Assembly (NCBI GenBank): GCA_913060565.1
Contig: CAJXRU010000026.1
Span: 1 to 39,598 of the forward strand
Reading direction: 5' to 3'
Length of the DNA stretch: 39,598 bases
Source: an uncultured Gammaproteobacteria bacterium
GTDB taxonomy: Bacteria > Pseudomonadota > Gammaproteobacteria > Enterobacterales > Psychrobiaceae
Position numbers and translations under genes: made by a program. The notes under the pieces are model-generated. The model worked only from the letters and a program-made list of their open reading frames with translations. It searched no databases and had not been told where the DNA came from. This document shows, in pieces, positions 1 through 39,598 of the stretch (position 1 is its first letter; each line of letters begins with the position of its first letter).

Positions 1-41
1 TATCCTCTTCGTCGGCAGCGTCAGATGTGTATAAGAGACAG
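1..41 (+). other. Untrimmed Illumina Nextera adapter (i5 index S503 + read-1 transposase adapter)
   Basis: Bases 1-8 (TATCCTCT) equal the Nextera i5 index S503, and bases 9-41 equal the 33-base Nextera read-1 adapter. The adapter ends in the 19-base Tn5 mosaic end AGATGTGTATAAGAGACAG at 23-41. The index and adapter occur in the order and orientation of the library oligonucleotide, so this is sequencing artefact, not genome. Genomic sequence begins at base 42. The ATG at 25 lies in the mosaic end and gives the tell-tale peptide MCIRDR. The contig therefore ends here. Confidence 0.98.
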
Positions 42-855
42 ATTAAGTCTGTGGCAACGTGTTACAGCAAACAAACCAGCCAATCACAATAAATCACGTG
101 TGAACAATGCGCCCTATATCGTCAATCTATTTGGGCTCGATATTCGCAACGTCAGTAAAACTCAAGCGGTTAATTGGATGACTACTAAAGCCAATCCGCT
201 TGGGCCAAAAATTGGCTTTTTCGTTAACGCCCATTCAATTAATCTCGCGGTTGAGCACGCGGAATTTAATCGCGAATTAAGCAACGCCGATGCCCTTTTT
301 GCAGATGGCAGCGGCATACGTATGGCAGCACGCCATACCAACTATCAGTTGCAAGACAACGTTAATGGCACCGATGTTCTACCACTCTTATGTCAGCAGT
401 GTATCAATCACCAACGCTCTATTTATTTACTTGGCGCAGAATCAGGGGTTGCCCGTGAAATGCGCGATAATCTCATTCGCGATTTTCCCAAGCTCAGCGT
501 CGCTGGCTACCATCACGGTTTCATTAACGATGACGACAACCAACAAGTAATCAACGCGATTAACAACAGTCATTGTGATGTATTACTCGTTGCAATGGGC
601 TCACCGCAGCAAGAGCGTTGGATCAACCAGCACAAAAATAAGCTGCAATGCCGCACCGTGTTAGCGGTCGGCGGTTTATTCGATTTTTTCAGTGGCAACA
701 TTCCACGCGCACCGTTATGGCTACGTAGTCTAGGTGGCGAATGGTTGTGGCGCTTATTACAAGAACCCCGCGTTAAATTCAAACGCTACGTCGTTGGCAA
801 TCCCCTATTCCTATTTCGCACTTACATTCTTGGCTTAGCTAAGAAAGGAGCTTAA
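42..855 (+). CDS. WecG/TagA/CpsF-family glycosyltransferase, 5' end cut by contig edge
   Basis: The protein is a GT26-type glycosyltransferase that moves a sugar from a nucleotide donor onto a lipid-linked precursor at the inner face of the membrane. Family marks seen are the N-terminal stretch FGLDIRNVSKTQAVNWM, then FVNAHSINLAVE, LFADGSGIRMA, the donor-site region YLLGAESGVA, LLVAMGSPQQERW, and GGLFDFFSGNIPRAP followed by the WLWRLLQEP region. The frame runs unbroken into the sequencing adapter, so the true start is either upstream and lost or the GTG at 100, which would give 252 residues, close to the usual family size. Two bases separate its stop from the next ATG, and the next gene's Shine-Dalgarno AAAGGAG lies within its last codons. 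With the following sugar transferase it belongs to an exopolysaccharide block. Donor and acceptor are not determinable here. Confidence 0.9.
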
Positions 856-857
856 TC

Positions 858-1583
858 ATGGCTATTCAACTAATCGATCGCACCAACAAACACTCATTGA
901 CTCACGTGCTTCGCATGGCCTTGATGCAAAAACGTGTCACAAAAACGCTTGCGACTACAAGAGCGCAACAGAAGAAATGCGGCCATCGCGGTTTACCATT
1001 GTTTATTGGCCAAATGTTAGCATTGACCATGCTAGTGTTGTTAAGCCCGTTATTACTAACCGTCGCGCTACTGATCCGCCTCGAAAGTCGTGGTTCGGTA
1101 TTCTATTCTCAGCTGCGTGTTGGTGAAAACGGTCGCCGCTTCACCATGTATAAGCTGCGCTCAATGTATCTGCCAACAGATCCGCGATTCAAAGCCCCAG
1201 ATCCCGCAAAAAGCAATCGTCAGGGCTTGTGTCAAAAATTTAAAAAAGATCCGCGCATTACCTGTATCGGCTGGTTCATTCGCAAATACTCAATCGATGA
1301 ATTACCACAGTTATTTAACGTGCTAAACGGCGACATGTGTCTTGTCGGCCCAAGACCTGCGCTTACCAGTGAAGTCGAGCAATACAGCCACCAGCAACAA
1401 GCTCGTTTACACGCCAAACCGGGATTAACGGGTTTATGGCAAGTATCAGGCCGCGCCGACATCAACTTTGAGCAACAAGTTGAATTAGACATTCATTACA
1501 TTGCCAGTCAAAGTCCATGGCTTGATCTCAAGCTGCTATTTTTAACCGTACCCGCGGTATTAATGGCGAAAGGCGCGTATTAG
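858..1583 (+). CDS. Undecaprenyl-phosphate sugar-1-phosphate transferase (bacterial sugar transferase family)
   Basis: This is a monotopic phosphoglycosyl transferase that starts repeat-unit assembly by loading a sugar-1-phosphate onto undecaprenyl phosphate. One hydrophobic segment (around residues 50-72, LALTMLVLLSPLLLTVALLI) is followed by the catalytic domain. That domain shows GSVFYSQLRVGENGRRFTMYKLRSM, KKDPRITCIGWFIRKYSIDELPQLFNVL, then GDMCLVGPRPAL and PGLTGLWQVSGR, all characteristic of PF02397. At 241 residues it has only the catalytic half and lacks the polytopic N-terminal region of WbaP/WcaJ. A Shine-Dalgarno AAAGGAG sits 7 bases before the ATG. It directly follows the WecG-like gene and is probably co-transcribed. 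A hairpin with U-tract on the opposite strand lies downstream, marking the end of this + strand block. The sugar used cannot be told. Confidence 0.93.
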   Translation: MAIQLIDRTNKHSLTHVLRMALMQKRVTKTLATTRAQQKKCGHRGLPLFIGQMLALTMLVLLSPLLLTVALLIRLESRGSVFYSQLRVGENGRRFTMYKLRSMYLPTDPRFKAPDPAKSNRQGLCQKFKKDPRITCIGWFIRKYSIDELPQLFNVLNGDMCLVGPRPALTSEVEQYSHQQQARLHAKPGLTGLWQVSGRADINFEQQVELDIHYIASQSPWLDLKLLFLTVPAVLMAKGAY

Positions 1584-1608
1584 GAAAGGTTAAATATGTT
1601 AACCTGCA

Positions 1609-1640
1609 AAAAAAGATCCCTATTTCTTGTTAAATAGGGA
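1609..1640 (-). terminator. Intrinsic terminator between convergent genes
   Basis: A 9-bp perfect stem TCCCTATTT (1617-1625) / AAATAGGGA (1632-1640) encloses a 6-base loop. On the - strand it is followed by a run of U (plus-strand A-run ending at 1615), a standard intrinsic terminator for the gene at 1684-2166. It may also stop + strand transcription from the sugar transferase, but the U-tract on that side is weak. Confidence 0.75.
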
Positions 1641-1683
1641 GCTTAAATCTTTAAATATCTCGAATTGTAAAATAAATTTATTC

Positions 1684-2166
1684 TTATCCGTTGTTCGAAG
1701 TTTTTAAGAATTCATCAATTACTTTGTCATATTCATTAATATCGAATTCAAACTCAGTGGCATTAATTAAAATACATTCACCTTCGTCATCACCTTGGTC
1801 ATCGTCTTCGAATTTTCCATCTTCATCGCCGAAATAAATGTCAGTCCATTTTACCGAGGCTTCGGTTCGAATAATTTTACAGGAGATTGCTCCACAATAA
1901 TCACAACCACAGTGACAGCAATAGAGGACAAAACGGTCGTTATTTAATTGATTATCGGGCGATTCAAGCCCTTTAAGTGCAGCAATCTGATCGCCAATTG
2001 ATTCAAATTCAGTTTGACCAAACCAAGGGCGACTCTCTTCGAAGTTATATAACTTCGAAAGACCAACTCCATCAACAATAAACTCAGATTGATGATGCAG
2101 AGATTCTTGTTCTACACTATTAATTTGATATTGATAGCCAATTTTCCTGATTTCTAAAGTGTTCAT
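1684..2166 (-). CDS. Hypothetical acidic protein with a Cys-rich CCxCxCxxC motif
   Basis: I do not recognise this 160-residue protein. It has no signal peptide or membrane segment, so it is probably cytoplasmic. The most telling part is a cluster of six cysteines at C83, C84, C86, C88, C91 and C96 (YCCHCGCDYCGAISC), arranged like a small metal-binding knuckle. After it comes a very acidic stretch (DEDGKFEDDDQGDDEGE) and an aromatic-rich C-terminus. The gene is AT-rich and read opposite to the flanking exopolysaccharide genes. It is last in a three-gene cargo with a secreted protein and a GIY-YIG nuclease. The Shine-Dalgarno is weak. An immunity-like role is conceivable because small acidic proteins of this size often are, but nothing here proves it. 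Confidence 0.7.
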   Translation of the reverse strand: MNTLEIRKIGYQYQINSVEQESLHHQSEFIVDGVGLSKLYNFEESRPWFGQTEFESIGDQIAALKGLESPDNQLNNDRFVLYCCHCGCDYCGAISCKIIRTEASVKWTDIYFGDEDGKFEDDDQGDDEGECILINATEFEFDINEYDKVIDEFLKTSNNG

Positions 2167-2190
2167 AATTTGAAGTAATAACCTGCTCTT

Positions 2191-2607
2191 TTATTTGCTT
2201 GGGCGCTCACTCCAATCTATCCCAATTTCTGACATCTTAACAAAAGATGAGCCGTTCCAATTCCATATCTGTTTAATATGAGTGCGTGCCCCAGCAATAA
2301 AGTAAATAGTTATCTCGTTTTCATGTCGCTCAATTAAAGGAGTGTGACCTCGAATGTGTTCCAATATTTTGGGTCCCCACATTCCACCGCGTTGATGGAT
2401 TAAATAAAACCCAAGTACTGGCATATCAATATCATAATCATTTTTGAAAAATAATTTTCTAGTCTCAAATTTTTGCTCAACCATTCCCGCTTGTGTTTTT
2501 CCCATTACAGATACAGATAAGTCACCTTCAGATTCGCGAAATGTGTAGTCTTGAGCCAACGCGCTAGCTGTAAACAGCCAAATAATAGTTACTAGATATT
2601 TTTTCAT
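2191..2607 (-). CDS. Hypothetical small secreted/periplasmic protein
   Basis: A 138-residue protein with a clear Sec signal peptide (MKKYLVTIIWLFTASALA, cleavage expected after ALA near residue 18). The mature part is about 120 residues with no cysteine pairs and alternating hydrophobic residues suggestive of beta structure (ITIYFIAGARTHIKQIWNWNGSSFVKM). I recognise no family. It starts 97 bases after the GIY-YIG gene and ends 24 bases before the Cys-rich gene on the same strand, so the three may share a transcript. The AT-rich composition matches these neighbours rather than the EPS genes on both sides. Function unknown. Confidence 0.7.
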   Translation of the reverse strand: MKKYLVTIIWLFTASALAQDYTFRESEGDLSVSVMGKTQAGMVEQKFETRKLFFKNDYDIDMPVLGFYLIHQRGGMWGPKILEHIRGHTPLIERHENEITIYFIAGARTHIKQIWNWNGSSFVKMSEIGIDWSERPSK

Positions 2608-2704
2608 TAAATACTCAGTTGGTAGAGATTATGTTTTAAAAACAATGACAAATTTATGGGTGTTTATTTTTATTTTATACTTTTTCGGTCGCAATGATGC
2701 CCAA

Positions 2705-3529
2705 TTAATTTTTGTTGTAGCCATAGTTACCTCTGGAAAGTAAGACTTCTTTCCAGTAACTTTCACGATTTATTATTTCTTTGTCATCCGTTTTCATAGG
2801 GCGATACTCAAGTAATGATAGTTTGAAATTATTTTCTGCATATGAATAACCTTTATCGTTTATTATTGTAGTTAGTTCGTCATTCCATCCATGCCCAGTG
2901 CCAATATAGCAACTCCAACGTGACCAGAGCCCTGAGTCACCATATGCTGAACCTACATACTTTTTACCGTTACTTTTGTCAAAGATGACATAAACACCTT
3001 TAATATTTTTCAGTGCACCCAACCAATCAGGTTTCTGATTTTTGAAGATTAGTTTAAGTTCAGAAAAATCATGGTTGATATTTTCATAGCCTGGGAAAAC
3101 AGCACCAGAATATGGCTGCTTGAGTATTTCAGAAACTACCATTTTTTCTATATGGTGCTCTAAGTAGAATGCTCTTCCTCGTGATGGTTTCTCTAGTTTT
3201 ATCTTTAGCCTGCCAATAAAGTCAGAGTATTCAGTAAGCTCTTTAATCTCATAACTATGGCTGTTTGGTTTGTTATGTCTTTTCAAAACTTCATAAATTC
3301 CACCAAATAACCAGATGTCGTTTTCAGGATAAAAATCTATTAATGAAAACACATACTTTCTTGAAAATTCATTTTTGGAATTTCTCCATGTGTTCCATTC
3401 AAACCATTCTTTTTTGTTCCGGACATAAACATCGAGTGGCTGATTGTAACCATTCCATCTTGCTGCATGGAATTTGTATTCACGAGGGCTTTCAATTTTG
3501 ATTATTGCCGATAATGGAATTTGATTCAT
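2705..3529 (-). CDS. GIY-YIG nuclease domain protein with unassigned N-terminal domain
   Basis: The C-terminal part (about residues 175-274) is a GIY-YIG nuclease fold. The signature halves are GVY (178-180) and YVG (191-193), followed by a candidate catalytic Arg204 (LWSRW), Glu256 in NRESYWKEVL, and a terminal Asn272. These are the positions expected to hold the metal and activate water in this family. The first 170 residues form a separate domain rich in Trp and basic residues that I cannot assign; it could select DNA or partner. Known GIY-YIG proteins include homing endonucleases, restriction enzymes, UvrC and SLX1, so a DNA-cutting role is likely but the target is unknown. It is the first gene of an AT-rich - strand trio inserted between two + strand EPS blocks. 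A GAG Shine-Dalgarno lies 7 bases before the ATG. Confidence 0.85.
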   Translation of the reverse strand: MNQIPLSAIIKIESPREYKFHAARWNGYNQPLDVYVRNKKEWFEWNTWRNSKNEFSRKYVFSLIDFYPENDIWLFGGIYEVLKRHNKPNSHSYEIKELTEYSDFIGRLKIKLEKPSRGRAFYLEHHIEKMVVSEILKQPYSGAVFPGYENINHDFSELKLIFKNQKPDWLGALKNIKGVYVIFDKSNGKKYVGSAYGDSGLWSRWSCYIGTGHGWNDELTTIINDKGYSYAENNFKLSLLEYRPMKTDDKEIINRESYWKEVLLSRGNYGYNKN

Positions 3530-3642
3530 ATTCGCTCTACATCAAGTGGTATAACAGCTCAATATACGCAAAATAACACGATAATCATTCGAACTATTTC
3601 CACGTAAAAACAGCAAGATAGTTCAAATTCTTAATATTTACA

Positions 3643-3656
3643 ATGATTTAAATCAT
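3643..3656. promoter_or_regulatory. FNR/CRP-family-like palindrome
   Basis: ATGATTTAAATCAT is a perfect 14-bp palindrome and contains the TGAT-N4-ATCA core of FNR-type boxes (consensus TTGAT-N4-ATCAA), with both outer bases different. It lies about 190 bases upstream of the predicted sigma-54 promoter and about 110 bases upstream of the divergent GIY-YIG gene. The match is by eye only, and AT-rich palindromes arise by chance. Confidence 0.35.
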
Positions 3657-3846
3657 CTCATTAAAAGTAAGTACGTGAAAGGCGCAAAAATTCCTGATAG
3701 TAAGCGAAATTTAGCAATTTCTCCTCTCTTCCATTTTGCAAACTGCCCTAATCCCGCATTGCAAAACGCAAATCCCAATATTTAACTACCAATACCAAAA
3801 CCAACAAAGTAGTTATAAAACAGCAACTTAAATAGCCAATTAATCT

Positions 3847-3861
3847 TGGTACGCTCCCTGC
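3847..3861 (+). promoter_or_regulatory. Candidate sigma-54 (RpoN) -24/-12 promoter
   Basis: TGGTACGCTCCCTGC matches the sigma-54 consensus TGGCACGN4TTGC with the invariant GG and GC dinucleotides at exactly the required spacing, followed by A. Start of transcription would fall near 3873, about 70 bases before the Wza-like ATG at 3944. Sigma-54 control of exopolysaccharide operons is known in related bacteria (for example the syp genes of Vibrio fischeri), which fits. Confidence 0.6.
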
Positions 3862-3943
3862 AATCCAGTGTTACATAGTTCATAACCACATTTGAAAACG
3901 CAAAACAGCCATCAACTGGATAAGCAACTACAAGGAGTGCGAT

Positions 3944-5215
3944 ATGTTAAAGAGACAACGATTCATTCAATTATCGATGATCGCTTATAGCATTGTTGCG
4001 CTCAATTTAACGGGTTGTGTTAGACACTACTCAAGCGATTTAGATCGCGGTGACGAGCAGTTTTATGGTGCGATGGATAACTCAGGCGATAAGTTTGTGC
4101 ATGAAGCGCCGCCAAGTGCAGATTTTTCTCGCGGTCTTGATTGTTTGCAATTACAAAATACCGCAGCGCCAGTTAACTACTACACCGACCAACCACTCAA
4201 TTTAAACGCCGCTAATGATTTACCTGATATGCGCGTTGATCCTATTTTGGCGGAAGGTTTACTGCTTAGCCCAGGTGATTTAATCGAAGTGAATATCGAA
4301 GACGGCGAAGGTTTTTCTGGTCGTTATATTGTCGATAACAGCGGTGCGGTGAAGATTCCACAAATCGGCAAAATAGCGGCTGCTGGCGACACGACTAATA
4401 CACTAGAAACAGAAATAGAATTGGCGCTAGTGCGTAACTATATCTTCCAACCTGCAACCGCTGCAGTCACTATTCAAGTGCTTAACTGGTCAGCGATTGA
4501 AGTATCGGTAGCTGGCGCGGTATTTCAACCGGGTCGTGTGCTTATTAACGATAAATTACCAAAAGCAACGCAAGAAGATCGCCTTGCGGCTGCTGGCGAT
4601 TACTCACCGACCCGTTTGCTGTCAGAGGCACTTCGCGCCGCCTCAGGTATTCGCCCTGATGCAAAATTAGATCAAGTAATGTTGTTACGTAAAGGCTGGC
4701 AAGTACAGGTGGATATGACGGGCGTGCTGACTGGCAAGCTAGTAAAAGATTACCCATTGGTAGCTGGCGATCGCGTGATAGTGCCAAGCACCGGTTGTTT
4801 CCAACCACACCTTGTTAGACCGAGCCAAATTACGCCAAAAGGTTTCCGCGTATTTATGTCGAATCTAATCGACTCTGCCGGCGATAACACGAGTGCGGCG
4901 ATTGGTAAATATTCCACTAGTCTGCCTTATGGCACGCGGTTATTACAAGCAGCGGTATCCGCCAACTGTGTTGGTGGTAAAGACTGGACTAACGCGCCGC
5001 GCCGCATTGTGCTTTCAAGCAAGAATCCGCTAACAGGGCAAATTCAAGTGATTGAACGCTCGGTGGAAAAACTACTTACTATGCCAAGCAAAAACAGCAT
5101 CAACCCGTACTTGATGCCAAACGATGCCGTTGCTTGTTATGACTCTAATGTTACTAATCTACGTGATATCGCAAAGGCTATTGCCGAGTTGATAACACCG
5201 TTTAAGTTACTGTAG
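3944..5215 (+). CDS. Polysaccharide export outer-membrane lipoprotein (Wza-like)
   Basis: This is the outer-membrane channel for exopolysaccharide. The N-terminus is a lipoprotein signal with lipobox LTGC (Cys25). A polysaccharide-export domain begins near residue 107 (LSPGDLIEVNIEDGEGF, then GRYIVDNSGAVKIPQIGKI) and runs to an SLBB-type beta-grasp stretch around EVSVAGAVFQPGRVLI. A second SLBB-like part and a C-terminal extension make it 423 residues, a little longer than E. coli Wza. A strong AGGAG lies a few bases before the ATG. It is the first gene of the + strand export operon, 8 bases before the Wzz-like gene, and downstream of the predicted sigma-54 promoter. No kinase/phosphatase pair (Wzc/Wzb) follows. 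That points to a Wzy-dependent system of the type lacking a fused tyrosine kinase. Confidence 0.92.
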   Translation: MLKRQRFIQLSMIAYSIVALNLTGCVRHYSSDLDRGDEQFYGAMDNSGDKFVHEAPPSADFSRGLDCLQLQNTAAPVNYYTDQPLNLNAANDLPDMRVDPILAEGLLLSPGDLIEVNIEDGEGFSGRYIVDNSGAVKIPQIGKIAAAGDTTNTLETEIELALVRNYIFQPATAAVTIQVLNWSAIEVSVAGAVFQPGRVLINDKLPKATQEDRLAAAGDYSPTRLLSEALRAASGIRPDAKLDQVMLLRKGWQVQVDMTGVLTGKLVKDYPLVAGDRVIVPSTGCFQPHLVRPSQITPKGFRVFMSNLIDSAGDNTSAAIGKYSTSLPYGTRLLQAAVSANCVGGKDWTNAPRRIVLSSKNPLTGQIQVIERSVEKLLTMPSKNSINPYLMPNDAVACYDSNVTNLRDIAKAIAELITPFKLL

Positions 5216-5223
5216 GTGATGAT

Positions 5224-6615
5224 ATGAAATATCCAATTGTCCCTTTAGATAGATTTGGTCTGATCCGTGCTCAAGTCTACCGCACGCTAAAACGCCCTTA
5301 CTTGGTGGTTGCGATAATGTGTTACGTGTTAATTGGTCTGTTTACTGCATTATATCTCGCCAAGACACCTGTTTACACCAGTGATATGGAGTTGGTATTG
5401 CCTGGTACAGGTAACAGTTCAAGTGTGTCGCTTAATGATATTGGTGAGGTAGTCTCAAAAACTAATACGCCGTTCTCTGGCGGTGGTTTTAACCCACGTA
5501 TTAATTACAAAGAAATGTTGTCAAGCCGCACTGTGATTGAGCGCGCGGCGGACAGCTTGCAAATTTCACCTGTTGATTTTGGCCGTGCAAAAATAAAGCT
5601 AACCGAACAAACGTCAATTATCACACTGCAAGTCAAAGGCAGCAGTCGCGAACAAGCGCAAGCCAAAGCGTTTGCGCTCTATCAGTCGTTTCAACAAGAG
5701 CTAGATAATTTACGTGCTGATGAAGTATTACGTCGCGATCAAAGTATCAAGAACATTCTAGGTCAATATCAAGAGCGCATGAACGATACCCGCAATGCAA
5801 TTGTCGATTTTCAACAACGTTCAATGCTTGTATCAAGCGATCAAATGGATCAATTAATTCGCACATTATCTGGCGTCAAAGAAAAGCATCTTTACACCAG
5901 CGCCGAGGTGCAAAAACTAAAAGAGTACATCAATCAATTGAGTGAAGAATTAGGTGTGTCGCCGCGTCATGCAGGCCAAGCATTTACGTTGCAATCTGAT
6001 ATTGAGTTTCACGCCTACGCTCGCGAGCTATCTACGACGGTGAGTACGCTAACTGAATACAGTGCGCGCTGGGGTAAAAAGCACCCTAAAGTGGTTGCTC
6101 AACAAAACCGCTTGCAGTTAACTCGCAATGCCATTGCTAATCGCTCACGTGAAATCTTTGGTATTGATTCTGCGGCTATTTTTACCAGCTTAGATTTAGA
6201 ATTAACGCCAAAACGCGCGCAATTATTTGCTGATCTCATCGATGGCTTTGCCAATTTACAAGGCCAAAAATCGATGTTAATTGACCTCGCTCGCTCTATC
6301 AGTCGCATGACAGATCAACTCAAAGTTTATTCGCGTGAGGTGATTGAACTAGAGCGTTTAGAGCGCGAATTTAATATGGCCGAAGCTATCTTTACCTCGG
6401 CTGCAGGCCGTATCGAAGCAAGCCGTGCTGATATATTTGCGTCATATCCCGTGATTCAATTACTGGCTAGTCCTTCTTATCCAGTGCTTAAAAGTAGTCC
6501 ACGCACATTAATTGCGTTTATCGCCGCCTTCGCAGGCATCTTCTTCGTCACCTTAGGATTAATCATCATATGGCAACGTGCACACTTAATCGAAATACTA
6601 CTGAAGAAAAGCTAG
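5224..6615 (+). CDS. Wzz/GumC-like chain-length determinant (polysaccharide co-polymerase) without kinase domain
   Basis: An inner-membrane protein that sets polymer length and links the polymerase to the outer-membrane exporter. Two membrane segments frame a large periplasmic region: YLVVAIMCYVLIGLFTALYL near residues 27-46 and IAFIAAFAGIFFVTLGLIII near the C-terminus. The proline-rich motif before the second segment (SPSYPVLKSSPRTLIAF) is typical. Between them is a long helical, coiled-coil-prone region (about residues 140-400). After the second membrane segment only a short tail remains, so the Wzc-type tyrosine kinase domain is absent. It starts 8 bases after the Wza-like gene, and its last 46 bases overlap the next gene, indicating co-translation. 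Confidence 0.9.
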   Translation: MKYPIVPLDRFGLIRAQVYRTLKRPYLVVAIMCYVLIGLFTALYLAKTPVYTSDMELVLPGTGNSSSVSLNDIGEVVSKTNTPFSGGGFNPRINYKEMLSSRTVIERAADSLQISPVDFGRAKIKLTEQTSIITLQVKGSSREQAQAKAFALYQSFQQELDNLRADEVLRRDQSIKNILGQYQERMNDTRNAIVDFQQRSMLVSSDQMDQLIRTLSGVKEKHLYTSAEVQKLKEYINQLSEELGVSPRHAGQAFTLQSDIEFHAYARELSTTVSTLTEYSARWGKKHPKVVAQQNRLQLTRNAIANRSREIFGIDSAAIFTSLDLELTPKRAQLFADLIDGFANLQGQKSMLIDLARSISRMTDQLKVYSREVIELERLEREFNMAEAIFTSAAGRIEASRADIFASYPVIQLLASPSYPVLKSSPRTLIAFIAAFAGIFFVTLGLIIIWQRAHLIEILLKKS

Positions 6616-7841
6616 TGTGGTATGCCATGGTGCTTACTTACCCTTGCTTTGCTATCGGTGCCTTATATGTCTCTGGCTCAGTGATTGGCTGGATGATCTT
6701 TGGCGTAGCCATGTTGCGCTGGTATATCAAAGGTATCGACAGTTCAGCGTATCTACCTAGCATTGTATGGCTGTGGATTGGCGGCGGCTTGGTATTGCTG
6801 CTCGCTCTATTCATTGCGCACGCTAACTGGGAGTTAGGTTTTGGCAAAACCATAAAATCAACGATTGGTTGGGCGAAAGGCTGGGCATTATTGCCGCTAT
6901 TTCTTTTCTTAGGCGCTATGGTCAACATTAAGCGTGAAATCATTATTCGCGCCGCATGTATTATCGCCATACATTCACTATTCTTCGGTGTTATTACGGT
7001 TGCCGCTTACATTGTGAAGCTTCCAGCGGACTTATTTGTATCACCATTAAAAGTAATTGGCGGTCCGGGTCCTGACTTTTTCACCGTTAGTTTTTACGGT
7101 CTCAATCCAGAAACGGGCATGGGTCGCTGGCGCTTTTTCGCTCCATGGGCACCTGCTGCTGGTTTTATGGCGTGCATGTTATTAATTTTCTGTAGCTTAG
7201 AAAAAAACAAAAGCTACAGAAATTGGGGCATCGTTGGCTGTGTTGTGATGTGTCTACTGTCGCAATCGCGCGCTGGCTGGGCCATTTTCATTATGCTTAT
7301 TCCAATGCTGATGTTCCTTGGCAAAATCAAAAGCCCACTGATGCTAATTATTATCGGCTTGGTAACTTGCTTATTTTTACTGGCAGCAGAAGTGATTTAC
7401 GACTGGATTTACACCTTGTATTCAGACATTAAAGCCGCACGCCCAGATTCAACGCGGGTACGCAGCGCACTGGCAAACATTGCGGTGCAACGCTGGGAAA
7501 CCCAAGCGCCGATTTGGGGACATGGCATTGTCGAGCGCGGCCCTAAAATTGTTGAATTTATGCCAATTGGTACTCATCACAGCTGGTACGGTCTGTTATT
7601 TGTCAAAGGTATTGTCGGGCTTCTCGCATTAGCAATTCCACTGCTGTTTACTGCGCTATATCTACTGCTAACTAGTTATCACTCACCAATGTCGCCAAGC
7701 GCATTTTGTATGGTGATGGTGCTGGTGTGTTATTCGTTTTTTGAAAACCTAGAAATTCTCGCCTACCTCTATTGGCCTGCACTGCTATGGATTGGCATGG
7801 CTCTAAACCCAAAAAAATCAGGAGTTCACTATGCATATTAA
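6570..7841 (+). CDS. O-antigen ligase/polymerase-family membrane protein (Wzy-like)
   Basis: A polytopic membrane protein with about ten hydrophobic segments and the Wzy_C/O-antigen ligase signature. Motifs seen are SQSRAGWAIFIMLIP (about residues 230-245), a large periplasmic loop, and THHSWYGLLFVKGIVG (near 337), whose His is conserved in ligases and polymerases. In a Wza/Wzz operon it most likely polymerises repeat units. Two starts are possible. ATG 6570 overlaps the Wzz-like gene by 46 bases with AGGA about 11 bases upstream. ATG 6627 lies just after the Wzz stop but has a poor Shine-Dalgarno. I keep 6570. The downstream pyruvyltransferase overlaps its end by 11 bases. Confidence 0.87.
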   Translation: MATCTLNRNTTEEKLVWYAMVLTYPCFAIGALYVSGSVIGWMIFGVAMLRWYIKGIDSSAYLPSIVWLWIGGGLVLLLALFIAHANWELGFGKTIKSTIGWAKGWALLPLFLFLGAMVNIKREIIIRAACIIAIHSLFFGVITVAAYIVKLPADLFVSPLKVIGGPGPDFFTVSFYGLNPETGMGRWRFFAPWAPAAGFMACMLLIFCSLEKNKSYRNWGIVGCVVMCLLSQSRAGWAIFIMLIPMLMFLGKIKSPLMLIIIGLVTCLFLLAAEVIYDWIYTLYSDIKAARPDSTRVRSALANIAVQRWETQAPIWGHGIVERGPKIVEFMPIGTHHSWYGLLFVKGIVGLLALAIPLLFTALYLLLTSYHSPMSPSAFCMVMVLVCYSFFENLEILAYLYWPALLWIGMALNPKKSGVHYAY

Positions 7842-8964
7842 ACAAAAACAAAGCAATCGCTTAAAGCAATATGATAGTTATGTCGTTGGTTACTACGGCA
7901 TGCAAAACAGTGGTGACGATGCCTTAATGTATTCAACATTATGGGGCGCTAAACACATGTTAAATCACAAACGCATCAGCTTAGGACTTTACGGTGTGCC
8001 AGATAAAGGTTTATTGGTCAGTCATCAGTTTCCTTTGCATCAACAACAGGCGTTTCCCGGTTACAACAGGTTGACTCACTATCGCGCTGCATTGCAAAGT
8101 AGTAATGTGATTTTTGGTGGTGGTTCAGTGTTACATAGCGAATCAGATATCAATCTTAAACGTCACATGCTTAAGTTAGCGTATGATCGAAAATCTCGTG
8201 CTGTAGGCGTGAGTTTAGGCCCTTTTGCCAATGTCGCCGCAGAAAAAGCCTGTGCTCTATTTCTCAATGAGTGCCCTTTTGTTGGCTTGCGAGACAAAGA
8301 AAGCCTTGCCATAGCCCAAGCTATTGCGCCACAGGCCAACGCTAAACTGACCTTTGATTTAGCACCAACCTTGCTTTATAGCACTCAAGTACCTGTACCT
8401 AAGGCGCGTCGTGGTATCGCCCTTGCCTTGTGCCCGGTTGCCGTTAATGCTTTTGGCGAAGTGGATATTCACGCCGAGCGTGAACGCATAACTCAGATCG
8501 CGCGTTTAATCGAAACCCTTTATCACCAAACAGGTGAGCCAATTACCCTATTGACCTTTAACGGCCACTGCCAACTTGGCGATGGGCAAATCAATCACGC
8601 CATCTTTAACAAGCTATGTGGAAAATTACCGTTAGTCGTTAAGCCTTATGACAATAATCCGTTGGCGGTGCTCAAGGATCTTGGCCAATATCAAGCCATC
8701 ATTAGCATGCGCTTACACGGCTCTATCCTTGGCTATCTGGCGCAAACGCCAGTGATATCTATTAACTATCACAGTAAATGTACAGGCTGGTGTCAACAAA
8801 TCGGTTTAGCCGATAAATATCAATACAGTGCCGATGAGTTTTCTATTAGTGCTATTTCTCAACGTATTAATGACGGTCTTAAGCAAGGTTTTACAGCGCC
8901 GCAACTATCCGTTGAAGATGCGCTATCTCAAACCCTATTAAATTGGAGTAATGATTATGAATAA
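7831..8964 (+). CDS. Polysaccharide pyruvyl transferase family protein
   Basis: Transfers a ketal-linked pyruvate from phosphoenolpyruvate onto a sugar, which would make the polymer acidic. PF04230 marks are the N-terminal YYGMQNSGDDALM, then NVIFGGGSVLHSESD, VGVSLGPF, VGLRDKESL, and the C-terminal SMRLHGSILGYLAQTPVISINYHSK with its conserved Arg-His pair. No signal peptide or membrane segment is seen, so it acts in the cytoplasm on the lipid-linked unit. The gene overlaps the Wzy-like gene by 11 bases, with AGGAG placed inside the end of that gene. It overlaps the following glycosyltransferase by a few bases, so the whole set is translationally coupled. The exact acceptor sugar is unknown. 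Confidence 0.9.
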   Translation: MHIKQKQSNRLKQYDSYVVGYYGMQNSGDDALMYSTLWGAKHMLNHKRISLGLYGVPDKGLLVSHQFPLHQQQAFPGYNRLTHYRAALQSSNVIFGGGSVLHSESDINLKRHMLKLAYDRKSRAVGVSLGPFANVAAEKACALFLNECPFVGLRDKESLAIAQAIAPQANAKLTFDLAPTLLYSTQVPVPKARRGIALALCPVAVNAFGEVDIHAERERITQIARLIETLYHQTGEPITLLTFNGHCQLGDGQINHAIFNKLCGKLPLVVKPYDNNPLAVLKDLGQYQAIISMRLHGSILGYLAQTPVISINYHSKCTGWCQQIGLADKYQYSADEFSISAISQRINDGLKQGFTAPQLSVEDALSQTLLNWSNDYE

Positions 8965-9901
8965 GCCACAATTTAGCGTTGTTATTCCGCTTTATAACAA
9001 AGAACAACACATAATTAGAACCCTTAACAGCATTGCCAAACAGTCATATGCGGCAAATGAAATTATCGTCGTTGACGATGGTTCAACAGATAATGGCCCG
9101 CAACTGGTGAGTGAATGTAACATCGACAATGTGACCTTGGTGCAGCAAAACAACGGCGGTGTTTCCAGTGCCAGAAATACGGGGATTTCGCTCGCTAAAC
9201 ATGAGTTTATTGCTTTTATCGATGCCGACGATCAATGGCTGCCATTGTATCTTGAGGAAATCGCTAATTTGGTGGCTAAGTTTCCGCAAGCGGGTGTTTA
9301 TGCAACCCATTATCAAGTTATCGAGCCGGGTAATAAATACGTCGATGCCAAAGTCAATCTCAAAAACGTCGATCCAACTGGCGAGCTGCTTGATGATTAC
9401 TTTGATGTGGCTTCAAAAGGCGATTTGCCATTTACGATGTCATCAATTACGGTGCGCAAATCACTGGTGAATAATATTGGAGACTTCCCATTAAACGAAC
9501 CGATGGGGGAAGATCAAGATTTCTTTTCACGTGCGGCAATGGCCAGTGATATTGCCTATTCACCGTCAATTCAATCGCTGTATCATCGTGATGCTACAAA
9601 CCGCGCTTGTCACTTAAACGTGCCGCATCAAGAATGTCCGTTTAGTGTGCGCGTGTCTCATCAGGCAATGAGCGCTAATCGCTCGCAAGCAAGTAAAGTA
9701 ACTATGCTTAGATATAGTGCGGCTCATTTATGTCATATAGCTAAGCTAAATATCATGGGGGGACAATTTTCACGAGCTAGAGCTTTATTAAGCGATCCGC
9801 GCTGTAAGCTCAAACCGAAACATCGTTATGGTTTATTAGTTTTGTCGTGGATAAAACAAAGCATGACACTGGGTCAGCGCTTTAAAAAACGACTTAGCTA
9901 A
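8957..9901 (+). CDS. GT2 family glycosyltransferase
   Basis: A GT-A fold inverting glycosyltransferase. It opens with FSVVIPLYNKEQHIIRTLNSI, followed by the nucleotide-binding IIVVDDGSTDNG, the acceptor-side NNGGVSSARNTGI, the DxD-type metal motif AFIDADDQW, and GEDQDFFSRA, which carries the likely catalytic base region. There is no membrane segment. Two ATGs are available. GGAG at 8945-8948 is only 2 bases before ATG 8951 but 8 bases before ATG 8957, so I choose 8957 (MNKPQ, 314 residues). The gene overlaps the pyruvyltransferase by 8 bases and is the last of the operon. Its stop overlaps the stop of the convergent histidine kinase by 8 bases, leaving no room for a terminator between them. 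Confidence 0.93.
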   Translation: MNKPQFSVVIPLYNKEQHIIRTLNSIAKQSYAANEIIVVDDGSTDNGPQLVSECNIDNVTLVQQNNGGVSSARNTGISLAKHEFIAFIDADDQWLPLYLEEIANLVAKFPQAGVYATHYQVIEPGNKYVDAKVNLKNVDPTGELLDDYFDVASKGDLPFTMSSITVRKSLVNNIGDFPLNEPMGEDQDFFSRAAMASDIAYSPSIQSLYHRDATNRACHLNVPHQECPFSVRVSHQAMSANRSQASKVTMLRYSAAHLCHIAKLNIMGGQFSRARALLSDPRCKLKPKHRYGLLVLSWIKQSMTLGQRFKKRLS

Positions 9902-10853
9902 CAACGGACTCTATCAGGGGTAACAAGATTGTAAAGGTTGTCCCTTTTTCTTCTTCACTTTGGACCTTAATCGTGCCGCCATGCTTATCGATAATACCAA
10001 ATGAAACTGACAGTCCCAGTCCTGTACCAACGCCGACTGGCTTGGTGGTATAGAATGGGTCAAAGATTTTTTTCATCACTTGTGGAGACATTCCCCGACC
10101 ATTATCTTGCACCTTAATAATAATCCACTCACTGTTCTTAAGCGTTGTTTGGTAGGTTCGAATATCTAGCTCACCATTTTCTTCACAGGCGTATGATGCA
10201 TTTAAGAATAGATTCATCAATACCTGAGTAATTTCACCGCCATGGCATAAAATATTAGATAATGTTCCATATTCTTTATGGACCTTCATCGTATATTTCA
10301 ATTCACTCCACACGACTTTAAGTGCTTCATCGATAAGTTCATTGATGTCACAGGGTTCTTTTTCTAACTCGCCACTATGACTCACTTTTTTAAGGTTAGC
10401 GACAATCGCACTCACGCGATTGAGTCCTTTAACACTGTCCCCCAGTAAAGATTCAATGTCTTCACAAATAAAATCAATATCTTGATCTTGGCGAAGCCCT
10501 TGATACTTTACTAAGAAGTCTTGCGCAGTCATATTGGCAAGCGATCCCATGACGAGCTTATCTAGCGCTAAAATACTCTCAAGGTAGTCAGAGAGTGTAT
10601 TTAGGTTACTCAAGCTAAAACCGATAGGATTATTGATTTCATGGGCAACACCCGCCGCAAGTTGACCAATCGATGCCATTTTCTCTGATTGAACAAGCTT
10701 ATCCTGTGCTTCTTCAAGCGCAGCTACCGTACTTTCAAGTTTTACCACATTATCGTAGAGACTGCGGGTCTTATCATCAAGTAAGGACTCAGCCATTTGA
10801 CGAGCCTGACGTTCTCTTTCATAAGCGGCTTTGTAAGCATTTTCTTCAGACAT
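9894..10853 (-). CDS. hnoK: Soluble H-NOX-associated sensor histidine kinase (HnoK-like)
   Basis: A cytoplasmic histidine kinase with no membrane segment or PAS domain. An N-terminal coiled coil (residues 1-60) leads to a HisKA region with the phospho-acceptor His71 in GQLAAGVAHEINNPIG. The HATPase domain follows, with N box NLFLNASYACEENG, G1 DNGRGM and G2 GTGLGLSVSFGI. It lies 3 bases after the H-NOX gene, as in Shewanella and Vibrio, where the NO-bound H-NOX inhibits HnoK autophosphorylation (established for those homologues). It should phosphorylate the response regulator encoded at 11434-12735 in the same operon. Its 3' end overlaps the exopolysaccharide GT2 gene by 8 bases tail-to-tail. 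The symbol is assigned by context and architecture. Confidence 0.88.
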   Translation of the reverse strand: MSEENAYKAAYERERQARQMAESLLDDKTRSLYDNVVKLESTVAALEEAQDKLVQSEKMASIGQLAAGVAHEINNPIGFSLSNLNTLSDYLESILALDKLVMGSLANMTAQDFLVKYQGLRQDQDIDFICEDIESLLGDSVKGLNRVSAIVANLKKVSHSGELEKEPCDINELIDEALKVVWSELKYTMKVHKEYGTLSNILCHGGEITQVLMNLFLNASYACEENGELDIRTYQTTLKNSEWIIIKVQDNGRGMSPQVMKKIFDPFYTTKPVGVGTGLGLSVSFGIIDKHGGTIKVQSEEEKGTTFTILLPLIESVVS

Positions 10854-10856
10854 AAA

Positions 10857-11402
10857 TTATCCAACGAATTTAACGATTAATTTGCAACTTTGCGCACCAT
10901 CATGCATACACTGTGGATGACCAATTTCTATTTTTTCATCGAACTGTTTCGCAGCACCGAAAATCAAACCAATACTCGCATGGCATAATTGACGTTTAGA
11001 GCTGTAATACATAATAAGCTCACCATTAGGGCCGTCTTCATAATTAAACGTCGGTAGGTAGGAATCAGGATTTAAACGTTTAACTTCGACATGAATTACA
11101 TCTTCAATGGCCAACAAAAAGTCACGTAAGTTATCAATTTTTGATACATCAACAGGGCTGTTCTTATAGAGAATATCAAACAAATATTGGCCAAAAGCCT
11201 CAACGAGTTTTTCGGCTGGAATGCCTGTTTTCTCAGACAGTGCAACCACCATATTAATCAGTTCACTGTCTTCGTATTGCGCCCCAGAAGTATAAATACC
11301 CTTTGACGTGGGACTGGTTTTATCAATGAGCTCATTCCACTGTTCCATCCCCATTTTTTCGATAATCATGTCTGAAAATGCTGTAAAAATAGCGCCTTGC
11401 AT
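10857..11402 (-). CDS. hnoX: H-NOX heme nitric-oxide sensor
   Basis: A 181-residue heme-NO-binding (HNOB) domain protein of usual family length, starting with the typical MQGAIFTAFSDMIIEK. The proximal heme ligand is His104 (IEDVIHVEVKRLNPD), and the heme-propionate motif YxSxR is Y133, S135, R137. C140, H162, C165 and C173 (HPQCMHDGAQSC) match the zinc-binding set described in Vibrio cholerae H-NOX, which also senses oxidants. I see no obvious distal-pocket Tyr, consistent with an NO-selective sensor that does not hold oxygen (inferred). It is preceded by a strong AGGGAGAG and sits between the response regulator (31-base gap) and its kinase (3-base gap). In relatives this circuit links nitric oxide to cyclic-di-GMP and biofilm. 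Confidence 0.96.
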   Translation of the reverse strand: MQGAIFTAFSDMIIEKMGMEQWNELIDKTSPTSKGIYTSGAQYEDSELINMVVALSEKTGIPAEKLVEAFGQYLFDILYKNSPVDVSKIDNLRDFLLAIEDVIHVEVKRLNPDSYLPTFNYEDGPNGELIMYYSSKRQLCHASIGLIFGAAKQFDEKIEIGHPQCMHDGAQSCKLIVKFVG

Positions 11403-11433
11403 AACTCTCTCCCTGTTTAAACGATAACTTTAT

Positions 11434-12735
11434 TTAAGCAATAAATAACGTGATTTTTGTATCATAGTTGTCTTCGTATTTACGCAGCTTCTCTATCATT
11501 GGTGCTGTGATCTCTTGGCCTGCAGTGAGCATAATATTGCCATTGGTAAGCACTAAATCTTCAAGTAAGGTATCACCAATCTTTAATCCTTCAATCCCAA
11601 CACTGTATTCAATATCTTCACCAAAATCGCTGCGTTCATTCATCACCGAAAATAGTGCACTAACCACGACTTTGTCATACCAAGTATCAGCCCGTGACAT
11701 TAGCCAGGCTTTAGCATCAGCCACCGACATAAGCTGTTTATTCTCTTTACCTGCAATTAGAAAGTCGAAGTCTTTCACTACACGAATAATTCGCGCGCCA
11801 ATAGGAATGTCATCTCCCGCTAAATGATCTGGGACACCGGTGCCATCAACATTTTCATTTTGGTGTAAAATATTTTCAGTTAGCGCATCGAATCGAGACA
11901 CACGGGCAACTATTTTTGCACCAATGACTGGGTGATGCATAAACTCATCGTCGAGCTTACCAGTACCGACGCCGACTTTAGCAATCACATCATCACTTAA
12001 GCCTACGGTGCCGATTTCATGCAACAAACCACAAAGATAAATACGACGACACGTTGCGTCATCAAGTGATAAATAACGCGCTATCCCTTTACATTGCAAA
12101 GCAACTCGTTTGTTATGCCCGGCGCCAAAGCCTGTGCGGTATTCAATGGTTGTCGACATCATGTCTAAGACATCATGTAACAACGAATTTTGAGATTTAA
12201 GCGCGTTCGACAACTTATTTTTACTTTGCACCAGAGCGGCAGTGCGCTCAGTGACTTTTTGTTCAAGCGTATGATTAAACTGAGTAAGTCGATCATTAGC
12301 ATCACTTAATTGTTCATTAAGCACTCGTGTTTGCTTCTTGAGAAGGTAATGTTCTGAGACTTGGCTTAACAATAATTTAAGTTCTTGATTTTCCCATGGC
12401 TTACCAATATAGGTATAGATGCCACCGTCATTAATCGCCTGAATCGTCGTTTCCATGTCACTATAACCAGTGAGCAAAATACGAATCGCATTGGGCTGAA
12501 TATCTTTTGCGTTGGTGAAAAACTCTGCACCATTCATTATTGGCATCCGCATATCTGAGATAATAATATCGATAGGATGTTCACGCAGATAATCAAGCGC
12601 AGATGGGCCGTCAGTGAAACTGACAATGTTGTAATCTTTACGCAGCAAACGTTTCAGTGAATTAATAATATCCTGCTCATCATCAAGCAAAAGTAAATTC
12701 AAACGCAGCGCAAGTTCAGTCTCTTGTATGCTCAT
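11434..12735 (-). CDS. Response regulator with degenerate HD-GYP domain (HnoD-like)
   Basis: An N-terminal receiver domain (phospho-acceptor Asp61 in IIISDMRMPIMNG, Lys in GKPW) is joined by a coiled coil (about 130-185) to an HD-GYP-like domain. That domain is eroded at its metal site. The HD pair is His239-Glu240 (HEIGTVG for HDIGKIG), the HHE triad reads Gln-Asn-Glu (292-294), GYP reads GVP, and the Asp of VADxFDAL is Lys321. It is therefore unlikely to hydrolyse cyclic-di-GMP. It resembles Shewanella HnoD, a degenerate HD-GYP that allosterically inhibits the active phosphodiesterase HnoB, but no HnoB is visible here. ATG 12735 is chosen because GGAGAGGG lies about 7 bases upstream; the in-frame ATG at 12765 has no Shine-Dalgarno. 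It is first in the H-NOX operon. Confidence 0.88.
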   Translation of the reverse strand: MSIQETELALRLNLLLLDDEQDIINSLKRLLRKDYNIVSFTDGPSALDYLREHPIDIIISDMRMPIMNGAEFFTNAKDIQPNAIRILLTGYSDMETTIQAINDGGIYTYIGKPWENQELKLLLSQVSEHYLLKKQTRVLNEQLSDANDRLTQFNHTLEQKVTERTAALVQSKNKLSNALKSQNSLLHDVLDMMSTTIEYRTGFGAGHNKRVALQCKGIARYLSLDDATCRRIYLCGLLHEIGTVGLSDDVIAKVGVGTGKLDDEFMHHPVIGAKIVARVSRFDALTENILHQNENVDGTGVPDHLAGDDIPIGARIIRVVKDFDFLIAGKENKQLMSVADAKAWLMSRADTWYDKVVVSALFSVMNERSDFGEDIEYSVGIEGLKIGDTLLEDLVLTNGNIMLTAGQEITAPMIEKLRKYEDNYDTKITLFIA

Positions 12736-12835
12736 AAATTCCCTCTCCTGTTGTGATCTAGTCATTCATTGAAAAGTACACAAAACATACTCTAGATATA
12801 TCGCTAATTAGTTGGCAAGTAAAGAAAAAAGTAAT

Positions 12836-12866
12836 AAAAAAGCCGTACTTTTTCAAGCACAGCTTT
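12836..12866 (-). terminator. Intrinsic terminator after mmsB
   Basis: On the - strand a 12-bp stem (arms 12855-12866 and 12839-12850, with G-U wobbles) closes a GAAA tetraloop and runs straight into a U-run at 12841-12836. It should end the branched-chain operon 25 bases after the mmsB stop and insulate the H-NOX operon downstream. Confidence 0.8.
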
Positions 12867-12891
12867 CATTTTCAAATCGTAAATTTGCTCA

Positions 12892-13782
12892 CTATTTTTT
12901 TGTGGCAAACATCTCGATAATACTTGAGAAGTCTTTAGTGCCATTCCCACCATTGCTGTGCATTGAATACAAGCTTTGAGCCATTGCGCCAAGTGGCGTG
13001 CTCGACTTAGACATTTGAGCCGCTTGCGCCGCCAAACCTAAATCTTTAAGCATTAAATCAACCATAAAACCGCCTTGATAATCATTACTCGCAGGGGTTG
13101 ACTCCATCACACCGGGAACAGGGTTATAAAGCTCTAAACACCAGTTACGGCCTGAGCTTTTTAGCATAATGTCTGATAGTACTGCTGGATCTAAGCCATT
13201 ATCCATACCCATTTTTAATGCTTCACTTGTGCCGGCCATTAACACTGACAACAACATGTTATTACAAATTTTGGCAATTTGACCAGCACCTACTTCACCG
13301 GCTAAAAATATGTTTTTTCCCATATCATCAAGCACTGTTTTAGCGCGTTCAAAGTGCTGCTCAGTGCCACCACAAATAAAGCTTAATGTGCCAGCAGCCG
13401 CGCCAGCAACGCCGCCAGATACTGGCGCATCCATGAATGCAATGCCTTGCTGTGCTGCTTGAGCAGCGACAGTTTTCGCGCTATCAGCATCAATGGTACT
13501 AGAGTCAATCAACAGCGTATCTTTGTTAACAACACTCAGTAAACCGCTTTCGCCTAAATAAACCATTTTCACATGCTTACCTGCTGGCAACATGGTCACT
13601 ACAAAGTCTTTATCTGTCGCGGCTTCATTTGCACTAGCTGTTGACGTAGCGCCATGCTGTACAACGCTATTCATTGCATCACTGCTTAAATCAAACACAC
13701 TCACGTCATGGCCGGCTTTTGCTAGGTTGATGGCCATAGGCCCACCCATATTTCCTAGGCCAATAAATCCTACTTTTGCCAT
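12892..13782 (-). CDS. mmsB: 3-hydroxyisobutyrate dehydrogenase
   Basis: Oxidises 3-hydroxyisobutyrate to methylmalonate semialdehyde with NAD+ in valine breakdown. The N-terminal Rossmann motif is GFIGLGNMGGPMA (residues 5-17). The substrate-binding DAPVSGGVAGAAAGTL and the catalytic-Lys helix GAGQIAKICNN are both intact. The C-terminal KDLGLA is also typical. At 296 residues it has the family's usual size. It starts 2 bases after the 3-hydroxyisobutyryl-CoA hydrolase stop, so the two consecutive steps are coupled. It is the last gene of the operon and is followed by a strong terminator at 12836-12866. Other beta-hydroxyacid dehydrogenases (tartronate semialdehyde reductase) share the fold, but the neighbours make valine the likely pathway. 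Confidence 0.95.
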   Translation of the reverse strand: MAKVGFIGLGNMGGPMAINLAKAGHDVSVFDLSSDAMNSVVQHGATSTASANEAATDKDFVVTMLPAGKHVKMVYLGESGLLSVVNKDTLLIDSSTIDADSAKTVAAQAAQQGIAFMDAPVSGGVAGAAAGTLSFICGGTEQHFERAKTVLDDMGKNIFLAGEVGAGQIAKICNNMLLSVLMAGTSEALKMGMDNGLDPAVLSDIMLKSSGRNWCLELYNPVPGVMESTPASNDYQGGFMVDLMLKDLGLAAQAAQMSKSSTPLGAMAQSLYSMHSNGGNGTKDFSSIIEMFATKK

Positions 13783-13784
13783 GA

Positions 13785-14915
13785 TTAGGCTCCTTTTAGC
13801 TTTAGTGGATGAGATGAGTCATCCCAAATTGGATTAAATAGTTCGTTAATAAGCGCATCATCTACGCTCTCTACATCACTGAATTTCCACGCTGGTTGAT
13901 TATCTTTATCAATTAACAATGCGCGAATACCTTCTGCAAACTCACCAATCTCACCACTTAACACAGAAAGTTGTAATTCGAGTTTAAAACATTGTGCCAA
14001 CGATAAATCTTTACCAGCAGCAAGTTGACGCTCAAGAATACGCGCTGACAGTGGGCTACCGTTAACCATTGAACGTTTGGCGCGTTTTAACCAGCTATCA
14101 TCATCGCCCCATGAGGCAATTTTTTGCATTGTTTGGGCCAACGTTGTTTGATTAACGGCCTCGTCAATAACAGCTTGATGAGCAGCAATATTGCCATTAG
14201 GCATTTGCTCATAAATCGTTTTTTCAAGATTCATTACACAATGACTCACTAATTGGCGATTAACATCGCGATCAATGGTCCAGCTTTGCTGTGTCAATGC
14301 GTCGATTAACTGAGCTTTCTGCTCATGCAACAAAAAGTGATCGGCGAGTTTTACTTGCAAACAATCAGCAGCATTCATTTGCGCCGCGGTCAGTCCAAGA
14401 AATAATCCCAAATTGTCAGGCATTTGGTTTAAAAAATAAGTGCCGCCAACATCAGGGTACAATCCAATGCTGATCTCAGGCATAGCAACGCGCGATGATT
14501 CAGTCACGATGCGGTGACTGGCGCCTGCGAATAGTCCTAATCCACCACCCATGACATATCCATTGCCCCATACCACAATAGGTTTACTATAAGTGTGAAT
14601 GGCATAATCTAGGCTGTACTCTTGCACAAAAAATTCTTGAACAAAGGGCTGACGTTGACCAGGGTTATCTTTCATTGCGTTGTACAACTCAACAATGTCA
14701 CCACCAGCACAAAACGCTTTATCACCCATACTATCTAGGACGATAGCAACCACAGTTTCATCTTGCTCAAATCTTGCTAGCGCTGGTAGCAATGAATCGA
14801 TCATCGCTTGGTTTAACGCATTAAGGGATTTTTCACTATTTAGAGTCGCCTGAATAATGTAATGCCCATCTCCTGTTTCATGAGCATTATAAATAACGGC
14901 GTTATTAGCATCCAT
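13785..14915 (-). CDS. 3-hydroxyisobutyryl-CoA hydrolase (enoyl-CoA hydratase/isomerase superfamily)
   Basis: A crotonase-fold protein of 376 residues, longer than ordinary hydratases and matching the HIBYL-CoA hydrolase group. It carries the oxyanion-hole stretch DKAFCAGGDIVELYN and GYVMGGGLGLFAGASHRIVTE. The catalytic Glu region MPEISIGLYPDVGGTYFLNQMP has the family-specific Asp after Pro. The C-terminal helical extension with SPLSARILERQL is also typical. It hydrolyses 3-hydroxyisobutyryl-CoA to free acid and CoA, removing the toxic methacrylyl-CoA branch of valine catabolism. Its ATG overlaps the TAA of the enoyl-CoA hydratase gene (TAATG), so translation is coupled. The product is used by the dehydrogenase encoded 2 bases downstream. 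Confidence 0.93.
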   Translation of the reverse strand: MDANNAVIYNAHETGDGHYIIQATLNSEKSLNALNQAMIDSLLPALARFEQDETVVAIVLDSMGDKAFCAGGDIVELYNAMKDNPGQRQPFVQEFFVQEYSLDYAIHTYSKPIVVWGNGYVMGGGLGLFAGASHRIVTESSRVAMPEISIGLYPDVGGTYFLNQMPDNLGLFLGLTAAQMNAADCLQVKLADHFLLHEQKAQLIDALTQQSWTIDRDVNRQLVSHCVMNLEKTIYEQMPNGNIAAHQAVIDEAVNQTTLAQTMQKIASWGDDDSWLKRAKRSMVNGSPLSARILERQLAAGKDLSLAQCFKLELQLSVLSGEIGEFAEGIRALLIDKDNQPAWKFSDVESVDDALINELFNPIWDDSSHPLKLKGA

Positions 14916-15691
14916 TAGCTATTTGTCCACTGCGGTTTGCGCTTTTCAAGAAACGCATTCACGCCTTCTTTTTGATCATTTGAATCAAATAGTGCGACGA
15001 ATTTTTCACGCTCTAAAGGCAATGCGCTATTGATTGAACCATCACGGCCCATTTGAATAAGTGATTTACACGCTGTTACGCTCACCGGCGATTGCTTAGC
15101 CGTTTGTTTAGCCAATTTAAGCGCTGCTTCTAACACACCACCTTTTTCAACAACTTCCTCGACCAAACCAATTTGCTCAGCTTTTTGGGCAGTGATTCGT
15201 TCACCACATAAAATCATGCGTTTTGCCCAACCTTCGCCCACTAACAAGCTAAGGTTTTGTGTGCCACCAGCACACGGCAATAATCCTACCGCTGCTTCTG
15301 GCAGTGCCATTTGAGCTTGTTCTTCGGCAATGCGAATATCACATGCAAGTGCAACTTCTAAACCGCCACCCATTGCATAACCATTGATCGCCGCAATAGA
15401 AACACCTCTGAAATTAGCCAGTGTTTCAAATGCTTCACCAAAGACTGTTGCCATCGTTGCAGCAATGCCTTTATCGCCACTTGCAAAAGCGTTTAAATCG
15501 GCGCCAGCGCTAAAGAATTTTTCGCCTTCCCCAGTGATCACTAACGCATAGATTTCTTTATCATCATTTAATTCGCGCACCATATCACGCAGCAACGTTA
15601 AGCTTTCTTTTGTCCACGTATTTGCAGGCGGATTCGCAATAGTAATGACCGCGGTATGTTCTTGTTTTGATAATTGTAATAACTGAGTCAT
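14915..15691 (-). CDS. Enoyl-CoA hydratase (branched-chain catabolism)
   Basis: A 258-residue crotonase with both oxyanion-hole stretches (KFFSAGADLNAF and GYAMGGGLEVALACDIRIAEE) and the catalytic Glu region LPEAAVGLLPCAGGTQ. It hydrates enoyl-CoAs such as methacrylyl-CoA or tiglyl-CoA. I choose ATG 15691 rather than the in-frame GTG at 15697 because AGGAAG directly abuts the GTG but is about 6 bases from the ATG. The upstream gene is the thiolase, but a terminator-like hairpin lies between them, so expression may be partly uncoupled. Downstream it overlaps the hydrolase by one base. The substrate range is inferred from the operon; the fold alone would allow any enoyl-CoA. Confidence 0.92.
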   Translation of the reverse strand: MTQLLQLSKQEHTAVITIANPPANTWTKESLTLLRDMVRELNDDKEIYALVITGEGEKFFSAGADLNAFASGDKGIAATMATVFGEAFETLANFRGVSIAAINGYAMGGGLEVALACDIRIAEEQAQMALPEAAVGLLPCAGGTQNLSLLVGEGWAKRMILCGERITAQKAEQIGLVEEVVEKGGVLEAALKLAKQTAKQSPVSVTACKSLIQMGRDGSINSALPLEREKFVALFDSNDQKEGVNAFLEKRKPQWTNS

Positions 15692-15717
15692 AAACACTTC
15701 CTATTTAATGTCGTCAT

Positions 15718-15753
15718 AAAAAAAGCGCCGTTATCAACCGATAAGACGCTTTG
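15718..15753 (-). terminator. Intercistronic terminator/attenuator between thiolase and enoyl-CoA hydratase
   Basis: Outer stem AAAGCG (15723-15728) / CGCTTT (15748-15753) and inner TTATC / GATAA with small internal mismatches form a hairpin. On the - strand it is followed by eight U (15725-15718). It falls inside an apparent operon, so it probably gives partial termination. Confidence 0.65.
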
Positions 15754-15762
15754 TTTTAGTTT

Positions 15763-16947
15763 TTATAGCATTTCTACCGCGATGGCTGTTGCCTCGCCGC
15801 CACCAATACATAAGCTTGCAACACCTTTGCTTAAGCCTTTATTTTTAAGCGCATGAAGCAATGTCACAATAATTCGAGAGCCACTTGAACCCAGAGGATG
15901 GCCAAGGGCACAGGCGCCGCCATTAATGTTAACTTTGCTATGATCTAACTCTAGATCTTTCATTGCTAACATAGTCACCATGGCAAACGCTTCGTTAATT
16001 TCATATAAATCAACATCATCTGTCGACCAACCAGCGCCCGCTAACACTTTATTCATTGCGCCAACAGGAGCAATCGTGAATTCACTTGGGTGCTGCGCGT
16101 GAGTTGCGTGGGCTTTAATCGCTGCAAGCGGTGTTAAACCGCGCTTTTTAGCTTCACTTGCAGACATAATCAATAGCGCTGATGCGCCATCTGAAATAGA
16201 GCTAGCGTTAGCCGCCGTAATAGTACCGTCTTTTGCAAAAGCAGGACGTAAACTAGGGATCTTATCAACACGGGCATTACCTGGTTGTTCATCAATACTG
16301 ACAACCGTATCTCCACGACGAGAGCTAATAGTCACAGGAACAATTTCGTTTTCAAATGCACCAGAATCGATAGCTGCGTTAGCACGTGATAATGATGCTA
16401 TTGCGAAATCATCCATTTGCTCACGAGTAAATCCAGTATCATCACTAGTTTGCTGAGCAAAACAGCCCATTGCTTTACTTGTTTGAGCATCTTCAAGACC
16501 GTCTAAAAACATATGATCTTTAACTTCGCCATGTCCCATACGCATCCCATGACGTGCTTTTGGTAACATATATGGTGCAAGACTCATACTTTCCATACCA
16601 CCAGCAACAACTACATTTGCACTGCCCGCTTTAATAAAATCATGAGCCATCATCACAGCTTTCATGCCTGAACCACAAACTTTGTTTATCGTTGTACACA
16701 CAGTATCTAATGATAAATCAGCTTGTAATGCCGCTTGACGAGCAGGTGCTTGACCTAAACCAGCCGGTAATACACACCCCATAATTACTTCGTCAACGTC
16801 TGTTTTCGCTAAACCTGTTGAATCCATTAGCCCAGCAATAGCAGCGCTACCTAAGGTTGGTGAAGCCACTTGACTCAGCGAGCCACCAAAGCCCCCCATT
16901 GGGGTTCGTAAGGCTTGTACGATAACGATTTGTTCTTGATTGCTCAT
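15763..16947 (-). CDS. Acetyl-CoA C-acyltransferase (thiolase)
   Basis: A 394-residue class-II thiolase. The nucleophile is Cys91 in NKVCGSGMK; the C-terminal NGGACALGHPLGSSGSR supplies His, and CIGGGEATAIAVE supplies the second Cys. It cleaves 3-ketoacyl-CoAs. Next to valine and isoleucine genes it most likely splits 2-methylacetoacetyl-CoA to acetyl-CoA and propionyl-CoA, as the first gene of the Shewanella-type ivd operon does (known for relatives; applied here by inference). It is first in the - strand set and preceded by a 157-base promoter region with a candidate operator at 17033-17050. A general acetoacetyl-CoA thiolase role cannot be excluded. A terminator-like hairpin follows its stop. 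Confidence 0.93.
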   Translation of the reverse strand: MSNQEQIVIVQALRTPMGGFGGSLSQVASPTLGSAAIAGLMDSTGLAKTDVDEVIMGCVLPAGLGQAPARQAALQADLSLDTVCTTINKVCGSGMKAVMMAHDFIKAGSANVVVAGGMESMSLAPYMLPKARHGMRMGHGEVKDHMFLDGLEDAQTSKAMGCFAQQTSDDTGFTREQMDDFAIASLSRANAAIDSGAFENEIVPVTISSRRGDTVVSIDEQPGNARVDKIPSLRPAFAKDGTITAANASSISDGASALLIMSASEAKKRGLTPLAAIKAHATHAQHPSEFTIAPVGAMNKVLAGAGWSTDDVDLYEINEAFAMVTMLAMKDLELDHSKVNINGGACALGHPLGSSGSRIIVTLLHALKNKGLSKGVASLCIGGGEATAIAVEML

Positions 16948-17032
16948 AATTAGCTCCGATAATTTAACGGCAACACGATGTAAAAATTATCATGTTAGAA
17001 AATTGATAATCGATACATTACCCTAAGATACC

Positions 17033-17050
17033 GTTGACGCCAACGTAAAC
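17033..17050. promoter_or_regulatory. Candidate operator upstream of the branched-chain catabolism genes
   Basis: GTTGACGCCAACGTAAAC is an imperfect inverted repeat (TTGACG and CGTAAA around a 4-base spacer) about 90 bases upstream of the thiolase start. In gammaproteobacteria these genes are usually controlled by the MerR-type LiuR. I cannot confirm from memory that this is the LiuR consensus. Confidence 0.35.
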
Positions 17051-17104
17051 TTTAGTACAAGTCAGAATTAATTATTGGAGATAGGTGTAAAGTTGAGATG
17101 ACAG

Positions 17105-18853
17105 TTAGTTGTTAAAACGAATAACAAAACCTTGTTCATCACGACGAGCTTGGTTGGAAGCGCTACGAAGATTATTTAATCTAGCGTTTAAGGTATCACT
17201 GCTTGATATTTCAACTATTGAAATATCCGTGTATATAACACTCAAATGAAGTGTTTGCTGTTTGAGACGAGCAATTGTTTTAGGTCTAAATGGCGTTGTA
17301 ACACATTTTAAATAAGTCACCGTATCTTCAGAGCTACGCGGAAATACAATCAGTGCAAAAGTATCATCGTCATAACGAAAAAGAATATCTGCCTCATTTT
17401 TTAACTCGGTCAATTTAGCAGCGGTAATTGCAAGTACTCTATCCGCTTTATCGACACTAAAGCTATGCTTTATCATCGCTAATTCATCAATACTTATTAA
17501 GGCTAATGATACGTTGTTATTTTGTGGCTTATTTATCTGGCTGTCATTATCTAATTCAGACTCAATGCCTTGTAGAGTCAATAAACCTGTTAGCGCATCA
17601 TATTTATCAGCTGTAATTACGGATAAATAATGACGGCGCATATACATCGATGTAGCGACAACAACGCCAATCAACATGAGCAAAGCAATCGCATACGTCA
17701 AAAATGCCTTTAACCTTATTATCTCTTCATCAATGGTGATTCGTTGTGCAACAAGTTTATCTAATCGACTTTGCAATTTATTATTGGCACTAGCAAACTG
17801 CGCATTTAAATGCGCAAGCTGATTCTCATTAACAGCTTGGTCATAGCTATCTTGAAAAGATATCGCTCGATTAAGTTCTTCAACCGCTAATTGATGATTA
17901 CCTTGTTGCTTCGCAATCATACTTTTTAGTCGATGTAGCGTGGCTAAATCACTCGTTAAATCATATTCAAAGAAAACGTCATACAACTGTGTTACTAATG
18001 CATTGCCTTGATTTAACTTCCCTTGATTAATATAGGATTCCGCCAACAAAAGTTGTGCTTGACGATAATTAAAATCAGCACTTATGCCACTCATTAATTC
18101 AAGCGCTTGAGATAAAATAAGCTCTTCGTTAACATAATCTTTTTGTTCTTTATAAGGAAAAGACTCCATCACTTTAAATAAATTCAAAACTGATACATCA
18201 CCTGCTTTCTGGCAAGCAGCTCTCGCAGAATTTAACAACTTGGAGAATTCAACGTAATCCTTTTGAACAATTAACCAATAAATTGTGCTATCAAGCACAT
18301 TACATTTGAGCGCATCATCATTTGTTCGACTTGCAATAACTTGTGCTTTATCTAACCAATATTTTGATGTTTTGAAAGTTCCCGCTTCAATATTTAGCTC
18401 CGCAGCCACTAAAAGAATATTGACCCAATCCACCAATGGAACCTCTTCTTCTGACAATTGATCTGCGTAGTTTAAATACTGAAACGCTTGAACATAATCG
18501 CCTAAAATCTGACTTAACTGAATCGCATATTTATAATACAACACCAAATATTTAGGTGGCATTTCTTGCGGCTTCATTGCGTCAATTTTGCTTTTTCCTT
18601 CCTCATATTTTCCTGCGATGACAGTCAACTTCAAATCAACAAATGCGTATTGTATTTTTAATTCAGGGGATAGCTCATCTGCTGAAATCTCTTTCAGCAG
18701 TTTAAATGCCTGAGCACTATCCGAATAAGCAAGCTCTCCAGCTCTGCGAATGTTTTCACTAATGTTGTCTTTCAATGGTTTTTCGGCATTTGACTTCGCT
18801 TGAACATTAAACAAAACCGAAAATAAAATGAAGAAATAAAGAATATACTTCAT
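17105..18853 (-). CDS. Periplasmic TPR sensor with degenerate GGDEF output domain
   Basis: A 582-residue inner-membrane protein. A signal peptide (MKYILYFFILFSVLFNVQAK) precedes a long alpha-helical TPR-like region (about 30-350), then a coiled coil, one membrane helix (LTYAIALLMLIGVVVATSMYM, near 385-405) and a cytoplasmic GGDEF fold starting at YDALTGLLTLQG. The active-site loop reads DDDTF where GGDEF is required (RYDDDTFALIVF), so diguanylate cyclase activity is very unlikely. It may bind GTP or c-di-GMP, or act through partners. The gene overlaps the upstream TPR gene by 4 bases (ATGA), implying stoichiometric production and probably a complex. The ligand of the TPR domain is unknown. 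Confidence 0.85.
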   Translation of the reverse strand: MKYILYFFILFSVLFNVQAKSNAEKPLKDNISENIRRAGELAYSDSAQAFKLLKEISADELSPELKIQYAFVDLKLTVIAGKYEEGKSKIDAMKPQEMPPKYLVLYYKYAIQLSQILGDYVQAFQYLNYADQLSEEEVPLVDWVNILLVAAELNIEAGTFKTSKYWLDKAQVIASRTNDDALKCNVLDSTIYWLIVQKDYVEFSKLLNSARAACQKAGDVSVLNLFKVMESFPYKEQKDYVNEELILSQALELMSGISADFNYRQAQLLLAESYINQGKLNQGNALVTQLYDVFFEYDLTSDLATLHRLKSMIAKQQGNHQLAVEELNRAISFQDSYDQAVNENQLAHLNAQFASANNKLQSRLDKLVAQRITIDEEIIRLKAFLTYAIALLMLIGVVVATSMYMRRHYLSVITADKYDALTGLLTLQGIESELDNDSQINKPQNNNVSLALISIDELAMIKHSFSVDKADRVLAITAAKLTELKNEADILFRYDDDTFALIVFPRSSEDTVTYLKCVTTPFRPKTIARLKQQTLHLSVIYTDISIVEISSSDTLNARLNNLRSASNQARRDEQGFVIRFNN

Positions 18854-20073
18854 CGCTTTAACCTACTAATAGCAATAAATATCAAACTAATTAAGCCAAT
18901 AATCGCAAGAAAACCGATACCAACAAGTAAGAAGCAGTAATTACTTTCACTTTCTTTACTTCGTTTAATAGCTCGCTTTTCTTGTTCAATTGCCCGTTCT
19001 AATCGTTGCTTATTTTCACTGATCCGAAACGTCAAAAAAGAAACATTATCGCTACGTTTGTTTTTTTCCAGCTTTGCTTTGTCTTCAACAAAGGATTCTA
19101 AAGCCTTCATTGCATTATCTAATTCACCAATGCGTTGATAGTACTGAGCACTTAATTGATGAAACTCGATTTTTTGCTTTGGTGTAGTTTTAGTTTCTAG
19201 TAGCGCTTCTATCGTTTGCAACGTTGACGCGGCATGGGGTAAGTTACCTTTCATCAAAGCAACTTCGACACTTAATAAATATGTATCAACAAGACGATTA
19301 ACAATATGCTGAGACTGAAATATTCGCGCTGCTTTTTCCAGATATTGTGCAGTTTGTTGGTTCACTTTGTTACGCGCAATATCAACAGCGGCCAATTGAT
19401 AAGAACTGTCTGCAGCGACAATACCAAGATGTTCAATCAAACAATTTTCAGCCGTACTTTCATACAATTGTGTATTTGATTTTGGCTTATTCTTAGTAAT
19501 CAAAGATTGTAGATTTAGGTTAGCTAACTGGCAAAATTCCCGAGCACTGAACTTGTCATTTTGAAGTGATCGTAATTGAATAAGAGTGTTAGAGAATAAA
19601 TTGAGTTCATTCGCATTAAAATAAATACGTGCATAAACAAGCAAATAACTAAATTGTGGGTTATCCAACACGCTCGGACTATCAGCTACTTTTAAGCGGT
19701 TTAAATAATCCATCGCACCAACACCATTAAATTGATGAGCAAGGTTAAGCGCATTCAAATAGTAAAAATAGGCCAATTCATTACTAGACAGTATTTTATG
19801 ATTAACCGCTGTTAACTGCTCGTTAGCGTGTTCAAAAGCACCCTGCACAATGGCGAGATGAATACGTGCTAGTTTACGGTCAGCATTTGATAAACGCTCA
19901 ATTGAAGGAGAGTGCTGATGATCTGTTGATAATTGTTTGATGGCTTGAACAGGAAAATCATTAATGAGCTGCTCAAACTTGTAGTCGGACGCAAATACCC
20001 ACGAAGGACACCACATCAAACAACAAACCAGCCAAAAACGTTTAATAGAAAAATAACTCAACGAACAACTCAA
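18850..20073 (-). CDS. Periplasmic TPR membrane protein lacking an output domain
   Basis: A 407-residue protein with the same plan as its downstream partner but without a cytoplasmic domain. It has an N-terminal hydrophobic signal (FWLVCCLMWCPSWVFAS), a TPR-like helical region, a basic coiled coil (KNKQRLERAIEQEKRAIKRSKESE-type charge pattern) and a final membrane helix (CFLLVGIGFLAIIGLISLIFI) ending in a short basic tail. No ATG precedes the signal sequence. Candidate starts are TTG at 20073 or TTG at 20061, and no clear Shine-Dalgarno is visible, so the start is uncertain. The 4-base overlap with the GGDEF-like gene suggests the two act together as a paired sensor. A duplication followed by loss of the output domain is a reasonable origin (inference). 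Confidence 0.78.
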   Translation of the reverse strand: MSCSLSYFSIKRFWLVCCLMWCPSWVFASDYKFEQLINDFPVQAIKQLSTDHQHSPSIERLSNADRKLARIHLAIVQGAFEHANEQLTAVNHKILSSNELAYFYYLNALNLAHQFNGVGAMDYLNRLKVADSPSVLDNPQFSYLLVYARIYFNANELNLFSNTLIQLRSLQNDKFSAREFCQLANLNLQSLITKNKPKSNTQLYESTAENCLIEHLGIVAADSSYQLAAVDIARNKVNQQTAQYLEKAARIFQSQHIVNRLVDTYLLSVEVALMKGNLPHAASTLQTIEALLETKTTPKQKIEFHQLSAQYYQRIGELDNAMKALESFVEDKAKLEKNKRSDNVSFLTFRISENKQRLERAIEQEKRAIKRSKESESNYCFLLVGIGFLAIIGLISLIFIAISRLKR

Positions 20074-20164
20074 TGATAATAAGAACGATAATCACCTAAT
20101 GATGATTAGGCGGCAATTATAGTGTCATTATCAATTAATGCTAGTGAGACTTTTCTAAAGTGTG

Positions 20165-21100
20165 TTATTCCCACGGTGTTCTGCGGTGCAAATGTGATAA
20201 ATCAAACGGCGTAATTTGATAGACGTAGTAATTTAGCCAATTAGACACTAACAAATTTGCATGACTACGCCAGCAGCCTTTTGGCGCTTGCAAAGGATCA
20301 TCAGCTGGAAAATAGTTGTTTGGGATATCAGGATTTAACCCCGCTGTATCATCACGCTTAAACTCATCCCCCAACGTAGTGACATTGTATTCAGGGTGTC
20401 CCAAAACAAATAAGCGTCGTCTGTCTTTGCTAACAACAAGATATGCACCAGCCTCTGTTGAGTCCGCTAAAATATCCAAATCAGGATGCGCTCTAAGTTC
20501 ATCAACATTCATTTGAGCAAGTCGCGAATGAGGTACCCAAAAGTCATCATCAAAACCACGTAACAAAGGATCATGCGATTGATGCCGATGATGTAAAAAT
20601 ACGCCGGCAATTTTACGCTCGCGAATATATCGCTTAATGTCGTACAGATGATAAAACGCCGCATGGGCAGCCCAGCACAAAAAGAGCGTTGATGTCACAT
20701 GTTGTGTCGACCAATCGAAAACCGCCGTAATTTTTTCCCAGTAAATCACATCATCAAAATCAACATCACCTAGCGGCGCGCCAGTAATGATAAGCCCATC
20801 GAAATTGCGCTCTTTAATATCCTCAAAGTCACGATAGAAGTCATTCATGTGATCTTGCGGCGTATGTTTGGAAATATTGCTATGAATTCGTAAAAACTCA
20901 ACATCTACCTGTAACGGCGTGTTGGCTAATAAGCGTAAGATTTGAGTTTCCGTTTCAATTTTATTGGGCATTAAATTGAGTAATAACACCTTCATTGGCC
21001 GAATTTGTTGGCTAAGCGCTCGGCTTTCACTCATTACAAAGATATTTTCTTCTTGTAATTCATCCTTTGCAGGTAACTTATCTGGAATATTAATCGGCAC
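20165..21100 (-). CDS. metA: Homoserine O-succinyltransferase
   Basis: First committed step of methionine synthesis: acylation of homoserine. The protein is 311 residues, with the N-terminal [24 protein letters not shown], catalytic Cys142 in [17 protein letters not shown], the His/Glu pair in VLGHPEYN, and a C-terminal NYYVYQ. Residue 111 is Gly ([10 protein letters not shown]). In characterised enzymes Gly111 goes with succinyl-CoA and Glu111 with acetyl-CoA, so succinyl-CoA is predicted. It is a single gene with its own promoter region, preceded by four tandem met boxes at 21158-21189 that indicate MetJ/S-adenosylmethionine repression. It starts about 1.1 kb after and on the same strand as the TPR pair lying downstream, and is separated from the divergent peptidase gene by 221 bases. 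Confidence 0.97.
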
Positions 21101-21157
21101 AACAAACTCGCTTCAATTTATTAGTCAACGCAACATCATGTAGACAATTTAACCCAA

Positions 21158-21189
21158 AGGCATCTAGACGTCTAGATGTTTATACGTTT
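21158..21189. promoter_or_regulatory. MetJ operator: four tandem met boxes
   Basis: Four contiguous 8-base units in register upstream of metA: AGGCATCT (6/8), AGACGTCT (8/8 to consensus), AGATGTTT (6/8) and ATACGTTT (6/8). A 16-bp perfect palindrome ATCTAGACGTCTAGAT is embedded. MetJ binds such arrays cooperatively with S-adenosylmethionine as corepressor. The array lies about 60 bases before the metA ATG, overlapping the expected promoter. Confidence 0.88.
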
Positions 21190-21321
21190 TATCTAAAATT
21201 ACTAATATTTTATACACATCTGCTTACGACAAATATCAGATGCTCCATTGACTCCCAACCAGTGTCTCGCTAAGTTAGCCTGTGAAAAATTCTAATAACA
21301 ACACAATCAACGGATTTAGTT

Positions 21322-23424
21322 ATGAAAAAAACTGCAATTGTCACTGCTTCACTTGCCACTTTGGCGTTAAGTGCGTGTCAGTCGACACAAGAAACCACGA
21401 ACGTCACTAAACCAGATAGCGATTATCTTTGGCTTGAAGAAGTTCAAGGTGAAGCCCCTTTAAACTGGGTTGAAACTCAAAATAAAAAAGCATTTTCATC
21501 GTTAAAATCTAATGCTGTTTATCAGCAAAGTTATGATGCAAACCTAGCGCTACTTAACTCAAATGATCGTATTGCTTACGCATCTCAACGCGGTGACTAC
21601 CTGTATAACTTTTGGACTGACAAAAATAACCAACGTGGTTTATATCGCCGTACAACCTTAAGTGAATATCAAAAAGACAACCCGACTTGGGAAACGGTAT
21701 TAGATATTGACGCTCTCGCTGCAAAAGATGGCATGAGCTGGGTTTACAAAGGCATGGATTGTTTATACCCAGATTACAATCACTGTTTAGTGAAATTGTC
21801 ACCCGGTGGCAGCGATGCTGTTGTCGTCCGTGAATTTAATATGGCGACCAAATCATTTGTTGAAAATGGTTTTAAACTGCCTGAAGCGAAAAGCTCAATT
21901 AGCTGGCGCGACGAAAACTCTGTATTCGTTGGCACAGATTTCGGCGCAGGCAGCTTAACCGATTCTGGTTACCCTGGTGTGGTAAAGATTTGGCAGCGTG
22001 GCACGCCATTATCTAGCGCAAAACAAGTTTATAAAGCTGATAAGACTTCTGTGTCAGCCTCTGGTTTTGTCATGCGCGACGGCAAGAACAGCCTAGACAT
22101 GATTTATGATGGGACTTCATTTTACTCACGCGCTATGTATATCCTACAAGGCGACAAACAAGTAAAACTGCCTATCCCAAAAGATGCTAGCTTAAGTGCT
22201 TTTTTAAATGGTGATATCTTCATTCAACTAAAGAGCTCATGGACAGTAAACGGCAGCACATTCAAGCAAGGCAGTGTTATATTTGCCCCTGTTGATGACG
22301 TTTTAAAGGGAACGGCTAACTACAAAACGCTTATTACGCCAACGGCGAGTTTAGCAATCAATTCAGTACAGGCCACTAAATCTACGCTGTTAGTGACTGT
22401 ATTAGATAACGTGAAATCAAAAGTGCTGCGTTTTACTAACGATGCTGGACAATGGGAAAGCACGCCTGTTGATATCGATGACAAAGGTAATATCAGCGTA
22501 TTTAATACCAACGAAAGCACTGATGATTTCTTCTTAAATTACACCAGCTTCCTCAAGCCTTCTACGCTGTATAAAGTCAGTGGTGAAACAGGAAAACTGA
22601 CCCAATTAAAAGCACAAAAATCACAGTTTAACAGCGATGATTTAGTGACTCACCAATATTGGGCAACGTCTAAAGATGGCACTAAAGTTCCTTACTTTGC
22701 CATCATGAAAAAAGACATTGAGTTAAACGGTAAAAATCCTACATTGCTATACGGGTACGGCGGTTTTGAAGTATCACTAAAACCATCTTACAGCGCGTTA
22801 CAAGGTAAAAACTGGTTAGAAAAAGGCGGTGTGTACATCCTATCCAACATTCGTGGCGGTGGTGAGTTTGGCCCAAGCTGGCATCAAGCAGCGCTTAAGA
22901 AAAATCGTCATAAGGCCTATGAAGATTTTGAAGCCATTGCGATGGACTTAATTGATCGTAAAATTACCTCACCTGATCACTTAGGTATTCAAGGTGGCAG
23001 TAATGGTGGTTTATTAATGGGCGCAGCGTTTACACGTCGTCCAGATCTATACAACGCCGTTGTTTGTCAGGTGCCATTACTTGATATGAAACGTTATACC
23101 AAGCTATTGGCTGGCGCTAGCTGGGCTGCTGAATATGGCGATCCAGACAATGCCCAGATGTGGGAATACATTAAAACCTATTCACCATTTCATAACTTAG
23201 ATGCTAAAACAGATTACCCAAAAGTGTTCTTCACGACATCGACTAAAGATGACCGTGTACATCCTGGCCATGCCCGTAAAATGGTCGCTAAGATGCAAGA
23301 TCTTGGACACGATGTTTACTACTACGAAAACACGGAAGGCGGTCACGCTGGTGCAGCTGACAACAAACAGCGCGCTGACATGTACGCTCTTATCTACAGC
23401 TATTTATGGCAACAACTTAAATAA
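21322..23424 (+). CDS. Prolyl oligopeptidase family (S9A) lipoprotein
   Basis: A 700-residue serine peptidase made of an N-terminal beta-propeller (about 70-420) and a C-terminal alpha/beta-hydrolase domain. The N-terminus is a lipoprotein signal with lipobox LSAC (Cys19), so it is anchored in the periplasm or outer membrane rather than cytosolic. Catalytic residues are Ser560 in GIQGGSNGGLLMGA, Asp in TSTKDDRVHPGHARKM and His in TEGGHAGAADNKQ. The oxyanion region YGYGGFEVSLKPSY and NIRGGGEFGPSWH are standard for S9A. It should cut short peptides after proline or a related residue. A single-gene transcript is likely, with its own terminator at 23451-23487. It is divergent from metA. It fits a protein-degrading marine lifestyle with the S46 peptidase nearby. 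Confidence 0.95.
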   Translation: MKKTAIVTASLATLALSACQSTQETTNVTKPDSDYLWLEEVQGEAPLNWVETQNKKAFSSLKSNAVYQQSYDANLALLNSNDRIAYASQRGDYLYNFWTDKNNQRGLYRRTTLSEYQKDNPTWETVLDIDALAAKDGMSWVYKGMDCLYPDYNHCLVKLSPGGSDAVVVREFNMATKSFVENGFKLPEAKSSISWRDENSVFVGTDFGAGSLTDSGYPGVVKIWQRGTPLSSAKQVYKADKTSVSASGFVMRDGKNSLDMIYDGTSFYSRAMYILQGDKQVKLPIPKDASLSAFLNGDIFIQLKSSWTVNGSTFKQGSVIFAPVDDVLKGTANYKTLITPTASLAINSVQATKSTLLVTVLDNVKSKVLRFTNDAGQWESTPVDIDDKGNISVFNTNESTDDFFLNYTSFLKPSTLYKVSGETGKLTQLKAQKSQFNSDDLVTHQYWATSKDGTKVPYFAIMKKDIELNGKNPTLLYGYGGFEVSLKPSYSALQGKNWLEKGGVYILSNIRGGGEFGPSWHQAALKKNRHKAYEDFEAIAMDLIDRKITSPDHLGIQGGSNGGLLMGAAFTRRPDLYNAVVCQVPLLDMKRYTKLLAGASWAAEYGDPDNAQMWEYIKTYSPFHNLDAKTDYPKVFFTTSTKDDRVHPGHARKMVAKMQDLGHDVYYYENTEGGHAGAADNKQRADMYALIYSYLWQQLK

Positions 23425-23450
23425 TCGTTAGATAAAAATAGCCGTAATAA

Positions 23451-23487
23451 AAAGCCGATTTAAGCAATTAAATCGGTTTTTTTATTT
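23451..23487 (+). terminator. Intrinsic terminator after prolyl oligopeptidase
   Basis: A 9-bp perfect stem CCGATTTAA (23455-23463) / TTAAATCGG (23468-23476) with loop GCAA is followed by a run of seven T at 23477-23483. It lies about 30 bases after the stop codon at 23424. Confidence 0.88.
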
Positions 23488-23563
23488 ATTTTGGAGAAAG
23501 TTGTCACACATTATCGATTACTCGTGACTTAGTTAATGACCCTACTAATTATTCGGAGCAATC

Positions 23564-24457
23564 ATGAAAAAAACAATTTTCTCAGTCGCACTAACAGCAG
23601 CAAGCGTGCTACTCACATCCAACTCAATGGCGTCAGAAACCCAATGCCTTAACGCAAACGTGTCAGGTCAAGGCCAAGCCGTACTACTGTTACCGGGGTT
23701 TATTAGTGATGAATCGGTATGGACAGAGGTACGCAACGATTTAGCAAAGCAATATCAAGTTCACCAGCTATCAATCGCCGGGTTTGGAAAAAATAAAGCC
23801 TGCGGCCAAGCAAGCACTATCATGAGCGCAGTCAAAGGTGAGCTAGCAACTTACCTCTCAACAAATAAATTACAAAACCCAATTCTCATTGGTCACAGCA
23901 TGGGCGGCTTATTAGCATTTGATACCTCCCTAAATCCAAACATCAACTTAAAAGCAGCTATTTCTGTTGATGGTTTACCATTCATCGGCCCTATTTTTAC
24001 CCGCAACAATCAAACTACAGCGGATGATTTAACGCCACAAGCAACGGCCATGAAAACCATGTACCAACAAGCAACACCTGAGCAATTAGTTGCTTTTACC
24101 AAACAAGGCATCATGCTGCAAACTAACCAACCATCTCGCTACAACGACATTATCAACATGGCAAAACGCTCAGATCCAACAACCGCTGGTAGTGCACTAC
24201 ATTCTGTAATGACAACCGATCTACGGCCCAAACTAGCCAAACTAACAAATCCTGTGTTATTAATTGGCGCATCAGGTGCTTTTACCACTGATGCGCAACA
24301 TCAAGCAGCCAAAGCAATGTACCAAGCGCAAATACAGCAAGCACCTCACGTAGAACTAGCGATGAATAGCAAAGGACATCACTTTTTGATGTGGGATCAA
24401 ACCAATTGGTTAATTAACACGATCAAAACTTATATCTCACAACAGTCAGACGTCTAA
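23564..24457 (+). CDS. Secreted alpha/beta-fold hydrolase
   Basis: A 297-residue hydrolase with a Sec signal peptide (MKKTIFSVALTAASVLLTSNSMAS, cleavage near SMA-SE). The fold shows the oxyanion strand GQAVLLLPGFISDESVW, nucleophile elbow GHSMGG with Ser112, a likely acid in the region after LTNPVLLIGASGAF, and the catalytic His in NSKGHHFLMWDQ near the C-terminus. The length and layout match peroxidase/lactonase/esterase-type single-domain hydrolases, and the substrate cannot be told from sequence. A clear GGAG precedes the ATG. A 7-bp hairpin follows 17 bases after the stop, before the ECF sigma gene on the same strand. The two may share a transcript with attenuation between them. Confidence 0.9.
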   Translation: MKKTIFSVALTAASVLLTSNSMASETQCLNANVSGQGQAVLLLPGFISDESVWTEVRNDLAKQYQVHQLSIAGFGKNKACGQASTIMSAVKGELATYLSTNKLQNPILIGHSMGGLLAFDTSLNPNINLKAAISVDGLPFIGPIFTRNNQTTADDLTPQATAMKTMYQQATPEQLVAFTKQGIMLQTNQPSRYNDIINMAKRSDPTTAGSALHSVMTTDLRPKLAKLTNPVLLIGASGAFTTDAQHQAAKAMYQAQIQQAPHVELAMNSKGHHFLMWDQTNWLINTIKTYISQQSDV

Positions 24458-24473
24458 TAACGTTAAAAATATT

Positions 24474-24494
24474 GGGCTGATGATATCTCAGCCC
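24474..24494 (+). terminator. Hairpin between hydrolase and sigma factor (weak terminator or attenuator)
   Basis: A perfect 7-bp stem GGGCTGA (24474-24480) / TCAGCCC (24488-24494) with a 7-base loop ends only 6 bases before the AAAGG Shine-Dalgarno of the sigma-factor gene. The following bases (TTAGTAAAA) are a poor U-tract, so partial termination or translational tuning is more likely than full stop. Confidence 0.5.
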
Positions 24495-24513
24495 TTAGTA
24501 AAAGGTGATTACC

Positions 24514-25656
24514 ATGCATTCATCAACAACGCTAAACGAACAAACCCTACAATTAGCACGAGCAGGCGATAAACAAGCATTCTCAATACTTGTTAATTAC
24601 CTCAACAACACAGTGCATGCAATTGCACTCAATATCACTCGTGACTTACAACATAGCCACGATGTTAGCCAGCTCGTATTTATCAAGGTATGGCAACAGC
24701 TCGATGAGTTAAAAACAAGCGACAGTCTTTTACCTTGGGTACGTCAAATTACCCGTTATACCGCCATTAACTTTGTGCGAGACAACAAACATCGCACCGA
24801 GTTAGCCAGCGATGACGCCACCATTGAATCATTGCTAGACGACGTGGTTAATAATCACGACCTCAATGAAAAATCGATGATTACAAGGCAACAAAATCAA
24901 GTCATTAATCACCTGATAGACCAATTACCAGATGAAAGTCGCGAAATCGTTTTACTCTATTATCGCCAAGAGCACGACAGCGCTGTTGTTGCCAACCTAT
25001 TAGGATTAACCACAGTCACCGTCCGAAAAAGATTGCAACGGGTACGTGAGCAACTCAAAGAGCAGGTATTGGAAAAATACGGCAAAGTGCTCTTTGCAAC
25101 GACGCCAATTGCCATTGATATTTCTCTAGCGCTCGCCACAAGTACAGCTTCCCCTCTTGCAGCCGCAACATTAGGAAGTCACGCCAGTATGAGCCAAAGC
25201 CATTGGTTGGGGAAATTAACCTACCTCTTAGGCGGCGCGATTATTGGTGCATTCTTTGGCGTGCTCGCCAATACTTTTGCGATTAACAAAACCATTAAGC
25301 ATATCGATAATGATGAAGACATTGCCTCTCTCAAACGCTTAAAACGTCACGGTAACATTTGGATAATTGGCAGTGCCCTCGCCCTTACCGCGAGTTATCA
25401 ATGGACACAAGGCTGGTTAATGCCTGTTATCACCTACGCATTATTCCTAATAGGGTTAACAGTTGTTGTGAATACGACTAACACAATCAGTCGCCAAAAC
25501 CTTCAGCGCCAAGCGCCTAACGACCAACGGGCTAGAAAATTACTGTCACGCAGTCAATGGACCTGCAAATTGGGCTACTTATTGGGATTTGGCGGCGGTA
25601 GTGCAGGACTGCTCATAGGTTTATATCAAAATGGCCGCTTTGAACTCTTATTATAA
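24514..25656 (+). CDS. ECF-type RNA polymerase sigma factor fused to a C-terminal membrane domain
   Basis: The N-terminal half is an ECF sigma factor. Region 2 is LARAGDKQAFSILVNYLNNTVHAIA through HDVSQLVFIKVWQQLDEL and PWVRQITRYTAINFVRDNKH. Region 4 is INHLIDQLPDESREIVLLYYRQ followed by the helix-turn-helix VVANLLGLTTVTVRKRLQRVREQL. The remaining 190 or so residues are not sigma-like. They contain about four membrane helices, for example YLLGGAIIGAFFGVLANTF, IWIIGSALALTASYQW, LMPVITYALFLIGLTVVV and LGYLLGFGGGSAGLLIGLY. No separate anti-sigma gene follows, so the membrane domain may itself tether the sigma factor until a signal releases it (inference). ATG 24514 is chosen: AAAGG lies 8 bases upstream, whereas the in-frame GTG 24505 overlaps that site. 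Confidence 0.88.
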   Translation: MHSSTTLNEQTLQLARAGDKQAFSILVNYLNNTVHAIALNITRDLQHSHDVSQLVFIKVWQQLDELKTSDSLLPWVRQITRYTAINFVRDNKHRTELASDDATIESLLDDVVNNHDLNEKSMITRQQNQVINHLIDQLPDESREIVLLYYRQEHDSAVVANLLGLTTVTVRKRLQRVREQLKEQVLEKYGKVLFATTPIAIDISLALATSTASPLAAATLGSHASMSQSHWLGKLTYLLGGAIIGAFFGVLANTFAINKTIKHIDNDEDIASLKRLKRHGNIWIIGSALALTASYQWTQGWLMPVITYALFLIGLTVVVNTTNTISRQNLQRQAPNDQRARKLLSRSQWTCKLGYLLGFGGGSAGLLIGLYQNGRFELLL

Positions 25657-25672
25657 ATGATTCGAAGTGAGT

Positions 25673-25697
25673 GCTTGTCATTGCCCCAATGACAAGC
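25673..25697 (+). terminator. Strong hairpin after the sigma-factor gene
   Basis: A perfect 11-bp stem GCTTGTCATTG (25673-25683) / CAATGACAAGC (25687-25697) with a CCC loop begins 16 bases after the stop codon. There is no real U-tract, so it could be a factor-assisted terminator or an RNA 3'-end stabiliser. Confidence 0.5.
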
Positions 25698-25757
25698 GTC
25701 AAACTGAAAAATCACGCCTAGAAACATATTTTTACAACTATAGCTCGTATTCCCCCC

Positions 25758-25786
25758 TTGCCACTTAGTAACATTTGTTACATTAT
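25758..25786 (+). promoter_or_regulatory. Candidate promoter with embedded palindrome upstream of S46 peptidase
   Basis: TTGCCA (25758-25763) and CATTAT (25781-25786) are 17 bases apart, a fair sigma-70 match. The spacer carries the perfect inverted repeat GTAACA-TT-TGTTAC (25768-25781), a plausible repressor or activator site. The peptidase ATG is at 25861. Confidence 0.45.
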
Positions 25787-25860
25787 AACGCCCGATAGTA
25801 TTTTCCAATTATGACAAAAACACACTTTGGAAAACTTTATTTCAACCTAGGAATGAAAAT

Positions 25861-28038
25861 ATGTTTAACAAAAATTTGCTAAAGGCAATTCCTTTGGCGT
25901 CAGCATTATTAGCTGGCAACGCGTTCGCTGATGAAGGCATGTGGCAACCACATCAATTAAAAGAAATTAGTGGCAAACTTAAAAAAGCAGGGCTTAAATT
26001 AGATCCGTCACAAATGGAAAACCTTGATCAGTTTCCAATGAATGCGATTATCAGTCTAGGTGGCTGTACTGCATCATTCTTATCTGACACAGGCTTAGCA
26101 ATTACTAACCACCACTGTGCTTACGGCTCAATTCAGTACAATTCGACTGAAAAGAAAAATTTATTAAAACAAGGTTTTGTTGCTAAAGATAAATCTCAAG
26201 AACTTCAGGCAGCGCCGGGTTCTCGTATTTACGTGACAGAATCACTCACCGATGTTACTGCTAAGATTACCGGTTCGATTCCTTCATCAGTGAAAGGACA
26301 AGCTTATTTCAAAGCCATTGAAAAAAATCAAAAAGAACTCGTTTCTGCATGTGAAACCTCACAAGATTACCGCTGTGAAGTCTACAGTTTCCACGGCGGC
26401 CTAGAATATTTCCTCATTAAACAGCTATCAATTCGTGACGTGCGTTTAGTGTACGCACCACCATCGAGCATCGGTAAATTTGGCGGCGATACCGACAACT
26501 GGATGTGGCCACGTCACACAGGCGATTGGGCATTCTACCGCGCATACGTTAGCAAAGACGGTAAACCAGCAGATTATTCAGAAGACAATGTGCCATTTAA
26601 ACCAAAAGCCTTCCTAAAAGTGAATGCCGATGGCGTTCGCAATAGTGATTACGTGATGGTACTTGGCTACCCAGGCCGTACCAATCGTTACCGCACCGTT
26701 GATGAAGTGGAAAACCAATTTACATGGGTGTACCCAACGTCTAAACAGTATCGCGAAGACTACATCAATATTATCAAAGACATTGCACCAGCTGGCAGTG
26801 ACGCACGCATCAAATACGAAAGTACATTAGCAAGCCTAGCTAACTACGCTAAAAACTTTGGTTCGATGATCGAAAGTTATAACAAAGGCGACATGCTCGA
26901 GCGTAAACAAGCAGAGTTACAGGCACTGCAACAGTGGATCAACAGCTCTAAACAGCGTAAGAACAAATACGCCAAAGCATTGACCGAACTAAACACGTTA
27001 ATTGCTCAAGGTAAAAAAGGTCAAGAACGTGATTTATTAATGGGTTACTTGGGTAGCACAAATATGATGAGCGTGGCCAAGCGTCTTTACCGTTTAGCCA
27101 ATGAAAAAACTAAGTCTGATACTGAGCGTAAACAAGGTTATCAAGACCGTGACATGAACCGTTTCACTCAAGGTATGAAACGCGTAAATCGTCGTTACGA
27201 CGCAGAGGTTGATAAGGCAGTTCTTGAGCACTTTATTGGTCTTTACGCACAGCTTCCTAAGAAAGAGCGCAACGCAACTTTTGACAAGTTCTTCGACATT
27301 AGCAAAAACTTCGACGCTAAAAAACTTGCGGCTAAGCTAAACATGATGCACAAAAACACCAAGCTTGATGAAGAAGCGACGCGTTTAGCATGGATGAATA
27401 AATCAGTAAGCGACTTTAAAAACAGCAACGATCCGTACATCCAATTTGCTGTGTCGCAATACGATAATGATCGCAAGTTAGAAAAGAAAGCTGAAGCATT
27501 ATTCGGCAAACTAGCACAAGCTCGCCCTGCCTTCATGGAAGCAATGATTGCTTATAAGAAGAGTAAAGGCGAACCAGTCTATGCTGACGCGAATAGCTCA
27601 CTGCGTATCACTTACGGCAACGTTATGGGATATTCACCACAAGACGGTATCACGGCAACACCATTTACGACATTGGAAGGCTTACTGGCTAAATACAAAG
27701 CAGGTGATGCTGAATTTGATTTATTCGACAACATTCGCAAAGCCATCGCTGATAAAAACTACGGTAAATACTACCGTAAAGATTTAGACTCAGTACCAGT
27801 AAACTACCTATCTAACCTAGATATCACGGGTGGTAACTCAGGCTCTCCTACCCTAAACGGTAAAGGTGAATTTGTTGGTTTAGTATTTGATGGTGTTTAT
27901 GAATCAATCATCGGTGATTGGGATTACGATACAAAGTACAAACGCGCAATCCACACCAGCGTGCCATTTATGCTATGGACAATGGAAAACATCGACGGTG
28001 CCCAAAACATTGTTGATGAAATGACTATCGTTAAATAA
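25861..28038 (+). CDS. S46 family dipeptidyl-peptidase (DPP7-like)
   Basis: A periplasmic serine exopeptidase that removes dipeptides from the N-terminus of peptides. A Sec signal (ending NAFA-DEG, about residue 23) precedes the mature MWQPHQL start typical of the family. The catalytic triad is His85 (ITNHHCAYGSIQYNS), Asp in GGDTDNWMWPRHTGDWAFYR and Ser in ITGGNSGSPTLNGKG. The segment after the Ser reads FVGLVFDGVYESIIGDWDYD, with Gly at the specificity position, which resembles DPP7 (hydrophobic P1) rather than DPP11 (Asp/Glu, where Arg occupies the site). Length 725 residues is normal. It stands alone with its own promoter and a downstream inverted repeat. It likely feeds amino acids to the catabolic genes in this window. 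Confidence 0.94.
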   Translation: MFNKNLLKAIPLASALLAGNAFADEGMWQPHQLKEISGKLKKAGLKLDPSQMENLDQFPMNAIISLGGCTASFLSDTGLAITNHHCAYGSIQYNSTEKKNLLKQGFVAKDKSQELQAAPGSRIYVTESLTDVTAKITGSIPSSVKGQAYFKAIEKNQKELVSACETSQDYRCEVYSFHGGLEYFLIKQLSIRDVRLVYAPPSSIGKFGGDTDNWMWPRHTGDWAFYRAYVSKDGKPADYSEDNVPFKPKAFLKVNADGVRNSDYVMVLGYPGRTNRYRTVDEVENQFTWVYPTSKQYREDYINIIKDIAPAGSDARIKYESTLASLANYAKNFGSMIESYNKGDMLERKQAELQALQQWINSSKQRKNKYAKALTELNTLIAQGKKGQERDLLMGYLGSTNMMSVAKRLYRLANEKTKSDTERKQGYQDRDMNRFTQGMKRVNRRYDAEVDKAVLEHFIGLYAQLPKKERNATFDKFFDISKNFDAKKLAAKLNMMHKNTKLDEEATRLAWMNKSVSDFKNSNDPYIQFAVSQYDNDRKLEKKAEALFGKLAQARPAFMEAMIAYKKSKGEPVYADANSSLRITYGNVMGYSPQDGITATPFTTLEGLLAKYKAGDAEFDLFDNIRKAIADKNYGKYYRKDLDSVPVNYLSNLDITGGNSGSPTLNGKGEFVGLVFDGVYESIIGDWDYDTKYKRAIHTSVPFMLWTMENIDGAQNIVDEMTIVK

Positions 28039-28054
28039 CTTAGACAAACATAAG

Positions 28055-28099
28055 GAAAAAGCCGTTCAACTATGACAATTGGAAAACAAACGGCTTGGC
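28055..28099 (+). terminator. Possible terminator after S46 peptidase
   Basis: AAGCCGTT (about 28060-28067) and AACGGCTT (about 28089-28096) form an 8-bp stem with a loop of about 20 bases, preceded by A and followed by a T-poor stretch. It is positioned about 20 bases after the stop. The long loop and absent U-tract make it weak. Confidence 0.45.
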
Positions 28100-28117
28100 T
28101 TTCCCGTCGTTTAGCAC

Positions 28118-28270
28118 CTTAAATGAGAAATTGACCAACATAAAAATCATGGATGATTTTTAAGTATTTGCCGCAGGCAACTGCATGGACGCAGGAGGTA
28201 GAGCAACGCAGGGAGCAGTTGCCGAAATGCGGATCAAATACGGTGTTGGATAGGCAATTTTTCATTTAAG
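28118..28270. repeat. 153-bp fold-back (MITE-like or structured-RNA) element
   Basis: Terminal inverted repeats of 16 bp, 15 matching (CTTAAATGAGAAATTG at 28118-28133 and its near-complement at 28255-28270), enclose nested pairings. These are a hairpin AAAAATCAT/ATGATTTTT (28142-28161), then GTATTTG/CAAATAC (28164-28170 with 28235-28241), CCGCA/TGCGG, and GGCAACTGC/GCAGTTGCC (28176-28184 with 28215-28223). The whole can fold into one long structure. It holds no open reading frame. Similar GCAGGAGGTAGAGCAACGCA-bearing intergenic repeats occur in Alteromonadales genomes (from memory). No target-site duplication was established. Confidence 0.65.
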
Positions 28271-28374
28271 ATGAGTGCTGAACCACGGGTCGCCTTTGAA
28301 AATAACATCCTTGTTATTTGTTCTTCGAACCAGCTAACGCTGTCTAAAATCATTCCTGATAATTTTTTCTTTTG

Positions 28375-28408
28375 GTTACTTTTCTTTGGCGAAGCAAAGA
28401 AAAGTAAC
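28375..28408. repeat. 14-bp perfect inverted repeat with 6-base loop (REP-like hairpin)
   Basis: GTTACTTTTCTTTG (28375-28388) and CAAAGAAAAGTAAC (28395-28408) pair perfectly around loop GCGAAG. This kind of palindrome is common between genes in marine gammaproteobacteria. It lies about 110 bases beyond the end of the saccharopine dehydrogenase gene and may act as an RNA-stabilising or terminating structure on either strand. The rest of the 28039-28520 gap holds the fold-back element and a small AAATAAC/GTTATTT hairpin (about 28300-28320), and no gene. Confidence 0.7.
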
Positions 28409-28520
28409 TGGGGGGCTTTCTACAAGCTTTAATTAAGCAAACGTTCGCTAATAGCACACCATATTATTCCCCGGAGTCAATTTTTAAACTAATAAAAATT
28501 AGAAATTTTACTTCCACATA

Positions 28521-29675
28521 TTACTCAGTAACAAAAATCTTCTCATCCAACCTAGCTAATTGCTCCAACCAACCATCAACAGTTTGTTTATTATGAGGCG
28601 CAGGAGAAACACCTTGTGGCAATTCACCAGCCAACAACGACTCAATCGCAATAGCCACGGTCAATGATACTAAACGTGCCATCGCTGAACCGCGCTCATT
28701 TCCTTTCTCATCAATACCATAAGCCTGTTTAAATACCGTATTTTCACCGCTAGGATCTTTTACCTCTAACACAACAGACAGCACAACGCGATCAGCCTCG
28801 CCGTCGTCGTATTGGTGTTTATCCCACAAGTCATCACTGATAGCGGCTAATTTAGCCATGCCATCGTCACCGGTTAATGTGTCGACCTGAGTAAACAGTT
28901 CATCCCACGCCTGAGCCCAACCATTTAAACGCAATGTACCTCGCACAAATTCTTGCACATTCCAACCATCACTCATTCCATACTGACCAACAAAAGGCAC
29001 AGAATCACGATTTGGATACGCTTGAAAGGTTTCTGTCGTGCCATTGGCCAGCGGCATGTCAAAATCATTGAGCGCCGTCCATGGTTTTTGCGTAGTGGCA
29101 GGCGCGCCATTTTCAATCCATTGTGCAGGTGATTTTAATGCTTTTAACACCCCTAGTGGCGACCATGAAAACTTATACTTAAAATCATTTGGTACACTTG
29201 GGAAACCACCGCAATACGAGCGGAAAAAGTGCTGATTGTCTTTATTAAACGATGCTGACGATTGATAATCTTCTACTAATGCATGGGCTAAGAGATGATC
29301 TAAGCCAGGATCTAAACCCACTTCATTCACAAAACACAAATTGGCTGATTTTGCTTGAGCATCAAGAGCCTGCATCTCTGGCGAGATATAACTACTTGAA
29401 ACAAAATGTGCATTTTTAGCTAAACAAAGCTCAGCCACTTGCAAGTGCATGGTCGCAGGTAACATCGATACAACCACATCGCCAGTATTTACCGTTGCAC
29501 TTAATACATCCCAATCCAATGCTTTAACATCAACATCGCAACCTAAGGCATCAACCGCCTCTTGTGCTTTTGATAACGTACGATTCCACAAAATAAGCGG
29601 CTGCGGCGACAAGGCAATTTTCTCAATGCCAGGTAACGATGATAAGCCAGCGCCTAACCAATGAACTGTTTTCAT
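28521..29675 (-). CDS. Saccharopine dehydrogenase (L-glutamate-forming type)
   Basis: Splits saccharopine into glutamate and 2-aminoadipate semialdehyde with an NAD(P)+ cofactor. It begins with a Rossmann-type VHWLGAGLSSLPGIEKIA, continues with SMLPATMHLQVAELCL, FVSSSYISPEMQALD and the family mark FVNEVGLDPGLDHLLAHALVEDY, then YCGGFPSVPNDFKYKFSWSP. That order is characteristic of yeast Lys9/mammalian AASS C-half homologues. Length is 384 residues. It lies 9 bases after the lysine-forming saccharopine dehydrogenase, so the two steps from lysine to the semialdehyde are encoded together. No aminoadipate semialdehyde dehydrogenase is present in the window. Direction of flux (catabolic) is inferred from bacterial context. 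Confidence 0.9.
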   Translation of the reverse strand: MKTVHWLGAGLSSLPGIEKIALSPQPLILWNRTLSKAQEAVDALGCDVDVKALDWDVLSATVNTGDVVVSMLPATMHLQVAELCLAKNAHFVSSSYISPEMQALDAQAKSANLCFVNEVGLDPGLDHLLAHALVEDYQSSASFNKDNQHFFRSYCGGFPSVPNDFKYKFSWSPLGVLKALKSPAQWIENGAPATTQKPWTALNDFDMPLANGTTETFQAYPNRDSVPFVGQYGMSDGWNVQEFVRGTLRLNGWAQAWDELFTQVDTLTGDDGMAKLAAISDDLWDKHQYDDGEADRVVLSVVLEVKDPSGENTVFKQAYGIDEKGNERGSAMARLVSLTVAIAIESLLAGELPQGVSPAPHNKQTVDGWLEQLARLDEKIFVTE

Positions 29676-29684
29676 AACTCTCTC

Positions 29685-30752
29685 TTATAATTGTTTTATT
29701 TTTTCATTAAAGATGTTGTGAGCGCGTTGCCAAACACCTTGATTTAAATTATCTAATTGCAATAAATGCGGCAGTAATTGCTGACAAAAGTCTTCACTGC
29801 TTTCCACAGGTAATAGCGATGGTAAATGGTCAATAGCCACTAAATCTAACGGATTTTCACCATCAACAAGTCGTAATAACGGATTATCAAACGTTGTGCA
29901 TTGTTCATATATCGGCAAAGGATTGTAATCACCATAAGGATCGCAGCTCACATCACAAATGATGGCCAATTGACGGCTATTATCATTTAACATTTCTGTC
30001 GTTACAAATGGCGGTAATGCTTGTTGCACAAAAACACAATTAATCACGACATCAAAGGACAAAATATCAGCAAATGGGCCACCGACCTTAGTTTCTTCAA
30101 TGTCCCATTGCGTTACGTGTGCCCCTACTTTTTGGGCAAATTCTACGGCACCACGTCCACTGCGTCCCTTAGCGCCAATAACCAAAACGTTTGGTGGCGG
30201 AAGATTAGAAAATCCAGCCCCTACGTCATCAACCATCGCTTGTTGGTTACGATAAGAAGACAATGGCGCCAGCATTGGTGTTTGACGGGCAAGGCGTCCC
30301 GCGAACGCTTTTAGCGCCACACCAGCGCCTGCAAACCCAGCCCAATAACCAAAAGCTGCAACGCGCCGAGCATTGTCATCAACTAAATATTCTAAATCAA
30401 ATAACTGACCCCGACCGGATACAAAACGATTTAACACCTTCTTCCAACCACTTTGCTCTTTATAAGCATGAGCAAAATGAATGTGGCGATGCTTAAGTGG
30501 CGTCGTCTCTTCTTCGAGTTCTTTTAAACCCAAAATAATAATGCCATCGTCATCAAGCGTTTTCCAATGATGAGCAGGCGCTACGTCACAGCCAATAGCA
30601 CGATATTGCTGAACATCAATGGCGCTTTGCATTGATTCTTCAACGGTTACTTTAAACCCTGCATCAAGCAGCGCCTTAGCGACATTTGGCGTTAAAGCGA
30701 TACGCTCCTCTAACGGTTTGGTTTCGGCGCGTAGCCAAATATGAGTTTGCAT
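29685..30752 (-). CDS. Saccharopine dehydrogenase (L-lysine-forming type, lysine-ketoglutarate reductase activity)
   Basis: Joins lysine and 2-oxoglutarate into saccharopine (or the reverse). The sequence shows the alanine-dehydrogenase-like N-terminal domain (IWLRAETKPLEERIALTPNVAKALLDAGF, IILGLKELEEE, HIHFAHAYKEQSGW) and a nucleotide-binding domain (VLVIGAKGRSGRGAVEFAQKVGA), as in yeast Lys1. The chosen ATG at 30752 has AGGA 6 bases upstream and gives 355 residues. The longer in-frame start at 30800 would fall inside the 13-bp repeat of the promoter and has no Shine-Dalgarno. It is the first gene of the pair, 9 bases before the glutamate-forming dehydrogenase, and divergent from the kinase-aminotransferase fusion. 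The saccharopine route is uncommon in bacteria. Confidence 0.9.
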   Translation of the reverse strand: MQTHIWLRAETKPLEERIALTPNVAKALLDAGFKVTVEESMQSAIDVQQYRAIGCDVAPAHHWKTLDDDGIIILGLKELEEETTPLKHRHIHFAHAYKEQSGWKKVLNRFVSGRGQLFDLEYLVDDNARRVAAFGYWAGFAGAGVALKAFAGRLARQTPMLAPLSSYRNQQAMVDDVGAGFSNLPPPNVLVIGAKGRSGRGAVEFAQKVGAHVTQWDIEETKVGGPFADILSFDVVINCVFVQQALPPFVTTEMLNDNSRQLAIICDVSCDPYGDYNPLPIYEQCTTFDNPLLRLVDGENPLDLVAIDHLPSLLPVESSEDFCQQLLPHLLQLDNLNQGVWQRAHNIFNEKIKQL

Positions 30753-30787
30753 ACATTGTCCTGTCAGATCTTCAACATCAAGTGGCC

Positions 30788-30828
30788 ATATAGTATACAA
30801 AGCAAAAACAGGTGTATATAGTATACAA
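30788..30828. promoter_or_regulatory. Pair of 13-bp direct repeats in the shared lysine/hydroxylysine promoter
   Basis: ATATAGTATACAA occurs exactly twice, at 30788-30800 and 30816-30828, 28 bases start to start, in the 126-base gap between divergent catabolic genes. Each copy contains the palindromic core GTATAC. Two identical sites nearly three helical turns apart suggest a dimeric regulator, perhaps of the GntR type, that controls both directions. The regulator is not encoded in the window. Confidence 0.6.
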
Positions 30829-30878
30829 TTATATTTATCGTCGAATTTGCGTAGCGCATATTTTTTTAAAGGTTAGCC

Positions 30879-33224
30879 ATGTCGTCAAATGTTATTCACT
30901 CGCCAACGTCGGTCGAGCAAATCGTTCAGCTTGCAAAAACACATTATGGATTAGAGGTTAATGTCAAACCGCTGCCTGGTTATATTGATCTCAACTACCA
31001 ATTAACCGACGCCAATGGCTTGCGCTTTATTCTTAAGATTGCCAATGCCCAAGAGCCATTGGCCGAACTTGCGATGCAAAATCAGCTGATGACATTTTTA
31101 ACAACGACCACCGACAATACCACTAACACATTTGATTGTCCGTTGCCGATAAAAAGCCGCAACGGTGACGATATTGTCACACTGGCAGATAAAAATAAGC
31201 GTCCTCGTTATATGCGTTTACTCAGTTATATCGATGGCGTTTTTTATGCGAATCATCAGCATATTACTGACAAACATCTGACTCAGTTAGGCACAATGAC
31301 GGCCAAACTAACACTCGCGACTAGCGCATTTTCAAATACAAATGCAAAGCGCTACCTTGACTGGGATCTCAAACAATCGCCTAATGTAATCGATAATAAA
31401 ATAGCCTTTATTAACGATGATAAACAGCAACAAAAAATTGCCAACATTCGTCAAATGCTAGCGACGCAATTAATGCCATTTTCTGATGAGTTACCACATG
31501 GCGTGATCCACAACGACATCAACGATTACAATCTATTGCTCGATGGTGATGATGAACACGCTAACATCACTGGACTAATTGACTTTGGCGACATGGTGCA
31601 CAGCTATCAAGTTAATGACTTGGCAATAGCGTGTGCTTACGCATTACTCGGCAGAGAAAATCCATTGGATGTCATCAAGAAAATCGTCGCTGCTTATCAT
31701 CAAACCAGTGCGCTTACGCCAACAGAATTGTGGGTACTGTTTCCATTAATTTGTGCCAGACTGGCCACCAGCGTATGTAATTCAGCGCAGGCAGTCTTAG
31801 ATGAACCAGACAACGACTACCTCTTGGTTTCAGCACAACCAGCATGGCAAGCCATTGATAAACTATTGGCCTTTGATGCACCCACTGTCGGTTTTGAATT
31901 ACAACGGCTGTGTAACATCACGCCACAAGCCTCACCACGCCATCAAGAAATCCTTGCGCAGCGCAAAGAACATCTATTTCAAACATTGAGTATTTCTTAT
32001 CAAGATCCGCTGTTAATAGAGCGTGGACAAGCACAATACCTACTCGATGAAAACAACATCGCCTACCTCGATATGGTCAATAACGTATGCCATGTTGGTC
32101 ACTGCCACCCAAAGGTTGTTAGCGCAGGCCAACAACAAATGGCTAAGCTCAATACCAACACCCGTTATTTACATCAAAACCTCGTCAATTATTCAAAAGC
32201 GTTACTCGACACCCTTCCCAAAGAGCTGTCTGTCGTGATGTTTGTTAATTCAGGTAGTGAAGCCAATGAACTGGCAATGCGGCTCATGGAATGTGCCACC
32301 CAATCACAAGAATTAATCGTGGTTGATGGCGCTTATCATGGCAATACCAATAAAGCGATAGAAATAAGCCCGTATAAATTTAATGGCCCCGGCGGCGATG
32401 GGCCCAAAGAACATATTCATATTGTGCCGATGCCCGATCCTTATCGCGGCCAGCACACTGGCATGACAGAACAAACTGGCAACGCCTATGGTAAATATGC
32501 TGTGCAGAAAATTAACCAACTACGCGCTCAAGGTAAACAACTTGGCGGCTTTATTTGTGAGTCGTTACAAGGGGTTGGCGGCAATATTATTATGCCGCCA
32601 GGTTATTTGAAATCAGTCTATCAAGCCGTCAAAGCCGCAGGAGGCTTGTGTATTGCCGATGAAGTACAAGTAGGCTTTGGCCGTGTAGGACATCATTGGT
32701 GGGGATTTGAAACACAAGATGTTGTGCCTGACATTATTACCTTAGGAAAACCCATTGGTAATGGCCACCCACTTGGCGCTGTCGTCACAACACAAGCGGT
32801 TGCCGATGCTTTTGTTACAGGCATGGAGTATTTTAATACCTTTGGCGGTAATCCTGTTTCCTGTGCCATCGGCCATGCTGTCCTTAACACGATTATCGAA
32901 GAAGACTTACGCAGCAATGCCGCAACTACTGGCGATTACTTCATACAGCAGCTTACCGAGCTGGCGGCAACACAACCTCTGATTGGTGACGTGCGCGGCT
33001 TAGGCCTGTTCATTGGGGTAGAACTTATACTTGATGACGCTCTAACACCAGCAACATCAATTGCTAAAAATCTTTGTGAGCAATTAAAAGCGCAACATAT
33101 ATTGCTCAGCCTTGATGGCCCACACAACAACGTATTAAAAATAAAACCGCCAATCGTCTTTAATCAGCGCAACGTCGACTATTTCATCGCGCAGCTTAGT
33201 CAATTACTCGCGGCGGTAAAATAA
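30879..33224 (+). CDS. Hydroxylysine kinase - phosphohydroxylysine phospho-lyase fusion (predicted)
   Basis: Two enzymes in one 781-residue chain. Residues 1 to about 340 are an APH-fold kinase that resembles human HYKK along its length. Shared parts include GYIDLNYQLTDANGLRFILKI, the catalytic loop HGVIHNDINDYNLLL, the metal motif GLIDFGDMVHSY and the distinctive DNDYLLVSAQPAWQAIDKLL. Residues about 365-781 are a class-III PLP aminotransferase fold with FVNSGSEANELAMRL, CIADEVQVGFGRVG-type Asp, and PLP Lys624 (LGKPIGNG). Human AGXT2L2/PHYKPL of this fold breaks 5-phosphohydroxylysine into ammonia, phosphate and 2-aminoadipate semialdehyde. The divergent saccharopine genes make the same semialdehyde, which favours hydroxylysine over ethanolamine. 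Its stop overlaps the NhaC-type gene by one base. RBS AAAGG precedes the ATG. Confidence 0.82.
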   Translation: MSSNVIHSPTSVEQIVQLAKTHYGLEVNVKPLPGYIDLNYQLTDANGLRFILKIANAQEPLAELAMQNQLMTFLTTTTDNTTNTFDCPLPIKSRNGDDIVTLADKNKRPRYMRLLSYIDGVFYANHQHITDKHLTQLGTMTAKLTLATSAFSNTNAKRYLDWDLKQSPNVIDNKIAFINDDKQQQKIANIRQMLATQLMPFSDELPHGVIHNDINDYNLLLDGDDEHANITGLIDFGDMVHSYQVNDLAIACAYALLGRENPLDVIKKIVAAYHQTSALTPTELWVLFPLICARLATSVCNSAQAVLDEPDNDYLLVSAQPAWQAIDKLLAFDAPTVGFELQRLCNITPQASPRHQEILAQRKEHLFQTLSISYQDPLLIERGQAQYLLDENNIAYLDMVNNVCHVGHCHPKVVSAGQQQMAKLNTNTRYLHQNLVNYSKALLDTLPKELSVVMFVNSGSEANELAMRLMECATQSQELIVVDGAYHGNTNKAIEISPYKFNGPGGDGPKEHIHIVPMPDPYRGQHTGMTEQTGNAYGKYAVQKINQLRAQGKQLGGFICESLQGVGGNIIMPPGYLKSVYQAVKAAGGLCIADEVQVGFGRVGHHWWGFETQDVVPDIITLGKPIGNGHPLGAVVTTQAVADAFVTGMEYFNTFGGNPVSCAIGHAVLNTIIEEDLRSNAATTGDYFIQQLTELAATQPLIGDVRGLGLFIGVELILDDALTPATSIAKNLCEQLKAQHILLSLDGPHNNVLKIKPPIVFNQRNVDYFIAQLSQLLAAVK

Positions 33225-34675
33225 TGCATAACACGCCAAAATCAGCCAGCATGCTAGATGCACTAACGCCAATTGTCGCACTAGTACTCATGTTAAGTGC
33301 CTCTGTGTATTTATTTTCATCAGACAGTTCATCAGGCGCCAACCAAATTGCCCTGATATTGGCGGCCTGTATTGCGCTGGCGATAAGTTTTAAAAATGGC
33401 CACCGCTGGCCAGCCTTGGAGCAAGGTATCACCAATAGTATTGCGTCGGCATCAGGTGCCTTCTTGATCTTATTTGCCGTTGGCGCATTAATTGGCACTT
33501 GGTTGTTAAGCGGCACCGTGCCAACGATGATTTATTACGGCATGAAACTACTAAGCCCTCAATATTTTTATGTGGCTAGTTGCTTGCTATGCGCCGTCGT
33601 TGCTTTGAGCATTGGCAGTTCATGGACAGTCGCCGGCACCTTAGGCATCGCCTTAATCGGTATTGCCGGCGTGCTAAATCTCAGCCTAGAAATAACCGCT
33701 GGCGCTATTATTAGTGGTGCGTATTTTGGTGACAAAATGTCACCACTATCTGATACAACCAACTTAGCACCAGCAGTGGCAGGCACTGATATCTTTAAAC
33801 ACATCAAGCATATGTTATGGACAACCACGCCGAGCATTTTGATTGCACTAACAATTTTTTTAATTATTGGATTAAACCAACACATTAGTACCACTAGTCT
33901 CGGCATAGATGACACGCTCACAAGGTTAGAGTCCAACTATCACGTTGGTTTGCATTTACTCTTTCCACTCGTTGTTGTTCTAATATTGGCCTACTGCAAA
34001 GTACCCGCCTTTCCAACCATTATCCTTGGCACAATCGCTGGCGCAATTTGCGCGCTAATATTTCAATTTGATGCGATAGTCAAAGGCGTGAATGACGCCA
34101 GCCTCGCCAGCAGCGTTGCCGCAATTAAAGGATTGTGGATAGCGATGTTTAATGGCTATGTTGCAGACACCGGCAATGGTAATCTTGACTCACTACTGAG
34201 TCGCGGCGGCATGAGTAGTATCTTAAACACCATATGGCTGATTATGTGCGCGATGGCATTTGGCGGCATCATGGAAGTCAGTGGCATGTTAAAACGCTTA
34301 CTTACTGCGATACTGTCCTTAGTTAATGGCGCTACCAGCTTAGTGTTAACCACGCTAGCCACCTGTATTGGCACCAACATCATTACCTCAGATCAATACA
34401 TTGCCATCGTCTTACCTGGCCGTATGTTAAAGCTTGAATATGAAAAATATAATCTAGATACAGTCAACCTGAGCCGCGCAATTGAAGACTCAGCCACAAT
34501 AACCAGCCCGCTCATTCCATGGAATACCTGTGGTGCATACATGGCAGGCGCACTGGGTGTCGCCACCTTTGCCTACTTGCCCTATGCGTTTTTTAATCTG
34601 ATATGTCCATTAGTTAGCGCAGCGTATGCCATAAAGCAATTTAAAATGATGCCATTGGCCCCGCAACCAGCATAA
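33224..34675 (+). CDS. NhaC-family Na+/H+ antiporter-like transporter
   Basis: A 483-residue polytopic inner-membrane protein with about eleven to twelve hydrophobic segments. NhaC-family marks include a conserved GSSWTVAGTLGIALIGIA, SGAYFGDKMSPLSDTTNLAPAVAG, a second-half GYVADTGNGNLDSLLSRGGMSS and EDSATITSPLIPWNTCGAYMAG. Family members exchange sodium for protons or for small organic acids and amino acids. The ATG overlaps the stop of the kinase-aminotransferase fusion (TAATG), so the two are translationally coupled. That suggests uptake of the substrate or maintenance of the sodium gradient for it; the first is my preferred reading but is inference. It is convergent with the GST gene, only 11 bases away. 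Confidence 0.88.
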   Translation: MHNTPKSASMLDALTPIVALVLMLSASVYLFSSDSSSGANQIALILAACIALAISFKNGHRWPALEQGITNSIASASGAFLILFAVGALIGTWLLSGTVPTMIYYGMKLLSPQYFYVASCLLCAVVALSIGSSWTVAGTLGIALIGIAGVLNLSLEITAGAIISGAYFGDKMSPLSDTTNLAPAVAGTDIFKHIKHMLWTTTPSILIALTIFLIIGLNQHISTTSLGIDDTLTRLESNYHVGLHLLFPLVVVLILAYCKVPAFPTIILGTIAGAICALIFQFDAIVKGVNDASLASSVAAIKGLWIAMFNGYVADTGNGNLDSLLSRGGMSSILNTIWLIMCAMAFGGIMEVSGMLKRLLTAILSLVNGATSLVLTTLATCIGTNIITSDQYIAIVLPGRMLKLEYEKYNLDTVNLSRAIEDSATITSPLIPWNTCGAYMAGALGVATFAYLPYAFFNLICPLVSAAYAIKQFKMMPLAPQPA

Positions 34676-34686
34676 CTTATCGATGT

Positions 34687-35325
34687 TTACAGATATTCAT
34701 CGAGGCTGAGCCCTTCTTTTTTACACACGGTTTTAACTGCCTGATGGGTAGCTAGCTTTTTGAGATGCTTGCCCAAGTGCTCAAAGGCCAGTGGCGGCGT
34801 GGTAACCTCATCGCCCCAAACGCACAACATGAATAGATAAAAGTCACAGGCTGATAACTCCTCGCCAATTAAATATTCTCTGTGCGCCAACGTAGAATCT
34901 AATAAAGCAAAAGACTCAACGATTAACAAATCTTGTGCGGCTACTATCGCGTCACAATGAGCCAGCTCTATAGTCTGTCGTTGCGGATAAAAATAGGCCA
35001 TCAATTGCGATTGCAATGTGTTAGTTAAATACATCATCCATTGGAAAAATTCAGGACGAGCTTCCTCATCAAGTTTCGGAATGAGCTTACACTCAGGATG
35101 GTTTTCTGCCAATTGAATACAAATAGCTGCACTTTCAAACTGCGCTTTTCCATTAGTCACTAATGTAGGAATGCGCCCAGCCGGGTTGAGTGACAAATAC
35201 TCTGCTGATTTATGAGAATTTTGCTTGCGATCAACTAACACCAACTCATAGTCTGCATTAATTGCTTCTAACAAAAAGTGCGGAGCCATACTGGCATTTA
35301 ACGGGTAGTAATATAATTGGTACAT
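34687..35325 (-). CDS. Glutathione S-transferase family protein
   Basis: A soluble GST of about 212 residues. The N-terminal thioredoxin-like domain has YQLYYYPLNASMAPHFLLEAI, the cis-Pro region NPAGRIPTLV and the glutathione-binding FESAAICIQLAE. The C-terminal half is all helical (EFFQWMMYLTN-type start, GEELSACDFYLFMLCVW). It conjugates or reduces using glutathione; the substrate is unknown. Several in-frame ATGs exist. ATG 35325 is chosen because GGAA lies 6 bases upstream and the conserved domain starts right there; starts at 35331 or 35373 would add unrelated residues. It follows the DUF3581-like gene across a terminator and is convergent with the NhaC-type gene. Confidence 0.88.
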   Translation of the reverse strand: MYQLYYYPLNASMAPHFLLEAINADYELVLVDRKQNSHKSAEYLSLNPAGRIPTLVTNGKAQFESAAICIQLAENHPECKLIPKLDEEARPEFFQWMMYLTNTLQSQLMAYFYPQRQTIELAHCDAIVAAQDLLIVESFALLDSTLAHREYLIGEELSACDFYLFMLCVWGDEVTTPPLAFEHLGKHLKKLATHQAVKTVCKKEGLSLDEYL

Positions 35326-35344
35326 CGTCATTCCAAAATTTAAG

Positions 35345-35371
35345 CAAAAAAAAGAGCAACCTAAGCTGCTC
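35345..35371 (-). terminator. Intrinsic terminator after the DUF3581-like gene
   Basis: A short stem GAGCA (35354-35358) / TGCTC (35367-35371), extended by an inner C-G pair, is followed on the - strand by eight U (35353-35346). It lies 12 bases after the stop at 35383 and close to the GST start. Confidence 0.65.
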
Positions 35372-35382
35372 AATTGTAAGTG

Positions 35383-36093
35383 TTATGCGAAGTAGGCCTT
35401 CTTTCGCTCGTCGTAATCGGCGACCACGGCGTTAATGACTTCGGCATCAAATTCTCGAAGACCGCTTAGTGCCATTAGCTTTTCACCGTGGCCAACAACT
35501 TCATCGCCAACTTTAAAGCAAAACTGCAAGGTTGCGCGGCCTCGTTTGCCATTCACTTCTAGTGACGTGTTAGTAATTTCAAGCGTTGGATTAGTGAAAT
35601 CTAAACGCAATAAGTCAATGGACATGTTTTCGTAAATCACCAATGGACGTGCAGGATTGATCATCGCATTTTCTTTTTCCATCAGAGGGACCAATACGTG
35701 TGGAAAAGTGTGGCCAGAAAACTCAACATAACGTTGTGCTAATGATGCCGCAAGTTCTTGATTATCAGTTGATTCACCTTCGCGATTAATCGACATGTAC
35801 TCTTTTTCATTGCCATCGATCACTTTAATATCAGCAGATTCCTGACAAGAAAAATCAAGTTCAATACCATCTGATACCATGCCCGAAAATGTAAATTGCA
35901 TTTTCTTGCTTACACCTAGCTTTGACAACGCGATTGAGAAAAGTAGATCGCCTGGTACACAAAACTTCTTGGTTTGTATATCGTGCAAAGGATTAAAATC
36001 GCCAGCGATGTCTTTGGCAAATTTACTGGCTTGCTCACGTGAAAAAGAAAACGACGAAGACTCGTCTTGGTTAAAGTATTGACTGATATTCAT
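35383..36093 (-). CDS. DUF3581-like protein, probable hot-dog fold
   Basis: A 236-residue soluble protein that I associate with the DUF3581 family of marine gammaproteobacteria, usually found near cysS (from memory, not searched). The N-terminal FSFSREQASKFAKDIAGDFNPLHD resembles the MaoC/hot-dog dehydratase motif in which Asp and His act on acyl-thioesters (DFNPLHD). The next segment, KKFCVPGDLLFSIALSKLG, continues that pattern. The second half repeats beta-rich stretches (LEITNTSLEVNGKRGRATLQFCFKVGDEVVGHGEKLM), consistent with a double hot-dog. Catalytic function is unproven. It starts after the cysS terminator and is followed by its own terminator, so it is probably a single-gene transcript. 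Confidence 0.78.
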   Translation of the reverse strand: MNISQYFNQDESSSFSFSREQASKFAKDIAGDFNPLHDIQTKKFCVPGDLLFSIALSKLGVSKKMQFTFSGMVSDGIELDFSCQESADIKVIDGNEKEYMSINREGESTDNQELAASLAQRYVEFSGHTFPHVLVPLMEKENAMINPARPLVIYENMSIDLLRLDFTNPTLEITNTSLEVNGKRGRATLQFCFKVGDEVVGHGEKLMALSGLREFDAEVINAVVADYDERKKAYFA

Positions 36094-36186
36094 ATCTGAT
36101 TAGTGGCCGTAATAAACAATAAAACAAGCCTCGCCTTGCGCGCTAATTGCTAAAACCAAATGGGTTGAACAGACAATCAAAGGGGC

Positions 36187-36228
36187 AAAAAAAGAGGCAC
36201 TAGATTCCATTACTGGAAATGTGCCTCT
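36187..36228 (-). terminator. Intrinsic terminator after cysS
   Basis: An 8-bp outer stem AGAGGCAC (36193-36200) / GTGCCTCT (36221-36228) with an inner TTCC/GGAA stem precedes, on the - strand, a run of U (36193-36187). It begins 26 bases after the cysS stop at 36254. Confidence 0.85.
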
Positions 36229-36253
36229 ATTTTAACGTATTAAGGTGGGTAGT

Positions 36254-37630
36254 TTATACACGGCGCCAACTGGTAACACCAGCGCTGTCTTCAAGTACGA
36301 TACCCATCGCCGTTAGCTCATCACGAGCAGCATCAGCTGCCGCCCAATCTTTGCTAGCACGCGCATCGTTACGCTTAACAATCAGCGCGTCGATAACCGC
36401 TGACTCATCATCATTATCACCTTGCAGAAACGCAATAGGATCAGACTGCAACACACCTAACACACTACCAAGCTCAATTAAGATTGCAGCAAGTTCACTT
36501 GCTTTCTCACCGTCTGTATCTTTAACGCGGTTAATCTCTTTAGCCAACTCAAACAATACAGGCAAGGCTTCTGGCGTATTAAAATCATCATCCATTGCTG
36601 TTTTAAAACGAGCTACATAGTCGTTGTCCAAACATACATTCGACGCTGGCGTAACTCCGCGTAGTGACGTATATAAACGCTCTAAAGCACTACGACCTTG
36701 ATGCAAGTTGTCTTCAGAGTAATTTAACTGACTGCGGTAATGACCATTTAACAAGAAGAAACGAATAGTCTCAGCATCAAATACTTTAAGCACATCTTCA
36801 ATGGTAAAGAAGTTGCCTAATGATTTAGACATCTTTTCTTTATCAACTTGCACCATACCTGAATGCATCCACGTATTTACATAATTGGTACCATGAGCAC
36901 AACAAGACTGAGCCACTTCATTTTCATGATGTGGGAAGGTTAAATCACTACCGCCACCGTGAATATCAAATGTTTCGCCCAGATGTTTTGCATTCATTGC
37001 CGAACATTCGATATGCCAGCCAGGACGACCTTCGCCCCATGGCGACTGCCAACTCGGCTCACCCGGTTTTGCTTTTTTCCATAACACGAAATCCATGCCG
37101 TTACGTTTGTCTTGCACAACATCAACGCGTGCGCCTAACTGCAATGCATCTAAATCTTGGCGACTTAATTTTCCGTAATCTTCATAACTTGGGACTGAAA
37201 ATAAAACATCGCCGTTATCTGCAACATATGCGTGCTCTTTAGCGACAAGCTTTTCGATGATCTCAATGATTTCGGTAATATGTGTCGACACCTTTGGCTC
37301 AACATCAGGTTCAACCATGTTTAATGACTTAAAGTTACCGTGCATGATATCAATGAAACGCTCGGTTAATTCAATAAAAGATTCACCGTTTTCATTGGCG
37401 CGAGCAATTATTTTGTCATCAACATCGGTAATGTTACGAACATACTTAACTTCGTAGCCGCTAAAACGTAGATAACGAACAATCGTATCGAAGAACACAT
37501 AAGTACGGCCATGACCAATGTGACAATAGTCATAAGTGGTAACTCCACACACATACATGCCAACTTTACCGGGTACAATCGGTTTAAATACATCTTTTTG
37601 GCGGGTAAGTGTGTTGTAAATTGATAACAT
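36254..37630 (-). CDS. cysS: Cysteinyl-tRNA synthetase
   Basis: Charges tRNA-Cys with cysteine. This is a class-I synthetase of 458 residues, close to E. coli CysS. It starts [18 protein letters not shown], has the zinc-binding [18 protein letters not shown] with the HIGH-type motif [13 protein letters not shown] and [11 protein letters not shown], and the KMSKS loop [15 protein letters not shown] 37630 is chosen by alignment with E. coli; the longer start at 37657 adds nine unrelated residues. It is followed by a strong terminator. It is divergent from ppiB, with lpxH after that, an arrangement conserved in many gammaproteobacteria. Confidence 0.98.
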
Positions 37631-37800
37631 TGGGAGTTTTTTCCTTAAGCCTAACAATAAATAAAGAAGTGAGTTTATCAGGTGCGCTAAAACAGCTCAA
37701 CAGATTGCAGCGACGGCGCTTAAAGAATATGAAAAACATGCTCAATTTGGCAAAAAACCATCAATAGCTCGCAATTTAGTTCTAAATTACGGCCTTTGCT

Positions 37801-37828
37801 TTGCCATTACTACTAAACAAGGTAAAAT
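37801..37828 (+). promoter_or_regulatory. Predicted sigma-70 promoter of ppiB
   Basis: TTGCCA (37801-37806) and TAAAAT (37823-37828) are 16 bases apart; shifting the -35 by one base gives 17. Transcription would start near 37835, about 38 bases before the ATG at 37873. Confidence 0.6.
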
Positions 37829-37872
37829 CCGGTCAATTCAAATGTAACACAACTCACAAACAGGTTAATTTC

Positions 37873-38367
37873 ATGATCTTAATGACCACAAATTTCGGTG
37901 ATATCAAAATCGAAACTTACGCTGACAAAGCACCAAAAACAGTAGCTAACTTCGAAAAATACGTTAAAGAAGGTTTTTACGACGGTACAATCTTCCACCG
38001 CGTTATTGACGGTTTCATGGTCCAAGGCGGCGGCATGGAAAGCGGCATGTTAGAAAAAGACACAGTAACTTGTGTTGATAACGAAGCCAACAACGGTCTT
38101 AAAAACACCATGGGTACACTAGCAATGGCGCGTACTCAAGATCCTCATTCAGCAAGCTCACAGTTTTTCATTAACGTTAGCGACAACGGTTTCCTAGATT
38201 TCACTAGCGAATCAGTTCAAGGCTGGGGTTACTGTGTATTTGCTAAAGTTGTTGAAGGCATGGACATCGTTGATAAGATCAAAAAAGTAGAAACGGGCAA
38301 CCGTGGCTACCACCAAGATGTGCCACTAGATGAAGTGGTTATCGAAAAGGTAGTTATTAGCGAGTAA
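37873..38367 (+). CDS. ppiB: Peptidyl-prolyl cis-trans isomerase B (cyclophilin)
   Basis: A cytoplasmic cyclophilin that speeds proline isomerisation during folding. It is very similar in layout to E. coli Ppi[37 protein letters not shown] with the catalytic Arg, [48 protein letters not shown] and a C-terminal [14 protein letters not shown]. Length is 164 residues from ATG 37873. The long in-frame start at 37801 coincides with the promoter and is rejected. There is no signal peptide. A 13-bp hairpin follows, between it and lpxH. Confidence 0.97.
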
Positions 38368-38385
38368 TTACACGCTAATCTATCT

Positions 38386-38415
38386 TATTGGCTTGAGTAA
38401 TAACTCAAGCCAATA
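38386..38415 (+). terminator. Hairpin between ppiB and lpxH
   Basis: A perfect 13-bp stem TATTGGCTTGAGT (38386-38398) / ACTCAAGCCAATA (38403-38415) with loop AATA begins 18 bases after the ppiB stop. A U-tract is lacking, and lpxH begins 37 bases later, so it may only dampen read-through. Confidence 0.6.
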
Positions 38416-38452
38416 GACATTATTAAGCTTTTTAAAAAGGTTACTCAACTTC

Positions 38453-39199
38453 ATGAGCAAAACGTTATTCATTGCTGACTTACACCTTCATCGCGATCGC
38501 AGCGATATCACCGACCTCTTCTGCCATTTCTTAGCAAATGATGCTGTTGGATGTGATGCCTTATATATTTTAGGCGACCTGTTTGAAGTGTGGTTTGGCG
38601 ACGACAACCCCTGCCCGATGATAAAACTCGTGAGTGAACGTCTTAAAGCGCTTAATGACACCGGCGTACCCATTTATTATATTCACGGCAATCGAGATTT
38701 CACGATTGGCAAACGCTATTGCAAACAAAGCGGCATGATTTTATTACCAGAAAGTAAAGTCATTGACCTGTACGGAACGCCTGCCTTAATTATGCATGGT
38801 GATAGCTTGTGTACACGCGATGTTGCCTATCAGAAATTTAGAAAGCGCAGTCGTAATCCAATCATCAAATTCTTACTGCTGTCATTGCCTTTTAAAACCC
38901 GTCAAAAGATTGCAGGCGATATTCGTAACAAATCAAAAGCATCTAACAAAAAGATTTCGTTAGAAATTATGGACGTTACACAAAGTGAAGTTGAAAAAGA
39001 CATGACAAACGCCGGCGTACAGCTATTGATTCATGGCCACACTCATCGTCCAGATCGCCATCACTTTGATTTAAACGGCGAACCTGCAGAGCGTATTGTG
39101 TTGGGTGATTGGTACGATCAAGGCTCATCATTAGTCGTCACCAAAGAGGGTATGTCGCTTGAAAATCAAGCCTTCATATCACCAAAGATTACTGGCTAA
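38453..39199 (+). CDS. lpxH: UDP-2,3-diacylglucosamine diphosphatase
   Basis: Fourth step of lipid A synthesis: hydrolyses UDP-2,3-diacylglucosamine to lipid X and UMP at the inner membrane. It is a calcineurin-like metallophosphoesterase of 248 residues with all metal motifs intact: Asp9-x-His11 in FIADLHLHRD, GDLFEVWFGDD, GNRDF, HGDSLC and HGHTHRP. The position after ppiB matches E. coli order. A good AAAAGG lies upstream of the ATG. A 141-base gap to bamE holds a sigma-E-like promoter. Confidence 0.97.
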   Translation: MSKTLFIADLHLHRDRSDITDLFCHFLANDAVGCDALYILGDLFEVWFGDDNPCPMIKLVSERLKALNDTGVPIYYIHGNRDFTIGKRYCKQSGMILLPESKVIDLYGTPALIMHGDSLCTRDVAYQKFRKRSRNPIIKFLLLSLPFKTRQKIAGDIRNKSKASNKKISLEIMDVTQSEVEKDMTNAGVQLLIHGHTHRPDRHHFDLNGEPAERIVLGDWYDQGSSLVVTKEGMSLENQAFISPKITG

Positions 39200-39278
39200 G
39201 AAAAACCACAAATCACTCGCTTAATGTGTCTATAAAGTAAGCACGTATTAACGAACAAAAATTTAATTTGGACATTGG

Positions 39279-39306
39279 GGAACCCCTTGGCTATTATGCC
39301 CTCCAA
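39279..39306 (+). promoter_or_regulatory. Candidate sigma-E promoter of bamE
   Basis: GGAACCC (39279-39285) and TCCAA (39302-39306) are 16 bases apart, close to the sigma-E pattern GGAACTT-N16-TCnAA. bamE is a known sigma-E regulon member in E. coli, which supports the reading. Confidence 0.45.
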
Positions 39307-39340
39307 GTTGTTTACTAACGAAGTTATTTATTGAGGAAAC

Positions 39341-39598
39341 ATGAGTTTAAAATCTGTATCACAAGCGCTGTTAATCGCGTCACTTACCCTAACTCTACCA
39401 GCATGTTCATTTGTTGATTGGTTAGTGTACAAGCAAGACAAACCTCAAGGTAACTTTCTAGAACAAAAAGACATAGACAAATTACGTATTCAAATGACCA
39501 AAGAACAGGTCGCGTTCATCATCGGTCGCCCAATTGTTGACGACATCTACGGTGGCGACAAATGGCGTTACGTTTACCACTTTAAATCAGGCCGTAAT
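39341..39598 (+). CDS. bamE: Outer-membrane assembly factor BamE, 3' end cut by window
   Basis: A small lipoprotein of the BAM complex that inserts beta-barrel proteins in the outer membrane. 86 codons are visible without a stop, so it runs off the window. The signal peptide ends at a lipobox LPAC (Cys22). The mature start (FVDWLVYKQDKPQGNFLEQKDIDKL) and MTKEQVAFIIGRPIVDDIYGGDKWRYVYHF are the SmpA/OmlA signature, with the expected PQGNFL and GRP motifs. GAGGAA precedes the ATG by two bases of spacer plus AC. Read as its own transcript downstream of lpxH. Confidence 0.93.
   Translation, partial: MSLKSVSQALLIASLTLTLPACSFVDWLVYKQDKPQGNFLEQKDIDKLRIQMTKEQVAFIIGRPIVDDIYGGDKWRYVYHFKSGRN

What the first reader, a model, noticed from the sequence alone, without database searches (positions are those of the whole stretch)
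28521..34675. Predicted lysine + hydroxylysine catabolic locus converging on 2-aminoadipate semialdehyde
Two saccharopine dehydrogenases (lysine to semialdehyde) are divergent from a fused HYKK-like kinase and PHYKPL-like phospho-lyase (hydroxylysine to the same semialdehyde). In animals these are separate enzymes. Hydroxylysine is typical of collagen, so this could be a bacterial route for collagen-derived amino acids, supported by nearby secreted peptidases. To my knowledge the linkage in one bacterial locus is little described.
Basis: partly seen in the sequence, partly recalled or inferred. Interest (0 to 1): 0.85.

Follow-up and report, generated by a model that had tools for sequence, protein, structure and literature searches.

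The report
Bacterial collagen hydroxylysine-to-lysine salvage locus
These four marine-bacterial genes probably take hydroxylysine, the modified amino acid that marks collagen, and turn it back into ordinary lysine, a route we have not seen described; the prediction rests on gene neighbourhoods and sequence motifs, not on an assay.

Summary
A 781-aa fusion of an APH-fold kinase and a phospho-lyase (30879-33224 +) is followed by an overlapping NhaC transporter gene and is divergent from a LYS1-type and a LYS9-type saccharopine dehydrogenase (30752-28521 -). The hydroxylysine reading is strongly supported: in relatives the gene directly upstream of the fusion is often a GH2 beta-galactosidase (30 of 80 loci), and galactose genes, GH63 alpha-glucosidase, M9 collagenase or AASA dehydrogenase recur nearby. 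This suits Glc-alpha-1,2-Gal-beta-hydroxylysine of collagen. The window's own genome carries GH2, GH63, M9 and a 4-hydroxyproline epimerase on other contigs. The lysine-catabolism part is probably backwards. In 24 of 44 fusion genomes searched, the window's included, no AASA dehydrogenase is found and the saccharopine pair is the only recognised AASA sink; none of the 44 lacks both. The pair has fungal lysine-forming cofactor motifs (NADP type on the LYS9-like enzyme, NAD type on the LYS1-like one), whereas the two operons found with an AASA dehydrogenase have them swapped. Best reading: hydroxylysine -> phosphohydroxylysine -> AASA -> saccharopine -> lysine. No enzyme was assayed.

The parts
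30879..33224 (+). Fused APH-fold kinase (aa ~1-340, predicted hydroxylysine kinase) and class-III PLP phospho-lyase (aa ~353-781, predicted 5-phosphohydroxylysine ammonia-phospho-lyase)
   Evidence: Pfam APH and Aminotran_3; lyase half best PDB match human ethanolamine-phosphate phospho-lyase 6TOR, 462 bits, 49% identity in the fold comparison; AlphaFold2 model mean pLDDT 87
29685..30752 (-). LYS1-type saccharopine dehydrogenase (NAD-type motif QWDIEET), predicted saccharopine -> lysine + 2-oxoglutarate
   Evidence: best PDB match yeast LYS1 3UGK 320 bits; human AASS 63 bits; motif table
28521..29675 (-). LYS9-type saccharopine reductase (NADP-type motif WNRTLSKAQ), predicted AASA + glutamate -> saccharopine
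   Evidence: Pfam; best PDB match Magnaporthe saccharopine reductase 1E5L, 149 bits; human AASS 121; motif table
33224..34675 (+). NhaC-family transporter, predicted hydroxylysine/lysine uptake
   Evidence: TIGR00931 over cut-off; present in 14 of 22 loci that have the saccharopine pair; NhaC/COG1757 'lysW' lies under lysine riboswitches elsewhere (PMC5584792, passages)
30791..30800 (.). Candidate operator copy 1, TAGTATACAA, in the divergent promoter region
   Evidence: conserved in the same-genus genome G006 with the same 28-base spacing
30819..30828 (.). Candidate operator copy 2, TAGTATACAA
21322..23424 (+). S9 prolyl oligopeptidase, possible but unproven accessory
   Evidence: Pfam; not seen beside the locus in G006
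25861..28038 (+). S46 dipeptidyl-peptidase-like protein, possible but unproven accessory
   Evidence: Pfam S46, 837 bits; not seen beside the locus in G006

Best explanation
The locus salvages hydroxylysine from collagen into lysine. Inferred steps: collagenase, GH63 alpha-glucosidase and GH2 beta-galactosidase (encoded elsewhere in this genome; GH2 next to the fusion in many relatives) strip Glc-alpha-1,2-Gal from hydroxylysine; the NhaC-type protein imports the free amino acid; the kinase half of the fusion makes 5-phosphohydroxylysine; the PLP half eliminates ammonia and phosphate, giving 2-aminoadipate 6-semialdehyde (AASA). In this organism AASA is not oxidised but condensed reductively with glutamate by the LYS9-type enzyme (NADPH) to saccharopine, which the LYS1-type enzyme (NAD+) splits into lysine and 2-oxoglutarate. 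Related bacteria replace the last two steps with AASA dehydrogenase (to 2-aminoadipate), or have both. Shown: gene content, linkage, co-occurrence, motif types. Inferred: every reaction, the transport and the direction.
For: (1) GH2 cluster in 31 of 80 loci, directly upstream on the same strand in 30 of these (one member, L026, checked against Pfam); GH42 beta-galactosidase in 9 of 10 Dyella-type loci tested; two or more of eight galactose-related clusters in 17 of 80, M9 cluster in 3, GH63 cluster in 12 (representatives identified). (2) 295 genomes of the order: GH2 at >=61% identity in 7, all among the 8 with the full-length fusion (hypergeometric p 2e-13, not corrected for kinship). (3) The own genome has GH2, GH63, M9 and 4-hydroxyproline epimerase. 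(4) An ALDH cluster in 20 of 80 loci; L073's member is not AASA dehydrogenase, so at most 19; the four others scanned (L026, L051, L018, L040) pass the NF050084 cut-off. (5) 44 fusion genomes: AASA-DH absent/LYS1 present 24, present/absent 12, both 8, neither 0. (6) Cofactor motifs: 33 of 34 SDH2 are WNR (NADP type), the exception being L134; 34 of 34 window-type LYS1 are WD..ET (NAD type); the two AASA-DH operons found, L134 and L153, have WD and WGR instead. Genome G079 holds both kinds.
Against: Nothing was assayed. The lyase half is most similar among solved structures to a human phosphoethanolamine enzyme, and sequence alone cannot exclude that substrate; the own genome also has an acetaldehyde dehydrogenase ExaC. 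Seven of the 8 genomes with both A and S have the window-type LYS1 (G068, G069, G075, G076, G079, G088, G093); in L018 and L049 it shares a locus with the ALDH cluster, and there lysine degradation is possible (in G079 the dehydrogenase lies by the second, swapped-motif pair). In G004/G088 no SDH2 lies beside the LYS1 gene (L124). NAD-type LYS1 motifs also occur in LYS1-like proteins without the fusion (L116, L117, L119-L121, L154). Only two AASA-DH operons served for the motif comparison, and the dehydrogenase of L153 is cut by a contig end (571 of 730 bits). With kinship controlled the A/S exclusion is not significant (6 independent pairs, median p 0.25). 26 of 80 loci, the long alphaproteobacterial fusions among them, show none of S, AASA-DH, GH2, GH42 or two galactose clusters, some of them on short contigs. 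The 80 loci are the best of 176, so they lean towards close relatives.
Confidence: 0.62

Rival explanations
1. Hydroxylysine and lysine are both catabolised: the saccharopine pair runs lysine -> AASA, joining hydroxylysine-derived AASA, which an unrecognised aldehyde dehydrogenase oxidises.
For: Hydroxylysine side as above; AASA dehydrogenase co-occurs with the window-type LYS1 in seven of the 44 genomes (G068, G069, G075, G076, G079, G088, G093), in one locus in L018 and L049; both saccharopine reactions are reversible (established knowledge of LYS1/LYS9, recalled).
Against: No NF050084 match over cut-off in the own genome (best 290 of 730 bits) nor a match at E <= 1e-120 in 23 further fusion genomes with LYS1; four of the own-genome ALDH matches score higher with other models; cofactor motifs opposite to those of the two AASA-DH operons.
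Confidence: 0.24
2. The fusion is an ethanolamine kinase/phosphoethanolamine phospho-lyase making acetaldehyde; the saccharopine genes are unrelated neighbours.
For: Best PDB match of the lyase half is human ethanolamine-phosphate phospho-lyase; ExaC acetaldehyde dehydrogenase, 926 of 900 bits, in the own genome.
Against: Recurrent neighbours handle AASA, galactose and collagen; saccharopine pair linked in several arrangements; GH2 co-occurrence. No search for ethanolamine genes was made.
Confidence: 0.06
3. The lyase half is an ordinary omega-transaminase and the APH half a kinase of another small molecule.
For: Class III fold shared with transaminases.
Against: The two best of 94 PDB matches are both phospho-lyases, 462 and 299 bits against 177 for the next; fused to, or in the split loci paired with, a kinase.
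Confidence: 0.05

Closest known systems
Animal hydroxylysine kinase (HYKK/AGPHD1) and 5-phosphohydroxylysine phospho-lyase (PHYKPL/AGXT2L2), Veiga-da-Cunha et al. 2012 (not held; reference entry seen, content recalled)
   Same: Kinase plus class-III PLP phospho-lyase giving AASA
   Different: One fused bacterial protein; linked to saccharopine or AASA-DH genes and to glycosidases; likely lysine-forming outlet. Kinase-lyase fusions as such are not new: I recall that bacterial fusions guided the 2012 work (unverified), and a 2025 review with a passage on gene fusions has it in its reference list
Fungal lysine biosynthesis LYS9 + LYS1 (1E5L, 2AXQ; 3UGK)
   Same: Same two enzyme types and same cofactor motif types
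   Different: AASA would come from hydroxylysine, not from 2-aminoadipate; bacterial
NCBIfam NF004799 (PRK06148) kinase + aminotransferase proteins, 1015 positions
   Same: Best NCBIfam match, 922 bits
   Different: Below its 1128-bit cut-off; the middle segment of the model (an M23 peptidase segment, recalled) is missing; 781 aa
Colwellia collagen/hydroxyproline cluster (PMC7883544, section 12 read, other passages)
   Same: Collagenase-led utilisation in C. piezophila and C. psychrerythraea GAB14E, both of which also carry the fusion (L026, L043)
   Different: That cluster handles proline and hydroxyproline; the word stem 'hydroxylys' has 0 occurrences in the main text
[quoted passage not shown]
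   Same: Predicted role of the GH63 neighbour
   Different: Different glycosidase family; substrate of the GH63 enzymes untested

Membership tests
Hydroxylysine kinase / 5-phosphohydroxylysine phospho-lyase | APH-fold kinase with intact catalytic residues | tested here: met
   Pfam APH 82 bits; HNDINDYN and IDFGD motifs; D213, N218, D235 invariant in 30 rows
Hydroxylysine kinase / 5-phosphohydroxylysine phospho-lyase | Phospho-lyase branch of class-III PLP enzymes with PLP lysine | tested here: met
   6TOR 462 bits and 5G4I 299 bits, next 177; K624 invariant in 30 rows
Hydroxylysine kinase / 5-phosphohydroxylysine phospho-lyase | Acts on hydroxylysine / phosphohydroxylysine | not testable with these tools
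   genomic context only
Hydroxylysine kinase / 5-phosphohydroxylysine phospho-lyase | Closer to human HYKK and PHYKPL than to ETNPPL | not tested
   no chain named HYKK or PHYKPL appeared in the PDB lists
NF004799 (PRK06148) | Score over the curated cut-off of 1128 bits | tested here: not met
   921.8 bits
LYS1 saccharopine dehydrogenase (NAD+, L-lysine-forming) | Full-length similarity and NAD-type motif | tested here: met
   320 bits over residues 5-350; QWDIEET against KWDIKET; activity untested
LYS9 saccharopine reductase (NADP+, L-glutamate-forming) | Domain architecture and NADP-type motif | tested here: met
   Pfam both domains; 1E5L 149 bits, WNRTL against CRTL; activity untested
Saccharopine-pathway lysine degradation | AASA dehydrogenase in the genome | tested here: not met
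   own genome best 290 bits, cut-off 730; a dehydrogenase of another family cannot be excluded
Saccharopine-pathway lysine degradation | NADPH-type lysine side and NAD-type glutamate side (recalled rule) | tested here: not met
   opposite motifs; two AASA-DH operons as comparison
NhaC antiporter family | TIGR00931 over cut-off | tested here: met
   429 of 370 bits; substrate untested

The most novel reading that the evidence does not exclude
A bacterial pathway that converts collagen's hydroxylysine into lysine: kinase/phospho-lyase fusion to AASA, then LYS9- and LYS1-type enzymes working in the fungal biosynthetic direction, as the amino-acid end of a gene set that strips Glc-Gal from hydroxylysine. 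In effect a bacterium makes lysine by half of the fungal route, from animal matrix.
Probability: 0.55. Interest if true: 0.88.

Novelty: new variant of a known kind. Interest (0 to 1): 0.8.

Why it matters
Hydroxylysine is a signature of animal collagen, and how bacteria use it is hardly described. My ten searches of the held library showed no title or abstract opening that reports a bacterial hydroxylysine kinase/phospho-lyase pathway; several lists were capped (20 of 659 papers, 15 of 120, 20 of 35, 12 of 262) and most subscription journals are not held. The fusion with its glycosidase and collagenase partners would give a marker for collagen turnover in the sea and on bones and carcasses. 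If the lysine-forming direction holds, it is a new way of making lysine, with a simple test by rescue of a lysine auxotroph. It would also suggest a function for relatives that NCBIfam still calls hypothetical.

Tried and rejected
Ethanolamine phospho-lyase: considered because of 6TOR; judged less likely on context, but no ethanolamine genes were searched for. Lysine riboswitch: no Rfam family at gathering score in the window. My first label 'TonB receptor' for the gene upstream of the fusion was wrong; Pfam shows GH2. 'c50' in Dyella loci is an ORF antisense to the GH42 gene. L073's ALDH neighbour, first counted as AASA-DH, is not one. A plasmid search for more degradative LYS1 operons (12 records) led to five regions (two Streptomyces, Embleya, Photobacterium, Paraburkholderia); no AASA-DH was recognised in the tables or the maps, so they were no use as controls. 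GntR operator: the 8-mers TATAAATA and AATACTAT occur in 20 and 18 of 20 GntR-GH2 gaps; they resemble, but are not, the window's TAGTATACAA pair, so the operator stays a candidate. The own genome was not searched for the GntR gene. M9 and GH63 backgrounds in the order were not measured (only the 14 control genomes: M9 in 0; GH63 YgjK_N in 1, E. coli). Of the nine own-genome ALDH matches, five were scanned. One rhizobial relative (L159) lies by amino-acid transport genes with no annotated glycosidase, and six long alphaproteobacterial loci have none of the marker clusters, so I do not extend the collagen reading to them. The fold search listed only matches of PLP-enzyme size and name in its top 50, so it says nothing on the kinase half.
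Full report
What is there. On the minus strand lie a LYS1-type (29685-30752) and a LYS9-type (28521-29675) saccharopine dehydrogenase nine bases apart; divergently, the kinase/phospho-lyase fusion (30879-33224) and an NhaC-family transporter whose start codon overlaps the fusion's stop. The contig belongs to a 4.35-Mb genome in 215 contigs, in the same genus as G004, which has the same contig coordinates as G088, the genome of L040, a MAG labelled Psychrobiaceae. The fused protein models well (mean pLDDT 87). Its lyase half matches human ethanolamine-phosphate phospho-lyase 6TOR at 462 bits and Arthrobacter A1RDF1 at 299, well above the next protein at 177. Its kinase half finds only weak PDB matches, the best a homoserine kinase at 27.5 bits. 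Relatives are common: 1883 plasmid records have a match, 293 over at least 80% of the query, all below 60% identity.

Neighbourhoods. One scan for the fusion gave 80 named loci, the best of 176 relatives. Neighbouring ORFs were clustered by BLAST and a few members of each cluster identified with profile libraries; the rest go by cluster. The saccharopine pair is in 22 of 80; an aldehyde dehydrogenase cluster in 20, of which L073 is not AASA dehydrogenase; both in 2 (L018, L049). Four scanned dehydrogenases (L026, L018, L040, L051) pass the NCBIfam cut-off for L-piperidine-6-carboxylate dehydrogenase, the AASA-oxidising enzyme. A GH2 beta-galactosidase cluster is in 31 of 80 loci, in 30 of these directly upstream on the same strand. 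Dyella and Rhodanobacter types carry a GH42 beta-galactosidase instead (9 of 10 loci tested). Two or more of eight clusters I treat as galactose-related, GH42 among them, occur in 17 of 80; galactokinase, galT, KDPGal aldolase and galactonate dehydratase pass their model cut-offs, galM passes a subfamily model only, while the lactonase-like and kinase-like clusters c10 and c14 drew no NCBIfam match there and are named from recall. A GH63 YgjK-like cluster is in 12 and a small M9 collagenase cluster in 3 (L024, L041, L061). In Shewanella genomes G060 and G062 a run GH2, symporter, galK, galM (named by similarity) lies about 6-7 kb from an M9 collagenase, and in Pseudoalteromonas G058 GH2 and GH63 are adjacent. 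Collagen's hydroxylysine bears Glc-alpha-1,2-Gal (PMC8626586, passages), so these neighbours fit that substrate closely. 26 of the 80 loci show none of these markers, some of them on short contigs.

Genome-wide tests. In 44 fusion-bearing genomes: M9 in 37 (0 of 14 controls), GH2 in 41, GH63 YgjK_N in 41 (1 of 14 controls; five of the 41 are weak, at about 100-115 bits). The window's own genome has all three, on other contigs, and a 4-hydroxyproline epimerase at 598 bits over a cut-off of 376. In 295 genomes of the order the full-length fusion (>=47% identity) is in 8 (weaker matches in 12 more are not counted here, among them a split kinase/lyase pair in G119 and a 34% match in G036, both with AASA dehydrogenase). 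GH2 at >=61% is in 7, all 7 among those 8; G291 lacks it; the next GH2 hits, at 54% and 46%, are in genomes without the fusion. The window-type LYS1 (>=58%) is in 4, all among the 8; five more genomes have LYS1-like proteins at 41-46% and no fusion. Hypergeometric p is 2e-13 and 2e-7. The identity limits were set after seeing the gaps in the lists, and the genomes are related, so these are indications only. AASA dehydrogenase is in 47 of 295. Each of the 8 fusion genomes has it or the window-type LYS1.

Where does AASA go? Across the 44 fusion genomes: AASA dehydrogenase absent and LYS1 present 24; present and absent 12; both 8; neither 0. So each such genome has a recognised AASA sink, and in more than half it is the saccharopine pair alone; SDH2 was seen beside or fused to LYS1 in all 24. 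Raw Fisher p is 6e-6; with tree-independent pairs A and S never change the same way, but 6 pairs are too few (median p 0.25). Several of these genomes are MAGs, where absence can be a gap. The window genome's best AASA-DH score is 290 of 730 bits among nine matches. Of five scanned, four score higher with other models: SSADH, MMSDH and ExaC over their cut-offs, alpha-ketoglutaric semialdehyde dehydrogenase below its own; the fifth lies beside the hydroxyproline epimerase and matched nothing at the limit set.

Direction. Lysine-degrading pairs use NADPH on the lysine side and NAD+ on the glutamate side; fungal lysine-forming pairs use NADPH on the glutamate side (LYS9) and NAD+ on the lysine side (LYS1); the residues after the second Rossmann strand report the preference (established knowledge, recalled). 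Of 34 SDH2 proteins, 33 read W-N-R (like fungal C-R-T) and one, L134, reads W-D. All 34 window-type LYS1 proteins read W-D-x-x-E-T, as in yeast LYS1, while L134 reads W-G-R. L134 (Kordiimonas) is a LYS1-SDH2-AASA-DH operon. A second, L153, with one further gene between and the dehydrogenase cut by the contig end, has the same swapped motifs (W-D, W-G-R), and its genome G079 also holds the fusion-linked pair L030 with the window-type motifs. Other LYS1-like proteins without the fusion are mixed (L116, L117, L119-L121, L154 W-D; L118, L135 W-G-R), so the LYS1 motif alone is not diagnostic. I conclude that the fusion-linked pair is probably wired to turn AASA into lysine. Both reactions are reversible and seven genomes have the window-type LYS1 together with AASA dehydrogenase, so this stays an inference.

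Transport and control. NhaC-type 'lysW' is a family found under lysine riboswitches (PMC5584792, passages; the paper also notes a suggested role in pH control). Here the NhaC cluster is in 14 of the 22 loci with the pair and also in L016, L040 and L062 without it, so it may carry hydroxylysine or lysine. Two TAGTATACAA copies 28 bases apart lie between LYS1 and the fusion and are conserved in G006. A GntR-like regulator cluster occurs in 37 of 80 loci and may bind such sites; none was sought in the window's genome.

Known and new. The 2012 animal work is known to me from recall and from reference entries; kinase-lyase fusions as such were probably noted there. The marine bone study PMC7883544 (section 12 and passages) describes a collagenase/hydroxyproline cluster in Colwellia piezophila and C. 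psychrerythraea GAB14E, both of which carry the fusion (L026, L043), but has no occurrence of 'hydroxylys' in its main text. A 2026 paper mentions a Herbaspirillum operon with a gene annotated hydroxylysine kinase next to an aminotransferase gene, without assigning the pathway in the one passage seen (PMC13275390). No paper listed in my ten searches appeared to describe the pathway; several lists were capped and the library lacks most subscription journals, so prior description cannot be excluded.

Noticed in passing
L093 (G000:C53), 345-2943: Own genome has 4-hydroxyproline epimerase next to an aldehyde dehydrogenase gene: a likely hydroxyproline-degradation operon, the other collagen-rich amino acid.
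   Followed up: partly
L067, L069, L072, L074, L079, L081 and L159 (Shinella plasmid): Alphaproteobacterial fusions of about 1010 aa with an Lrp/AsnC-type regulator gene at or near the fusion (annotated so in L159, cluster c17 named from recall in the others) and no glycosidase cluster seen: possibly the same chemistry with another source of substrate.
   Followed up: partly
L051, L053, L057, L063: Undibacterium loci keep kinase and lyase as separate adjacent genes behind an AASA dehydrogenase, with a cysteine-desulfurase-like and a further conserved gene (names recalled).
   Followed up: no
L126, L128, L130, L018: LYS1-SDH2-NhaC units are flanked by a TonB-receptor-like gene (recalled), a tryptophan-halogenase-like gene and a SapC gene; function of the last two here unknown.
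   Followed up: no
L045, 7538-9757: Ferrimonas aestuarii has LYS1 and SDH2 fused in one 739-aa protein, as in animal AASS but with the window-type cofactor motifs.
   Followed up: partly
L116, L117, L119-L121, L154: LYS1-like genes with no SDH2 recognised in the stretch fetched; substrate unclear.
   Followed up: no
window 25-9901: Polysaccharide biosynthesis genes (WecG-type glycosyltransferase, export protein, pyruvyl transferase).
   Followed up: no
window 24505-25656: Sigma-70-like protein of 383 aa whose part after residue ~186 has no Pfam match.
   Followed up: no
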